Both the position numbers and the translations under genes were made by a program. Below the pieces are notes generated by a model that ran no database searches, was not told the origin of the DNA, and worked only from the letters and a program-made list of their open reading frames with translations. DNA of 64,000 nucleotides from Thraustochytrium sp. TN22 (taxonomy: Eukaryota; Sar; Bigyra; Thraustochytrida; Thraustochytriidae). Where the stretch lies: assembly GCA_013306675.1 (NCBI GenBank), contig JABLUY010000069.1, positions 84,000 to 147,999 of the forward strand. Direction: 5' to 3'. Shown here piece after piece: positions 1 through 64,000 of the stretch (within the stretch, counting starts at the first letter, position 1; every line of letters starts with the position of its first letter).

Positions 1-242
1 CCCGGCGCCGCGGGCGGAGGGCGCGGGCGCGGGCCCGGCCATGAGCAGCGCGGCGCGGGGCAGGGCAGAGCAGAGCAGGGCAGCGCAGAGCGCCTGCCTC
101 AGCGCGCGCGCGCGCGGCAGAGCGCGAACGGAGGCGGCGCGGCGGCGGCTAGCGGCGGCGGCGGGCGGCGGGCGCAGCGGCTGGCCGGCGCAGCGCGGCG
201 TGCGGCGCGGCGCGGCGCGGCGGCTGAGCGGCGCTTGGCGGG
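1..242 (+). other. upstream region of the NRPS-like gene
   Basis: Extremely GC-rich leader with CGCG and GCGGC runs directly before the first ATG of the NRPS-like gene. It probably holds the core promoter and 5' UTR. I see no TATA box and no convincing coding exon. The window edge cuts whatever lies further upstream. Confidence 0.4.
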
Positions 243-3200
243 ATGGCGATGGCGCTGCGCGGGCAGAATGGCGGGACGCGCCCCGTGCAGGACGAGGAGC
301 TCGGGCCGCAGCTGCAGGAGTGGTTCCGCGCGCAGGCGCGGCGCACGCCGGACGCGACGGCGGTGGTGAGCGAGAAGGGGTCGGTGACGTACAAGGAGCT
401 GGACGAGGCGTCGGACAAGCTGGCGGCGATGCTGATCAAGCAGGGCGTCGGGCGCGACGACTGCGTGGGCATCCTGATGCAACGGTGCAACGAGTACGCG
501 CTGGCGTACATTGCCATCCTCAAGGCGGGCGGCGGGTACATGCCGCTGGACCCGGCGTACCCGGAGCACCTGCTGCACGATGTGCTGGAGGACGCGCAGC
601 CCAAGGTGGTGCTGTGCAAGCGCGACTTCGTGGCGCGCATGCCGGAGTCGCAGACGGTGATCCTGCTGGAGTCGGCCTGGGACCAGTGCCTGCGGCCGCT
701 GACGCCTGAGGACGAGGAGAAGCTGCGCGCCGTGGACGGCAAGGACCTGGACGCGCTGGCGTACGTGGTGTACTCGAGCGGCACGACCGGCAAGCCCAAG
801 GGCATCGCGTGCCCGCACCGCGGCGCGGTGTTCTCGTACAAGTGGCGCTTCGAGCACGTGCCGTACACGGCGGGCGAGCAGGAGGTGGAGGCGTGCAACG
901 TTTTCTTCGTGTGGGAGATGCTGCGCCCGCTGCTGCAGGGCCAGACCCTCCTGGTCATCCCCGACGACGTCATCTACGACCCGCCGGCGCTCACGAGCTT
1001 CTTGGAGAAGTTCAAGGTGACGCGCATGCTCTTCACGCCGAGTCTCCTGGAGGCGGTCCTGGACTGCAAGGCGGTGGAGGCCGAGACGCTCTTTGGCCGC
1101 ATGCGCACGCTGCGCACCATCATCCTGTGCGGCGAGGTGGTCACGGTGGCGCTGCAGGAGCGCTGCAAGGCCAACTTGCCGTGGGCGGCGCTTTGGAACC
1201 TGTACAGCGTCAGCGAGTGTCACGACGTGGCGGCCATCGACCTGGCCGGCGGCGAGTACGGCACGCGCAAGTACTGCCCGGTGGGCAAGCTCTTCGAGGG
1301 CGTCGAGGCCTTTGTCATGGACGACCAGCTCGCGCCGCGGCCCGTGGGCGAGGTTGGCGAGCTCTACGTGGCCGGCCCGACGCTGGCGCGCGGTTACGTG
1401 AACCTGGGCGAGCTCACGGAGCAGCGCTTCCCGACGGTCGACGGCAAGCGCCTCTACAAGACGGGCGACCGCGCCCGCGTGCTGCCGAACCGCGAGCTGG
1501 AGATCCTCGGCCGCGTCGACTCCATGGTCAAGATCCGCGGCTACTCGGTGGAGCTGCGCGCCATTGAGGCGGCCATCATGACGCTCGACAGCCTCGTCTC
1601 CTCGTGCGTGGTCATCGTGCAGGGCGACGAGGGCGACGACAAGTTCGTCATCGCCTACGTGGTGCTGCGCCAGGGCCCTGAGGCGACCTGCCGCGCCGTG
1701 CGCCTGGCGCTCAAGAAGAAGCTCCCGCACTACATGGTGCCGGCCTTCGTGGTCGACATGGACGAGCTGCCCACGCACGCCGTCTCGGGCAAGCTCAACA
1801 AGAAGGCGCTGCCGCCCGTCGACCTGGCCACCGGCCACATCGTCGGCCGCGAGCGCAGCGTGTCCACGGAGAACGACTGCACGCTGCCGCGCAGCACGCT
1901 CGAGTTCGAGCTGCACAAGATTTGGTGCTCCATTATGAACATGCAGCAGATCGACGTCGTCTTTGATTCCTTCTTCGATATCGGCGGCCACTCGCTCCTC
2001 GCCGCGCGCCTCGTGCAGCAGATCAAGGCGGACCTCGGCCACGACGTCGGCGTCGTCGACCTCTTCGCCAACTCCACGATCGAGGCGCTCGCCGCCTTCA
2101 TCGAACGCAAGACCACGCAGGGCGGCGGCAGCGGCGACTCCATCACCTCGCTGCGCTCCACGCCCTCGCTCAAGAAGGGCCTCGATCTCAATGCCGAGGT
2201 CGACGTCTACGACGCCAGCAAGGCCATCAACGACATCGCCATGCGCGCCTTCTGGCGCTCCACGCACTTCTCCCAGGTGCGCGCGCGCGCCGTCCTCATC
2301 ACGGGCGCCACGGGCTTCCTCGGCAGCTTCATTCTCGGTGAGCTGCTCAAGAACACCGACATCGATGTGGTCTACTGCGTCGTGCGCGCCACCTCCGCCG
2401 CCGAGGCCGCCGAGCGCGTGCGCAAGACGCTCAAGGACCGCGACCTCTGGGCGCCCGAGCACGAGGCGCGCGTCGAGGTCTTCGCCGGCGATGCCTCGCT
2501 CTACCATCTCGGCCTCGACGACGATGACTACGCCGTCCTCGGCACGGGCGTCGACGTCGTCGTGCACTGCGCCGCCCTCGTCAACCTCGTCTACCCGTAC
2601 GAGGGTCTGCGCTCCGCCAACGTCATCGCCACGCGCAACGTCATCGAGTTCGCGCTCCACGGCAAGGTCAAGAAGCTCGCCTACATCTCCACCAACGGCA
2701 TCTTCCCCTTCGGCATGCAGGACTGCACCGAGGACGCCGACCTCGCGCCGCTCGCCGACCAGCTCGTCTCGGGCTACGGCCAGAGCAAGTGGGTCGCCGA
2801 GCAGCTCGTGCGTCGCGCCATGGACCGCGGCCTGCCGGCCATCGTCTTCCGCCCGGGCAACATGGGCGGCGTCGGCGCGCAGTGGAACCCGTCCGACCTC
2901 AACTTCCTCACGCTCGCCGGCTGCATTGAGGTCGGCGCCGCGCCCAACGTCAAGGGCTGGCTCATGGAGATGACCCCGGTCGACTTCGCGTCCCAGGCGA
3001 TCGTGCAGATCATCCAGGACAATGAAAACCTCGGCGCCACCTACCACATCACCAACTTCGCCGGCTGCCTGCAGGCCAACGAGTACTTTGACGCCATCCG
3101 CAACGCCGGCTACGCGCTCGAGTCCTGCTCGCTCGAGGCCTGGCGCACCAAGGTCATCAACTCGGCTGGTCCCAACACCGAGAAGCTGCGCAACGCCCTC

Positions 3201-4136
3201 CTCGGCGGCGCCGCCGCCTCCGAGGACATGCTGCGCGACGAGCCCACCTTCCGCAACGACAACTTCCGCGCCCACTGCAAGGAGAACGGCATGGTCATCC
3301 CCAAGATCAACGCCACCGTCATGCACGAGTACATCGAGGCCTGGCAGCATGCCGGCCTTGTCCCGCCGCCCGCCTCCTTCGCCGGCCGCCCGCTCATCGG
3401 CAAGGTCGTCGCAGTCACCGGCGCCTCCTCCGGCATCGGCGCCGCCATCGCGCGCGCGCTCGCGCACGCCGGCGCCAAGGTCGCCGTCGGCGGCCGCCGC
3501 CTTGACCGCCTCCAGGCGCTTGCCGAGGAGACCGCCACGCGCTCCGGCTCCCGCGTCCTCGCCTTCCGCGTTGATGTCACCGACCGCGAGCAGGTTGGCG
3601 CCTTCGTCAAGGCCTGCGAGGCCGATCTCGGCCCCATCGACATCTTCATCAACAACGCCGGCGTCATGCACTACACGCGCATCGCCGACCTGCAGGAGGA
3701 CCAGTGGAACAAGGAAGTCGACGTCAACTGCAAGGGCCTCCTGAACGGCGCTGCTGCCGTCCTGCCCTCCATGCTCAAGCGTGGCAAGGGCCACTTCATC
3801 GCCACCTCCTCCGACGCGGGCCGCAAGGTCTTCCCCGGTCTTGGCGTCTACTCCGCCTCCAAGATGTTCGTCGAGGGCTTTTGCCAGGCGCTCCGCCTCG
3901 AGAACGCCGACAAGGGCATCAAGGTCACCACCATTCAGCCCGGCGACTGCAAGACCGAGCTCCCGGCGCTCACCACCAACGAGTCCGCGCGCGCCGAGTT
4001 CGCCCAGGCCTCCCAGGATCGCGACGTCTGGCTCGACCCGGAGGACGTCGCTCGTGCCGTGCTCTTCGCTGCGTCCGCCCCGACCCACGTTGGCATCAAC
4101 GAGGTCCTTATCGAGCCCCGCGGCGCTCCGGCGTAA
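243..4136 (+). CDS. NRPS-like A-T-R-SDR carboxylic acid reductase-type enzyme
   Basis: A 1297-residue single-exon enzyme with four modules. The adenylation domain (about 15-530) carries core A3 YSSGTTGKPKG at 177-187, YKTGD at 405-409 and GKLNKKAL near 520. The thiolation domain has FFDIGGHSLL with the phosphopantetheinylated Ser584. The thioester-reductase domain has TGATGFLG at 687-694 and catalytic Tyr845/Lys849 (YGQSK). A C-terminal classical SDR has TGASSGIG at 1059-1066 and YSASK at 1203-1207. Family knowledge: this order matches the fungal NPS10 class, which activates a carboxylic acid, tethers it and reduces it to an aldehyde; the SDR may then act on the product. There is no condensation domain, so no peptide bond is expected. 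The usual amino-acid-binding Asp region reads FFVWE, so the substrate may not be an alpha-amino acid (inference). A pantetheinyl transferase must come from elsewhere. The start is the first ATG; another lies two codons downstream. Confidence 0.93.
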   Translation: MAMALRGQNGGTRPVQDEELGPQLQEWFRAQARRTPDATAVVSEKGSVTYKELDEASDKLAAMLIKQGVGRDDCVGILMQRCNEYALAYIAILKAGGGYMPLDPAYPEHLLHDVLEDAQPKVVLCKRDFVARMPESQTVILLESAWDQCLRPLTPEDEEKLRAVDGKDLDALAYVVYSSGTTGKPKGIACPHRGAVFSYKWRFEHVPYTAGEQEVEACNVFFVWEMLRPLLQGQTLLVIPDDVIYDPPALTSFLEKFKVTRMLFTPSLLEAVLDCKAVEAETLFGRMRTLRTIILCGEVVTVALQERCKANLPWAALWNLYSVSECHDVAAIDLAGGEYGTRKYCPVGKLFEGVEAFVMDDQLAPRPVGEVGELYVAGPTLARGYVNLGELTEQRFPTVDGKRLYKTGDRARVLPNRELEILGRVDSMVKIRGYSVELRAIEAAIMTLDSLVSSCVVIVQGDEGDDKFVIAYVVLRQGPEATCRAVRLALKKKLPHYMVPAFVVDMDELPTHAVSGKLNKKALPPVDLATGHIVGRERSVSTENDCTLPRSTLEFELHKIWCSIMNMQQIDVVFDSFFDIGGHSLLAARLVQQIKADLGHDVGVVDLFANSTIEALAAFIERKTTQGGGSGDSITSLRSTPSLKKGLDLNAEVDVYDASKAINDIAMRAFWRSTHFSQVRARAVLITGATGFLGSFILGELLKNTDIDVVYCVVRATSAAEAAERVRKTLKDRDLWAPEHEARVEVFAGDASLYHLGLDDDDYAVLGTGVDVVVHCAALVNLVYPYEGLRSANVIATRNVIEFALHGKVKKLAYISTNGIFPFGMQDCTEDADLAPLADQLVSGYGQSKWVAEQLVRRAMDRGLPAIVFRPGNMGGVGAQWNPSDLNFLTLAGCIEVGAAPNVKGWLMEMTPVDFASQAIVQIIQDNENLGATYHITNFAGCLQANEYFDAIRNAGYALESCSLEAWRTKVINSAGPNTEKLRNALLGGAAASEDMLRDEPTFRNDNFRAHCKENGMVIPKINATVMHEYIEAWQHAGLVPPPASFAGRPLIGKVVAVTGASSGIGAAIARALAHAGAKVAVGGRRLDRLQALAEETATRSGSRVLAFRVDVTDREQVGAFVKACEADLGPIDIFINNAGVMHYTRIADLQEDQWNKEVDVNCKGLLNGAAAVLPSMLKRGKGHFIATSSDAGRKVFPGLGVYSASKMFVEGFCQALRLENADKGIKVTTIQPGDCKTELPALTTNESARAEFAQASQDRDVWLDPEDVARAVLFAASAPTHVGINEVLIEPRGAPA

Positions 4137-4900
4137 GAAGCATCCGGCCCTCGCGACCAAACTCCTTTTGCCACGCGCGTCACTCGGGGTGAGCTCGGTG
4201 AGCAAGTTAGCATCTGCCCGCCTTTGCGCTCACATCATGGCAGAATCTTCTCGCATCGCCTTCCGTGCTTTATCGTCACCCTGGCCCCAGGCAGCGAATG
4301 CACCCACCCTCCCACCAGCTACTAGCTAGAGAGAGAAGGGGGGCGGGGGGCGGCGGAATCGGCTGCTGACCAGTGGGGAACGGCAACCACCTCCTCGGAG
4401 CACGACGGCTACGCGAGCCCATGATGGCTTGCCGAACAATTGGCACCAGTTATAGTCCCCGACATGAGCTAAATAAGATAAGAGGTCCTTGTCAACGTGG
4501 TGTCCTTTTGACCTTGATCATTTCCTTGCTCTAGCTAGCTAGCTAGCTAGAGCGACTTGCCGAACCATTGGCATCGGCGCGAGCTGGATGAGACAAGGAG
4601 TCCTTGTGTCCATTACCATCTCATTGCTGGCTCGGCGTGCCTTTGCTGGCATGGTCGAGACGCACGTCTCAGTGAGCGAAGCTTTGTGGTCGTCCCAGCC
4701 TCTGGCCGCCTGCAAACACAACACAAGGAAGGAGTCATCAAGGAGCGAGTCGAGTCGACAAGGTCTCCTTCTCTCAGTCAGCAAGGGAATGAGTCCACAA
4801 GGTTCCCTTGCCACTTCTCTGCAACAAGGTTCCCCTCATCACTTCTTTTGCTGGATTGCCTTTCGTTTGCTACATGTCGGGCTGGCTCGCGCCGCATTTC
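4137..4900. other. intergenic region with a degenerate direct repeat
   Basis: Gap between the 3' ends of the convergent NRPS-like gene and CKS1. Composition is less GC-rich than the genes. CTAGCTAG runs occur near 4322 and 4532-4551. A segment starting TTGCCGAACAATTGGCA (about 4427) is imperfectly repeated from about 4557 (TTGCCGAACCATTGGCA), each followed by an AAGGAGTCCTTGT-like stretch and TTTCCTTGCT/TCTCATTGCT. Several GTTCCCTTG/GTTCCCCTC motifs recur at 4800-4835. No coding potential was recognised. Confidence 0.45.
4427..4640. repeat. two-copy degenerate direct repeat of about 100 bp
   Basis: Copy 1 runs from about 4427 and copy 2 from about 4557. Both begin TTGCCGAAC-ATTGGCA, continue into a GAGCTRRATRAGA-like segment, then a GGTCCTTGT/GAGTCCTTGT segment, and end near TTGCT. 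A CTAGCTAG microsatellite lies between them. The copies have diverged with small indels, so this is an old duplication or a pair of short non-autonomous element remnants. No terminal inverted repeat or target-site duplication was identified. Confidence 0.4.
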
Positions 4901-5416
4901 TCAGTTTGCCTCGTCCTGGGCTTCCAGCACGGGGCCAAATTCGCTCTCGTACGCCTCGCGCTCCTCGCGCTTGAGCGCCGGGTCCACGAGGCCCGTGGTC
5001 GGGTCCGTGCCGATCGGCCGGCGGAACAGCAGGATGTGCGGCTCCGGCTTGTGAATCGCGTAGTGCTGCCACCCGCGCTGCGCATGTCGAGACGCCAGTC
5101 GGTCAACCATTCAGCCCGTCAGCTTGCGTGCTCATTCTCTCGTCCGGAGTCGCGCGCGCGACGCCAACCTACGCTCTGCTGGATGTGGAACCCGCGCCAC
5201 TCCTGCTCCTCCAGGAGCCGGTCCTTGGGGAAGTGCTTGGCGATCTCCTTGGGGCAAATCACATGGCGGTACGAGTCTGCGAAGCATCGCGGCGTCAGTC
5301 TCTCCTTCCTCCCGCACGCCGAGGCCCAGCCCAACTGCTCCGAGCGAAAGCCACCTACAGATGCCATCCGTGTACCGGTCGCTGTACTCGATGCGCGAAG
5401 CGGCGTCGTGCGGCAT
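4901..5416 (-). CDS. CKS1: cyclin-dependent kinase regulatory subunit CKS1/Suc1, three exons
   Basis: Complement of exons 5416..5359, 5276..5173 and 5077..4901, joined into 112 residues. Donors are GTAGGT in both introns (82 and 95 nt), acceptors TTCGCAG and GCGCAG, and both introns have a CTGAC-like branch site. The joined protein reads [20 protein letters not shown] at the N-terminal strand, then [19 protein letters not shown], then [13 protein letters not shown]. These are the hallmark CKS residues: the phosphate-binding Arg of YRHV, the EW and QQSRGW segments, and the HxPEPH beta-hinge. Family role: it binds CDK and a phosphorylated substrate site to promote multisite phosphorylation. An acidic tail of about 35 residues after the core is longer than in animals. 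No intact single frame exists without splicing. Confidence 0.93.
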
Positions 5417-6614
5417 CCTTCCTGCTCTCCCTGCCTGCGACGTTCGCTGCGTTAGTCCTCGGCCCTCGCGCAGCGCTCCTCCTCGGACACGTTCTCGGCG
5501 TGCGCGCGGGACTTGGCAACCAGGGGCTTGCTTTGCTTGCTTGCCAAGCCCGCCCGCGGCGCCGCCGCCATCCGTCGGCTCGCCGCCTTGCCGCGCCTGC
5601 CCGCGCGGAGGAGGGCGACGGCGCGCCGCGCGTCGGGGCGCGCCGCGCCCCGCGCCGCCGCGCGCCGCCGCCTTGCCGCGCCGCGCTGCGCGCGCGCACG
5701 CACCTGGTCGCCGTCGTTGCCTGTCTGCCGCGGTCGTTTCATGCGCGCGCTTTTCGGACGCGCCGGCCGGCGTTTTGCACGCATTCTGGACGCCCGCGCG
5801 CTCGGCGGTTGCGCACGAGCGCGGCCGCCGACTCGGACCCGCGCCGGCCGGGCGAGCCCGAGCTCAGGCTGGCTGCAGTGACGTGACGTGACGCCAACGA
5901 ACGAACGACGCAGAGTGGGCCTGGCTGGCTGCGACTTCTTCGGCCTGGGACGCAGAGACATTTGGCTGCTCAATGTCAGGTAGATGGCAAGACGAGCTTC
6001 GTGAGGAGCGACGCGGGACCTGACTTCTTTCTGCCTTGTTCGCCTGCCTGCCGGCCCGGCTGGCGGGAGTAACACCACTTGCCAAGCTCGAAGAGGCCTT
6101 TCGAAGGCTTTCAAAGGCTTTCGACGTTCTTCGTCGTCCATCAAGCAAGCTCAGAGCGACCAGCCGAGGCTTGATGCTCTCGCCGTTCCCGCCCACGACA
6201 CCCTCGGACCACCACCATTATCTCTAGCTCCGCCTCCACCTGTCCTCCTGCCGCGCACGTGCGATCCCGCGTCGCTCTGCGTCGTCCTCCCGCCCGCCCC
6301 GTCCACCCCGAGCGCCCTGTTCCGAGCGGGTCCCTGTCCAGTCCGCAGCGCAGCGGCGCCTCTGCGCCGGCCCCTCCCCTCCGCCCTGCCCGCAAAGCAG
6401 CGCCGCGTCGCCGCCGCGCCCGTCCCGCCGCCCGTCGCCGCGGTGCGTATACGCGCTGCGCGCGGCGCCCTCGGGGTGCAGGTCGCGGCAGAAGCGGCGC
6501 GCAGTCGCGATTTGTGGTGTCCGGCGGCGTGCGGCTGCGCGGTGGCCGCGACAGGCAGGCAATCAATCATTAGAATCAAAGTCGCCGGGCGGTCGGGCGG
6601 CGGCGCGACGCGCG
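5417..6614. other. divergent intergenic region between CKS1 and mS33
   Basis: About 1.2 kb separates the divergently transcribed CKS1 and mS33-like genes. It holds extremely GC-rich blocks (5560-5880 and 6240-6560) and a short run of GGCTTTC-type repeats near 6100-6125. Open frames here are low-complexity Arg/Ala/Pro strings on all strands and show no family signature. Most likely promoter and 5' UTR sequence for both genes. Confidence 0.4.
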
Positions 6615-7148
6615 ATGCTGGCGGGCGGGCTGCGCGCGGCCGCGGGCGGGCGGTCCCTGGCGCGGGCGGCGGGCGGCCTGGTGCGGCACGATGCGCGCGG
6701 CATGATGGCGGACGCCAAGCCGAAGCGCCGCGAGCGCGCGCGCCTCAAGCGCTGGGGCCAGGTGCTGGGCGACTCCACGGGCGAGCCGACGGTCTCGCAC
6801 GATGAGAGCGTGTTCGAGGCGCAGCAGCGCGTCTTCGGCTTCCGGGCGCCCAACTCGGGCGCCAACAAGCAGCGCAAGGAGGAGCGCTGGCATCGCATCC
6901 TCACGGTGCACAAGGGCTACTACCCGCCCACGGTCGAGCAGGTCAAGCAGTCCATCCGCGCGGACCTCAAGGAGCAGCGCCTGCGCCTGCGCCACGAGGG
7001 CGGTACGCAGGAGGAGCTCGCCAACGTCAACGCGCTGCTTGAGATCTTCAGGTACACGCCGGAGCAGGCCGCCAGGAAACAGCGCCTCATCGTGCTCAAA
7101 CGCCGCGGCAAGGGCCCGCCCAAGAAGGGCCAGGGCAAGCGCAAGTAA
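6615..7148 (+). CDS. MRPS33: mitochondrial small ribosomal subunit protein mS33-like
   Basis: A 177-residue protein. The first 30 or so residues are rich in Arg and Ala with no acidic residue until the Asp in VRHDARG, as in a mitochondrial presequence. The body has VFGFRAPNSGANKQRKEERW, then HKGYYPPT, and ends RRGKGPPKKGQGKRK. That is the mS33 pattern: an IFG..R.PTN block, a YYP block, and a C-terminal lysine/glycine tail close to KKGEGKR. Expected role: component of the mitoribosomal small-subunit head. It is longer than the animal protein (about 106 aa) because of the presequence and an insert around EEGGTQEELANVN. The call rests on short motifs, so moderate confidence. It is convergent with the RME-8 gene, leaving only 264 bp between stop codons. 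Confidence 0.72.
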   Translation: MLAGGLRAAAGGRSLARAAGGLVRHDARGMMADAKPKRRERARLKRWGQVLGDSTGEPTVSHDESVFEAQQRVFGFRAPNSGANKQRKEERWHRILTVHKGYYPPTVEQVKQSIRADLKEQRLRLRHEGGTQEELANVNALLEIFRYTPEQAARKQRLIVLKRRGKGPPKKGQGKRK

Positions 7149-7154
7149 GCGTGG

Positions 7155-7185
<31 letters not shown>

Positions 7186-7412
7186 CGGCCTGACGGGTTG
7201 CGGGCAAGTGCAAAATTGAAGAACGAAAACGAATGTGCCCTGTCGCGAGCAGGACGAAACAAAAGAAAAAAAAAGAAAGCAACAACAGAAAATTCAAAAG
7301 AGCGGAAGACGACACGAGCCGTCTGTCCATCAGCAGCTAAAAATCATCACGACTTGCTTGGCCTCCTTTCTTCTTTTTTTATAGAAACGAACCTGTAGGC
7401 AGGCTGGTGTCA
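7149..7412. other. convergent 3' UTR interval with a GAGCCT hexamer array
   Basis: Short gap between the stop codons of mS33 and RME-8. It begins with about six tandem GAGCCT-type units (7157-7186), followed by A-rich stretches (7258-7300) suitable for polyadenylation on the plus strand. No coding sequence. Confidence 0.4.
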
Positions 7413-7941
7413 TCAGACTTGCTCGGCCACGGCGTAATGCTGCCAGACCTCGTCGTGGTCCAGGGCCTCGCGCAGGCTAGGGTGCGCGACCTTGTGCAGC
7501 ACATCCACGACAGCGTAGGCAAACTCTTGCATGGGGCCCTCCTCGGGCTCCACGAGCTTGAGAAGCTCCAGGACCGGCGCGGTCCGTAATAAATGCGGGG
7601 CCAAGGCATCCAAGAGGTCCAGCACCACCTGGCGCTCCGCTTCGGCCACGTCCTTGGCGAAGAGTGAGACGAGGTGGCGGTCCAGCTCCGTATTGGAGGC
7701 GAGGTGCTCGGCCCAGCTGTCAAAGGCCAACAAGGACCGCATCACCTTGAGGTGGTCCTCGCGCTGCACAGCGCGCTGCAAATTCTCCACCAGCCGCGGC
7801 CCATAGCCCGCCGTGGATAAGGCAGCGGCCTCCTCCGGGCATCGCCCAACCATCACGGCGATGGCCCGCGCAAGCAGCGCACGCCGCTCGGCCAGCTCGC
7901 CGTCCCCGCCACCATTCGCATTGCCGTTCGTGGTGCTATCC

Positions 7942-8005
<64 letters not shown>

Positions 8006-11000
8006 GCCGGCCGCTGGGCGGGAGCCCCTTGGAGGGCGCAGGAGCGCCCTTGAGGTGGTCGTCCGGCGAAGGCGACGACAAAGGCAAGGGTGACGGCGGC
8101 GGTGGCGGTGGGGCCCGCGTTACTCGCAGCGGCGTCCCGCTGCCGCCGTTGCTCTCGCTCTCGTTCGCACGCTCCCCGTTGTTCTCGCTTGCGCGCGGCG
8201 CGCTCGGCTTGCGCGCGCGAGAAGGCACGGGCGGCGGGGCGTCGCCACCAATTCGCGTCGACCCGCGCCGGCGCGGCACGGGCGGTGGCGGCTGCGCTCC
8301 GCGCAGACTCCCGGCCCGCGCGCTGGTGGCGGCCTCGTCGCCCCGCGAGAAGGCGTCCAAGAGGCCCCGCATGAAGCCCGCCTCGTCCCGCAGAGGCGTC
8401 GTTCGCGGGTCCTCCTGCTGCAGAAAGGCGCGCACGAAGACCCCAGCCACGCACACCTCTGCCTCCATCTCCGGGTACTGGACGCGCTCCGCCGGGGCCT
8501 CGTCGGGCTGGTCCACGGCCTCCTGCAAACGCGCCAGCGCCGCCGCCGACCACATGAGCTCTGGCTCCACGACGCGCTCCGCCTGCAGCGTTTGCACTAC
8601 GTCACCCTCGCGAAGCACGCGCACAACGCCCTCTGGCAAATAAACATCGAGCAGCGCGTCCGGGCACTTGCGAAGGACGCGGAGCGCCAGGTCCACCCGC
8701 GGGGCGGCCGCGTCCTCGAGGCCACCCAGCACGATGCGCAGCATTGCACGTACGCCCTTGGCGTCTCCCTGAAAGGGCAACGCCGCGAGGAGGCGCAGGT
8801 CCAGCGTGTCGGCATCCGAGGCATACGCCGGCGAAAGATTCGCGTCGCGCAGAGCGCTGCAGGTCGCGTCGCAGAGTGCGACCTGCCGCAAGCAAAGCGC
8901 CTCCACCGCCGCGACCGCCTCCTCGCGCGGACCGTCGACGCCCAGGTCTGCCACGAGGCCGGGCAGGACCGGCGGCTGCGCCAGGATCAGCGCGTTGGCG
9001 ATGCGACCCAGCGTCTCCTGGGTCGCGGCGGAGACCAGAGCCGCCAGAGCGGCCAGGTTCTCGCGGTGCGCCTCGCCCTCCTCGCGGAGCAGCGCGAGCG
9101 CCACGGCCGCCGGACCCTCCAGGGCCTGCAGCGCCTCCGCCCGATCCTCGCACGCCAGGAAGAGCCGCACGTAGAGACCGCCCACGTGGCGCTCGCTGAC
9201 CTCAAGGTGTGGCAGATCTGTGGGCGCCGGCTCTCCGGCCAGGAACGCCAGCAGCTGCGCGCGCATCTCGGCGTTCCACACCAGGGTCGGCGTGGCGACG
9301 GCGTCGCCATTGAGCGTCGTGAGGAGGCTGGTCGGGTTAGCCTCGCGTAGGAGGCGCGCAACAGCCGGCGTGAGCGCTGCCTCGAGCGCACTCACAACCT
9401 TTGCATTGCGCGGCGACGCCAACTCGCGCGTCGCCAGCATGCCGCCCAAACGCGCCAGCGCGCGCGCCGCGTGCTTGGCGGAGACCGCCGCCTCGGGCCG
9501 GAAGAGCAGCGGCAGCGCGACCCACACGAAGCCGCGCTGGAACATGTCGTCCTGCAGGTCCTCCTCGTCCGCGAGGCGCGCCACGAGCTGCAGCGCGCTC
9601 TGCACGGTCGCCTCCGGGACAGCCTCTTCGCCAGCGCGCGCCAGCACCTCGCGCAGCCGCGGCAGCAGCACGCCCAGCACCTCGCTGGCGCGTACGTAGG
9701 CCTTGGACTTGCCGAGCGAGGCGAAGAGCACCAGGCTGTGCAGGCCCTCGGCCAGGGGCAGGCCCGTCGCCGGATCCGTCGCGTCCATGAGCAGGCGCAC
9801 GGCGCCGCGCTCCGCGAGCTCCACGGCGTGCTTGGGCGAGGCGGCGCTGAGCGCGTGCGCAAGTCGCATGGCCGTCTGAGCCAACTCCACCTCGTCGCTG
9901 CGCAGCGCCTCCATGAGCAGGTCGAAGGCCGGATAGGGCCGCCCGTGCAGCTCGCTCTTGTACTGTTGGTACAGGAGCGCCTGCGTCTGCAACAGCAGCT
10001 TGCTCGAGACGGCGCGCCCGGGCGACCCAGACGCAAGCGTGCGGTACGCGTTCTGCAGCTGCGTCAGCCGCGCCGTCGTGAGCTCCTCAGCTCTGGCCTG
10101 CTTGCGATATGCCGCGTTCAGCACCGAGAGCTCCACGGCGCCCGCGTCCGCGGCCCCCGCCGCGTCCGCGCTCTCGAGGCCTAGCATAGCGCGTGCCTCG
10201 GTCTGCGGCAGGGTGGATGCCTCGAGCCGCTCCGCGTCGCTGCGCCAGAGCTCAACGATGCCATCCAGAAGCGCCTCCGGGTTGTCAATGTCGAGGTCGC
10301 TCGGCGCCATGGGCGCCAGCCGGTTCAGGTAGTAGCCATTGCAAAAGTACTCGTTCTCCAGGTCCGCAAATACCACGGGCGGTGTTGGCCCACCGCGGTG
10401 CTCCTCAAGGTGCGCGCGCACCTGCTCGCGCATGGCCGAGGTCCAGATCACGTCGGCGCCGCTCACGTTGCTGCCCGCGTACACCTCCGCGAAGCGTTCC
10501 GGGCCGTCACGCTCCAGCACGCACACCAGACTCTCCGGGACAAAGTTCAAGATGTATGCGCGCTGGTACGGCAGGAGCGCGTCCAGCAGGCAGGCGACCT
10601 TGACGAGCGCGCCGGCGTCATCCACGAGCAGCGACGCCTCCACCAGCCCCGTGCGGTGCACGTTGCGCAGGGCCTCCTCATCCGCGCCGTGGCTGATCAC
10701 CGTGCACAAGAGGTCGGCGATGGGCGCGGCCAGCGCCGTCGTCGCCATGCCGCCGCAGAGGCGCTTCCACACCGGCGGGCTGCACAGTGTGCGAATGGCG
10801 CGCGGCGGTGGCCGCAGCTGGCGGCCCTGTGCGTCCGTGGTGGACTGCAGCAACGCCAGCTCCTGCAGCAGCGCCAGAGAGCCCTCCGCGACGGCGAGCG
10901 CCCCGCGGTCCGCGTCCGGGCCTGCGCTCCCGGCCGCGCCCTCCGCCTCTTCGTCGCTGACAACGGTACCCGCGGTCTCCGCCTCCTCGCTGCCCACGGT

Positions 11001-13723
11001 GAGCGTCGCGACCAGCGCGTCAAACGTGCGAGGGTGGAGGAGGAGCCGGACGAGGTTGACCTTGGACGCCGCGCAGGCGCGCAGCACCGCGAGCAGAAGC
11101 TTCTGCACAGCAGGTGCCTCGCCGCGCTGCGCGAGGCGGTCGACGAGAAAGGTCACGTCCGCGAACTCGCCGATGGCGGGCGCGTGGCAGCGGTACACCA
11201 CTCCCATGGCGCGCAGGCTGTCCTCGGGCGCCTGCTGCTTGAGGTAGCGGTTGTAGAGGGCGCCAAATACCTCGCGCGGCTCGCGCAGCTGCCGCGCCGC
11301 TTCCTCGGACTGCAGCAGGATGCGCAGGTACGCCGGCCCGGCCATGGGCTCGCCATCGAGCGACGCATAGTGCACGGCGAACTCCTCGTGGTTCCAGCTG
11401 TACGCATCCGCGGACCCAGGCGCCAGCAGGAAGCGCAGCTCTTCGCTCAGCGCCTCGCGCAGCTCGCCGCGCGTGGTCGGGTTCCAGATCAGGTTCGGAC
11501 TCTCGTGCGTCTGGTGCACGATATGGAAGACTGCGTCCAGGGCATCGTCGCGGCGCATCTGCGCGACCGTGTGGGCGATCTCCTTGGTGATGGGCTGCCC
11601 CGGAGGGTGGCCGCTGCGCAGGGTGAGAATGGCCAGGTCGAGGCGCTTCTCCAGCGCCGTGCGCCGCACGACGGGCCCCACGTCAAGCGGTGGGCCGCTC
11701 CCTGCGGCCGATGCCGACGTCCCGGCCACAGGCGAGCCGGCGGCCAGCTGCGCGCGGCCCATCGCGAACAGCCCCGCCGGCAGCATGCGGCGCAGGAGCG
11801 CGTCGCAGCGCGCGTTGCCCGCGGTAAAGTTGTGCACGAGGCTCTGGCTCGCGAAGCCGCGTGCGTCGAGCTGGCCAAAGAGCGCCTCCTGTAGCTCCTG
11901 CAGCAGCGCACCGCAGCGCAGCGCCTCGTCTTGCAGCGCCAGAACATGTCCGGCGCCCGGGCCGGCCTCCTCCAGCGCGGTCCGCGTCAGCAGTGCCACG
12001 CTTTCCAGCGTCTCCAGGACGCGGAAGCGAAGGCTGTTGACGAGGACCGAGTGCAGGCGCATCATGGCCTCGAGCATGCGCTGGTACACGGCGGCCGGCG
12101 TCGTGTCGCGACCGGCAACCAGCGCCTGCTCAAAGACCGAGGCGACGCGGGCCACGAGCAGCGCACTGCCCGCGCGCGCGCGCCACACCGCGACCAGCGC
12201 GTCGACGACGTCGTGCGTTAGCAGCGCCGTCTTGTTGGAGGTCTCGGCGCCGCGATCGCGCGACTTGTCGCGGACACCGCGGCCCATGAGGGCGCTGAGC
12301 ACCTCGAGCGCCTTGAAGAGGACCAAGTCGTTGCGCGCCTCGAGCGCCACGGCAAGCACCGATGGCAGCTCCAGCGTGCCCGCGTTGTTGATGCTGAAAA
12401 GGCCGCCCACGTCGCGGCGATCCACGGCGCGCAGCAGCACCTCAAGCATGCCGACGATGGCCCGCGGGTGGACCTGGTCCGGCTCCGCGCGGAGAAGCAT
12501 GCCGATGAGCGCCACAAAGGAGACGAAGCCTGCGCCTTGCAGGTCGCTCCCGGCCAGCTGCGCGATCGTAGAGGCTTGCAGCGGCCAGCTGCTGTTGGCG
12601 GTGAACTCGGCGCAGGTTTGCAGAATGCGCTGCAGCTGCACATTTTGCAAGTGCGAGCCGACCGCGCGCGTCTGCTGCGCGGACACGAGCGTGAGCAGGC
12701 GCCGAAAGTAGAGCACCTCCACCTCGCTAGGTGGCTGCACGCTGCGCGGCACCACACGGAGTGGCGCGCGCGGCCGCAGCGGCAGGAGCGGCACGCGCGA
12801 CTTGCGGCGTGCGCAGGCGTCCAGAATGTGCGCGACCAGCGCATCGCGGCGCTCGCTGCGGCCCGGGTCGGCCGCCGGCACGCTCGTGGCGGCAGTGCCA
12901 TCGTCCTCCTCCACGTCGATCGTGTACTCCAGGTCCGCGTCCCCGGCCTGGAGCAGGATGCTGAGGTCGGCTTCCATTTCGTCCGGGCGCACAACGGCGA
13001 AGACGCGCGTCAGAGCGCGCGCCGACACCACGGCACCGGTGCCCGGCTCGAGCTCCACGAGGTGGCGCGTCGTGACGCGCAGGCGCAGGCGCTTCTCGGC
13101 GGCCGCCCCCCGGCGGCGCACGGCGAACTCGCACACGGTCTGCGCTGCGCTGGCGGCGCGCGCGTAGGCGCGGCCCATGGCCTGCCACTCCTCCTCGGTC
13201 AGACTCTGGTCTGGGAAGGCGATCGAAATGGCGCTCGCGCGGCTGCTGGCCGAGACCGACGCCAGCAGCGCGTGCGTGTGTTCGTCCGTCTGGAAGGCGC
13301 GCGGACGCTTGTCAACACCCGCCACGAAGACGATGCCGTCCCTCCCGAGGCGTTGCATGCACTCAATGTCCACATAGCGGTAGGCGTGCAGGATGCGCGT
13401 GGCGCTCTCGTCCGCCACCTCCACCAGGCCGCTCTCGCCGGCCACCAGCAGGCACGGCCGCGACCGGCCCGGCGTGCGTCGCGACAGCTTCTGCACGCGG
13501 TACACGTGCTGGCGGCCCGCGTGCTTCTTTGCGAGCAAGGTGCCCAGCAGCTCGCTGCGGCACGGGCTCCAGAACGTCATGGTCGTGCGACCGGACCCAA
13601 AGGACAGCGCACTCCCGTCCTTGAACGTCAGCTGGAACTTGCCCGCTGACGACGGCGGAGCCTCGTCCACGCCCTCGCCGCGACCCGATGCCGTCGGCTC
13701 CGCGCCGTCTCCACTTTGCAGCA

Positions 13724-13758
<35 letters not shown>

Positions 13759-13997
13759 GGCTGCGGTTGCCTCAGCGGGCCGATGCCGCTGACTTCCTCG
13801 CTGGCGTCTGGCAGCGCCACGTCCTCCAGCTGGTCATAGCGCCAGCTGTTGGTCACCTGCGTCGACGTGGGGTCCACATTCGTGAACCCGTTCGTGCCCA
13901 CCTCGAACACGCGCAGGTACTCGCCGCGCAGTTTGTGCTGCTTCACCGACACGAATCTGTGCGTCACCGGGCCCGACGCGCCGTCCTTGCCCGTCAT
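7413..13997 (-). CDS. RME-8: RME-8/DNAJC13/GRV2-type endosomal protein with J-like region lacking HPD
   Basis: A 2194-residue protein, close to human DNAJC13 in length. N-terminal PH-like segments include GEYLRVFEVGTNGFTNVDP and VTNSWRYDQLEDV. Four IWN-type repeats are visible: PNLIWNPTTR (about 833), DVIWTSAMR (about 1182), TLVWNAEMR (about 1573) and ELMWSAAAL (about 1816). The J position (about 1267-1320) reads EARAMLGL, AYRKQARAEE and LQNAYRTLAS, so the helix-II/III loop with His-Pro-Asp is missing; Hsc70 stimulation is therefore doubtful. Family role: retromer-linked endosomal sorting and clathrin uncoating. A polyQ tract lies near 80-91, and a poly-Ser tract (about 2000-2018) with Pro-rich PPPVP motifs is inserted near the C-terminus. 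The ATG at 13997 (MTGKDGASG) is preferred. The frame stays open to 14573, but that extension is low-complexity Arg/Ser sequence. Confidence 0.92.
7945..8000. repeat. CTG/CAG trinucleotide array coding poly-Ser
   Basis: About 18 uninterrupted CTG units on the plus strand, read as AGC codons (poly-Ser) in the minus-strand RME-8 gene. A pure uninterrupted tract like this is expected to be length-polymorphic. Confidence 0.9.
13725..13759. repeat. CTG/CAG trinucleotide array coding poly-Gln
   Basis: About 11 CTG units on the plus strand, read as CAG (poly-Gln) in the N-terminal part of RME-8, preceded by a Pro-Gln stretch. It lies between two PH-like segments, so it probably forms a flexible linker. 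Confidence 0.88.
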
Positions 13998-14630
13998 CTT
14001 GCCGCTGGTGCGCTCGCTTCCCGCGCGACCCTCGCCCAGCGCGCGGGCGAGCGAGCGGTCCGGCCCGTCCCAGGCCTCCTGGGCGTGGACGGGCCGTCGC
14101 CGCCCTGCACGCCCGGCTGCTGGCGGAGACGGAAGCTCGCTCGCTCGCTGGCGACTTTGGTTGCAAAATCGATGGACGAAGTCGGCCGCTCGCCGGCCGG
14201 CCGCCGCACTCCGCTCGCCGCGGCCAGCGCGCGGGCGAGCCGGGCGCAGCGGCGGGCGCCCTCCGCGCCGCGGCCTCCGGTGCCGCCGCCGCGCGCGCGC
14301 GCGCGCGAGCGAACGAGCGAGCGAGCAAGCGAGCGAGCGGCGCGGCTCGGGCGGCGGGTGGGGACTCTCTCGTTGGGGCTTTGCTGCTCGGCGGCGGCGA
14401 CGAAGACGAACAAGGTGACTGAGACGGTGGGAGCAACCAAGGCTGCCGCGCAGCGCAGCACGTTCCGGTCCGTGGCGCGGGCGGGCCTCTGTGCGCGAGC
14501 ATTGCAAGGACGAGGAAGGAGACCAGCTCTTTAGAGCGCCGGCGAGCGTTTTAGAGTTCATCATGAAGGTCATGCGATCACAGGTGTCACAGGTGTTCAG
14601 GAGGAGGCTGAGGAGGAGGAGGAGGAGGAG
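13998..14630. other. upstream region of RME-8 and 3' flank of the next gene
   Basis: GC-rich interval with a GCGA-type tandem run at about 14307-14340 (GCGAGCGAACGAGCGAGC and similar). It likely contains the RME-8 promoter and 5' UTR and the 3' UTR of the phosphotriesterase-like gene upstream of it. The RME-8 reading frame remains open through most of it, but the translation is compositionally biased with no recognisable domain. Confidence 0.4.
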
Positions 14631-16028
14631 TCAGGAGCTGCCGACGGCGACGCCCCAGGCGCCGGCGTTGCCGACGCCGCGACGGCCACCGCCACGGCCG
14701 CCACGGCCGTCGTCCTTGCCTGGAGGGTCCTTGGCCTCGAGCTCGCGCTGGTGCGCACGGAGACACTCCATGCTGCAGTAGCGGTACTCGAGGCGGGTGA
14801 AGGGCTCGCGCTTGGCGCTGTAGTCCTTGCCGCACGGGCCGTCGCAAGGCCAGCGGGGACGCGCCTTGGGCTTCTCGGGCTCCGGGGCCGCATACCAGGC
14901 GAGAGAGCGGAGCAGACGAGCCCCAAACATCTCGTCCAGGTCGGCGCTGGCGAACCCGGCGCGCGCCAAGAGCTCGCGCAACCGAATGCAGGGCTGCACG
15001 TAGCCGTCGCCGCCCCAACCGCGCAAATGCATCTTGTACTGCACGCCGGAGGATATGCAAATACGGTCCGCGAAGCCCGCCTGGGCGAGCTGCAGGACCA
15101 TGGCGGCGAGCACGGAGGACCCGAGCTCGCAGCTGGCGCCCACCGCCAGGTCGACAGGGGCACTCCCGAGGAGGCGCCGGCCCAAGGTCTCGAGAGCGGT
15201 CGCAAAGGTCTCGAGGCCGAGGTAGGGCGGCGGCACGGCCTCCAGGAGGCCTGCCACGAGGAGGCGGCCGGGCTGCTCGTCGTCGCGCAGACCCGCCTCG
15301 GCCTCGATGCGCGCTGCAATGGCCTCGCAGGTGCCCACGAGGGCCTCGAAGACCGCAGCGGACCCGACAAAGCGATCTGCGGCCGCGGCTTGGCTCTCGG
15401 CGAGCGCACGGGCCATGCCGGAGACACGCAGCACGATGGGCGGGCGGCCGTTGCCCTTGCGGCGCGCCACCGTGGCCTGTGCGCGCGCTGCCGCGGTGAC
15501 GGCCAGCGCGATGTCGTCCTCGCAGTCCACGTCGATCTCGCCCAAAAAGCCGCACGCCGGCTGCCTGGGGTCCAGGTCGGCCTCGAAGCGCTGCTGGAGC
15601 GCCGCAACGTCATCGGCGGCAGCGGTGGCTCGCGGGCGCGCCCAGCCAGAGCCGAGCACCAGCGTGAGGCCCCGGCCCTGGGCGCGAGCGGCGGCCTGCG
15701 CAAGCAGCTCGCGCTCCTGGCCGCGCTCCGGCGGCGAGCCCTCGCAGACGACGAGCGCCGCGCCGCCGAGGCGGTCAGCCGCGAGTCTGGTGGCGGCCGC
15801 CAGCTCATTCTCCGCCTCGTCCACCGTCTCGCAGAGCGACAGGTTGCGCGCGACGCCGTCCGGGTCGGCGCGAACCGCGCCCAGCTCGTACTGGGCCATG
15901 GAGACCTCGGTCGCGCCGCCATGGGCGCCGTTCGCGCCGCCGCCGCTCCAGCTCACGCGCTCCGGCGCGAGCGCCACGACGCGGCCGCCCGTGGGCGCCG
16001 CCGCCGGCCCTGTCAACGACACGAGCAT
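14631..16028 (-). CDS. phosphotriesterase-related amidohydrolase-like protein with C-terminal Cys4 finger
   Basis: A 465-residue protein. The body resembles the PTE/PTER barrel in order: LSLCETVDEAENELAAATR near the N-terminus, CGFLGEIDVDCEDDIALAV for the GxIGEIG-type strand, and DRICISSGVQYKMHLRGWGG, which aligns with the DRILLSHD...GG.GY segment. The metal-ligand HxH at the first strand and the Asp of the SHD strand (here SSGV) are not visible, so it is probably not a metal-dependent hydrolase. Near 395-430 it carries CDGPC and YCSMEC, a probable Cys4 zinc knuckle. This is followed by a Gly/Arg-rich tail (GGRGGGRRGVGN). The combination is unusual; function unknown. It lies head to tail with RME-8 (same strand, about 630 bp). 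Confidence 0.55.
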   Translation of the reverse strand: MLVSLTGPAAAPTGGRVVALAPERVSWSGGGANGAHGGATEVSMAQYELGAVRADPDGVARNLSLCETVDEAENELAAATRLAADRLGGAALVVCEGSPPERGQERELLAQAAARAQGRGLTLVLGSGWARPRATAAADDVAALQQRFEADLDPRQPACGFLGEIDVDCEDDIALAVTAAARAQATVARRKGNGRPPIVLRVSGMARALAESQAAAADRFVGSAAVFEALVGTCEAIAARIEAEAGLRDDEQPGRLLVAGLLEAVPPPYLGLETFATALETLGRRLLGSAPVDLAVGASCELGSSVLAAMVLQLAQAGFADRICISSGVQYKMHLRGWGGDGYVQPCIRLRELLARAGFASADLDEMFGARLLRSLAWYAAPEPEKPKARPRWPCDGPCGKDYSAKREPFTRLEYRYCSMECLRAHQRELEAKDPPGKDDGRGGRGGGRRGVGNAGAWGVAVGSS

Positions 16029-16337
16029 GGTGGCGGATTCTCGCGGGGGGACGGGAAACTGCGTTTGCTTTTGCCCACGACGCGGCGGCTGCTCGCAACA
16101 CTGGGTGCTCGTGGCTGGGGATCCACCTCTCTGTCAATGAATCATCAACCAACAAGACTGTTGGCGTGACCAGGCAGCTGCGCAGTTCGCGCGCGCGGTC
16201 TTTCTCGCCCTTTTCGATGTCCGTGTTCAAGTTATGTGTGTCTGTCTCTCTTTTCTCCTTGAATCAGAGGCTGTGCTTGGCTTGCAATGACGGATTTTTC
16301 CCTCGCGGCACTGCACAGCCCGCGACCTGAGGACCTT
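16029..16337. other. short intergenic region between two minus-strand genes
   Basis: Contains the upstream region of the phosphotriesterase-like gene and the 3' UTR of the duplicated-domain gene. No coding potential recognised. Confidence 0.4.
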
Positions 16338-18431
16338 TTACTTCTTGCGGGCGTTGAAGAGCTCCTTGGGGCGGCCGGAGGCGTCCCAGGGAGCGTCCTT
16401 GGCGAGGCCCATGTCCAAATCGGGCAGCTTGGAGGACGCGTCGACGCCGCCGAGAGGCTTGAGGTGGTGCGGGGCGCGCACGGCGCTACCCTGCATCTTC
16501 TGCTCGAGCGTGTTGCGGCGCAGGGCGTTGGAGGAGCTTGGCGAGGTGGCCGTGGCGGCAGTGCCCGAGCCGGGCGCCGCCGCGGCGCGTGTAGACTTGG
16601 CGCCTGCCACGCCGGCAGCGGGCGTCGACTCGTGGCGCGCCTCCTTGCCCTCGAAGGAATGCTTGCTCTCTGCGGCGGGCTCCGCCGCGAGGGTCTCTGC
16701 GCGCAGGTCCTCATCCCCGGCCGCGGCGACAGAGGCGGAGGAAGACATCTCGTGCTCGTCCACGGAGATGGAGCGCTGGCTCTGGCTCGCGTTGTTGCTG
16801 GCCTCGCTGGAGGCCGTGGAGGCGCGGCTGTCGGCTACGGCCACATCAAACGCGGCCTGCTGCGAGGCCTTGCGCGCCGCCTCCTTGGCCTTTTGCTGCG
16901 CCTGTAGTCGACGCTGCTCGAGTACCGCGCGGTTCGCGGTCTCCCAGACGGAGCGGCGCGACTCCCAGAGCATGAACTTGCTGTACTCGTGGTGCGCGTA
17001 GGTGCTGATTTGCAGCGCGCGGCCGCGGCTCTCGACGTCCGGGAAGGACATGTCGAGCAGCGGCTGGTCGCCGACGCACGGGCTGAGCGTGAGATAGTAG
17101 GAGCCGTTGAGGTAGATGGTGATGACGACGACGCCGTGGTAGTAGGTCTTGCTGGCCATAAATTCGACGTCCTCGTAGTAGGGCGGGTTGCCCGTGGTTT
17201 CGAGCTCGAAGAACTGGCGGCCGTTCTCCTGGTCCACCCAGGGCTCAATGCCCTTGGACTTGTGGTACTCGGTAACCTTGGTCAGCGTCGACTCGGCCCT
17301 GCCGAGCTCCTCCTCCAGGAAGGCGCTCGTCATGGCGAAGCGCCGCATCGGCTCCGAAAACGGCAGGCCGTCCGGCAGCTTCTGCACCTCGAACCAGTAC
17401 GCCAGGAGGCCCTGCTGGCGCTGGAACTTGCGCAGCACATGCGGCATCTCATGCAGCGTCACGTCTTGGTCCATGTGCAGAACGCCGCCGTAGCACCAGT
17501 TGCCGTAGCGGAAAAGCGCGCGCCGAGCGGTGGTTCCGTCCGTGCCCTTGAGCATCAGGTAGGTCTGCGTGTAGCTGCCGCCAAAGGCCTCCTTGCTGCG
17601 CCCCCACAGGCGGTCGTCGTCGATGGGTGGTGCCACCTCGTCGCTCAGGTCCTCGACGTCCTCGCGCGACCCGGACCTGCCGTAGCCGTCACCGTCGTCG
17701 TCCTCGTCGTCCTCGTCGCCTGCGCCCGCCGCCACCTTTTGCTCACCCGTCTTTCCCTCCACGCTGCGCCGTGCGCGCTCGCGCAGGATGTTGCGCATGT
17801 TGAGCGCGGTCTCGTCCAGGATCTGCCACAGTGCGAACTTGCGGTAGACGCCCGCGTCGTAGTGCTTGATCTGGAAGCCCGACCCGCGGCTCGAAATGTC
17901 CGGGAAGCTGAAGTCTTCGAGCGACTGCTCCTCCGACGTGGCGTCCGACACGGTGCAGTAGTAAGAGCCCTGCAGGAAGATCACGTGTAGCTTGAGCTCG
18001 CCCAGGAACAGCTTCGCACAGGCCAGCTCCACGTCGGCCAGGTGGTCCGGCTGTGCCTGCAGCTCAAAGTACGACTTGCCCTCGTTGCCCTCCTCGTTGA
18101 TCCACGCCGTCATGCCGTACTGGCTCATCTCCTCCAGGATCTCAGCCGCGTCCATGACCTCGTCGCGCAGGAAGCTCGCCGTGTCGTCCAGCATCTCCGC
18201 CACCTCCTGGAACGGCGAGTCCTTGGGCAGGTCGCGCCGCGTGCACCACAGCGCCAGCGACGGCCGCTTGCGCTGCAACTTCGTCAAGCTCTCCCGCGCA
18301 TCGCGCACCGTCAGCTCCTCCTTTCCAAACGGGAGCAACCCGGAGTACACCTCGCCGCCGCGCTGCACCACCACGCGCCGCTGCGTCTCGGCCGCCGAGT
18401 CCCTCTTGAAGATGCAAAAGTACTCGTCCAT
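16338..18431 (-). CDS. unrecognised protein with a tandemly duplicated 210-residue domain
   Basis: A 697-residue protein from ATG 18431 (MDEYFCIFKRDSAAETQ). The frame is open further upstream but only as Arg-rich low complexity. Residues about 2-213 and 288-500 are clearly homologous: LPKDSPF versus LPDGLPF, FLRDEV versus FLEEEL, GMTAWINEE versus GIEPWVDQE, LQGSYYCTVS versus LNGSYYLTLS, and FSFPDISSRG versus MSFPDVESRG. The linker (about 215-285) is acidic (EDDEDDDGDG). The C-terminal 200 residues are low-complexity Ser/Ala with basic stretches and end FNARKK. There is no signal peptide or membrane segment. I do not recognise the family. The conserved aromatic and Gly-Ser-Tyr-Tyr positions suggest a compact globular, possibly ligand-binding beta domain (inference). 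Confidence 0.8.
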   Translation of the reverse strand: MDEYFCIFKRDSAAETQRRVVVQRGGEVYSGLLPFGKEELTVRDARESLTKLQRKRPSLALWCTRRDLPKDSPFQEVAEMLDDTASFLRDEVMDAAEILEEMSQYGMTAWINEEGNEGKSYFELQAQPDHLADVELACAKLFLGELKLHVIFLQGSYYCTVSDATSEEQSLEDFSFPDISSRGSGFQIKHYDAGVYRKFALWQILDETALNMRNILRERARRSVEGKTGEQKVAAGAGDEDDEDDDGDGYGRSGSREDVEDLSDEVAPPIDDDRLWGRSKEAFGGSYTQTYLMLKGTDGTTARRALFRYGNWCYGGVLHMDQDVTLHEMPHVLRKFQRQQGLLAYWFEVQKLPDGLPFSEPMRRFAMTSAFLEEELGRAESTLTKVTEYHKSKGIEPWVDQENGRQFFELETTGNPPYYEDVEFMASKTYYHGVVVITIYLNGSYYLTLSPCVGDQPLLDMSFPDVESRGRALQISTYAHHEYSKFMLWESRRSVWETANRAVLEQRRLQAQQKAKEAARKASQQAAFDVAVADSRASTASSEASNNASQSQRSISVDEHEMSSSASVAAAGDEDLRAETLAAEPAAESKHSFEGKEARHESTPAAGVAGAKSTRAAAAPGSGTAATATSPSSSNALRRNTLEQKMQGSAVRAPHHLKPLGGVDASSKLPDLDMGLAKDAPWDASGRPKELFNARKK

Positions 18432-19346
18432 CGCGCCCACGCAATACCTGCAGCGCCCGTCTCCGCCCCGCCTCCTCGGCCTCTGCGCTCGCGCTCGACC
18501 GCTCCTGCCTTGCCTGCGCGCTCTCTGCTGCTTGAGACTTGACGCCGCTGCCGCAGTGCGCCGCGGAGAACCGGGCCCGAGACCATCCGCAAAACGCCCT
18601 AACGGCCACATACTCCGGTCCGGGCCGCCAGTGCGAAGCAGTGCGAAGCACTCGGGCACCAAATCAGTGACCCTGCGCAGTGAGCGTAACGTTAGTTCAT
18701 CTCTAACTTAGCTCTGAATTAGTTGCCAACGAGGAGGAAACGCAGGAAACTGAGGCTCTTGCATTCCAGGGAAACTGACGTAACTAATCCCACCGCTCGA
18801 ACTTCAACTCAGAGAGAACTGCCACGCGGCCACGCGGCCACGCGGCCTGGGAGAGGGTCGCTGGTGTCGCTTTTTGTCATAAAGAAGAGGGCACCATGGC
18901 AAAAGTCAGTACCCGGATACCACTTGTAACTAATTTACCACTAACCCTCTTCACTCGCGCAAGCCACCGCCTAGTTTCCTGCATCTGCGTCGTCCTGGTC
19001 CTCTCCGCGCAGCGTCAAGTAAGTTGTTGGTGGCACTGGCACGTCAAGCCTTCGACTTCAACCGGGCGCGGCATGTGAACGACAGGGTCGACGACCGCGG
19101 ATACGGCCTTTTCCGCGATAGACCGGCGCCTCCTTTTCCTGCCAACCAGCGCTTGCCTGCGCAGCTCGTGGCGCTCCAGTCCGAGTCCACCGCCGACCGC
19201 CGCCGCGCCCAGGTCCGCGCCGCCCGCCCGCGCAGAGCCGCCCGCCCCGCGCCCCCGCTCGCCCGCGTCCGGCCCGGCCCGTCGAGCGCAGCGCGGCGAG
19301 GCGCGGCGAGGAGGCGAGGGAGGCCAGGCGCGGCGACTCGGGCACC
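18432..19346. other. divergent promoter region upstream of TIM9
   Basis: About 0.9 kb between the divergent duplicated-domain gene and TIM9. It includes a lower-GC patch (18670-18735) with TAACGTTAG and CTAACTTAG motifs, and three tandem GCCACGCG units (18820-18846). No exon could be supported. Confidence 0.4.
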
Positions 19347-19634
19347 ATGGAGGCCGCGGCCGGGCTGCCGGAGCACCTGCACGGGGAGTTCCTGCAGGCC
19401 ATCGAGGAGATGCAGATCAAGGGCTTCCTGCAGATGCACACGAAGCTGACGCAGGCGTGCTTCAACAGCTGCGTCAAGAACTTCCACAGCAAGAACCTCA
19501 CGGCCGAGGAGAACAAGTGCATGAACACGTGCACGACCAAGTTCCTCGCCATGTCGCAGCGTCTCAGCCAGCGCTACGCGGAGGTGACCATGGAGCAGCA
19601 GATGGAGATGCAGCAGCAGCAGCAGCAGCAGTAG
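19347..19634 (+). CDS. TIM9: mitochondrial intermembrane-space chaperone TIM9
   Basis: A 95-residue small TIM. The twin CX3C motif is complete: CFNSC and CMNTC, separated by the usual 15-residue spacing after the first pair. It is followed by KFLAMSQRLSQRYAEV, which resembles the TIM9 consensus (KYLKMTQRISMRFQE) more than TIM10. Family role: a hexameric TIM9-TIM10 complex escorts hydrophobic carrier precursors across the intermembrane space; the four Cys form two disulfides by the Mia40 pathway. Oddity: the tail ends MEMQ followed by a poly-Gln run encoded by a CAG array. The start ATG is preceded by GGCACC. Confidence 0.93.
   Translation: MEAAAGLPEHLHGEFLQAIEEMQIKGFLQMHTKLTQACFNSCVKNFHSKNLTAEENKCMNTCTTKFLAMSQRLSQRYAEVTMEQQMEMQQQQQQQ
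19609..19633 (+). repeat. CAG array coding the poly-Gln end of TIM9
   Basis: About eight CAG units running up to the TAG stop of TIM9. Downstream (19680-19770) the 3' flank has a second run of GGCAAGG/GAGCAAGGCC purine-rich tandem units. Confidence 0.8.
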
Positions 19635-19877
19635 ACGGGCCGAGCCAGACGATAGCATGCGCATAGTTTCGACGACGCCTTGCAGGGCCTGGGCAAGGCT
19701 AGGGCAAGGCAAGGAGCAAGGCCTGAGCGAGGCCTGAGCAAGGCCAGAGCAAGGCAAGGCAAGGCAAGACCACGCGACGCACGCACGAACACGAACACGA
19801 AGACGAAAAGAAAAAAAAACAAAAGGCAAATACAAATGGGCACCTCGGGCGACGGCGCGCCTGACTACTTACTACTA

Positions 19878-21785
19878 CTACCTGGGTTGAAAAAAGGACG
19901 TGATCTTGCCCTTGCTCCTGCCCTTGTCAGGCGCGGACGTTGCACCGGCGACCGCGCCGGCCGACATGACCAGGGGCAAGGGCCGCCGGCGCTTGCTCGG
20001 CGACCCTGCAGGCGTCGGCATCGCGCGCTTGCCGAGCTCGCTCGAGCTGCGCCGCAGAGGCGCGGACACACGCGAGTGCGAGGGCCGCGCGAAGCTCGAC
20101 GAGCGCGCGAAGCTTGCCGACCGCTGCAGGGGGGGCTCCCGCCCCACCTCGTCGGCGTCGTTCTCGCTCTCGCTCTCATCATCAGAACAGATTACAATGC
20201 TGGGCTGCGACGCGGGCGCCGCGTCGAGCGCGGGCCCATTCGTGTTCGCGCCGTGTGCCGCGCGTCGAGCTGGGGGCGCACCCCCCGCACTTAGCTCTGA
20301 GCGCTTTCGGGAAATGCCCTTGCTGGTCTGGGTCGCCTCGACAGCCTGCGCGGCGTCGTGGCGATCCTCGAGCTCGCCGGGCTCCACGACCGAAGCAGCA
20401 TCGTCGCTGCTCCTGTCGCTGGCCACCTCGACCTTGGGCCGTAGGCGCTTGCGACGCCGCGCGGGCGTCTCGAGGAGCCGGACGATCTCTTCATCCTCCG
20501 AGTCGCTTGCGAGCAGGTCCTCGTCCTGCTCCGGCGGCGCAGCCCGGCCGGGCGGCGCGTCTGCCGCCTCGGCCTGTGCCGCTGCGCCCTGCGTCTCCAT
20601 GGCCGCCTCCTGCGCCGCTGCGCCCGCGTCCTGCGTCGCTGCGCTCGCCTCGTCCGCCTCGCCCTGCGCTGTGTCGTCGCGCTCCGCAAGGCCCTCCTGT
20701 GTGACATCGTCGGCAACCTCGCCCTCCTGCGTCATGGCGGCATCCTCGTCCTCCTCCTCGTCTTCATTGTCCGCCTGCGACGAGATCGCGCTGTCCGCGC
20801 CGTTGCTCTCTGCCAAGTCCAGCCCAAGGTCCTGACTCTGCCACTGTGTCGCGGTGAGTGCCGGCGGCACCGCCGGGACCGACTCCGCCTCGCCGCCCTG
20901 CTGGGTGGCCGCCTCATCCTCGCTCCCGTAGCCGTCCGCGCTGGCCGCGGAATGCGGCTCCTGCGTATCCAGAATCATGTCGTGCGCTCCGTTTGTGAGG
21001 CGCCCGTCCTGGCTGGAGCCCAAGCTGGAGCCTTGGCTCTCGCGCAAGCCGCCTTGGCTGGAAGCCTGCGTTGGAGGGACGGGGAGTTGCGTCGCCGGGA
21101 TGACCTCCTGCAGACTGGCGGCTGTCGAGGCCGCCACCGCCTCGCTCGCCACCGTTGCCACAGTACCGGGCGCCTGCGTCGCCGGAATGACGACGGAAAA
21201 ACTTCGAGAGGAGTCTTGGCTGTAGGAGTCCTCCTCGGGGTCGCTCTCGGGCAAAGCCATGCTTCTCCTGGGTGTCGTGAACTGCGTCGTGGTGTGCTCC
21301 GCCGTGGACCTGGAGTCCGAGTCCGAGTCCAGGCTGCCACGTGCCTGAGACGGCGCATCCGCGTCCGTCACAGCCTCGCGCTGGGGCTGCGGAGATGCCA
21401 CCTGCGGCCCGGCGCGGCTCTTGGCGTCGTCCTTGTGCTCGTCGTCCGAGTCGGAAGCGTCGTCGTCGCCACTCTCCTCCTCGTCGTCTTCATCGTCCGA
21501 GCCGTCCAGGTCAATCGCCTGCGACTGCAGCTGCGTGGTGGTCAAGGGCGGGCGCCCGGCCTCCGTGCGGGTCCTCCGTGGCCTCGGGAAGCTCTGCTCA
21601 GGCTCGCTCGGGTCCAGGTCCAGGTCCAGGTCGAGGTCCAGGGCCTGCGACTGCAGCTGCGTCATGCTGACCGGCTTGGCGTGCAGCAGCCCGCTCCCCG
21701 GCGCCGGCGCGGGCGCCTCGGCCTCCTGCGACGGCATGGTCATGTAGAAGTCCGGCAGCGCGGCGCGGCGGTGGTTGCGCTCCAT
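19878..21785 (-). CDS. TQ-cluster nuclear protein with SUMO-interacting motif and C-terminal PIP-like box
   Basis: A 635-residue, largely disordered acidic protein starting MERNHRRAALPDFYM. It contains many TQ dipeptides, a three-copy motif (TQLQSQALDL, TQLQSQAIDL, TQWQSQDLGLDL), two VIPATQ copies and acidic clusters. These are features of ATM/ATR substrate scaffolds. A SUMO-interacting motif (IVICSDDESESE) follows basic nuclear-localisation-like stretches such as RRRKRLRPK. The protein ends KGKITSFFQPR, which fits a C-terminal PCNA-binding PIP-like box with a non-canonical first position. There is no enzymatic domain. Inference: adaptor in replication stress or DNA repair, loosely MDC1- or Claspin-like; no clear orthologue. 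It shares a 310-bp divergent upstream region with the ARF-like GTPase. A hexamer array (GGTCCA-type, about 21610-21645) codes an LDLDLDLD run. Confidence 0.75.
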   Translation of the reverse strand: MERNHRRAALPDFYMTMPSQEAEAPAPAPGSGLLHAKPVSMTQLQSQALDLDLDLDLDPSEPEQSFPRPRRTRTEAGRPPLTTTQLQSQAIDLDGSDDEDDEEESGDDDASDSDDEHKDDAKSRAGPQVASPQPQREAVTDADAPSQARGSLDSDSDSRSTAEHTTTQFTTPRRSMALPESDPEEDSYSQDSSRSFSVVIPATQAPGTVATVASEAVAASTAASLQEVIPATQLPVPPTQASSQGGLRESQGSSLGSSQDGRLTNGAHDMILDTQEPHSAASADGYGSEDEAATQQGGEAESVPAVPPALTATQWQSQDLGLDLAESNGADSAISSQADNEDEEEDEDAAMTQEGEVADDVTQEGLAERDDTAQGEADEASAATQDAGAAAQEAAMETQGAAAQAEAADAPPGRAAPPEQDEDLLASDSEDEEIVRLLETPARRRKRLRPKVEVASDRSSDDAASVVEPGELEDRHDAAQAVEATQTSKGISRKRSELSAGGAPPARRAAHGANTNGPALDAAPASQPSIVICSDDESESENDADEVGREPPLQRSASFARSSSFARPSHSRVSAPLRRSSSELGKRAMPTPAGSPSKRRRPLPLVMSAGAVAGATSAPDKGRSKGKITSFFQPR

Positions 21786-22095
21786 GGCCGCCGGCCCGCT
21801 GCGCCGCGCCCTTCCGCAGCGCAGCAGCGCCGGCGGCGGGCGCAGCGAGGGGGCGCAGGAGGGCGCCCGCCGGGCCCGCCTCGGGCGCGCGGCGCGCGCA
21901 GGTCCGCTGCGCGCGCGCCGCGCAGGTCCGCGCGAGCGGGTCTGCGCGGGCGCGGCGCGCGGGCGCGGCGCGCGACAGCACAAGGCGCGCGGCGGGCGCG
22001 GCGCCGTTGGGCGCGCAGCAGAACCCCACCCCGACTCGGAGCCCGAGGCCGAGGCGGGCGGCGGCGGCGGCGGGCGCAGCGGGCGCGGCGGCGGC

Positions 22096-22644
22096 ATGGG
22101 AAGCGAGGTGTCGCGGCAGCTGCTCGCCGCGCGCGCGTGGCGGCTGCGGCGCGTGCTGCTGGTGGGGCTGGATGGCGCGGGCAAGACGACGTGCCTGCGC
22201 GTGCTGCGGCACGAGGCCCCGGAGGGCAGCGTGCCGACGACGGAGGCGGCCTTCGAGGAGATCAAGTACAAGCACCACAGGCTGCTGGTGACGGACGTGG
22301 GCGGCCAGGCCGCGCTCAGGCCGTACTGGAGGCACCACTACACCGGCACGCAGGGCATCGTATTCGTGGTGGACAGCACCGACCTGGCGCGCCTGGGCGA
22401 CGCACTCGAGGAGCTCCAGGTGCTACTGGTGGACGCGCAGTTGGACGGCGTGCCGCTGGTCGTCTTCGCCAACAAGCAGGACGGCGAGGGCGCTGCCTCG
22501 GTGGACACCGTGCGGAATGCGCTCATCTCGAACAACGAAAAGCTCGGCGACAGGGCCACCTTCGTCACCGGCGGCAGCGCGCTCTCAGGGACCGGTCTGT
22601 ACGAGGCGCTCGACTGGCTCCTCACCAAGATGCATCGCCTTTGA
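22096..22644 (+). CDS. ARF-like small GTPase (ARL)
   Basis: A 182-residue ARF-family GTPase. P-loop GLDGAGKTT, switch region VPTTEAAFEEIKY (the canonical PTIGFNVE is diverged), DVGGQ with the conserved Gln, NKQD, and the G5-like TGGSALSGTGLYEALDWLL are all present. Starting at ATG 22096 gives MGSEVS, a Gly2/Ser6 N-myristoylation context, and the usual length for the family. The frame is open further upstream, but only as a GC-rich extension. The divergent switch I suggests an ARL rather than ARF1-5; I cannot assign the subclass. Expected role: membrane recruitment of effectors in Golgi, endosome or ciliary traffic. It is convergent with the nucleotide cyclase downstream. Confidence 0.9.
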   Translation: MGSEVSRQLLAARAWRLRRVLLVGLDGAGKTTCLRVLRHEAPEGSVPTTEAAFEEIKYKHHRLLVTDVGGQAALRPYWRHHYTGTQGIVFVVDSTDLARLGDALEELQVLLVDAQLDGVPLVVFANKQDGEGAASVDTVRNALISNNEKLGDRATFVTGGSALSGTGLYEALDWLLTKMHRL

Positions 22645-23044
22645 GCATGCACAGCAGGCAGTCGGCGCCGGCACAGACAGTGAGTGAAAGGCACACATGG
22701 GCTCACGGTCAATCAAGGTGTATGTATGTTTTACCTCTGAGGGCCTACTTGATGGAAGTGGGGGCAGCTCGCTCAGCTCGCTCAGCTCGCCTGCGCTCAC
22801 ATTGCGCTCGACGCACTTCGCTTCTTTCCTGCTACCCGTTTCTCGTTTCCTCTCATGTTCATCTCTGTAGCTGCGGCGCCTGGCCGGCGGGCGCTCATGA
22901 CAGTCATACGACACCTGCCACGGCCAGCATTGCCTCCGGAGGCCCTCCTCTTCTTCTGAGTGACCCTCAAGACCAGCAGGTGTCGGTCGGTCGGTCAGCA
23001 AGGCAGTCACAGTCAGGCAGTCGGGCAGTCAGTCAATCAGCATC
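22645..23044. other. convergent 3' UTR interval
   Basis: Between the ARL stop and the cyclase stop. It contains simple tandem runs: CAGCTCGCT repeated about 22766-22795, and GTCGGTCGGTCAG / CAGTCAGGCAGTCGG units at 22980-23035. No gene was recognised. Confidence 0.4.
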
Positions 23045-25853
23045 CTATACTGGCAACGCGCTGTCGCCACCGTCCGATGCCTTCGTTTCGTCCTCTGCAA
23101 GTCGTTCTTCTGGAAGGTTTCTGACCACGGTTCCGCGGCCCGCCGGTGCGTCAGGTGTTGGCGCACAGAGGAAGAAGGTGTGCATCTCGCCCTTGCCCTT
23201 TACGTTGAGCACGCCACGATCCTCGAAGGCGTAGTCCGTGAAGTAGTCGTTCTCCGCGGCGCACGTGCTCTGCAGGGCGCTTTTGAAAGCTTCGCTGACG
23301 TGAATACGCCCGGCTGCGTTGCGTGTATGAGTAATAAGTTATTAGCGATCTCGTTCCCTGCGTGCTCTGCTTGGACCTGCTTTGCTTCGTTTGCTTCTCT
23401 CTTCTTTCCTCCTTGCTTGCCCCTTGCTCCTCTCTTCTCTCCTCCTTGCTCCTCTCTTCTCTCCTCCTTGGTGTCAATTTTATAGAAAACGTACGGGCGC
23501 CGGTGCTCTCCATGCGCGCGGCAGTGTTGATGGCGTCGCTGACGATGGTGAAACGAGGCATGCGCGTGCCGACGACCGCGCCGAAGCAAGGCCCGCAATT
23601 AATGCCGACGCGGATTTGAATCTTCTGGTCGTGGCGAGTCATAAAGTCCTTGACAAAGGCCTGGGCGTCGAGCGCGAAGCGCGCCAGGCTCTCAGCGGCG
23701 TGTCGCTCCGACTCAGGGCTCATAAAGGGCAGGTTAGTAACAGCCACATAGGCGTCCCCGATGGTCTCGAGCTTGTAGACGTTGTGCTTCTCGGAGAGCT
23801 GGTCGAAGTGCGTGAAGAGGTCGTTAAGCATGTTGACCACCTCGAAGGGCTCCCAGGTCATGGAGAGCGTGGTGAAGGATACAATGTCGGAAAAGAAGAT
23901 GAAGACACGCTCGTACTTTTCCACGATGGGTTCATGCGGGCCGATGGCCAAGCTGTCATTTTGCGCGCCCGGCGTGAGCTGGCCCGCGAGCAGCCTCTTG
24001 CTGCCTTCCGCGTGATCCGCACCGCCGGCCGACGCGGCAGCGGCCGATGTGAGCGCGCGCACCTCGTTCTGCTGCTTGAGCTTCTCGGTAATGTGGCGCG
24101 GGAACATCTTGTCCAGCAGCTCATTGGCGACTGCCTCGTTGTAGCGGTCCTGTGCCGTGACTCGCGCGTTTTGCAGAGCGACCTCGATGTGCGACGAGAT
24201 CTGCTCCAGCAAGGCGACATCGTCACAATCAAAGGCGGCCGTGTAACCGCCGTGCGTGTCCTTCTTGTTGATCATCTGCACGACGGCCAGCAGTTTGCCC
24301 TCGCGCGACTTGATCGGGAAACAGAGGATGCTCTTGGTCCGCAGACCCGTGGCTTTGTCAACGGCTGGGTTGAAGCGATCGTCTGCGTAGGCATCCGGTA
24401 TGCGTACCACCTCCTCGTGGAGGGCGGCGTAGCCGGCCACGCCCAGGCCTAGCGGAATACGAAGCTCGCGCAGCGTAGCCTGCCCGGCCTGGTCCGGGCT
24501 GCCCCCGCTCACCATGGTCCACAAGTCGGGCGGCTCGTTGGAGTGGTCAAGCATGTACATGGAGCCGCGCTCCGCGAAGAGCGCCTCGCGGAGCATCCGG
24601 ATGGCCTCGTGGATGAGCTGCACCGTGTCGAGCTTGGAGTTGAGGTTCTCGGAGATGCGCAGCGCGATCTGCGACCATTCCAGCCGCTTGGCCAGGTCGC
24701 CGTCCAGGCACGCACGCTCCAGCGCGTGGCCCAGGTGGATGCACATCGCCGCGAGCAGCTGCGGCGCACCGTCCTCGAAGTCTTCCAGCTCATGGCCCTC
24801 GATGCGCCGGATTTCGCACACCGCAATGACGGTCGTCGCGCCCGCCTGGGCCTCGGGGGCTTCGCCCAGAGCGCTGCCCACCGTCGTCTGCGGCGTGAGT
24901 GTTGAAAAGATCGGGCAAGCGAGCGCGGAGGCATCAGGGGTTGGGCTGCTCGGTGGCGAGAGGATGGAGGCGTCCGCACCTGCGCGCGACTCTGTGCTCG
25001 GGCGGTCTCCGGACCCGCGCGGGGCCTTCATCGAGGAGGCGGACGAACTGTACGCGTTGGTCGCGGCATGCTCCACGACGGTGGACTCGCAGAGCTCGGC
25101 GAGATGCTCTGCGAAGCCAATCGAGAGATCCGTCACGCGTGCCTTGGACGAGGCTCGGCCCTCGGAATACTTGCGCAGGAACCACTGATACCGCGCGGCG
25201 TAGCTCGGATTCAAATAGATTGTGGCCCTTGTGTTGGGGAAGACCCGTGCGAAGCAATCGTGCATGGCGCCCAGAACCGCCTGCATGTCAAGGCATCGCT
25301 CCATGCTCGCGGCGAACTTGAGCACATCAAACCGGCGATCCTCGTCCAGCTCGTCGAATACTCTGGGCACGGCCGGTAGGTCTGAGTCGGAAGGTGGCGC
25401 TGTCGCTGATGCTCTTGCCGCGGCCGTCGCTGCCGGCGCCTCCTCCGCTGCAGCTGCAACCGCAGCCCCCGTTGGCCCGTACCCCGCGGCGCTCGGCCGG
25501 CGTGAGTCACTAGTGAGCACAAGCGAGTAGCGGCCACGCCGCTGGGCGACCTTTTCAGCAGGCCCGGACCGCTCCGTGGGATTCTCTGCCATGCCCAGGT
25601 GCACGAAGTTGTCGTCCTTGGTCTCGATCAGCTCGATGCAGGACTTTGCTCGTGTAGCGCTCCAGTGCGCCTTGGTCGCGCCATTTTCTGCGAGCACATC
25701 CTTGGGTGCTCGCCTGTTCTCGGCCACCAGCTGTGGCAATACCTTGTCGTGCTCCTTCTCCTGTTGGTGCTGCTCGTGCTGCGCTTGCTGGTGCTGGTGC
25801 AGCAGGACCTCGTTGCGGCCGCCCCCGCGCGCCGCGCTCGCCGCGCCACCCAT
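23045..25853 (-). CDS. class III nucleotide cyclase with GAF domains, two exons
   Basis: Complement of exons 25853..23495 and 23313..23045, 875 residues. The intron is 181 nt with a GTACGT donor and an ACGCAG acceptor. Splicing restores the conserved MESTGAPGRIHVSEAF and the VLNVKGKGEMHTFFL end; read-through would replace them with Glu/Arg repeats. MGGAAS at the start fits N-myristoylation. A weak GAF-like region (about 195-270) precedes a clear GAF (about 430-600, with GLGVAGYAA and LCFPIKSREGKLLAVVQMINK). In the catalytic domain the metal Asp residues are D656 (FFSDIVSF) and D700 (IGDAY); N776 and R780 are present. The base-selecting pair is E696 (guanylyl-type) and T769 (as in soluble or bacterial adenylyl cyclases), so the substrate cannot be called. 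No transmembrane segment. Likely a GAF-regulated, lipid-anchored cyclase. Confidence 0.9.
23314..23494 (-). other. intron of the nucleotide cyclase with internal AG-rich repeats
   Basis: Donor GTACGT, acceptor GCAG. The interior is dominated by GAGGAGAGAAGAGAGGAGCA-type direct repeats (about 23390-23470), which happen to stay open in the upstream frame. It is the longest intron resolved in the window. Confidence 0.8.
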
Positions 25854-25934
25854 CGTGTGCTCGCGGCAAGCACTACGGCTCTGATTTATGTCCACACACC
25901 GTGGTGACCCGCACAATCAGACGCCTCCAGCGCG

Positions 25935-25990
25935 CTGCGCCACTGCGCCACTGCGCCACTGCGCCACTGCGCCACTGCGCCGCTGCGCAC
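25935..25990. repeat. decamer tandem repeat GCGCCACTGC
   Basis: About five near-perfect head-to-tail decamers, the last one altered (CGCTGC). It lies 80-140 bp upstream of the cyclase ATG, so it may sit in the core promoter or 5' UTR. Confidence 0.85.
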
Positions 25991-27780
25991 TCTATCTTCA
26001 GATTAAAAAGACAGACGACGGTCATGCAGAGTGCCACATTCTACTTGAAGGAGGCTGGCCTCGCGCGCGCGTCCACCGGACCATTCGTCGTCCCGCGCAC
26101 CTCGTCCTGTCGACGTAACGCATAGTCGACGTAACGCATACATGGGGCTTCCGAGTCGGCGCTGAGTCAGTGAGTCAGTGACTTCCCTCTCTAAGCTAAA
26201 GTAGCTAGCTAGTCAAGCACAAAGTCAAGTGCTGGTTTTGCCTCGGGCTGCGGAGCCGCACCGCGCCGCGTCATCCGAGCCTCCGCGCGGCATCTGTAGC
26301 TCCGGACCCGACCGCAGTGCGGCCTGCCGTGCCGTGGCCTTGACTGGTGCTTCCGCTTGCGAGCTTGTCAGTGAACTGAATGAACTGACAGAGAGCGAAA
26401 TGAGGGGCGTGGACTCGGGCTCGGCGTGGCCATGGTGGCTCGCAAACGTGAGGTACGCTGCCAATCGGACTGGAGTCAAAGAACGAAACGGGCCTGCATT
26501 GCACATGACCACAGACACGCCATGGACCAGCGATTGAACAATCTTCAAGTTGTGAGGAACATTTACTGCAAGTCTCAGTCATTGGTTTCCCAGGGTGCCT
26601 GCCAGCCAGCCAGTTGATTCGCCGACATACCGCCTTGTCAGAGTAGTTTGCTGCCCGTAAGGACTCGGCGCGTTGCGTGGTAGGCTGAGTCTCTCGCGCT
26701 CGAGCATCAGATCAGCTGCCTCAATCAGATCAGCTGCCTCAAACTGCCTTGGTGCCTCGGCGCCTGCTTGTTCCAAGGCGTACCCTGACCTCGTGTGAGA
26801 TTTGCCGCGCGCCAACCCGATGCTGGCAGCCTGATCAGACCTGGAGTGCTACATCGGCGGCGCGGTTCCCCTGCCCTCTCACGTGGTACCGATGTGCGTG
26901 CTCGGTACCAGTACCATGGTAGTAGGAAGTACCAGGAGCACGACTCGACGCACTCCGACCGCGGGACCGGCGCCGCAGCTCGGCCACGCTCTTCTGCATC
27001 TTTGCGAGACTGGCTGGCTGTCTGCAGTCAGTGCAGTGTCTGGCGATGTCTGGCTGGCTGACTGGCCGCCTCGCCGACGCCAGTGACGGCGCTGGGCGGT
27101 ACATGATACATGAGAGTGAGTACCTACTCCTTCAAGTTACTGCCGCGCGGGCTGCTCAGCGCGGTGGCCTTGTTGAAGGGCCGCTGCGAATAATGCGTGC
27201 TCTGCAGGAGCGTGCTGCGCGGCGTGGGCCCGAGGCGGATGGTGCCACTACTGCCAGCGCCCACTGGCACTGATTGTGTAGGAGATGCCTGGCCGACACC
27301 ACGACGCGCTGGAAGGTGGCACCTCTGGTAGCTGTGGCTCTGACTGGTGATAAGTTAGGCGCGGCCTCGGCGGCTGACGGAGCGCCCCGCGGCCTCGCAG
27401 ACGCAGGTGCTCAGGCTGAACTGAGCCCAGCACCGCCAAGCGCCTCCCGTGACGGCGTGACTCCTCCACGTCAGGCTGCGAATCGTATCGCAGCATCGTG
27501 TCGCCCAGGGCCGCCCGGGCCCAGGCCGTGACGGAGGTCCTCTCCACGTCGTCTCAGCCATGACCACCTGCAGCAGGTCGCCTGGACTGCAGTGCAGTGC
27601 AGTGCAGCTTCGGGTTGAAGGCCGCGGCCGTCGCCATGACCACTGCGCCGCGCACTGGCGAGCGAGGGGCGCCGCGCCCGGACCCGAGGCGGCGCGCGGC
27701 CGTCAACCCGCGGGTCGCCGCACGATCAAAGTCGGCAACTCGGCAAGCTCATCTGACTCCTCAAATCGCAATCGCCATCG

Positions 27781-27791
27781 CCCGCGGCGGC

Positions 27792-27822
<31 letters not shown>

Positions 27823-27855
27823 GCGGCGGCAGCGGCGGCGGCGGCGGCGGCGGCT
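27781..27855. repeat. GGC trinucleotide array in the 5' leader of the DUF707 gene
   Basis: About 22 GGC units interrupted by two AGC units, about 140 bp before the likely start codon. On a transcript it would form a very stable GC-rich leader. Confidence 0.85.
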
Positions 27856-27994
27856 GAGGCGGCGCGCGGCGCGGAGGCGCGGCCGCGGCGGCCGCGGGGT
27901 CAACGGCGGCGAGCAAGAGGCACGCGGGCCGCCCGCCCGCCCGGGCAGGCACGGCTACCTGCACGTGGAGGGCGGGTACGAGCGCGGGGAGAGG

Positions 27995-30900
27995 ATGCTG
28001 AAGCCAAAGTTCAGGTCGAGGCAAGCCGGAGGGTGCAGGCCCGCGGTGTGGAGGAATCGCAAGATGATTGCAGCGGTGCTGGGCGTGCTGGTGCCGCTGG
28101 TCCTCTGGCTCAGGGCGTTGAACACGTTTCTCGTGGGAAGCGAGAAGCTGGGCGGCGGCGGTGGCGGCGGCGGCGCAGTGGTGGACAAGGAGGGCAGTTC
28201 GCTGCTGCGCGACAGTCGGCCTGCTTCCGCCGCGGCCTCGGGCAAGAATGTCCCGCCTCATGTCGCCAGCCCGGACGCGGATGCTGGGACAGATGCCGCC
28301 GCTAACACGGACTGGGCGAAGACGCCGGATGACGCGTGCATGATCGGCACCTTCAAGGCGCTGAGCGAGCAGCGCGATATTTACGAAGCACTCTCGTCCC
28401 CCGAGTGTCCCAAGGTGCACTGGTGGACGGAGGCGGTGCTCGAGAACCGGAAGGGCGCCTCACTCATCGTGATCCAGGCGACACCAACTTCGATATGGCA
28501 GTTGGAACACTGGATGGGATACTCCTGGCTCGACATCGGCATCGTGCTGAACCCATCCAGGTACCCGGGTCTCGAACTGCCGGACCGGGCCCTCTCGCTG
28601 GCGAAGTGGGTCTTCAATATGCCAATCTTAACGACTGGGCCAGACACGGCCACAAGACGGTCTGAGAAGTGGCACGTGATCGCCAAGGCGCTGCAAGTGC
28701 GCGTTTGGCGCAGCTATGAGTATCTTTGGTTCCCGGATCCGCAAGTCCGCATGACAGCGGAGAACGTGCGACGCATGTTGCAGATCGCATCCGTCTTCGA
28801 CCTGCGCGTAGGCATGCCCGCCCGGGGCCCTCCGCATCAATCGGACTCTGATTTTCAGGTCATGGAGTCTACACGGGACACGGGCCTGGGTGGCAGCAGC
28901 AACGCGCTGCACTTTGAAGACCGCCTCAGCCTGGAGGCGCCCTTCGTTCGCGGCGACCTCCTGCAGGTCATGCGCATGTACTTTTTGTCAAGTGGCCTCT
29001 TTCACCTGCCCTGCGGACCCGAGGTCGTTCTCCCTGCCTTTGGTTGCGTGGATGGCGTTTCGCCGCCCAACGTTGGAGTCGTCGACGCAACGCCCTATAC
29101 GCCGGTGCGCGACAGTGACGCCCAGACTTCGTACCGGGCCAAGTGTATCGAGACTGCCCAGGCACGCTCCAGCCCGCTGACCATGAAGGCCTACTTCGAG
29201 CACCGGCGCTCGCACGACAAAAGCATCGGCTGGTGCGCCGCGCCGGCAGGTGACCCAGACGCAGGCTCGCAGCCGGCGAGCGGCGGGGACGCAGACGCGC
29301 TCATCATGGATCCCACGATTGGGCCGTCCTGGCTCTCGGACACGGCCCTGCACAAGGTCCGGTGGCGGACGCTGATTGTGGTGAGTGTCGGGTACGGACC
29401 GGCAGACAACGAGGTCCTGGAAAGTCTCAGCACCTGGAGCGGCTACGAGATGTTCGATATTGTGGCCGTCTGCAACGAAGGCGCGGCGAGCTGCGACGAG
29501 ATCAAACGCCTCGCTGACATTTACTTGGCTGGCGAGGACGGCATCACATCCAAGTTTGATGTCACGCGCTGGGCGCTCACGCGCATTGCCGGCTGGAAGA
29601 GCGACTTCGAGTTCGTCTGGATCCCGGACAGCGACCTGCGCATGGACGCCCTCTCACTAGAGCAACTCGTCAACACTGCCACGCGCCTCGGCCTGCGCCT
29701 TGCGCACCCGGCCTGGGACGGGCCATCGACACCCAAGGCGTCTGGGAGGCGCGTAGGCGAAGGCCGCCCTGCCATCGAGCGGGCACAGCCCGACTATGCC
29801 ATCCGGTACACAACGCGCATCCCCATGAACGCGCCGCTCATTCGCGTCGATGCGCTCGCCTACCTGTTGCCGACCCTGCGCGGCTCGGGCGCCTGGCTCA
29901 GCTCGCTGTGGCCACAGATCCTCCGCAACGTGCCCATCGCCATTGTTGACCAGGCCGTCTACCGCCAGGACGGTCTCGGCACCGCCGGCACCGCCGACCT
30001 GGAGGAGTCAGCTGCGGAGCAAGGTGCGCCCGACTGGGTGCGCGGGTTTGGCTGCACGCTCAATCTACCGTTCGAGCAGAAGCAGGTTGTGACCAAGTTC
30101 AACTTCCACAAGACCGTGCGCGAGAAGAAAGACATCGACTGGTGCGCCGGCCCCGGCTACTTTCACTGGGTCGACGACGTCATGTCACCACGTCGCAACA
30201 CAACGCAACCCATCGGTTCTATCGCGTGGGAGCGCGAGGTGCTCGGCGACCTCCGCATCGACCCGACGCTGCCGCCGCTGTGGTACACAAAGAAGCGCAT
30301 CGCCCCGCTCAAGGGGCGAAACCTCGTTATTGTAGTCGCCGGCGACCAGAGCCATCACCGCAACTGGGCCAAACAGCCAGGATATGACCTCTGCGTCGTA
30401 TACTTTGGCAAGGATCCCGAGATCTTCAAGCTCTATAAGAGCGAGTCCACCTACGCCTTCCAAAAGTCCGACATGAAGTGGCAGCTCGTGAGGCACGCGC
30501 TCAACCGCATCGACTACCGTTCTTACGAGTACATCTGGATGCCCGACGATGACATCGATATGACGGCGTCCGCTGTCGGTCTTATGTTTGACATCGCGCA
30601 CCTCTACGATCTGCGACTCGGCCAGCCAGCCATCTACGACTTCGGTGTTCATTACATGGATCATATTGTGCGCGGCTCCTGGGCACTCCACTTCATCAAC
30701 TTCGTTGAGATCATGGCGCCCTTTTTGCGGGTCGATGCGCTCGACTACCTCTTTCCACTTTGGAACAACGAGGCCGTCTACTCCGGCTTTGGGTTGGACA
30801 CCATTTGGCCGCAGCTCCTCCGCAACACGAACATCGCCGTGATCGACGCAGCGCCCTTCAACCACACCGGCGGCCGCGTTGTCGGTGGCCGGAACAATAC

Positions 30901-31216
30901 CTTTTACAAGCGCCTCAAGGTCGACGCCGGCGTAGAGGAGCAGGTCACCTCAAGGCCGTACGACTGCAAGATGCTCTGGAACGCCACCAAGATCACCAAC
31001 TACGTGACCGTCGCGGCGCACAACCGCAACTTTCCTGAGATGAAGCTCAGCAAGCAGATCATCGTCCCCCACCGAGTCAACAAGCGGCTAAAGACTCTCG
31101 CGCAGCTAGGTTACAACAAGAAGCCGTCACCGCCAGATGCGGGCACCAGGCACCAAGAGATGATGGAGAATAGGGCGCTGCCCAAGAAATTCACCATCGT
31201 GCGCCCTTTGAACTGA
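27995..31216 (+). CDS. type II membrane protein with three DUF707 (glycosyltransferase-like) repeats
   Basis: A 1073-residue protein from ATG 27995. A short basic cytosolic tail is followed by one hydrophobic anchor (about 24-46, MIAAVLGVLVPLVLWL), so it is probably a Golgi type II protein with a lumenal body. Three DUF707 copies follow: about 112-390, 445-735 and 760-1050. The third is closest to the family, with LVIVVAGDQSHHRNW, MPDDDIDM (849-856), INFVEIMAPFLRVDAL and GFGLDTIWPQLL. The nucleotide-sugar-type acidic motif is decayed in the other copies: FPDPQVRM (246-253) and IPDSDLRM (about 543-550). DUF707 is conserved in plants and protists and is thought to be glycosyltransferase-like, but activity is not established. 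The frame is open to 27560, but the GGC leader has no signature. Convergent with HEATR5. Confidence 0.88.
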   Translation: MLKPKFRSRQAGGCRPAVWRNRKMIAAVLGVLVPLVLWLRALNTFLVGSEKLGGGGGGGGAVVDKEGSSLLRDSRPASAAASGKNVPPHVASPDADAGTDAAANTDWAKTPDDACMIGTFKALSEQRDIYEALSSPECPKVHWWTEAVLENRKGASLIVIQATPTSIWQLEHWMGYSWLDIGIVLNPSRYPGLELPDRALSLAKWVFNMPILTTGPDTATRRSEKWHVIAKALQVRVWRSYEYLWFPDPQVRMTAENVRRMLQIASVFDLRVGMPARGPPHQSDSDFQVMESTRDTGLGGSSNALHFEDRLSLEAPFVRGDLLQVMRMYFLSSGLFHLPCGPEVVLPAFGCVDGVSPPNVGVVDATPYTPVRDSDAQTSYRAKCIETAQARSSPLTMKAYFEHRRSHDKSIGWCAAPAGDPDAGSQPASGGDADALIMDPTIGPSWLSDTALHKVRWRTLIVVSVGYGPADNEVLESLSTWSGYEMFDIVAVCNEGAASCDEIKRLADIYLAGEDGITSKFDVTRWALTRIAGWKSDFEFVWIPDSDLRMDALSLEQLVNTATRLGLRLAHPAWDGPSTPKASGRRVGEGRPAIERAQPDYAIRYTTRIPMNAPLIRVDALAYLLPTLRGSGAWLSSLWPQILRNVPIAIVDQAVYRQDGLGTAGTADLEESAAEQGAPDWVRGFGCTLNLPFEQKQVVTKFNFHKTVREKKDIDWCAGPGYFHWVDDVMSPRRNTTQPIGSIAWEREVLGDLRIDPTLPPLWYTKKRIAPLKGRNLVIVVAGDQSHHRNWAKQPGYDLCVVYFGKDPEIFKLYKSESTYAFQKSDMKWQLVRHALNRIDYRSYEYIWMPDDDIDMTASAVGLMFDIAHLYDLRLGQPAIYDFGVHYMDHIVRGSWALHFINFVEIMAPFLRVDALDYLFPLWNNEAVYSGFGLDTIWPQLLRNTNIAVIDAAPFNHTGGRVVGGRNNTFYKRLKVDAGVEEQVTSRPYDCKMLWNATKITNYVTVAAHNRNFPEMKLSKQIIVPHRVNKRLKTLAQLGYNKKPSPPDAGTRHQEMMENRALPKKFTIVRPLN

Positions 31217-32288
31217 GCCAGAGGACCCCGGATCACCACACGAACGAGTTTAGTCCTCCTCAGTTTGTGAAACCCGTGTCAATTACATTCAAGTATATGA
31301 TCAGAGGAGAGTGAGAGCCCAAGCTAGGCTTGGCGATGCAGTTGACCACAGTGCCGTGCGCGGCGGCAGGCGATGCAAGGAGGCTAGCAAAGGAGAAGAG
31401 AGAGGGAGAGAGGGAGAGGACGCTCCAAAGCGAAGAAGAGTTTCTAATCTTTACTGTCTTTCGTGTTTCGGGGCGACTGCGAAGAGCCCGATCCCTCGCA
31501 TTGCGGAGCGGTCCTGATTTTCAATGGCCAAAACGATTGATTTGAAGAAAGACAACCACCGCGAAGCAAACCGAGTAGCAGGGTAGGTAGGCATCGGAAG
31601 CCGACCGGAGAGGTCGCGCGGCTCGCAGCCTGCGTTCCTTCTTGCAGCCTAACATTGTCTACGTCTTGGTGAAAATGTCCGAAGCGCTCGCTGCATCGCA
31701 TTTTGGCGACTCGCTTTGTTGTGGGAAGGCGTGACGAAGCTCTTTTCCGCAGCCTTCTCGTACGTCACGCAACACATGAGACAGCGCCATCACCTGCCTC
31801 GTGCCGACAGTCCGATTCTGCAGAATAACCAGGAATCCTGTGCAGCGATTTTTGGCATCCACCCCTCCCATCGTGGGGCTCGACAGCACGTGTGGTTGCG
31901 CGTCGTACTGGCCGATAGTTTGTTGCTTACCACTCTTGCTCTTTCAAAAACAGCTTTTCTCCCCGCGGCGCACCCAGACGCGTGGTTTGGTCGAAATTCT
32001 GGTCGTGTCCTCGAGTTTGATCAAGCGTCTGCAAGCATGGTGGCGGCAATTTGCACGAAAAATTATTGGTACCAACTCGAAGCAAAGCAACTTGGCTTTG
32101 ACCGAGAAAGGGCCAGAGCATTCGGGCACTCGTGAGCCGATCAGCTGCGCTGCGCTCATGAGTCGCGCCAGTCCGGTAGGTGCTGGTGAGCCATCTCAGC
32201 CGGGCATGCTTGGGACTCTTAGCAGAACAACAACGATGAGCGAGCTGCGCCGATCGGTCTTCGTCGTAAGAGGCAACACCACGTCTTC
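31217..32288. other. convergent interval with a lower-GC island
   Basis: About 1.07 kb between two convergent stop codons. From about 31440 to 32290 the composition is clearly more AT-rich than the rest of the window. Short frames on both strands give no recognisable domain. No terminal repeats or transposase motif were found. It could be long 3' UTRs, a decayed insertion, or an unrecognised spliced or non-coding gene. Confidence 0.4.
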
Positions 32289-35200
32289 TTACTGATTCTG
32301 CAAGTATAGACGCATGGAGCCCTGCAATGCGGACGCAGCCTCCGGCGATAGCGTCTGGACGAGCGCTCGAAGCTCTGTTGCACGAGCCTTGGCGAGGAAG
32401 ACCAGCGCAGCCCGCCCGGCGGTGCGCGAGGCCTCGTCGCGCGGCAAGCCTCCACCGGTCTCACCGCCGCTTCCCTCGGCCAGCGACAGCGCGGCGGCCA
32501 TGGCGACCTGCACGAGCTCCGCGACGTGGACCGCGAGCCGGGCCAGCGTCAAGACGGCGGCGCCGGCGACGGTGAGCCCGCCCTTTAGCCGGTCATCTCC
32601 AAGAAGCTCGTCCTCCTCGCAGTCGGTCTCCGTAAGCGCGACTGGGTTGTCGCCCTGCGCACGCACGAGGCGCATGATGCTCGGACCGAGCCCTCCGGTC
32701 AAAGCGCGTACGGCGGACGGCGAGAGGTCCGGCTTGCCCGCCAGCTCGCACAGGACCGCCAGCGTACTCACAGTACACCACGGTTTGGCCTCCGCCCCTT
32801 CGCCGGTGAGCACCTTCTCTGCGAGGTCCGCCCCGAGGGCCGCAAGGGCTGCCACATCTACACATGGGCTAAGCTTGACGTGGCACAGCGCCGCGCACAG
32901 CTCTCGCAAGACCACAAAGACGCCCGACGGCAGCGCTTCACGCTCTGCCGCTCGAGCGAGCCTGGCAATAGCATCCTGCGTCTTGCAGTACAAGACGGGG
33001 GCGATGGACTGTGCATCCGCGCACAGGTCCACGCATGCTGCGAGAGCTGGGGAGATCAGGCCCTGGCGCCCGGCACCAGCTTCCACGTCGACCAGCGAGA
33101 GCGCGTTCCAGCCCAACATGCGGCCGCACTTGTCCGCGCACGACTCGGGCGCGCACCTGGCGAGGACAGTCAGGTTGGCGAGCGCGGTCGGCGCGACCTT
33201 GCTCAGCGCCGTCGCCCTGGCACCGGCATACAGGCCGGAATTGCTTCCTCGCCCGTATCCGGTCGTTGGTGGCGCCTCCGCGCTACTTCGCACAAGCTGC
33301 GCGAGATTGCCCGACATGAGCGCCTGCACAGGAAGCAGGACGGCGTGCGCCGAGGCCTCCCAGGCAGCGAGTCGCAGCACGGGTGCCTCCGCCTGGCCCC
33401 GAGCCGGCGGCTGGTCCTGGTCCTGGTCCTGGTCCTGGTCCTGGTGTTTGCCTTCGGCCTGGCCGGCATCGCGCGCATGCAGCTGCGCGAGTACGGTGAT
33501 CACGTGGTAAGCCTGTGCTGCGAAAAAATCTGCGTGCTGAATCTTGTAGGTTGCCGGCTCACGCAGGACTTGCTGGCTCACCTCCAGCGCCAGGGCCCTG
33601 CTCATGGCGTCCGAGGCGCCCTGCACTGGGAGTGTGAGCGCCGCGGTCTGGAAGATGGTCCCGAGCGGGAATGCGGGCCAATCCATCGGGCGGCCACGCG
33701 CAGCGAGAATGAGCGAGGTGCGCAGCACGAGGCCGACATCAACTTGACGCATCGGAAGCGCCTCCACGATGGTACTCAGCGCTCGGCCCACGATCCAGGC
33801 GGCATTCAAGTACGCCGGGAAGATCGCGACCGCATCGGAAGCATCCGCGAGGTCAAACGCGTCGGCCGCGTGCCTTGCGTCGTGCGCGAGGGGCACAGCA
33901 AGCTTGGCGACGTCCCGGATGACCCCCATCCAGGCGTCGACCAGGTCCTCGCGGCCCGTGCCGGCCGGCTGGCCACGCATATACTCCAGCAGAGCCTTCT
34001 CGATGCTCGCGCGCATGCCCTTGGTGCGCGAAGGCTTGCTGCGAAGCGCGCGCGGTACGCTCGTGGCCTTGTTGCCACGCCCAGGCGCCAGGTCGCAGCC
34101 CTGCGCGAAGAGCCACAGCCTCGCGAGGGGCGCAAGGCGGAGGACGAGCAGCTCCGCTTGCACAAAGGACGGCATGTGCGCCGCTGCCGGGCGGTCCTCT
34201 GGGAAGCCGCCGTCGATGCCCGTGGCGTCACCGCCAACCTCGTCCTCGTCGTCCTCGTCCTCATCCTCCTCGTCGCCCTTGCTGCCGGTAGCAATCTGCG
34301 AGGGCATGAGAAGGCCGACGATGCGACGCGCACTGGTTGACACGCCCGAGACGAGGAGCTGCACCGCTAGGGTGGCAACAAAGGGGAAGACGAGCGGGGA
34401 AGCGGAGCGGCCGAGCCCCGGCCCTAGCGTGGCCGTCAGCTGCATCTCGAATTGCTTGAGCACCGAGTCGTCGGGCTGGTGCTTGTCTTTGCTCGCAGCG
34501 AACATGCGAACTACCTCTACGAGTGCGCAGTACCCCTGGATGGAGAGCTGCGGGACCTCAGCGCTCTGCACGGTGCTGTTGGCGGCCTGCGAAGCGCCCG
34601 TCAGGAGCTCGCGCAGGTGCATGCAGATGAACTGGCCATGCGCGGGCACGTGCGCCTTTCGCAGGATGCGCTCCGCCTGTGCCTGGTCGCGGTGCACCGA
34701 GTACGTTTTGGCAATGCTCAGGACCTCCAGGAGTCCTTCGACGGCGAGCACCTTGGTCTCCCACGAGCACTTGCTAAGGAGCTGGTCGCAGAGCACGACA
34801 AAGCCCTGGACATCCTCGAGGCCCGGCAGCCCGATTGCGCTTGCGCCGCTGCCGCTGCCACCACCGCTGAGGGCTGCGCTGCCACCAGTAATGGCGCCCT
34901 GGCCGTCGTCGCCGCCGTCGCTCTCGTCGTCCTCGTCGTCGTCATCCTCGTCGTTGACGCCATCGGCCCGCCCCATCGGGTTGCCATCACCTACGCCGGA
35001 CGCATTCGCCCCAACACCCGCAAGATTGGCGCCCGAGGCGGCGGGCGACAGGCCGGCGCCCGCCGCGAGGCTTTGGCGTAGCGCTTCGGCCGCCCCAGTC
35101 ATCACAGCACGGAAGAGGCGCATCCAGTCGGTGAGCGCGGCGACGCCAGAAATCTCGTCCAGGTCCCAAGTGGACCCCTTCTTGTCGGCCGGCCGCATCT

Positions 35201-38200
35201 TCATGTGGCAGAGGCCAACAAATTTGAGCAGGTTCCGCAGCGCCACGATGCGCGCTGCCGAGACACCGCACGGGCCGGGGAGGGCGCCGCCGGACGGGGT
35301 CGCCAAGCCGGCCGCGAGTGCGTCCATCGTGAGGCCGCCTGCGCTTCCGACGAGGTGGCCTTGATCGCATGGCGCGGTGGCGCGGAAGGCCGCATTGGCG
35401 GCTTGGATGAGAAGCGGCTCCGTTGCCTGGTTCGGGCGCGGCGCCTCGCGCAGGAGGACGGCGCCGAAGCCGAGCGAGGACGCCGGCGGCACGACCCAGT
35501 CGTGGCAGAGCGCGGTGCGCGCCGCGAGCTCAAAGGCCACGAGACTGAGGGCGCCGCGCGCCACCTCGACGGCAGGGTGCGCCTGGCTGTCCATGCGCTC
35601 GGTGAGCAGCGAGAGCGCGTGCAGCGCCGCCATGCGCAACCCGGGCACACAGGCCTCGTGCGTGTCCGTGACGATGCTATGCAGGTGCGCGTACACGCGT
35701 GCGCTCTCGCACGGGTACTGCGCGAGGAGCTGCGGGTAAAAGAGGAGGATCTGCTCCACCATGCGCACGCACTCGAGCTGCAGCAGCGGGTCGCTGCTGG
35801 CGAGACGCAGCGCCTCCCAGATGTTGAGAAAGCGCTCTGCTTCAACGTCGGGACGTGCGAGCTCGGGTCCGAGGCCGGCGATGAGCGCGTTCGCCAGGCG
35901 CGCCAGACTGGCCATTGTGCCCATCATGACGTGCGCAGCGCCGTAGCCGCCGCGCTCCGGGTGGCCGTCCACGGCGAGGAGGTGCGCGTTGATGAGCGCA
36001 AGGCTGGGCGCGACAAACTTGCCCACATCGATGCCGGCGCTTTCGATGAGAACTTGCCACGCGTGAAGTGCCGTTGTCCGCACGGGCTGCGAGGTGACCT
36101 TGCATAGATCGTACACGATATTGTTCTTGACGTAACGAGTGTCCTGCGCCTCGGCCTCGCGCCGGATCATGGCCAGAGCGAGCACCACGCCGGCCTTGAG
36201 CGAAGCGGACACGCCGACGCCGCCGTTGCCGCCGTTGCCGCCTGCGCCCTGCGGTGCAGACCCAGCGGCAGAGCCCGGGCCAGAGGCTGAGGCGTTGCCA
36301 TTGATGGAGGCGGCACCTGGGGCGGATGCGGGCTCGCCGGTCAGCTTGCGAGTGAGCGCCTGCACAGCGTTAAAGCCGACGGTGGGACCGGCAAGGCGAG
36401 TCAGCAGGGCGAGGCCTTCGGCACAGGCGCGCCGCACGAGGCCGCGCGGGCTGGCAAGCGCGACGCAAAAGATGATGCGCATCTTGCTGACCCAGGTCGC
36501 CTGCTTGGGGTCCACCTGCGCCTGGAGTGTGGCGAGGCTGCGCAGGAAGGCGAGAAGGGCCGTGACGCCGTTGTGCAGGACGACGCCCTGCGCGCTGCCC
36601 GTGCGGCGCTTGAGCATGCTGAAGAGGTACTGGACAAAGTTGGCGCGGTCCGCGTCGGCGAAGACGCTCGTGAGGACGACCGCCGAGAACGCCACGGCCG
36701 CGTCGCTTGTGACAGTCTCTAGTTTGGCCGCGGAGATGCGGACAACGCCGCAGGCGGGCAGGCTATCAAAGAGGCCCGCCGTCTCCTCGGAGAGGTGAAT
36801 GGCGCCGCGCGCGAGCGATGCAGCGGCCTCATCCTCTGCGCCGCGCTGTCCGTCCTCGCCGCCGCAGTCGCCGCCAATGACGGCGACCGCAGCGTGGGAC
36901 GCATTGCAGGAGAGCGTGGCCATGCAGGCGCTGGCCGAGTTCATGGCCTCCTCGCGCGAGAGCGTGCGGGCGCGCTGGAAGAGCTGGCGCGAGGGCGAGG
37001 GCGGCAAGGCCTCCTCGAAGCGCCAGTCCGGGCGACCGAGCGGGCCCTGGCGCACAGCGGAGCCCGGGGCAAGGCCCTCGTCAGGGCTGTCCGGGGCGGC
37101 AGTCTCGAGGATGTCGTCGCCCGCGTGGAGCACGCCGGATCGGGAGCATAGGAGCGAGGAGAGCGCAGACTCCGACGCGGCCGCCTCGCGCTGACCGGCG
37201 GGGCCGAGAAAGTACGCCATGGCGAGACTCTGCAGCGGGATGACCACGGTCTGCTTGAACCTACGCAGCTCGACCCGAGGCAGCCAGGCGCAGACGTCAA
37301 AGAGCGAGGCGTGGATGCCCATGAAGACGTCGGCGAAGGGAAGGTCCCGCACGCCCTTGCGACTGGCCAGCATGACTTCCTCCACGAGGATAATGACGGC
37401 GCGGCTCACGGCCGGCATGTCGCGCAGCAGCGGCTGGTTGCAGCGCACAAATGCGCTGAGCGCGCGCAGCGCCGCTTCCAGACAGGTGAGCGAGGCGCGC
37501 AGCGCCGCGTCGCCGGCGATGAGCGCAGGCTGGCGCGAACGGGCCACAGTCTGCAGCGCAGGCAGGCTCTCCTCGACGGAAGACTGCCAGGCCTGGAAGA
37601 GCTGGCTCAGGTTCTCCTCGCACCACGAGGACCCGAGCGTGGTGAGCGCAGCGACCAGCGACCAGCCGCAGGCGGCGATGCGCGCCGTGGCGGCGGGCCG
37701 CGCGGACGAGTCGTGCTGGCGCGCCACGAGTGACTTGGCGTGTCCCAGGAGCGCCATGGCGGTATTCTCCGGTATGGCTTTGAGGTCACCCGAGAGCAGC
37801 GCTGTGCTGCTGTTGGGCACCTCGTGCCGCACAAAGTGCGCCGATGCGGGCAGCACGAGGTCTTCGCGCTGCAAGAACGCCTCGGCCGACTCGCTGCGGG
37901 GTCGTCCGTTGGCGCTCGACGCGTAGACGAAGACGCAGAGCGCGTGCACGAGGCCCTCGATGGCGTCCACGGTGCGTTCCGCCTCGGCGTCAAAGATCTG
38001 GCGCTCGGCGGGCGAAGCGTTGCTGGGCGGGCCGGACGCCAGCATGATGGCCAGCTCCGGCTGATACAGACCCACAAGCTGCAAGACTGGCATGATGCCG
38101 CGCGACGCATAGCCTGGCTGCGTAATGGCGCAGACGTAGAGTAGGTTGGCGGCCTCGAGCCGCACGGCGGAATCCGGGTGCTCCAGGAGCGGGAGAAGCG

Positions 38201-40142
38201 CCTGGAAGTCGAGCTCACGATGCAGCGCGCGCGCGGCGTCGCCCAAGGAGCTGAGCACGCAGGACGTCTGGTAGATGCAGGCCGAGATGAAGATGGCTCC
38301 GTGCTGGAGCTCAGTGTGCGCCGTGAGCGAGATGGACGCCATGGTCCGGCTGCCGCGGCGCTTGAAGGTGCTGGTGGTCGGCGCCCCGCCTGCTGACGCG
38401 GGCGCCGCGTTGCCACGCTGCCGCGTGCTGGCGGTCAGGAGAGAGCGCGCGAGCTCGATCTTGCCGCTTTCGGGCAGCTGCGTGGCGAGCGCGGTGCCGA
38501 GCACGTGAATGGCCGCGGCGCGGCGAAAGGCCTCCTCGCGCGCGCGAAGGTCGCCCGAGTCCATGATGGAGGGCGCGCGCGTCGTGTCGCAGAGGCCGCG
38601 CACAAATCCGAGCGTGGCACTGATGATCACATGCTGGCGCTCCGCGTCGCCAGCGCTGAGCAGTTGGCGGAAGAGCTCCGTGGCGGCCTCGGCGAACGCC
38701 ATGCGCACCTCCATGGCGCGTTGCACGTACTCGTCCAGGGCTTGCGCCTGCGCCGGGTCCGGACGCTTGGCCGGCGTCCAGGCATCGAAGCCACTCTGCA
38801 GCAAGTCCAGCGCGACGTCTAGAGTGTACACAGTCGGCGTCTCGGGCTTGGACCGTGCGCCGAGGGCGCCAAAGTTCGCGGTGAACCCGAAGCCACGCAG
38901 CTTGCTGCCAGTGCGAGGGGAGGCCGTGGCGCCAGACCCAGGGCTCGCGTTGCTGGCATTGCTGCCGCCACGCGCCCGGGGCGACGCGAGAGAGGAGATG
39001 CCCCCGCCCGGGAGCCCAGCCGAGGTGGCCTGGCTGGAACCTCCGGACGAGGACGAGGAGGACAGCGAGGAGGACGAGGAGGACGAGGAGGACGACATGC
39101 CGAGCTTGAGGCCGGCGAAGCGCGAGGCCACAGATGGTGCGGTCGCCGGCGAGGAGGAAGGCGCGGCGTCGGCAGCGTCCGCCGCGGCGCCCGGTTCGCC
39201 GGGAGCGCCGAGGCCGTCAGCATCTTGGCCAACGGGCCGAAGCGGGCCGGCGAGCTCCACAGCGACGCTGAGGATGGCGCCCAGCGCGCGCGCGAAGGCG
39301 GAGCGTACATGCGCAACGCGGTCCTCGAGGCCGCGGCGGCACATGGCCACGAGCTGGTCCACGGGCGCCGAGGCGAAGCGGTCGCTGACCATGGCCAGTG
39401 TAAGGGCCGCGTCGGCCACGGCCGCGCGCACCGGGGGCGCCTTGTCCGCCGAGGCGCGCGAGAGGATCTTGAGCACCTCGGCATGGTTGGACCGGCCGGC
39501 CGTCTCGGCGCCGCGCAGCGCAGCCGCGAGCGCGCGGACGGCTGCGCAGCGGTACTCGTTGTCAGCCGGCTTGGTGCTGGCGTGGCTCGTCATCTTGAAG
39601 ACGCGCGAGACGATCTGCGTCGTCTCGCGCAGGTGGCCCGCCAGCAGGCGGCCCTGGCGGCAGCCGCTGATCTCGCCGAGGCAGTGGAAGATTGCCGTCT
39701 TGGTCTGCGCCGAAAGCGCGGACTTGGGGCCCGCGTGGTCCTGCAGGTCGTTGGCAATGGCCATGATGTTGCGGTTGTCGCCTCGCTCCATGAGCGTGCG
39801 GTACAGGCGGCCCAGCAGGCGGCGGAACGCAGGCGACAGGCAGAGGCCGGCCAACTGGCCCAGCAAGATCTCCTTGAGCCCCTTCTCCACCGTGGGCTGC
39901 ACGACCCGGATGCGGTCGCGCTGTCGCAGCTGCGCGTCGCGGCCGGCATCCTCCGGCACGGGCTCGGTCAGCTCCTCCAGCAGCCTGCCCAGCTCGTGCA
40001 GAGCGTGAAAGGTCTTGACCTCCGCCGCATGCGCGCTGCCCGAGCCGCCCTTGGCCACCACGGCATTCAGGGCCAGCACCTCCGCCACCAGTAGCTGCAC
40101 CTGTTCCACCACCGCCGCCGCGCGCGCCTCCCCCGACGCCAT
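32289..40142 (-). CDS. HEATR5: HEATR5/SWEETIE/LAA1-type giant HEAT-repeat protein
   Basis: A 2617-residue single-exon protein. The N-terminus matches the HEATR5 pattern: a helical EVLALNAVV segment, FHALHELGRLLEELTEP, GDNRNIMAIANDL and KTAIFHCLGEISG, followed by alpha-solenoid repeats to the C-terminus (LRALVQTLSPEAASALQGSM). Family knowledge: HEATR5B/Laa1p associates with AP-1 and aftiphilin for clathrin-dependent TGN-endosome traffic; plant SWEETIE is the same family. Low-complexity inserts interrupt the solenoid: a poly-Ser run (forward 39045-39105), an acidic Asp/Glu run (forward 34900-34960), another near forward 34230-34280, and a DQDQDQDQDQ run (forward 33414-33446). These probably form loops. 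It starts at the first ATG in frame and is divergent from the scramblase gene. Confidence 0.85.
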   Translation of the reverse strand: MASGEARAAAVVEQVQLLVAEVLALNAVVAKGGSGSAHAAEVKTFHALHELGRLLEELTEPVPEDAGRDAQLRQRDRIRVVQPTVEKGLKEILLGQLAGLCLSPAFRRLLGRLYRTLMERGDNRNIMAIANDLQDHAGPKSALSAQTKTAIFHCLGEISGCRQGRLLAGHLRETTQIVSRVFKMTSHASTKPADNEYRCAAVRALAAALRGAETAGRSNHAEVLKILSRASADKAPPVRAAVADAALTLAMVSDRFASAPVDQLVAMCRRGLEDRVAHVRSAFARALGAILSVAVELAGPLRPVGQDADGLGAPGEPGAAADAADAAPSSSPATAPSVASRFAGLKLGMSSSSSSSSSSLSSSSSSGGSSQATSAGLPGGGISSLASPRARGGSNASNASPGSGATASPRTGSKLRGFGFTANFGALGARSKPETPTVYTLDVALDLLQSGFDAWTPAKRPDPAQAQALDEYVQRAMEVRMAFAEAATELFRQLLSAGDAERQHVIISATLGFVRGLCDTTRAPSIMDSGDLRAREEAFRRAAAIHVLGTALATQLPESGKIELARSLLTASTRQRGNAAPASAGGAPTTSTFKRRGSRTMASISLTAHTELQHGAIFISACIYQTSCVLSSLGDAARALHRELDFQALLPLLEHPDSAVRLEAANLLYVCAITQPGYASRGIMPVLQLVGLYQPELAIMLASGPPSNASPAERQIFDAEAERTVDAIEGLVHALCVFVYASSANGRPRSESAEAFLQREDLVLPASAHFVRHEVPNSSTALLSGDLKAIPENTAMALLGHAKSLVARQHDSSARPAATARIAACGWSLVAALTTLGSSWCEENLSQLFQAWQSSVEESLPALQTVARSRQPALIAGDAALRASLTCLEAALRALSAFVRCNQPLLRDMPAVSRAVIILVEEVMLASRKGVRDLPFADVFMGIHASLFDVCAWLPRVELRRFKQTVVIPLQSLAMAYFLGPAGQREAAASESALSSLLCSRSGVLHAGDDILETAAPDSPDEGLAPGSAVRQGPLGRPDWRFEEALPPSPSRQLFQRARTLSREEAMNSASACMATLSCNASHAAVAVIGGDCGGEDGQRGAEDEAAASLARGAIHLSEETAGLFDSLPACGVVRISAAKLETVTSDAAVAFSAVVLTSVFADADRANFVQYLFSMLKRRTGSAQGVVLHNGVTALLAFLRSLATLQAQVDPKQATWVSKMRIIFCVALASPRGLVRRACAEGLALLTRLAGPTVGFNAVQALTRKLTGEPASAPGAASINGNASASGPGSAAGSAPQGAGGNGGNGGVGVSASLKAGVVLALAMIRREAEAQDTRYVKNNIVYDLCKVTSQPVRTTALHAWQVLIESAGIDVGKFVAPSLALINAHLLAVDGHPERGGYGAAHVMMGTMASLARLANALIAGLGPELARPDVEAERFLNIWEALRLASSDPLLQLECVRMVEQILLFYPQLLAQYPCESARVYAHLHSIVTDTHEACVPGLRMAALHALSLLTERMDSQAHPAVEVARGALSLVAFELAARTALCHDWVVPPASSLGFGAVLLREAPRPNQATEPLLIQAANAAFRATAPCDQGHLVGSAGGLTMDALAAGLATPSGGALPGPCGVSAARIVALRNLLKFVGLCHMKMRPADKKGSTWDLDEISGVAALTDWMRLFRAVMTGAAEALRQSLAAGAGLSPAASGANLAGVGANASGVGDGNPMGRADGVNDEDDDDEDDESDGGDDGQGAITGGSAALSGGGSGSGASAIGLPGLEDVQGFVVLCDQLLSKCSWETKVLAVEGLLEVLSIAKTYSVHRDQAQAERILRKAHVPAHGQFICMHLRELLTGASQAANSTVQSAEVPQLSIQGYCALVEVVRMFAASKDKHQPDDSVLKQFEMQLTATLGPGLGRSASPLVFPFVATLAVQLLVSGVSTSARRIVGLLMPSQIATGSKGDEEDEDEDDEDEVGGDATGIDGGFPEDRPAAAHMPSFVQAELLVLRLAPLARLWLFAQGCDLAPGRGNKATSVPRALRSKPSRTKGMRASIEKALLEYMRGQPAGTGREDLVDAWMGVIRDVAKLAVPLAHDARHAADAFDLADASDAVAIFPAYLNAAWIVGRALSTIVEALPMRQVDVGLVLRTSLILAARGRPMDWPAFPLGTIFQTAALTLPVQGASDAMSRALALEVSQQVLREPATYKIQHADFFAAQAYHVITVLAQLHARDAGQAEGKHQDQDQDQDQDQPPARGQAEAPVLRLAAWEASAHAVLLPVQALMSGNLAQLVRSSAEAPPTTGYGRGSNSGLYAGARATALSKVAPTALANLTVLARCAPESCADKCGRMLGWNALSLVDVEAGAGRQGLISPALAACVDLCADAQSIAPVLYCKTQDAIARLARAAEREALPSGVFVVLRELCAALCHVKLSPCVDVAALAALGADLAEKVLTGEGAEAKPWCTVSTLAVLCELAGKPDLSPSAVRALTGGLGPSIMRLVRAQGDNPVALTETDCEEDELLGDDRLKGGLTVAGAAVLTLARLAVHVAELVQVAMAAALSLAEGSGGETGGGLPRDEASRTAGRAALVFLAKARATELRALVQTLSPEAASALQGSMRLYLQNQ

Positions 40143-41443
40143 CTCGCGGCCGCGCGAGCGCGCCCGGGTCGCGCGGCGCCGCCGCCACGTTCAAATTTTG
40201 CTTGTTGTCTTGTCTTGTCTCGTCTTGTCTTGTCTTGTCTTGTTGTTGCTGTCGTTGGGTGACATAGGCCTCGTGACGGTGATGACGATTGCGGCCCGGC
40301 GCGCGGCGCGGCAACCATCATCGACCATCAACGACCGCGATGCGATGCACGGCGAGCACCCGGCCAGCTCATTGATTCCATCCACCGCGTGCTTGCCTCT
40401 GCGAGCTTTTCTTTCCTGTGGTGATGAGTTTGCCGAGGCCTAACAACCGCATCATCACGGACTCCTTGACTCTGACGTGCGTCGCTGTATGTATCACGTT
40501 CGCTGGCACTGCGACTTGCCAGATCCAATCACCTGAGCGCATAGTCGGACCGTCGTTCCACGTTGCGGTCATCGTCATCGTCGTCATCGTCGTCGTCATT
40601 TTCATCATCATCGTCATGGTACCTGGTACCCTACCCTACCATGCCAGTGCCGCCGCTCCTCGTTTCCGATTCCTGCACTTTGCTCTCCGAGTCGTACGCC
40701 CTTGCGCTCGGAATCCTGCAGCCAGGCAGCTCCTGCAGCCTCCTGCAGTTCGCAATCTCGTTCGCATGCATGTCGCTCCAGCGTCCATGTGCGGGCGGGC
40801 CGGCTCCCAACGTGTCAGACACAGCGTCCGGCCGACAAGGACTCGGACTTCGCCACGGCACCCAAGTAGACTGGCCGACAGAGCCGACACTGCCCAGCTA
40901 GCTAGCCCTCGCCTTCGGTTTGATCGCACTGCACCTCCGGCCACGGCACGCCCTATGGCTAACATAAATGCACCACCCATGCTTGCTTTGCTTGCTTGGA
41001 CTGCGAGTTGTGAGTTGGCTGCAATGGCCGGCAGTGACGGAGAGTGAAGTTCCCTTTCAAAGACTCAGTCACCGCCAGCGGTCCCACTGCACAAAGTTGC
41101 CTCGCTTGCTCTTCTTGGCGGAGCCATCTCACGGTCAGGAAGCTGGGCGCCGCGCCGCCGTCCGCCTGCGCATGCTCGGGCAGCGGGCAGCAATTCCGGA
41201 ACCCGAATCGAGGCAGCAAGCGACCTCGGTGGGCGCGCGCGGGCCGCGTCGGCGCGGCTGCTCGCAGGCTTCGGCTCGGCCCGGCGGTCGCGCGGAGGCT
41301 GCAGCGGTGGTCGACGCGCTCGCGGCGTCGCGCGGACTTGGAGAACCCGCCCCTGGCGAGCTAGCTACTAGCTAGCTAGGGAGCTGGCAACGGTCGAGAG
41401 GCGCAAGTACGAGCCGGAGGCGGCCTCCGGAGGCGAAGGCAAG
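40143..41443. other. divergent intergenic region upstream of HEATR5 and scramblase
   Basis: About 1.3 kb. It contains a TTGTC pentamer run (40200-40245) in the presumed HEATR5 leader, a TCATCG/TCGTCA microsatellite (40568-40618) that translates as a Val/Ile string, and CTAGCTAGC runs (40898-40908 and 41360-41380). I found no supported exon. Confidence 0.4.
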
Positions 41444-42439
41444 ATGCTGGGCGACGACGGCAAGGTGGTCAAGGGCGAGCAGGATGTGGGCGGCGAGGGA
41501 TTTATTCCAGAAGCGCAGGTGGTGGGCGTGCACGAGGCCGGTGGCACGGCGCAGCAGCAGCAGAACTACTCGGGCAACGTGGTGGTGCCCATGGGCGGGA
41601 CCGCGCAGGTGATGGTGGGCGGCTTCGCGGCGATCGAGGGCCGGCGGCGGCTGGTGATCAAGCAGCACTTCGACAAGCTGGAGGCTGCGGCGCAGCAGCT
41701 CGGGTGCGGGTGCTATGAGCAGGCGAACAAGTTCGACATCTTCGACGCCGACACGGGCGAGCAGATCATCTTGGCCGAGGAGGAGAGCGACTTTTGCTGC
41801 CGCATCTGCTGCTCGCCGCACCACGAGGCCAAGATCCACTTCCGGGACGTGCGCTATGGCGTGCCGCCCGACTCGCGCATGATGCACGCGGAGAAGCCGT
41901 TCAAGCTGAACTGCTGCGTCTTCCATGACATTTGCCAGCACGAAGTCAAGATCCACGACAGCCAGGGCACCTTTTTTGCGCACGCGAAGGTGCCGCTGGG
42001 CGGCGGCGGCTTGAGCCCCAAGCTGGAGCTCATGAGCCGCGATGGAAACGTGCAGACCACGGCGGTCGGCCCGACCTGCTGCCTCGGCGGCCTCATTGAG
42101 ATGTGCATGGACATCGAGTTCGAGCTGCACTCTGGCAAGGAGGACTCCGTGGTTGGGCGCATCATCAAGAAGAAGCCGTCCGACTTCAAGGGCGCCCTGC
42201 GCGAGGCGGCCGGTGACGCCGACACGTACATGCTGGAGCTCCCGGCCAATGCATCGGTCGACCAGGCTGCCTCCATCATCGCAAGCACGATTCTGCTTGA
42301 CTACCTCTACTTTGAGGACGGGTCCTTCTGCACCTTCAACCCGATCGACCAGAGCTGCCACATCACCTTTTGCAACTGCTACTGCCTCGGCTGCGTATGC
42401 CCGTGCAGCGTCACCTTTGGCGGTGACAACAACAACTAA
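41444..42439 (+). CDS. phospholipid scramblase family protein
   Basis: A 331-residue scramblase. The body has FAAIEGRRRLVIKQHFDKLE and ANKFDIFDADTGEQIILAEE. The Cys-rich signature ESDFCCRICCSPHHEAKIHF, equivalent to the palmitoylated CCxxNCC region of PLSCR proteins, starts near residue 115. The C-terminal segment IIASTILLDYLYF (about 279-291) corresponds to the single membrane helix of the beta-barrel/helix fold. A second Cys cluster follows (CNCYCLGCVCPC), unusual for animal scramblases and perhaps an added lipidation site (inference). Family role: Ca-linked phospholipid redistribution or lipid-binding signalling at membranes. It ends in an Asn-rich tail. Convergent with the pseudouridine synthase. 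Confidence 0.88.
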   Translation: MLGDDGKVVKGEQDVGGEGFIPEAQVVGVHEAGGTAQQQQNYSGNVVVPMGGTAQVMVGGFAAIEGRRRLVIKQHFDKLEAAAQQLGCGCYEQANKFDIFDADTGEQIILAEEESDFCCRICCSPHHEAKIHFRDVRYGVPPDSRMMHAEKPFKLNCCVFHDICQHEVKIHDSQGTFFAHAKVPLGGGGLSPKLELMSRDGNVQTTAVGPTCCLGGLIEMCMDIEFELHSGKEDSVVGRIIKKKPSDFKGALREAAGDADTYMLELPANASVDQAASIIASTILLDYLYFEDGSFCTFNPIDQSCHITFCNCYCLGCVCPCSVTFGGDNNN

Positions 42440-42614
42440 GTTTGTAAGCGCGAAAAGGTGAGAGAGTGGAGGCCACTGGCAGGGGCTTTTCTAAAACTAA
42501 AAACATGAAATAAATGTCACGCGCTTGTTGAGTGAGGATGGTGAGACGCTGCTGCTGCTGCTGCTGTTGACCATGGCCGCGCCTGGTGGTGGTGGCCGGC
42601 CTCCTGGGTCAGAA

Positions 42615-43973
42615 TCAGAGGTCGGATGCCTCGTCAGGAGATGCAGAACCGTCTTCAGCACCGGCGATGAGGTCAACACGCGGCACGCGAGGATGCGGCC
42701 AGGCCAGGACGCGGCCGCTAAAGAGAGCGTCCGTGTAGTAGCTGCGCACGAGCGTGAGCCCCTCGGGCGGCGCCGGCTTGACGAGGGCCCGGCCATCGAC
42801 ACAGATGACGTCCTCGGACGGCGGGTCGAGAGCTTCGACCGCAACGGAGTGCACGGAGCGGCGGCCGAGGCCGACGTCGATGAGAGCTTGCGCGATGCAG
42901 CGCACCATGAGGTAGAGGAAGCGCTCGCCCTCGATGAGAAGGTGCACGAAGGAGCCGTTCGGGTCGTCGGGTGCGTCGAAGTCGAGGTCGAGGTCGAGCG
43001 TGCGCGTGCGGAGCACTCGGATGCGGTGCAGCACGCGGAACGTGGTGGCGCGGCCCGTGCGGCGCGCGCTGCGCGTAAAGAGGCGGAAGTTGCGGTAGCA
43101 GCCGCCCGCAAGTGCCTGCGCGGCCTGGTCCATGGCGGCCACGTCCAGGGGCCGCAGCGAGCCACCGCGTGCAGCACGCAAGCTGCTGGAGTAGAGCGTG
43201 TGAAAGGCGTGGAGCGCCGGCAGCTGGGGCGGGTCGGCCGCCACGGCGTCGAAGATGGAGTACCGGTATCGCTTGCCTCGGGCGGAGCGATGCGCGCTCC
43301 AGTGCTCCTCGGGCGGCACGAGCTCGAGGTGCGAGATCCAGACAGCGTGTGCAGCCGCATCCAAGCGCGCTTGCACGTCTGCGGCGAGCCTGGCGAGGTC
43401 TGCGGCGGCCGCGCCGGCGAGCGGCAGCCGTAGCGTGATGACCTGCTGCAGGGCGCTGACGCCGCGGTCTGTGCGGCTTGTGGCGGCCAAGGAGAGCTGC
43501 GGCGGGCTTTGGCCAAAGCGAGGGCCGCGGGCGCGCGCCTCGTCGTTGGTGGAGGCGTCGAGGTCGTTGAGTGAGCAGCCGATCAAGGTGCAGCCTTCGG
43601 CCAACGCGCCCAGCGCCAGCGCAAAGGCTTCCTCCACGGCCGCCTGGACGGTGCGCAGCTCCCAGGCGCCCGCGTGAATCGACCGCTGGAACCCATGGTA
43701 GTGCCTGCCGTCATAGGCGAGGAGCGCGCGCACCTGCGCGCGGGCAGGCTCTTCGCTGCCTGTGAGGTCGGCTTGCGCACAGACACCGTCTTGATGCTCC
43801 AGGGCGCCGCTGTCTTGCCCTCGGGCCTGCCATCTTTGCCCTTGCTCGCTGCCTGCGTCACCCAAGGCGGCGCGCTGGCGGCGGCGCGCCTTGGAGAGCG
43901 CGATGAGGTCGCGCTCCTCCGCCGCTGTCGGGTGCACGAGGCGGCAAACTGCGCATGCGGGCGAGGCTGCCAT
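42615..43973 (-). CDS. tRNA pseudouridine synthase, TruA/Pus family
   Basis: A 452-residue TruA-type enzyme from ATG 43973 (MAASPACAVC). The N-terminal strand ALLAYDGRHYHGFQRS and the catalytic loop SRTDRGVSALQQV are present, with the nucleophilic Asp169. AHRSARGKRYRYSIFD and FLYLMVRCIAQALIDVG correspond to later conserved blocks. Family role: isomerises U38-40 (or U27/28 for Pus1) in the tRNA anticodon arm. The loop is SRTDRG, where most TruA enzymes have GRTDAG. A small CAVCRLVHP motif at the N-terminus could bind metal. An alternative upstream ATG (44252) would add about 93 residues including a hydrophobic stretch (VVVWVVPVVTVAAVL); I consider the downstream start more likely but not proven. 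Confidence 0.85.
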   Translation of the reverse strand: MAASPACAVCRLVHPTAAEERDLIALSKARRRQRAALGDAGSEQGQRWQARGQDSGALEHQDGVCAQADLTGSEEPARAQVRALLAYDGRHYHGFQRSIHAGAWELRTVQAAVEEAFALALGALAEGCTLIGCSLNDLDASTNDEARARGPRFGQSPPQLSLAATSRTDRGVSALQQVITLRLPLAGAAAADLARLAADVQARLDAAAHAVWISHLELVPPEEHWSAHRSARGKRYRYSIFDAVAADPPQLPALHAFHTLYSSSLRAARGGSLRPLDVAAMDQAAQALAGGCYRNFRLFTRSARRTGRATTFRVLHRIRVLRTRTLDLDLDFDAPDDPNGSFVHLLIEGERFLYLMVRCIAQALIDVGLGRRSVHSVAVEALDPPSEDVICVDGRALVKPAPPEGLTLVRSYYTDALFSGRVLAWPHPRVPRVDLIAGAEDGSASPDEASDL

Positions 43974-44389
43974 CGTGTTGTCAACTTGAAGGAGTTGGGA
44001 GGCGGTGAGCACCGCGGCCACCGTGACCACTGGCACCACCCACACAACAACTTGATGATGGCCGGAACTCGGACTGCCCGAGTCATCATCAGAGAGCTGC
44101 GGCCACGTACTGGCAGAGCGTGAGCGTGAGCGAAGCAAAGCCGCAACAAAGCGAAGGACTTTCTCTCGTGAGCTCGCAAAAGGATGCCTCATGCTCGGGC
44201 CGAGTCGACTGCCATGGTCGCTCGACTCGGAGATAGATAAAGTATGTCGCAATGCTCATGAGTCATCAAGTGGCAACGCTCATCGAGTCGCAATGGTCAT
44301 GAAGATTGGTGAGCAAAAGGAACAAGACTACCACGTGAAAGTTGGGCCTGAGCGTGCGTGCGGGCCCAGGGCTGTGGAGGTGTGTGCGC
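43974..44389. other. intergenic region between two minus-strand genes
   Basis: Holds the upstream region of the pseudouridine synthase and the 3' UTR of the tetraspanin. The synthase frame is open through much of it. A GAGTCGYAATGSTCATGA motif is imperfectly repeated at 44230-44300. No separate gene seen. Confidence 0.35.
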
Positions 44390-45205
44390 TTAGGCGTACT
44401 TGGTGGGCTGCGAGGTGCCGGCAACGGTGCCCGCCTGCTGCTGCTGGACCTTTTGGCGGTACGCCTTGTCGTAGTCGTAGCGGTTGGTGCAGATGATGAC
44501 GCAGGTGGCGATGACGGCGAGCAGCATGATGACGGCGAGCGCGATGAGCGTGGCGCCAACCGGGGCCAGGTTGTCGTCGAGGAAGGTGTAGAACAGGGTA
44601 TGGAAGGTGGCCGGGGTATCACAGCCGTCATCGATCACGGCCTGGCCGTCGACGGTGGTCTCATCGAGCAGGTTGCAGAAGGAGTCGCCAATGGCAACGC
44701 TCTGGAAGTCGTTCAGGTCGTAGATGCAGCCGTAGGTCGCGCCCGAGTCCGAGCAGAGCTCGACGCAGCCCGTAGTGGCCGACACGGCGCACGCCGGGAC
44801 GCTGCAGCACGTGCTGTAGACGGCCATCTCGAAGTCGTTGACCTTGGCGGCCGCAGAGTCGAGGTTGTTGCCGCTGTCCACGTTGTCCAGAAGGCCCAGG
44901 TAGAGCAGGACCGCGACACCAATGAGGAGCACCACGAGCGTGGCGAAGGTGATGAAGATCCAGAAGATAACAAGAGCCGTCTTGTTCTGGTTGCGCACGC
45001 CGAAGCAGCCCAGAAGACCAAGCAAGAAGATCAGGCCACCAATGATGAGGCCGGCGTACGGCGCCACCTGGTGGACGTTCTCCATGACATCCTTGAACTC
45101 CACCAGCGCGTACGCGCCCAGGCCCAGGATGGCCAGGCCCATCACGGTGAGGAGCCCATTGAGCACGAGCAGGTACTTGCGCGAGGCAGCCGTGCAGCAG
45201 CCCAT
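44390..45205 (-). CDS. tetraspanin-like four-helix membrane protein
   Basis: A 271-residue protein with four hydrophobic helices (about 10-32, 48-68, 78-102, 215-240). It has a short first loop and a large Cys-rich second loop (about 105-212) containing STCCSVPAC, which carries the tetraspanin CC motif, plus further Cys pairs. MGCC at the N-terminus and GLLGCFGVRNQNK after TM2 are typical palmitoylation and small-loop features. The tail is short and polar (KVQQQQAGTVAG...). Family role: organises membrane microdomains by lateral association. The canonical CCG of animal tetraspanins is CCS here. Start is the first ATG. It lies head to tail with the pseudouridine synthase. Confidence 0.85.
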   Translation of the reverse strand: MGCCTAASRKYLLVLNGLLTVMGLAILGLGAYALVEFKDVMENVHQVAPYAGLIIGGLIFLLGLLGCFGVRNQNKTALVIFWIFITFATLVVLLIGVAVLLYLGLLDNVDSGNNLDSAAAKVNDFEMAVYSTCCSVPACAVSATTGCVELCSDSGATYGCIYDLNDFQSVAIGDSFCNLLDETTVDGQAVIDDGCDTPATFHTLFYTFLDDNLAPVGATLIALAVIMLLAVIATCVIICTNRYDYDKAYRQKVQQQQAGTVAGTSQPTKYA

Positions 45206-46991
45206 GGTTCCTAGCTAGCTAGCTTCTGAGCAGATTTATCTCCCGGAACTAGTCTGCGGATTCCACTCGCGCCCGTTAGTTTCCCATCTGCTGCCCGAAA
45301 CCGCCCGCCCGCCCACTACCTTCTCTGCCCCCAAGAACGCTCGCCGCCTCGTCTCGCCTTGCACGCGCGCTTGTGACCGGGCCCGTCCTTCCTGCACTTG
45401 GCCCTGTCGGCCTTTCCCCCCTGCAGCCGCCTTGCGCGCGCCACGCCCGCGCCGCACACCCCTCCCTGCCGCTGCAGCGTCGCCAGCGAGTCGAGTGCAT
45501 CGACGCAGCGCCGCGCAGCGCCGCGCCGCGCTCGATCCAACCCGCGCGCCCCGAGCGCTCCGCCGCCGCGCGCGCGCGCGCCGCCGCGATTCGGAGCGAG
45601 GGCGCGAGAGGGGGAGCGAGAGAGGGGCAAGGAGGCAGAAAGGCAGGGCACCAGGGCGCTCGCCGGCGCGCGCCGCTCCTGCCCACTCCCACCTGCCGCC
45701 CCGCCGCCGCTCGAGCGAGCCGGCCTGCCGGCCGGCCTGCCGGCCGGCTGGCCGGCCGGCCGGCGGCGCGCCCGGCGCGGCCGCAGCGCGCTCCTGCGCA
45801 GGAGCGCGGCGGAGGCTCGTCGCGCGCGGATGCACCTAGATGGCACGGCATGCCCACCCCCCTCCCCCTCCCTGCCGGCATGCGCATGCCGCGCGCGCGC
45901 GGCCTGAGCGGCGCGCGCGGAGCGGAGCGGCGCGCAGACGCGCGGCGCCGCGCCGCCGCGCGGCGGCGAGACCTGCCGCGCCGTGGCGGGACGTACCTGT
46001 GCGAGGCGTCGAGCTCGTAGAAGTTCTGCTCCGGCGCGCGCGGCGGCCGACGCGCGCTGGGCCGGTCGTATGCCCCGCGCTGGTTCGGGCCCGGACTCGC
46101 ACGGGCCCCCCGCCGCGGCCCGCGCGCGAGAGGGGCCTACCTTGCGCAGTATGAAGGAACGAGCCGGACGGGCGGAGGGGGGCGGCCGGGGAGTATGCGC
46201 GAGCGGGGGAGCCAGCCGCGGTTTCGCCGAGGCAATTGGGTTCCCCCGGTGGGGCCGAGCGGGGGTGAGCGTGCATGCGAATGAGATCAGGAGTGACTTG
46301 AAGACTTGAACAACTTCGTTTGCTTCGTTTCTTCAATACTGGTGAGCGTGACGAGTGGATGCCAGCGGGCTGCGGCGTGCTGGGTCGCGAGATCGAGCGA
46401 GAGCTTTTGGTTGATGTGAATCCCGGGCGCACGCCAGGGGACGATGGTGGCCGCGAGGTGACATCGGCTGGCATCGCCGACATCTTGGGAGCGGCGAGGA
46501 GCGGGAGATGTTGGAGGAGTTCGACCTCGTCGTGCACGGGTGCAGGCACAGAGTGGAATCGACCCTCTCCGAGGTCTGCCGTGGCCCGTCGGGCACGTGT
46601 GTCAGACGCCCTTGCAGTGCCGCCAGTGCAGCTGTGCGGTGCCGGAGTTGTCAGCGCCGGGTGCTGGCTCGAGCTGGGAGGCAGCCAGGCTGGCTGCGAA
46701 GAAGCCGGACGTGGCTCTGAGTCGTTTGACCAGCGTTGGACAGATCGCTGCAAGTCACAACGCGATCGGAGATGATCACGGGACGATCACGGTCCGTGAG
46801 GAGATAGATGGTGGACTGGCAGGACGTCGGCAGGTACGAGCCCTGTGGCGAGGCCATGTCAGTGATGATGAGGTCGCAGCTTTCGCGACGATCGTTGCTT
46901 GGCCGCCAACAAGGCCTGCCCTGCCGCACCTGACTGATCTGACTCGGACCTGACAGGGAGCCAAGTCGCTAACCTCGGCGCCAGCCAGAAG
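45206..46991. other. 1.8-kb interval upstream of tetraspanin; possible undetected spliced gene
   Basis: Very GC-rich from 45420 to 46150, with many CCGGCCGG and CGCG runs. On the minus strand there are spliced-exon-like segments (listed separately). The plus-strand half near 46990 must contain the promoter of the thioredoxin-like gene. Otherwise nothing recognisable. Confidence 0.35.
45997..46079 (-). other. candidate internal coding exon of an unresolved minus-strand gene
   Basis: An 83-nt open segment bounded by an acceptor-like CCAG and a GTACGT donor (45996..45991). It translates as RGAYDRPSARRPPRAP then EQNFYELDASHR. The preceding segment ends SFILRK at 46141 immediately before a GTAGGC donor, in compatible phase. 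A third segment with acceptor GTGCAG near 45393 would continue in phase into KDGPGHKRACKARRGG and a stop, resembling the last part of a MYND-type finger. I do not recognise the protein. Intron 1 would be only 61 nt. Confidence 0.22.
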
Positions 46992-48155
46992 ATGGCCGCG
47001 CCGCGGCCCGCGGCGGCGGCGGGCTCGACCAAGCCGGCGCTGGCGGGACTGGAGCGCGAGATCGGCGACCTGCAGACGCGGCTGTACGGGTCCGCGACGT
47101 GCGGCTCGGACGGCGCTTGCGGGCATGACCACGGCAGCCACAACCACCACGACCACGACCACCACGGCCACGGCCACAACCACGGCGAGGAGCGCGAGCG
47201 CAACCACTTCATCGAGGAGGCGGAGTGCGAGGTGGACCCCGGCTTGGAGCAGTGCTGCATCAAGGAGCTGGAGAACGAGCGCAAGTGGGCGGAGCTGCGG
47301 TCCACGCTCCGGCGCGTGGACCCTGTGGCGCTCGCAGAGCGGCGCGCGCGCGAGGCCGTCACCGTGACGGCGCAGGCGCAGCAGGTCAGCGTGCAGGACT
47401 GGCTGCGCGCGCACAAGCAGCAGGACGCGCAGAAACGGCACCTGGACTCGTGCGCGCAGAACGACTGCGGCGGCTGCGGGCACGAGCATGACGAGACCGA
47501 CTCGGGCGCGGAGGACTCGGACGCCGAGCTGGACGACCTACTCGCGGAGATGGAGGACGACGACCTGCTAAAGCGCATGGCGAGCGCGCGCCTCGAGGAG
47601 CGCCGCCGCGAGCAGGCGGCCGCGGTCGTCTCGGTCGCCTCGGCGGCCGCGCTGGCCGCCTGGCTCGAGGCGGAGGAGCCCGTCTTTCGCCTCGCTCTGC
47701 TCAGCGCGCCGGGCGGCACCGATGAGCCCCTGGCACGCAGCGCGTGCGACGCCATGCAGCGCCAGGTACACCGACTGGCCGGCGTGGCAGCCGCCGCGAC
47801 CGTGGCGCCCGAGGCGCAGGGCCCGCTGCGGGCTGCGGCTGCATCCATCGCGGGCGTCGTCCGTCTTGAGACCACCGACTTACCGTGCGTGCTTGCACTC
47901 TCTGGTGCGCAGCACGCCCCGCTAGCTGCTCTCACCCGCGGGCAGCTGGAACGCGAGCCCGGCGCCGTTGACGCCCTTGCGAGCTGGCTCGAGGTGACGC
48001 TCGCCGCTTCGCGCCGTGGGCCCAAGGCCCACGACGCGGACGATGAAGATGGCGGCGACGAGGAGTCATACTGCAACCGCCCAGGCTGCACGCGCCGCTT
48101 TCCGCACCAGCATGTGCAGCGCGACATCAAGGATGGTATGAGCGACTACGTGTAA
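46992..48155 (+). CDS. His-rich thioredoxin/phosducin-like protein with C-terminal zinc-binding motif
   Basis: A 387-residue protein. After a short helix (LAGLEREIGDLQTRLYG) comes a metal-binding-looking stretch CGHDHGSHNHHDHDHHGHGH (about 43-62). A CGGCGHEHDE segment lies near 160. An acidic helix, ELDDLLAEMEDDDLLKRMAS, then RLEERRR, matches the region before the thioredoxin fold in TXNDC9/phosducin-like proteins. A diverged Trx-like domain without an active CxxC follows (about 210-340). The end has YCNRPGC...FPHQHV: C361, C366, H372 and H374, a likely C2H2 zinc site. Inference: a CCT-cofactor-like or metal-handling protein; the exact subfamily is unsure. Its 3' coding end is copied twice downstream. 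Confidence 0.62.
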   Translation: MAAPRPAAAAGSTKPALAGLEREIGDLQTRLYGSATCGSDGACGHDHGSHNHHDHDHHGHGHNHGEERERNHFIEEAECEVDPGLEQCCIKELENERKWAELRSTLRRVDPVALAERRAREAVTVTAQAQQVSVQDWLRAHKQQDAQKRHLDSCAQNDCGGCGHEHDETDSGAEDSDAELDDLLAEMEDDDLLKRMASARLEERRREQAAAVVSVASAAALAAWLEAEEPVFRLALLSAPGGTDEPLARSACDAMQRQVHRLAGVAAAATVAPEAQGPLRAAAASIAGVVRLETTDLPCVLALSGAQHAPLAALTRGQLEREPGAVDALASWLEVTLAASRRGPKAHDADDEDGGDEESYCNRPGCTRRFPHQHVQRDIKDGMSDYV

Positions 48156-48698
48156 ACTTGCATTTTTAGATCTATGTCCTGGCGCCGTCGTGCGAGCTGG
48201 CTCGAGGTGACGCTCGCCGCCGCCGCTTTCCGCACCAGCATGTGCAGCGCGACGTCAAGGAGGGCATGAGCGACTACGTGTGTAAACTTGGAATTTTAGA
48301 ACTATGTTGACATGAGAAGGGGTCCCGGCGCCGTCGTGCGAGCTGGCTCGAGTTGACGCTCGCCGCATCGCGTCGTGGGCCCATGGCCATGGCGGGCACG
48401 AGGAGCTCTACTGCAATCGCCCAGGCTGCACGCGACACTTTCCGCACCAGCATGTGCAGCGGGACGTCAAGGAGGGCATGAACGACGACGTGTAAACTTG
48501 CATTGAAAGAACTATGTTGACATGAGAAGGGGCCCAAGAAGGGGGGTTGGGACTCGGTGGATCGACGGAGCTGACTGAGGCAAGTCGGCTGGCTAGCTCT
48601 TAGAGATAGAGAGAATGCGTGCGCCACTACCCGCGCGCACCTCGCTTCGGCCAGAGAGCCGTAAGAGATTGTCGTTGACGCGCAAGCCACCGCTGCAC
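48156..48698 (+). repeat. two degenerate tandem copies of the preceding gene's 3' end
   Basis: Copy A (about 48181-48326) and copy B (about 48327-48530) repeat the end of the His-rich gene plus its 3' UTR. Each has a GTCGTGCGAGCTGGCTCGAG start, the CGCACCAGCATGTGCAGCG segment, and an AAACTTG-AACTATGT tail. Copy B still codes a close variant of the zinc tail (YCNRPGCTRHFPHQHV, ending MNDDV and TAA), with a frame change upstream of it. Copy A has an internal deletion removing the Cys pair. The rest of the interval (to 48698) is the 3' flank of AP-3 mu with nothing recognised. Confidence 0.88.
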
Positions 48699-50137
48699 TC
48701 ACAGCGCGCGTACCTCGAGGCGGCCCGCGTTCAAGATGCTACGCACGTACTTGTAGGGCGTGTAGGACTCGTGAAAGAGCTGAATGTCGGCCACGGAGAG
48801 CTTGGAGACGGAAAAGTCAGGCAGCTTGAACTGCAGCAGCACGGTGAGCGTCTCGTCAAAGGCAGGCGTGCCGGGCAAAAAGGTAAAGGTGCCGGTGAGC
48901 TTGCAGGTGGCGTCGCGCGGCAGCTTGCCAATCTCCCAGCGGCACTCCTTGGTGGTCTCGTCGCAAATCACGACGCCATGGCTGCTCTTGAGGTCCGTGG
49001 ACCGCACGCTCTTGGGGAAGGGGATGATGACGGCGATCTTTTCGACCTCGGCCGCCTTCTTGGGGCTCAACAGGTGCGCGAGCGGCTTGCTGCCCACCAT
49101 GACCTCGACGCGGCCCTCCTCGCCCGCGCTTGAGACCTGCGGCTTGCAGTAGAGCGGGATGGGCACGTTCGCGTAGGAGCGCCGGCCGGACGGGCCGACT
49201 GTGGAGAAGCGCTCCGGGTCCACACGGTAGCTCATGAGCGTAAAGGTGCCGTCTGGCGGCACAAAGCTCAGCGCGCGGTCCTGCTCGAAGCGCGGGGTAC
49301 GCACGCACGGGTGCAGCGCGAAGTCCTGCAACATCCACGGGTCGTCAAAGGTCAGCGTCAGGTCCGGCGAACCGGAGAGCTTCGTGTTGCACTGCACCTC
49401 GCCCGTGACTTCGCAGGCCACCACGGCGCCGCTGCGGCCCACGATGCAGTCCACGCTCTCCACAATGTCCAGGTAGATGGAGTTCACGCTGTAGTGCACG
49501 CCGGACCGCCGCCACGGCACGGCTGACGGCGGGCCCACCGGAAGCTCATCCGCCACGGCGCTCTTGCCCGAGACGGCCGCTGCAATTCGCGTCGAGATGG
49601 AGGGCGGCGCCACGCGCTCCTTGAGCGCGTTGCTCTCCGTCGTCATCGGGAAGCCGTTGTCGCACATCTCCTCCAGCAACTGATAAAACGTCGAGAAGTT
49701 CTCCTTGATGCTCACGTCGTCCACCTCGCCAATGTACTCTTCAAAGATGTCCATCACCCGGTGCAGGAACTCCACCACCAGCAGCGGCGGCTGCTCGCGC
49801 GCCACCACGCACAGCAGAAAGAGCTTCGACCGGTACACGTTCACCAGGTACAGGTTCGCCGTCGGCATCACCGGCAGCACGTCCGCCGGGTCGCCGCACC
49901 GAGCCACCTCGTGCAGGAAGAGGTCCACCATGCTGCGGCTCGTCACCTTGCGCCAGTGCTTCTCAATCAGCACCTCGCTGTCGCGCGCGCGCCCGTCTTC
50001 GTCAGCCTAGCCGTCCATCATCACCATCATCATCATCATCATCCGCCCTCGCGCCACGACTCGTCTCTGGCGAGCTTGCCGGAGGCGCACGAGAACAAGA
50101 CCTACCCGCTGGCGCTCAGGATGAAGAGGCTCTGCAT
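48699..50137 (-). CDS. AP3M: AP-3 complex subunit mu, two exons
   Basis: Complement of exons 50137..50106 and 49977..48699, 436 residues. The 128-nt intron has a GTAGGT donor, a CTGAC branch-like site and a GACAG acceptor. Splicing creates MQSLFILSASGEVLIEKHWR, an exact match to the start pattern of mu adaptins; without it there is no ATG in frame. Family blocks follow: PPLLVVEFLHRVMDIFEEY, LLEEMCDNGFPMTTESN, VPWRRSGVHYSVNSIYLDIV (start of the mu homology domain), FHP-like ALHPCVRTPRFEQD and LSFVPPDGTFTLMSYRV. Role: medium chain of AP-3, which sorts cargo to lysosome-related compartments through tyrosine-based signals. It is divergent from UBL5 with 265 bp between start codons. Confidence 0.95.
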
Positions 50138-50402
50138 CGCGGCGTGGCGCAGAGACCTCGCGCAACAAGCCGAGCCGAGCCGAAGCGAGTCGAGTCGAGT
50201 CGAGGCGAGGCGAGGCGAGTCTGGACGCAGCGAGCGGCCGCGCTGGCGCCTCTGGACGGCTGGAACGCTGGTACCGCTGGAGCCCTCGGCACCGCGCTCG
50301 CCAGCGCCGCAAAGGCGCCGCAGACCCTCTTCGCGGTCTCGACGGGCCGGCGCGCGTGGCGAGAGCAGGGGCGAGGACGGCGGCGGGGCGGCCTCGAGCG
50401 CG

Positions 50403-50735
50403 ATGATCGAGATCATCCTGGACGACCGCCTGGGTCGCAAGGTCGTCGTGGTACGTTTGGCGAGAGTGAGGACCTGGCCGTGAACCGCAGCGGCACCGTG
50501 GCAGCGTGCGACGGCGGAGAAGACTGACAAGACGGTGGCGGCGACGACGACGCGAGCGCAGAAGTGCAACGAGGATGACACCATTGGTGACCTGAAGAAG
50601 CTCGCGGCTGCGCAGCTTGGTACGCGGCCTGAGAAGCTGCGCCTGCAAAAGTGGAACACCGTCTTTAAGGACCACATTACGCTCGACCTGTACGAGCTCT
50701 CGGACGGTTCCTCCATTGAGTTGTACTACAACTGA
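50403..50735 (+). CDS. UBL5: ubiquitin-like modifier UBL5/Hub1, two exons
   Basis: Join of 50403..50450 and 50562..50735, 73 residues, the standard UBL5 length. The 111-nt intron has GTACGT and GCGCAG borders and a CTGAC branch-like site. The protein begins [20 protein letters not shown] and continues [20 protein letters not shown], then [19 protein letters not shown]. It ends YYN, the double-Tyr terminus of Hub1 instead of a Gly-Gly conjugation tail. Family role: non-covalent binding to Snu66/HIND peptides in the spliceosome to tune splice-site use, and a mitochondrial stress-response role in animals. The intron is in phase 0. Confidence 0.95.
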
Positions 50736-51044
50736 GCCAGAGCTGGACCTGGAGCTGACGCTTGAGCTGACGCTTGAGCTGACAACCAAGCAAATGAGCA
50801 AGCTGACGACGATCAGGCAAGCAACCGACCGACCGACGAAGCAACCCAACGACTCGGAGCCTCTTTTGAATTCTAAGGCCTGGCAAATGTACGAAGTCCA
50901 ACGTGAGATTGAATACCGGGAGTGGACTCTCTTCCCTCCTCTCTCTCTCTCTTTCTCTTTCCTTTTCTTGTGGTGCGAGCTTCAGCTTCGCCTTCTCCCG
51001 GCGTCGCGTCTCTTGCGTGCGAACTCGCACGCCACGCCTTCTGT
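50736..51044. other. convergent 3' UTR interval
   Basis: Between the UBL5 and fucosyltransferase-like stop codons. It begins with tandem GAGCTGACGCTT units (50754-50785) and later has a CT-rich run (50940-50970). No gene recognised. Confidence 0.4.
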
Positions 51045-52436
51045 TTACCCCAGAGCACTTGACATCTTGACTTCCCCCCGAAAGCTCGTGGCGCAGAGCC
51101 CGTTGGCCTTGGCAATGGCGCCTGGCGCAGAGTAGTCGACGGTATGAAAGTAGCAGGAGCGCGGCTGCGCCACGTCCGGAGAGGCGGGCCGCGCTGGATG
51201 CACGTAGCCGCGTAGGCGATGAACGTGCGCCGAGTAGGACGAGTAAGGCGTCCCGACAAAGATGCGGCCAGCTGCGCAAATCAGCTGCTCAATCATACCC
51301 TCAAACTTGGGGTGTACAGGCCCAACCATGGCTGTGACCTGGGCACGCATGTCAGCGATGCGCACGACGCGAAATCCAAGGCGCAAAAAGTTGTCGAAGA
51401 AACCAGGCTCCATCTCGTCCGTTGCCAGGTAGAGCATCTCCCCGGGCAGCATGAGCGGCTGCACGTTGCGCGCCGTCACGTCGCCGTCTACAAAGGCATT
51501 CTTGTACTGGAGCTCGTTGCGGCGCACGTGCAAGCTGGAGAACGCGCCAATGCCGCCCAGGAGGCGGATGTAGGCTTCCGCCGCCTGCACGATGTTGGGC
51601 GCGTAAACCAGGGCGGCGCGGCAGAAGCGGCGAATGGCATCCTGCGCCTCGGTGGCGGAGTCTGTGTACTTGAGGAGCGCCGGCACGCCGGTCAGATAAC
51701 GCAGGCCTTTGGACACGTGCATCGGGAAGTGCAGCATCTTGCGGTCCGGATAGATGGTGAGTGAGGGGTCGAAGATGTCAAAGTCGCGCGAGTAGCGCGG
51801 GCCGCTGGGCCACATGATGGCGTCGGGCGAGCTACGCAGCCACATGAAGTAGTCCGTGTGGTCGCCGTTGCTCACCATCTGCGGCTGGCTGGCCGCCCTG
51901 ACCAGGTCCTCCGGCACGCCGATCGCGGCGGCCTCGCGCTGCAAAAACTCTTCGGTACTGATGATCTGCACGTAGTGCTCCAGGTAGCGCATGTCGTAGT
52001 AGTCCCCGTAGCTGGAGGTGGTCTTCTTGGAGGTCTCCTTGGCGAAGGCCGCGATGGGCCCGCGGTCCAGCAGGTAGAAGCGACATCGCGGCGGCAGCAC
52101 GAGCACGCGGCCGGTGGCCTTGGCGGCCACCACGAAGACCTCAAAGGCCAGGCGCAGGTTGTTCCAGCCGCCGCTGTCGTCCTCGAAGGTGACGTAGCGG
52201 TCGTGCTCGCGCGGCGCCTTGGGCCGCAGCGGGAAGCGCTCGAAGCGCGCCGCCTCCGCCGGGTCCAGGAACTCCCAGTACCTGAGCCGCGCAGACGGCA
52301 CGTCCGCGCGCAGGCTGGCCTCCGCCGGCGCGCGCCCGCCGCCGCCGCCCGCGCGCAGCTTGACCGCGAGCGCGAGGCACACCATCGCCATGGCCGAGGC
52401 CGCGAGCGCGAGCAGCATGCGCAGCGGCGCCGGCAT
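51045..52436 (-). CDS. GDP-fucose protein O-fucosyltransferase-like type II membrane protein
   Basis: A 463-residue protein from ATG 52436 (MPAPLRMLLALAAS). One N-terminal signal anchor (about 7-25) is followed by a lumenal domain. The GGWNNLRLAFE segment (about residue 90) matches the GGFNNxR nucleotide-sugar-binding start of the O-fucosyltransferase clan. HVRRNELQY (about 300) matches its HxRRxDF motif. VGTPYSSYSAHVHRLRGY near the end fits the GTxxSSFS strand. The usual Asp of HxRRGD is Glu here. Family role: transfer of fucose to Ser/Thr in the ER or Golgi, but many protist members have unknown acceptors. The frame continues upstream antisense to the kinesin; that part is not coding. Divergent from kinesin. 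Confidence 0.8.
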   Translation of the reverse strand: MPAPLRMLLALAASAMAMVCLALAVKLRAGGGGGRAPAEASLRADVPSARLRYWEFLDPAEAARFERFPLRPKAPREHDRYVTFEDDSGGWNNLRLAFEVFVVAAKATGRVLVLPPRCRFYLLDRGPIAAFAKETSKKTTSSYGDYYDMRYLEHYVQIISTEEFLQREAAAIGVPEDLVRAASQPQMVSNGDHTDYFMWLRSSPDAIMWPSGPRYSRDFDIFDPSLTIYPDRKMLHFPMHVSKGLRYLTGVPALLKYTDSATEAQDAIRRFCRAALVYAPNIVQAAEAYIRLLGGIGAFSSLHVRRNELQYKNAFVDGDVTARNVQPLMLPGEMLYLATDEMEPGFFDNFLRLGFRVVRIADMRAQVTAMVGPVHPKFEGMIEQLICAAGRIFVGTPYSSYSAHVHRLRGYVHPARPASPDVAQPRSCYFHTVDYSAPGAIAKANGLCATSFRGEVKMSSALG

Positions 52437-52775
52437 GGGCCGGCCCCCGACGGCGGCGCCGCGCGCGTGCCGCTGGAAGGCGGCGGCGAACCGCCGCGAC
52501 GCGCCGCCGGCGCCGCCGCGCGCGCGCCCCTGCATCCTCGCGCGCCGCCGCGCCGGGAGCGCCGCCGCGTCGCGGTCTGCGGGGGCTCGCGCGCGCCGCC
52601 GCGCAGGCAGGCCGCGCGAGGCCCGCCCGCCCGCCTGCCTGCCTGCCTGCCTGCCTGCGCCGCGTTTGAATTTTGAATGCGAGAATGCGGGAGGCAGGCA
52701 TGCAACGGCGCGCCGGTCTCGGCGGCCGCGCGCGCGCGCGGCGGCGGCGGCGGCGCGGGCGGCGGCGCGGGCAGC
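52437..52775. promoter_or_regulatory. shared divergent promoter region with CCTG microsatellite
   Basis: A 339-bp gap between the divergent fucosyltransferase-like and kinesin start codons. It includes a CCTG tetramer run (about 52633-52658) followed by TTTGAATTTTGAATG, and a CGCG/GCGGCGGC run just before the kinesin ATG. No TATA box is evident. Confidence 0.4.
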
Positions 52776-55700
52776 ATGGCGGGCGGCGGGCGCGAGAACA
52801 TCCGCGTGCTGGTGCGCATCAGGCCCGACGAGGAAGGCAGCGGCGACGGCGGCCACGGGAATGGCGCGCACGGCGGGGTTCAAACGCGGGGCGCAGGAGC
52901 CCAGGGCACAGGCGCGAGCGTGAGGCAGCGCGGAGAGCAGGGGCTCGAGGTGCGGCGCGCAGAGGCCCAGGCGAGGGCGTTCCAGTTTGATCGCGTCTTT
53001 GGGCCGAGAGCCTCGCAGGTGGACGTGTATGCGGTGGTGGACCCGCTCGTGGCGAGCACGGTGCAGGGCTACAATGCGACCATCTTCGCGTACGGGTCGA
53101 CCGGTTCCGGGAAGACGCACACCATCAGCGGGTCGCCAGGGCAGGAGGGCATCATCCCGCGCGCCGTGCACCGCATCTTCGACCTGGCAGAGGAGCTCGC
53201 GGCGCGCGAGGCAGACGGCATCGTGCTCGTGCACATGGGCTACGTGGAGCTGTACAACAACCAGTTCAAGGACCTCCTGCACGCCACGCCGGCCGCGGCT
53301 GCGGCGCACAGTAGCAACGCCAACCTCGGCGGCGGTCTCGGGTCCGGCATCGTGGGCCCCGTCGGCAGCACCGGCAGTGCCAGCAGCCCGGGCGCCTCCT
53401 CCTCCTCCGGGGGCAGCCCGCACAAGAAGGCGCCCCGCATCGAGCTGCACACGACCAAGTCCGGATCGGTCTTCCTCAGCGGGTCGCCCTCGCTGCACAC
53501 GCCCGTGACCAGCGCACGCGAGGCGCTGCGGCTCGTGCAGGCCGGCGGGCGCAACCGCGCCGTGGGCGCGACGGACTGCAACGAGCACAGCTCGCGCAGC
53601 CACGCCGTGCTCACCTTCTACGTGGAGAGCCGCATGCCGGCGGCCGACGGCTCCTTCGTGTCCAAGCTGGGCAAGCTGCACCTCGTGGACCTGGCCGGCA
53701 GCGAGCGCCTCTCGTTGTCGCGCGCCGAGGGCCAGACGCGCACCGAGACGCAGAACATCAACCTCTCGCTGTCCACGCTCGGCGACGTGCTCTCGGCGCT
53801 GTCCAAGCTGCACACGGGCGCCAACGCGGGGCGCGCCCGCGCCGACGCGCGCGCGCGCGTCCCGTACCGCAACAGCAAGCTCACCTTTCTGCTCAAGGAC
53901 TCCCTCGGCGGCAACTCCAAAACCGTCATGATCGCCACCATCCGCACGCCCGAGCGCTACCACCAGCAGACGCTCATGACGCTGCTGTACGCGGAGCGCG
54001 CCAAGAAGATCCAGAACCGCATCCACCTCAACACGGACACCGAGGGCGACTCCAAGGCCGCGGCGCTCGTGGCCGAGGTGGAGCGCCTCAAGGCGCAGCT
54101 GCGCCAGCGCGAGGCCGACTTTGAGCGTCTCAGCCGCCAGGCCGGGCCCGACGGCCCGCTCCTGGACGCCGCCGGCGAGCAGCGCCGCATGGACCAGCTC
54201 ACGCGCCTGGCGCGCGAGAACGAGCTCGAGAAGGAGCGCCTCGAGGCCTGCTTGCGCCAGGTCGTGCACACGCACGCTTCCAAGCTCACCGTGCAGCAGG
54301 AAAAGTACAGCTCGCTCCAGGTTAAGCTCGCCGAGTACAAGTCCGTCTTTGACCGCCAGCGCGTCGAGATCGAGAGTCTGCGCGCCTCCGTGCGGGAGCT
54401 CGCCAACGGCGCCACCGAGGACGAGGTCGAGGAGATGAAGGCCATGGTTGAGAAGCTCGCCTCCGCGCTCGCCGCTGCGCGCCAGGACGCGCTCCACCAC
54501 AGCCAGCGCGCCGACCACCTCGACCGCCAGCTGCGCGTCGCGCGAGACCATGTCGTCGGCCAGACCTCGCAGCACGGCGCCGTGCAGCTCCAGGTTGACG
54601 ACCTGCGCGAGCAGCTCAAGACCGCCAGGCACCAGTACGAGGCGCTCAAGGCCGCCAGCGTCGACACCTTGCGCGAGCTGGACCGCGTGCGCGGCCTCGA
54701 GCGCGACCAGCGCTCTGAGGCCGACCGCCTCCGCCATCTCCTTGCCGACACCCAGGCCGCCGCTGCCAAGTCGTCCCCGCCGCCACCACCGCCGCCGCCG
54801 CCGGCAGTGCCACCGGAAGGCTGCGCCGCCTGCGCGGCCACGCGCGCCAAGTATGACCTGGCCATCACCGGCCTGCACGACGAGGTGCGCGAGGCCCTGG
54901 CCGCCAAGGACGCCCAGCTCCGCGACGAGGCCGCGGCGCGCGCGGCGGACCGCGAGGACCACCGCGCCAAGCTCGCGGCGCTCGAGCGGGAAAAGGCAGC
55001 GGTGCTCGAGGCCGCCTCCGAGGCGCAGCAGCTCGCCAGCCAGATGCGCGCGCAGCGCGACCAGGCCCGCGCCGCCGTCGCGCAGGACGGACCGGACCGC
55101 CACGCACTGCAGCGCGACCTCGAGGAGGCCCGCAAGCGCCTCCACGCGTCCCAGTCGCTGCAGCGCGACCTGGACCAGGCCCGCGAGCGCCTCCAGGCGG
55201 CCGAGGCGCGCACGCAGACGCTCGAGCGCCAGCTCGAGGGGCTCGACCAGGTCTCCGCCTCCGCGGCCAGTCTGCGCGCCGATCTCGCAGCAGAGACCGA
55301 GGCGCGCGCGCGCGCCGAGCGGCGCGCCGAGGACGCCGCTCGACGCGCAGAGCAGGCCGGGACGCGCCTCGCGGCCCTCGACGAGCAGCTCGAGCGTGAG
55401 CGCGAGGCCAAGTCAACCCTCGAGCGCGACCTCCGCGCGCAGCAGCACGCGCTGCAGGCAGACCTCGAGCGGGAGCGCGAAGCCAGGGTCGGGCTTGAAA
55501 GCGACCTCCGCGTCAGCCGGCGCGCCGCCGACGAGGGCCAGAAGAAGACCGAGGAGGAGAACGCCGCCCACCTGCAGGCGCAGGTCGACCGGGCCCGCGC
55601 CGAGCGCGACCGCGGCCTCCTGCGCGCCGAGGAGCTCATCCAGCAGGCCCAGGCCAGCGCCAAGGCAAAGTGCGAGCGCGCCGACGCCCAGCTCGCGGAG

Positions 55701-58700
55701 CTCGAAACCATGCTCACCGCCGCTCGTCAGGAGCACGAGGGCGCACTCGCGCGCGCCGAGGCTCGCGCCCGCGACCTCGATGCTGCGCACGACGATCGCA
55801 TTGCCGTGCTCGCCCAGGAGCGCGACGCGGCACTCGCCCAGGCAGCCGCGCGCGCGGAGCACCTGCAGACGGCCAAGGACGAGCTTGCGCAGGTGCGCGA
55901 CGAGCTCCAGACCGCGCGCAGCCAGTCCGCCGATCGCGGCAATCAGCTCGAGGCGCAGCTGCGAGAGGTTGCTGCGAAGCACGACGCCCAGGCGCAGTGC
56001 GTGGAGCAACTCAAGGCGCAGCTGGCGGACGCCAAGCGGAGCTCGACGCAGGAGATGGAGTGGCTCGAGACACAGCTCCAGCTCGCCAAGACAAGCTCAC
56101 AAGAGGAGGTGGAGCGCTCCAAGACGCAGCTCCGGGACGCGAAGACGAGCTCGAAGGAGGAGATGGAGCGGCTCGAGGCCCAGCTGCAGGATGCAAAGAC
56201 CCGCTACGAAGCGGAGCTGGAGCGACTGCGCGCGCAGCTGGAAGACGCGAGGACAAGCTCAGAGAAGGAGACGGAGCGGCTCAAGACGCAGCTGCGAGAC
56301 GCCAGGACGAGCTCGCAAGAGGAGATCGCCCTTCTTCGCCAGCGCGCAGAGGCGCTGGCCGCGGAGCTCGACGCCAAATCCGAGGCCTTGACCGTCGCCG
56401 GTCAGCGGGCGGATGAGCAGATGCGGAGCGCCGAGGACGCTCTTCAGCAGCGCCTCCAGGACGCGGACAAAGAGTCGGCGCTCCTCCGCCAGCGTGTCGA
56501 GGCCCTGGCCGCGCAGCTCGACGAGAAGACCGAGGCCATGGCCGCCGCCCGGCAGGACGCTGCGCACGCGGAGCAGCGGGCGAACGAGCGTCTGCGAAGT
56601 ACCGAAGGCGCCCTTGAGCAGCGCATCAAGGCGCTCGAGGCGCAGCTGCGAGACGCAAAGACGAGCGCCGGCGAGGACCTGGCACAGGTGCGGCAGCGAG
56701 CCGAGACGCTGGCCGCGCTGGTCGACGAGAGGACCGAGGCCATGTCTGCTGCCGATCAGCACGCGAGAGAGCAGATGCGGAGCGCCCAAGAGCGCATCGA
56801 GTCGCTCGAGGCGCAGCTGCAGGACGCAAAGGCCAGCTCGAGCGAGGAGATTGCGCTCCTTTCGCAGCGCGTCCAGGCCCTGGCCGCGCAACTGGAAGAG
56901 AAGGCCGAGGCCTTGGCCGCTGCTCGGCAGGACGCTGCCCAGGCGAGACAAGTCGCGAGCGGCGCCGAGAGCGCGTCGCAGCAGCGCATCAGGGCGCTTG
57001 AGGAGGAAAGAACGAGCTCTGAGGAAGCTCTCGCGCTGGTGCGAGAGCGCGTGAAGGCTCTGACGCACGCCGAGGCGCAGCTTCGCGAGGAGCGCGAAGA
57101 GGCCGCGACGAGTGCGCGCAAGGCGGAGGAGCGGGCTGAGCGGCTCCAGCTGCAAGTGGAGAGCATGCGGGCACAGCAGGGCGATGGGAAAGCCCAGCTG
57201 GCTGCGGCGGAGCACGCGCGCAAGGAGCTAGAAGAGCGGGTCGCGCGCCGGGCCGAGGAGGCGTCGCGACTTCGCGAGGCGCTGGAGAGAGCGCAAACCG
57301 AGGCCAAGGAGGCCGCCGCGGCACGTGCGGGGGCGCTGCGTGCTGTGGAACGCGCCGAGCAGGCTCTGGTCCGGCACCGCGAGCGGGAAGCGGAGCTGGA
57401 GCAGGCCGTGCAGCAGGCGCGCGCCGCTGCGCTCCTGGAGGCGGAGGACGCTCGAGTCTGGCAACGCGCGCAGGAAGCGGCAGGAGGAGGCGGCGCCGAT
57501 TCGGCGCCCTCCTCGCTCAAGGCGGCCACGGGGACGGTGGCGGCTCTGCTCGCGTCGCGCGAGGCTGAACGGGCGCGCGTGGAGGAGCTGGAGGCCGCGT
57601 GCGCACGACTTGAAGGCTCCGCGGGGGAGCGACTGGAGCGCGTCGAGGCGGAGCGCGAGGCGGCGCGACGCGAGGTAGACGCGCTGCGCGCGAAGCTCAA
57701 CGTGCAGCTGGACTGGGTGGAGGACCTCAAGACACAGCGGGCGACGCTGGAGGAGAACCTGGTGGAGTCTTCGCGGGAGCTGAAGCGGCTGCGCGGCGGC
57801 CTGGACGACCTGCAGCACGTGCAGCAGGAGCTGGGCTGCCTGCGCGCGGAGAACTACGGGCTCAAGGCGGCGCATGCGGACAAGCTCGCACGCGCGGAGG
57901 CCGGCAAGACGCGGGTCGAGGAGGCGCGGCGCGCGGACCAGGCGCGGCTCGCGCGATTCTCCGCGCAGCTCGAGACGGCGCGCGCGGCGCAGCGCAAGTG
58001 GGTGCAGGACCGGCAGCGTGTGAAGCGCGCGCTGGCCGAGGCCATGGCCGGCATGTATGGCAGCTTCGAGGGCGTGGTGGACCGGCTCAAGCAGAAGCAG
58101 GTCCCGGTGCGGCTGGCGCGGCTCGCGGGCCAGGTGGACGCGCTGCGGCAGCGCGGCATGGGCAGCGCGGGCGGCGCGGGCGGCCGCGGACACCGAGGTG
58201 CGACGGCCGGCGACGGCCGGCGACGGCAGCGTGTGGAGCAGCACGGGCTGGAGCTGCGCGCCAAGTTGCGGTCCGCGCGAGAGACGCAGGACCGCCTGCT
58301 GCATGAGGTCAAGGAGCAGGAGAACTCCACGGTGAGCCGCCTGCTCTTGGCGCGATCCACGGCGGGCGGCAAGCGGGCGGAGGGTATTCCGCCGCACTCG
58401 CCGGCGAGCGACGCGGGCCTCGGCGAGTACAAGCTCGCGGTGCTCAACGCGTGTCTGCGAGGGGATGTGGACGGGCTCTCGCAGGCGCTGGCGGTGGGCT
58501 TCTTCCGCGAGGACTTTGACGCGAGCTTTCTGCCGCTGCACCGCGTGGTGTCGGGCTACCACTTTCATGGCAGCGCGGACCGCGTGGTTCTGGCACTGCA
58601 ACTGCTGGTGAGCAAGGGCGCGCCGATCAATGCGCCGGACGTGGCGGGCAACACGGTCCTGCACAAGGCCATCCAGGTGGTCCCGGGCGACGCCATCGTC

Positions 58701-59021
58701 GTGGTCCTCCGCGCGCTGCTGGAGCTTGGCGCCGACGTGAACGCGGCCAACAAGCTGGGCGACACGGCCCTGCACACGGAGCTGCGCCGGTTGCGCGCGG
58801 CCTCGCCCGCCGTCGTGCGCACGCTCGTCCGCGGCGGCGCCCGCGTGCACGAGGGCACCCGCGTGCGCAGCCCCGGGTTCCTCGGCAGCCCAGGCCGGGG
58901 CGGCCCGCCGTCGCCTCTGGAGCTCGCCGAGGCCGTGGTCCGCGACCTTGGCGCCGACGCGCCGCGTCCCTTTGTGGACATGCTCGCCGGTCTCCGCGCC
59001 GCCGTCGTGCCGTCGCCGTGA
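52776..59021 (+). CDS. kinesin with long coiled coil and C-terminal ankyrin repeats
   Basis: A 2081-residue kinesin from ATG 52776 (MAGGGRENIRVLVRIRP). The N-terminal motor (about 1-430) has P-loop GSTGSGKT (107-114), switch I NEHSSRSHAV (269-278) and switch II LVDLAGSER (303-311), so it should hydrolyse ATP. Gly/Ser-rich inserts lie after the first strand and around residues 178-218. A very long coiled coil (about 430-1790) includes a poly-Pro break near residues 667-678 and internal repeats of QLRDAKTSSQEEVER type (about 1090-1180) plus longer LLRQRVEALAAQLDEK-type units. The tail (about 1889-2045) has ankyrin-like repeats, for example GAPINAPDVAGNTVLHKAIQ and GADVNAANKLGDTALHTELR. The motor-first layout predicts plus-end movement (inference). 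An ankyrin tail is uncommon in kinesins. Confidence 0.93.
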   Translation: MAGGGRENIRVLVRIRPDEEGSGDGGHGNGAHGGVQTRGAGAQGTGASVRQRGEQGLEVRRAEAQARAFQFDRVFGPRASQVDVYAVVDPLVASTVQGYNATIFAYGSTGSGKTHTISGSPGQEGIIPRAVHRIFDLAEELAAREADGIVLVHMGYVELYNNQFKDLLHATPAAAAAHSSNANLGGGLGSGIVGPVGSTGSASSPGASSSSGGSPHKKAPRIELHTTKSGSVFLSGSPSLHTPVTSAREALRLVQAGGRNRAVGATDCNEHSSRSHAVLTFYVESRMPAADGSFVSKLGKLHLVDLAGSERLSLSRAEGQTRTETQNINLSLSTLGDVLSALSKLHTGANAGRARADARARVPYRNSKLTFLLKDSLGGNSKTVMIATIRTPERYHQQTLMTLLYAERAKKIQNRIHLNTDTEGDSKAAALVAEVERLKAQLRQREADFERLSRQAGPDGPLLDAAGEQRRMDQLTRLARENELEKERLEACLRQVVHTHASKLTVQQEKYSSLQVKLAEYKSVFDRQRVEIESLRASVRELANGATEDEVEEMKAMVEKLASALAAARQDALHHSQRADHLDRQLRVARDHVVGQTSQHGAVQLQVDDLREQLKTARHQYEALKAASVDTLRELDRVRGLERDQRSEADRLRHLLADTQAAAAKSSPPPPPPPPPAVPPEGCAACAATRAKYDLAITGLHDEVREALAAKDAQLRDEAAARAADREDHRAKLAALEREKAAVLEAASEAQQLASQMRAQRDQARAAVAQDGPDRHALQRDLEEARKRLHASQSLQRDLDQARERLQAAEARTQTLERQLEGLDQVSASAASLRADLAAETEARARAERRAEDAARRAEQAGTRLAALDEQLEREREAKSTLERDLRAQQHALQADLEREREARVGLESDLRVSRRAADEGQKKTEEENAAHLQAQVDRARAERDRGLLRAEELIQQAQASAKAKCERADAQLAELETMLTAARQEHEGALARAEARARDLDAAHDDRIAVLAQERDAALAQAAARAEHLQTAKDELAQVRDELQTARSQSADRGNQLEAQLREVAAKHDAQAQCVEQLKAQLADAKRSSTQEMEWLETQLQLAKTSSQEEVERSKTQLRDAKTSSKEEMERLEAQLQDAKTRYEAELERLRAQLEDARTSSEKETERLKTQLRDARTSSQEEIALLRQRAEALAAELDAKSEALTVAGQRADEQMRSAEDALQQRLQDADKESALLRQRVEALAAQLDEKTEAMAAARQDAAHAEQRANERLRSTEGALEQRIKALEAQLRDAKTSAGEDLAQVRQRAETLAALVDERTEAMSAADQHAREQMRSAQERIESLEAQLQDAKASSSEEIALLSQRVQALAAQLEEKAEALAAARQDAAQARQVASGAESASQQRIRALEEERTSSEEALALVRERVKALTHAEAQLREEREEAATSARKAEERAERLQLQVESMRAQQGDGKAQLAAAEHARKELEERVARRAEEASRLREALERAQTEAKEAAAARAGALRAVERAEQALVRHREREAELEQAVQQARAAALLEAEDARVWQRAQEAAGGGGADSAPSSLKAATGTVAALLASREAERARVEELEAACARLEGSAGERLERVEAEREAARREVDALRAKLNVQLDWVEDLKTQRATLEENLVESSRELKRLRGGLDDLQHVQQELGCLRAENYGLKAAHADKLARAEAGKTRVEEARRADQARLARFSAQLETARAAQRKWVQDRQRVKRALAEAMAGMYGSFEGVVDRLKQKQVPVRLARLAGQVDALRQRGMGSAGGAGGRGHRGATAGDGRRRQRVEQHGLELRAKLRSARETQDRLLHEVKEQENSTVSRLLLARSTAGGKRAEGIPPHSPASDAGLGEYKLAVLNACLRGDVDGLSQALAVGFFREDFDASFLPLHRVVSGYHFHGSADRVVLALQLLVSKGAPINAPDVAGNTVLHKAIQVVPGDAIVVVLRALLELGADVNAANKLGDTALHTELRRLRAASPAVVRTLVRGGARVHEGTRVRSPGFLGSPGRGGPPSPLELAEAVVRDLGADAPRPFVDMLAGLRAAVVPSP
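56040..57000 (+). repeat. coding tandem repeats in the kinesin coiled coil
   Basis: DNA-level repetition inside the kinesin stalk. Short units (about 51-54 bp, coding QLRDAKTSSQEE variants) run at about 56040-56340. Longer units (about 200 bp, coding LLRQRVEALAAQLDEKTEA variants) follow to about 56960. Drift between copies is substantial, but the register is preserved, as expected for expansion by unequal crossing-over under coiled-coil selection. Confidence 0.7.
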
Positions 59022-59252
59022 GCGCGCTCGTTGCGCGCCAAGCCGAGGCTCCTGCGACCTGAACGCCGCCGCCCCGAGCGGCGAGCTCGCCTGCCTGCTG
59101 GGCGCCCGACTGGGTGGGTCCCAACCGCGCTCCATCAGTCGCGGCCGCCGCGACCACCGGCCCTCATCGCATGGGCAACTAACTGGTGGCCATGGCGCGC
59201 ACGCACGCGCTGCCGCAGAACCGGAGCGCAGCGCGGCGAGGCGCCGGGCGAG

Positions 59253-61616
59253 ATGGCGCGCGGGCGCGAGCGCGGCGCGCGCAAGGCGGAGCGCGGCGAG
59301 GCGGAGGCCGACGAGGCGCTGGCGGCGACGGCCTTCGACGTGCTGGGCGACGAGGAGGCCGTGGCGGCCGTGGCGAGCAGCGACGAGGACGAGGAGGAGG
59401 ACGCGGAGGAGGAGGAGCGGCGGTGGGCGCGGCGGCAGGCGAGCGGCGAGGCGTCCGAGCAGGATGTGGGCAAGCTGCCGGTGAAGCTGGGCGACGGCGT
59501 GGTGACGCAGGCGGCGCGCGAGCAGGAGTGGCGCGACAAGCCGGCGGCGTCCTCGCTGTCGCTCGTGTGGGCGCCCGGCGAGCGGCAGGCGCAGGAGGAG
59601 GAGGAGGAGCGCCTGCTCAAGCTCAAGGAGGCACGCAAGGAGGAGCAGCGCAAGAAGCAGAAGAAGGGCAAGAAGGGCAAGAAGGACACCGAGGGCGCCG
59701 CAACGGACGCCCAGGACGACGACAAGGCGGAGGGCGGCGACGGCGAGGAGGTCAAGGCCGCCAAGAAGATGACGCTGGGCGAGCGCAGGCGTGCGGAGCG
59801 CGAGGCCGAGAAGGCGGAGCGCGACGCCTTCAACGCGCTCAACGCCGCTGGCGTGATGCTGCGCCGCGCCGAGAAGAAGCGCGAGATCGCCGTGGTGGCG
59901 CAGGAGGCGCTGGCCGACCCGGAGAAGAGCGTGGAGCAGAAGCAGACGGGCGGGTGCTCCCTGCGGCATCTCGTGAACCTGGCGGGCCAGGACCCGGACA
60001 CGCGCGTGCGCAAGCTGGCCATGCTGTCGCTGGTGGCCGTCTTCAAGGACCTGCTCCCGGGCTACCGCATCCGCGAAGCGTCGCAGGCCGAGATGAGCGC
60101 ACGCCATAAGAAGGAGGTCCGCAAGCTGCGGTCCTTCGAGAGCAACCTCCTCCAGGTGTATCAGGCCTTTCTCAAGGTGGTGCACCAGGAGGTGGCGGAC
60201 TCGCTCGGCCCGTCGACGGAGCTCTTCGCAGACGTGCGCGGCGGCAAGCGCAAGGTGGCGGCCCGCACCGAGGACGGCAGCCTCGAAGACGTCGAGACGC
60301 GCGGTGCCGGCCTTTTGCCCAAGGCGCACTCCATCGCGCTCGTGGCGATGCGCTCGCAGTGCACGCTGCTCGTGGCCAAGCCGCACTTTAACTTCCGCGA
60401 GAACCTCCTGGCGAACGTGGTGCCGCAGATGAACTCGCGGTACGCGGACGTGCGCGCCCAGGCGTGCGGGTGCATCGCGGCCCTGCTGGCCGACGACGTG
60501 AGCGGCGACGCCACCCTGGAGATTGTCACCTTTGTGAGCAAGTTCGTGCGCCTGCGGAACAACGGCGAGCTGGGCGGCGTGCATCCGGACGTGCTGGACA
60601 CGCTCCGGCGCTGTGTGCTGACGGGCGACATGAAGGACGACATTCGCATCGCCGAGTCCAAGAAGAGCAAGAAGAAGCGCAGGCGCACGCGCAAGGCGGA
60701 CGACGAGATCGCCCTTGGCATCGCGCAGGCCGAAGCCAATTCGGACGATGCGCACCGCTTCGCCAAGAACATCGAGGCCCTGCGCGAGCTCTTCACCATG
60801 TACCTGCGCTGTCTCAAGTACGCGCCGACCTCGCCCATCATGCCCAGCGCACTGCGCGGCATGGCCACCTTCGTGCACCTCATCAACCTAGATATCGCGC
60901 AGGCAGCCATTACCGCGCTCATCAACCTCATCAAGGCCGACACGGTTCCCATCGGCACCGGCCTGCAGGTGGTCGAGACCGTGACGCTGGCGCTGCGCGG
61001 CCCGGGCGCCACCATGCAAATCGACGAGGCCGAGGTCGTGGCCTACTTTTACCGCCTGCTGCTCAAGCTGGCCACCGCCGAGACCGACCGTGAGCGCCAC
61101 GTGCGCCTCGTCGTGCAATGCGTCGACGCCATCTTCCTCGGCCGCAAGCTGTACCAGCAGTCGCGCGCGGCCGCCGTCGCCACGCGCCTCACCATCCTCG
61201 CCCTGGGCCTGTCCCCGAACGCCTGCCTGGCGCTCATCTCCACCGTGCGCATGATCACCATGCGCTACCCGTCCGCGTGCCGCGCTCTCTTCGACCGCGA
61301 TGCCGAACAGGTCGAGGGCGCCAACTCGCTCGCGCTCGGCGTCATCCCGTCGCCGCTCGACGCCAATGCCAACGTCGACCCCAGCCTCACGCGCCGCGAC
61401 ACCCTCGCCTTTTGGCCGCTCGCGCAGCTCCGCTTCCACTACCACCCCGAGGTCCGCACCGCCGCGCGCCGCGCGCTCCAGCGCCAGCCCGTGCTGCCCA
61501 ACGAGCGTGCCCTCACCCTCCTCAAGGAGTTTGACCCGTACCGCGGTGGCTTCAGCTTCCGCCCGCCCGTCACGCGCACCATCCAGGGCCCCAAGCAGAA
61601 GAAGCCGCGCGTCTAA
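59253..61616 (+). CDS. NOC3: nucleolar complex protein 3 (NOC3)
   Basis: A 787-residue protein from ATG 59253 (MARGRERGARKAERGE), close to human NOC3L (800). An acidic and basic N-terminal region (SSDEDEEEDAEEEE, and KKQKKGKKGKKD) precedes a predicted helical repeat body. KKEVRKLRSFESNLLQVYQAFLK and NFRENLLANVVPQMNSR are the NOC3 signature, and RFHYHPEVRTAARRALQ lies in the C-terminal CBF-type domain. Family role: with NOC2 it forms the complex that moves pre-60S particles from nucleolus to nucleoplasm; it also has a replication-licensing role in yeast. Its start lies 231 bp after the kinesin stop, on the same strand. The protein ends KQKKPRV. Confidence 0.92.
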   Translation: MARGRERGARKAERGEAEADEALAATAFDVLGDEEAVAAVASSDEDEEEDAEEEERRWARRQASGEASEQDVGKLPVKLGDGVVTQAAREQEWRDKPAASSLSLVWAPGERQAQEEEEERLLKLKEARKEEQRKKQKKGKKGKKDTEGAATDAQDDDKAEGGDGEEVKAAKKMTLGERRRAEREAEKAERDAFNALNAAGVMLRRAEKKREIAVVAQEALADPEKSVEQKQTGGCSLRHLVNLAGQDPDTRVRKLAMLSLVAVFKDLLPGYRIREASQAEMSARHKKEVRKLRSFESNLLQVYQAFLKVVHQEVADSLGPSTELFADVRGGKRKVAARTEDGSLEDVETRGAGLLPKAHSIALVAMRSQCTLLVAKPHFNFRENLLANVVPQMNSRYADVRAQACGCIAALLADDVSGDATLEIVTFVSKFVRLRNNGELGGVHPDVLDTLRRCVLTGDMKDDIRIAESKKSKKKRRRTRKADDEIALGIAQAEANSDDAHRFAKNIEALRELFTMYLRCLKYAPTSPIMPSALRGMATFVHLINLDIAQAAITALINLIKADTVPIGTGLQVVETVTLALRGPGATMQIDEAEVVAYFYRLLLKLATAETDRERHVRLVVQCVDAIFLGRKLYQQSRAAAVATRLTILALGLSPNACLALISTVRMITMRYPSACRALFDRDAEQVEGANSLALGVIPSPLDANANVDPSLTRRDTLAFWPLAQLRFHYHPEVRTAARRALQRQPVLPNERALTLLKEFDPYRGGFSFRPPVTRTIQGPKQKKPRV

Positions 61617-61924
61617 CTTTAGTTGAGCGCGCACAAGAACTTTGTAGGCTAGCTGATTATCTCCCTTGAAGCGAGATTGACGACAGATGAGTGAAGAGAG
61701 AAGAAATGCGAAGAAGAGAGGAGAAATGCGAAGAAGAGAGAAGAAACGCCAAGAAGAGAGAAGAAACTCGAAGAAACTTGATTTTTACCTTGCGATAGAC
61801 AACTCGGCAGGTGGGCAAGACCCACACATGCGCGAGTGATGACGAGCTCGCCAAGAAGGCAAGGACGTCAACATCGTGCGAGGCCATGGTCGAGCGGCTC
61901 GTGGGCGGCACGCGCGAGAAGCCT
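61617..61924. other. convergent 3' interval with purine-rich tandem repeats
   Basis: Between NOC3 and the selenoprotein 3' UTR. At about 61690-61790 there are five or so units of an AGAAGAGAGAAGAAAYGC-type repeat. The rest is presumed 3' UTR. Confidence 0.45.
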
Positions 61925-61927
61925 ATT

Positions 61928-61978
61928 GTCAAGCACGAGCCTGTCCCAAAAGAGGGCTTTAGCGGCTCGTGCCATCAT
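61928..61978 (-). promoter_or_regulatory. type II SECIS element
   Basis: Read on the minus strand. The 5' AUGA is at 61978-61975 and the 3' UGA at 61931-61929, giving the tandem G.A/A.G quartet (61976 with 61929, 61975 with 61930) flanked by a U.U pair (61974 with 61931). Above it is a helix of one G.U pair and nine Watson-Crick pairs: GCACGAGCC (61972-61964) against GGCUCGUGC (61941-61933). An unpaired AAA (61960-61958) sits in the apical 5' loop, and a CCC/GGG mini-helix (61956-61954 with 61947-61945) caps it, making it type II. It lies about 155 nt after the selenoprotein stop, in the correct strand and order. This element recruits SBP2 and eEFSec so UGA is read as selenocysteine. Confidence 0.88.
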
Positions 61979-62133
61979 CGGCCGCGTCGATGGACGACGG
62001 GGCAGGGCAGTCTCGCGCGATCGCGACCCAACACGAGCGCGCTCTGTGTGCTGTGCTGTGCTGTGCTGTTAGCAGCAGCAGCAGCAGCAACAGCTGCTGC
62101 GCCGGCGCCGGCGCCGCGCAGTCTACGGTTCGC

Positions 62134-62412
62134 TTACTCCTCGTAGAACTTGCGCACAGCCGCCTTGATCTCCTCGATCGCCGCCGCACGCTTGCTCGCG
62201 TACTTGCGGAAGAGGCGGCGCTGGTCGCCGGACCAGATCACCTCGCCATCTTCCGACTCCACGGAGACCTGGATCGGGTACGAGTCGCTGCCCTCCTCGA
62301 CCACCTCGGCGTCAGGGAGCACCTCCAGCACGCTCTGCTTGGCCGTGCTCAGCTCCTGACGTCCGCCGTCTCAGTTGAAGCTCCACCGCACGATCACCTT
62401 GGGGCCCGCCAT
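62134..62412 (-). CDS. small selenoprotein, Rdx/SelW-T-H-like, Sec14 encoded by in-frame TGA
   Basis: A 92-residue protein from ATG 62412 (MAGPKVIVRWSFN) through an in-frame TGA (62373..62371, Sec14) to TAA (62136..62134). The downstream part (DGGRQELSTAKQ, then VLEVLPDAEVVEE, YPIQVSVESEDGEV and LFRKYASKRAAAIEEIKAAV) is amphipathic, well-formed protein. Predicted order is strand, redox loop, helix, two to three strands, helix, as in the thioredoxin-like Rdx family (SelW, SelT, SelH). Those use CxxU; here the loop is SFNU, so the resolving Cys is replaced by Ser. No usable splice pair removes the TGA. The SECIS in the 3' UTR is the decisive support. Role by family: a redox regulator, substrate unknown. 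I cannot name the subfamily. Confidence 0.85.
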
Positions 62413-63710
62413 GCTGCCGACCTGCGCCCTCGCCCTCGCCGCCCTGCCCAGCTCTGCCTGCTGCTGACGCCGACGCCGACGCTGCCGCGCAAGACAATGG
62501 CAATCTGCTCTGATTCTGCTGCGTCGCGGCGTTGTCAGAGTCGGAGAAAAGCGAGGCCGTTCGCGCCCCTTCAAATGAAGGGGATCTGAGCCTCAGTGCC
62601 CGTCAAGCTGGGCGCGCTGACCCGGCTGATCATTTCGTGCATAGGTGCTCGTTGCTTCTACTGCGACGCGAGAGGACTCGCTGCTCATCATCACTCACGC
62701 ATCGGTCCATGCGAGGCTTGCAAAGCGGAAGGTACGAGGCATACGCAAAGTCCTTGGCGTAGAGCAAGCGCGAGCAAGCGCCAAGGGTCAGCTCCATCCC
62801 GAGTCCCGACACAAGGCTGCAGGGGAGAGCCACGAACCCGCACTCGCCTCTCACTCACATCCTGCCATGGCCACATCCTCATGCGCCGGCAGAGCTGTGG
62901 TGATGGGATGCAGCGCGATCATCCGTGATGAGCGTTTCTAGCTAGCTTAGTTACCCCTGGTGCCAGCTGGTGGGCGCGGCCCGCGACCCGACTCGTGTGA
63001 AAGCGTTGGCGTCCGACTCGCTGGCGCGACTCTCCACCCTGGCTGCTTGCTGCAGCAACGCCGCCGCCAGGGCGGCGAGAAGCGGGAAGAATGACCTTTT
63101 CGTGAACGTCATCCCCCGGGCCGCGCCAGGCACCTCGGCCATCTCGGATTCGCAGTACCTTCTCATTCCACGCGCGGCGTGACGTGCTCGCACTTCACGA
63201 CTGGCCGCCGCGCGCCGCAGCGCGTGGCGCCGCCGCTCGCGCTTTGCTCGCAGTGCGTCCGTCTACGTGCCTGCCTGCCGCTCGTCTGCCCAGCGGCGAG
63301 CTGCGTCCCTCGCCTGCCTTGTCGCGAGCCTCCGAGGCCGAGCGCGACCTGGCGAGAGCGCAGGCGGCGCGCGCCGCGCCACCGGCGCCGCTCGCGCGTG
63401 CTCGAAAGGAACAAGCGGGCTCCAAGATCGCCGTGCAAGGCTGCAAGCGTGCCGCACTAGGCCTACTGGGAGCGGCGGAGCCTGGAGGGAACCTGTCTCG
63501 CGCCGCGTGCAGGCGAGCGACCGCGCGGCGCTGCAGAGCGAGCGGAACTTGAAGGCAGCGGCAGACCCCGGCAGACCCGCATCGAACGGCGCGAGCGGAC
63601 GCGGGGCGTCGCGCCGAGGGAGGCGTGCGAGACGCAGCGAGGCCAGCGAGGGGTGCCCTGCGCGTGCAAGCTCCAGAGCCGGCGGGGTCTACTTGCGCGT
63701 GCGTGCACAG
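62413..63710. other. divergent intergenic region before the LRR gene
   Basis: About 1.3 kb between the selenoprotein and the LRR gene. 62590-62960 is moderately AT-richer, and 63180-63650 is very GC-rich. A minus-strand frame near 63115-62951 starts MTFTKRSFFPLLAALAAALL, signal-peptide-like, but it is only about 53 residues and has no family match, so I do not call it. No RNA gene recognised. Confidence 0.4.
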
Positions 63711-64000
63711 ATGGATGACTGGGTGCGCGCAGCCGTGGAGGATGCCATCCGCAAGATTGAAAATGGCGCGAAGGAGCTCTCGTAGGTGGTCGAAACCGCG
63801 GCCAGCTCGTCAGACACGGCGGGCCTGTTTCGTAGCAGCCAGCCACAGGGCGCTTGGACGATACGTGCAGTCTGGCCTGGCCTGGCCTGGCCTGGAGGAT
63901 CATGTCAAGCTGATGTCGCGCCTTGCCAAAACGCAGCCTTCAATACAAAAACATCGGCGACGCGGGCGCTGAAGCGCTGGCGCGAGCGCTGGAGAGCGGC
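63711..64000 (+). CDS. leucine-rich-repeat (ribonuclease-inhibitor type) protein, 5' end only
   Basis: Join of 63711..63781 and 63937..64000, cut by the window edge. The 155-nt intron has a GTAGGT donor, a CTGAT branch-like site and an ACGCAG acceptor. Exon 1 codes MDDWVRAAVEDAIRKIENGA then KEL. Joined in phase, exon 2 continues SLQYKNIGDAGAEALARALE then SG. That is a textbook RI-type repeat (L.L..N.IGdaGa.aLA.aL), and the exon 1 end (KIENGAKEL) is the usual lead-in to its first repeat. Role cannot be predicted from 45 residues; such proteins are usually interaction scaffolds. The start codon is the best available but could be an internal Met, because CACAG precedes it and could act as an acceptor. 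Confidence 0.78.

Follow-up and report, generated by a model that had tools for sequence, protein, structure and literature searches.

The candidate selenoprotein gene and its surroundings

The stretch of DNA analysed (hereafter the window: 64,000 nucleotides, G+C about 68%) carries on its minus strand a short open reading frame (ORF) that is interrupted by one in-frame TGA, and is followed on the same strand by a SECIS-like hairpin (Table 1). The gene content of the window is eukaryotic, and includes kinesin, NOC3, RME-8, HEATR5 and an AP medium subunit: an unbroken 2114-residue ORF at 52677-59021 (+) combines a kinesin motor at its N-terminus with ankyrin repeats at its C-terminus, and two further unbroken ORFs, 2405 and 2633 residues long, at 7413-14630 (-) and 32289-40190 (-), carry RME-8 and Laa1/Sip1/HEATR5 domains. 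Introns look rare, since ORFs in the neighbourhood run unbroken for 861 to 2633 codons, and from the long ORFs of the window the genome as a whole looks intron-poor. A tRNA scan of the window recorded no tRNA.

Table 1. Positions of the candidate selenoprotein gene and its SECIS-like element, numbered from the first nucleotide of the window
Feature	Position	Strand	Remarks
Coding sequence	62412-62134	(-)	92 residues plus TAA; TGA at codon 14 read as selenocysteine; no cysteine encoded
AGC codon, Ser11	62380..62382	(-)	Corresponds to the partner Cys of SelW (Cys10)
In-frame TGA, proposed Sec codon (U14)	62373-62371	(-)	Loop S11-F12-N13-U14; in register with Sec13 of SelW
Proposed 3' UTR, stop to SECIS	61979..62133	(-)	CTG and GCACA-type runs; extent inferred
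SECIS-like element with apical mini-helix	61978-61928	(-)	
ATGA of SECIS-like element	61978-61975	(-)	
Helix of SECIS-like element	61973-61964 with 61941-61932	(-)	10 bp (GGCACGAGCC/GGCTCGTGCT, one G-U pair)
Apical AAA of SECIS-like element	61960-61958	(-)	Inside the 22-nt apical part
Mini-helix of SECIS-like element	CCC 61956-61954 with GGG 61947-61945	(-)	
TGA of the quartet	61931-61929	(-)	

Reading frame and codon usage

Translation of 62412-61928 (-) with TGA read as U gave 92 residues extending to a TAA at 62136-62134, the TGA at codon 14 being the only interruption of its kind. The ATG at 62412 is preceded by A at -3 and followed by G at +4, which by the Kozak rule is a good start context. 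Scored with a model of codon usage built from the 9,079 codons of six neighbouring ORFs, the candidate frame reached +62.5 bits, against -92 to +8 for the other five frames; this value was attained by none of 2000 shuffles, and equalled or exceeded by 1.4% of the 18,208 same-length frames of the window, real genes being included among them. The 13 codons 5' of the TGA contributed +4.3 bits, a value attained by 22 of 2000 shuffles. The GC3 of the candidate was 1.0 in the codons ahead of the TGA and 0.91 in those that follow (kinesin ORF 0.90, NOC3 ORF 0.93), and codon usage on both sides of the triplet was that of the neighbouring genes.

Since the kinesin and other ORFs end in TGA, this triplet is an ordinary stop codon in the window. 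For 24% of random anchors, an ORF of the candidate type, with one TGA, lies within the 20-600 nt upstream: the candidate ORF alone is consequently weak evidence, and the evidential weight falls on the SECIS-like element and the protein fold.

The whole gene is spanned by an antisense ORF of 206 codons at 61969-62589 (+). A Pfam search with this ORF returned no match and the antisense frames of the coding sequence scored no more than +8 bits, on which grounds it was rejected as a gene and is taken to be a shadow frame of GC-rich third positions.

The SECIS-like element

The hairpin begins 155 nt past the stop codon, and 392 nt past the UGA, and has the features of a eukaryotic SECIS, namely an ATGA/TGA core, a long helix, apical A's and a position past the stop, together with an Rfam match that lies below the cut-off. 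The core hairpin has a folding energy of -23.6 kcal/mol (z -3.5), which none of 200 shuffles equalled; with added flank the fold was less remarkable (z -2.29 and -1.57). A grammar describing the element found it as the sole match on both strands of the window and found one match in 60 dinucleotide-shuffled windows, an optimistic figure since the grammar was composed after the candidate had been seen.

In a scan of 1.2 kb, the Rfam model SECIS_1 aligned end to end with 61988-61918 (-) and scored 22.2 bits (E 0.18; cut-off 35); it was not among the rows of a scan of the whole window at E up to 10. For calibration, the model was compared with 40 prokaryote genomes (rounded sizes summing to about 146 Mb), which should contain no eukaryotic SECIS: 13 of them had matches at E up to 10, for a total of 16 matches scoring 14.8-20.5 bits, the number of first-look candidates scored being limited to 98 in some genomes. 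SECIS_1 matches also occurred in four of 14 control genomes, none over the cut-off, with scores that stand outside the 16-match comparison.

The preliminary description had put forward a selenoprotein gene in which a 92-codon frame, with coding sense on both sides of one TGA, is followed by a complete SECIS in the 3' UTR. Translation and codon usage agree with the first part of that account, while all of the core parts of the element are present, as borne out by the grammar, the core fold and the sub-cut-off Rfam alignment; frame, coding bias and SECIS anatomy together uphold the selenoprotein reading. Two repetitive tracts were recorded nearby on the same strand: CTG and GCACA-type runs at 62041-62100 (-), within the proposed 3' UTR, and TTTCTTCTCTCTTCTTCGCA-like repeats at 61690-61780 (-), beyond the SECIS-like element.

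Predicted fold

The best AlphaFold2 single-sequence model had a mean pLDDT of 73.9 and a pTM of 0.61, the mean pLDDT values for the five models being 73.9, 73.8, 70.2, 69.5 and 52.6, the last of which is poor. The modelled order of elements (E6-12, H18-31, E36-41, E48-53, E58-63, H72-91) is the strand-helix order of Rdx proteins and SelW, so that the beta-alpha-beta-beta-beta-alpha thioredoxin-like fold of Rdx is present by prediction. Foldseek returned no fold match in the PDB at E ≤ 0.001. Among the best 50 of 1,021 rows, mouse SelW (2npb) was top by TM-score (0.60/0.63 over 90 columns), and the Rdx entries 2fa8, 2obk, 2oka and 2p0g were also included; in the order of E-values, mouse SelW came eighth, after three chains of complex I and four of the mitoribosome. 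Entries 8ud1 and 6yj4 are listed under the B8/NDUFA2 subunit and 9hcd under mL43. A selenoprotein gene with a predicted fold of this kind is well supported, and so, at the level of the model, is the designation of that fold as Rdx.

Comparison with Rdx proteins and searches for relatives

For profile comparison, 117 Rdx matches were reduced to 107 distinct bacterial ORFs and, after thinning, to 23, which were combined with four animal sequences (human SelW, mouse SelW, human SelH and a MIEN1 fragment) to give a mixed profile. The hhalign score of the candidate against this profile was 22.0 (shuffle mean 10.7, sd 2.2; 0 of 150 as good; probability 18%), the alignment being limited to residues 4-62; against the animal sequences only, the score was 17.2 (shuffle mean 9.8, sd 2.1; 0 of 150 as good; probability 3%). 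In both runs the Sec column aligned to the CxxC/U catalytic column. By hhalign, the similarity of the candidate to the profile thus exceeds chance, its proposed catalytic residue being in register with that of Rdx; HMMER with the same mixed profile gave non-significant values, with third and fifth place among the window chunks (E 5.7 and 8.5).

An hhalign ranking against the mixed profile covered 2,186 overlapping six-frame stretches of the window plus the exact ORF (2187 sequences in all): the candidate-bearing stretch headed the list, and the exact ORF took third place behind a 15-column match from elsewhere in the window (22.5). An unrelated stretch at 26772-27101 (-), in another frame with TGA read as Cys, stood above the candidate in the HMMER comparison at a non-significant E of 0.71, and was outside the top eight by hhalign.

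Pairwise alignments to SelW, SelH, MIEN1, two bacterial Rdx proteins and NDUFA2 all scored no better than shuffle noise, being matched by between 116 and 479 of 1000 shuffles, and the Rdx marks TGxFEV and GGF/GDGY are absent from the candidate or altered. The 92-residue protein had no match in Pfam, NCBIfam or PHROGs; its C-terminal 65 residues alone drew three Pfam rows (E 0.17-0.21), all below the cut-off. A sequence search of the PDB gave three rows only (E 0.095-0.85), at chance level. The candidate protein alone was used to search two DNA collections, plasmids (tblastn) and IMG/VR viral contigs, and no relative was detected in either; nor was anything found when viral and genome contigs were searched with a SelW alignment that included the candidate. 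Because the Pfam and NCBIfam models miss the candidate, similar genes could be overlooked. A single sequence is insufficient to make a subfamily. On predicted fold and profile comparison the candidate probably belongs to Rdx, the evidence from sequence alone being weak.

Of the known proteins considered, SELENOW (SelW; Rdx, PF10262) resembles the candidate in length (87 against 92 residues), in the position of Sec (13 against 14), in strand-loop-helix order, in its C-terminal helix and in the fold match to 2npb; the candidate differs in having Ser for the partner Cys, no cysteine, neither the TGFFEV nor the GDGY mark, and no Pfam match. With SELENOH (SelH), a local alignment covers residues 1-83 of the 92, with Sec placed on Sec and a shared DG..+W+G near strand 4, although this alignment is in shuffle noise (182 of 1000 as good) and the candidate differs in having no N-terminal extension and Ser for Cys. 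The SelH sequence used here scores as Rdx.

A redox loop with no partner cysteine

Two features that define Rdx are lacking: the candidate does not reach the cut-off of the Rdx (PF10262) family model, and its loop, S-F-N-U, contains no CxxU/CxxC redox pair. S11-F12-N13-U14 aligns with C10-G-A-U13 of SelW and, with no cysteine in the whole protein, Sec14 would be the sole thiol- or selenol-type redox residue. The earlier claims of an Rdx-like strand-loop-helix layout from which the partner Cys has gone are thus sustained, the former by the AlphaFold model, the SelW TM-score and the hhalign ranking, and the latter by the loop itself and its alignment to SelW.

By way of comparison, all 107 bacterial Rdx ORFs have CxxC, in a set biased to that motif because most members were retrieved via a YCxQC pattern. 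Among the 83 Rdx matches listed, the only protein with an internal stop is a further one, encoded in a bacterial genome of the same phylum sample (G142, L114; C1:3071489-3071692), where an in-frame TGA gives YCGAUGYKP, as in a SelW-like selenoprotein.

According to an algal survey, SELENOW carries CxxU except for two UxxU cases, those of amphioxus and Ostreococcus lucimarinus (PMC7539508): these resemble the candidate as natural changes at the partner position of the Rdx motif, and differ in that the partner there is a second Sec, whereas in the candidate Ser takes its place and no redox pairing is left. Other papers describe SelW-like proteins with CxxU from an ocean survey (PMC2398784), CxxU in both SelW1 and SelW2 of Chlamydomonas (PMC9404770), and two Sec residues in a SelW-like protein of O. 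lucimarinus (PMC2375036). A search of open-licence papers, by text passages, titles and abstracts, found no report of SxxU in Rdx. The uses of SxxU that were found there concern SelO mutants (PMC3994087), a mercuric transport protein, and a peroxiredoxin (PMC1794560). Peroxiredoxins with a T/SxxU/C site share with the candidate a Sec three residues after Ser/Thr rather than Cys, and belong to another protein family (PMC1794560).

Altered proteins with serine in the loop have been studied: NMR work on SelW deployed a C10S-U13C form (PMC5364654), and an SxxC form of SelO trapped a partner protein (PMC3994087). The 2npb chain has Ser10 and Cys13 and, given the SelW form used, Ser is evidently tolerated there in the fold.

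Alternative explanations

The sequence searches with no Rdx family match, and the complex I and mitoribosome chains that fill the first seven Foldseek rows by E-value, favour a selenoprotein of some other thioredoxin-like group (L51/S25/CI-B8, as in NDUFA2 and mL43) or of a new fold family. However, profile similarity above chance was not found for that group with a two-sequence NDUFA2 profile, itself the weaker of the two profiles, against which the candidate's versions ranked 268 to 306 of 2187 compared with 1, 3 and 4 for Rdx; SelW is also the best match by TM-score among the best 50 of 1,021 rows and the Sec falls on the Rdx catalytic column, all of which makes this assignment unlikely. 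The probability is lower again that the TGA lies inside a short intron (AAG/GTGATC...GTCAG/), the 42 nt of which, codons 6-19, would be removed in frame. A donor-like AAG/GTGA and an AG in the right phase are indeed present and the 42 nt carry a weak codon signal (+1.3 bits), but splicing would deprive the modelled domain of its first strand and entire redox loop, no pyrimidine tract is evident, the SECIS-like element would be left unexplained, and the long neighbouring ORFs are unbroken.

Just as improbable as the intron is a decayed or misread gene, in which a former Cys codon is now TGA or has been made so by sequencing error: TGC and TGT are one base from TGA and the gene is known here from one copy, yet a complete SECIS past the stop is unexpected for a Cys gene, the TAA is reached with no second stop, and codon bias is intact on both sides of the TGA. 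The slightest likelihood attaches to a chance juxtaposition of a GC-rich hairpin and an ordinary short ORF, for which the frequency of one-TGA ORFs upstream of random anchors, the sub-cut-off Rfam score and the missing SECIS_1 row in the whole-window scan all speak; set against these, the shuffled windows gave one SECIS-like site in 60 (optimistic, the grammar being post hoc), the 22.2 bits exceed all 16 matches listed for the 40 prokaryote genomes, and the ORF independently heads the Rdx profile ranking.

Proposed mechanism and significance

The explanation that we consider likely is a nuclear gene for a 92-residue, eukaryotic SECIS-dependent selenoprotein, Rdx-like and with a lone Sec14, that would act as an externally resolved one-selenol oxidoreductase or sensor. 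The frame, SECIS anatomy, coding bias and absence of cysteine are direct observations, and the Rdx fold is a prediction; from these we infer that in vivo the UGA at codon 14 would be decoded as Sec under the control of the 3' UTR SECIS, the chemistry and substrate that follow being argued on the same basis. The product would adopt the thioredoxin-like fold of a minimal Rdx domain such as those of SelW and SelH, running from a strand through the redox loop to a helix, three strands and a second helix, and Sec14 would occupy the position of the catalytic Cys/Sec of Rdx proteins. With Ser11 in place of the partner Cys of CxxU and the protein otherwise free of Cys, an internal selenenyl-sulfide is impossible, and the absence of any cysteine would imply a different resolving mechanism. 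Sec14 may attack a disulfide or peroxide, giving either a mixed intermolecular selenenyl-sulfide with substrate or glutathione or a selenenic acid, and an external thiol, whether of glutathione, of thioredoxin or of a client Cys, could then free it; the protein would most likely serve as an oxidoreductase or sensor that relies on one selenol. Comparable externally resolved chemistry is provided by monothiol glutaredoxins and GPX4-like enzymes. Glutathionylated SelW has been isolated from rat muscle (PMC5364654).

A broader proposition, to which we give rather less than even credence, is that the candidate represents a natural Rdx lineage, conserved in one group of protists, which has lost the redox pair and kept the lone Sec. 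A dithiol-type SelW/SelH fold would there have become a one-selenol enzyme or sensor that is resolved by glutathione or thioredoxin and stays joined to its clients in long-lived mixed selenenyl-sulfides. The function of SelW/SelH-type proteins is unsettled, CxxU being a main ground for terming them "putative oxidoreductases" (PMC7278666). A natural Sec-only member would show that the partner Cys is dispensable in the Rdx fold, and would constitute a ready-made trap form, the partners of which should stay bound as mixed selenenyl-sulfides.

At the opposite end of the window, an unbroken 1302-residue ORF at 228-4133 (+) combines AMP-binding, PP-binding, NAD_binding_4 and short-chain dehydrogenase domains, and on this domain content is predicted to be a carboxylic-acid-reductase-like enzyme fused to an SDR.
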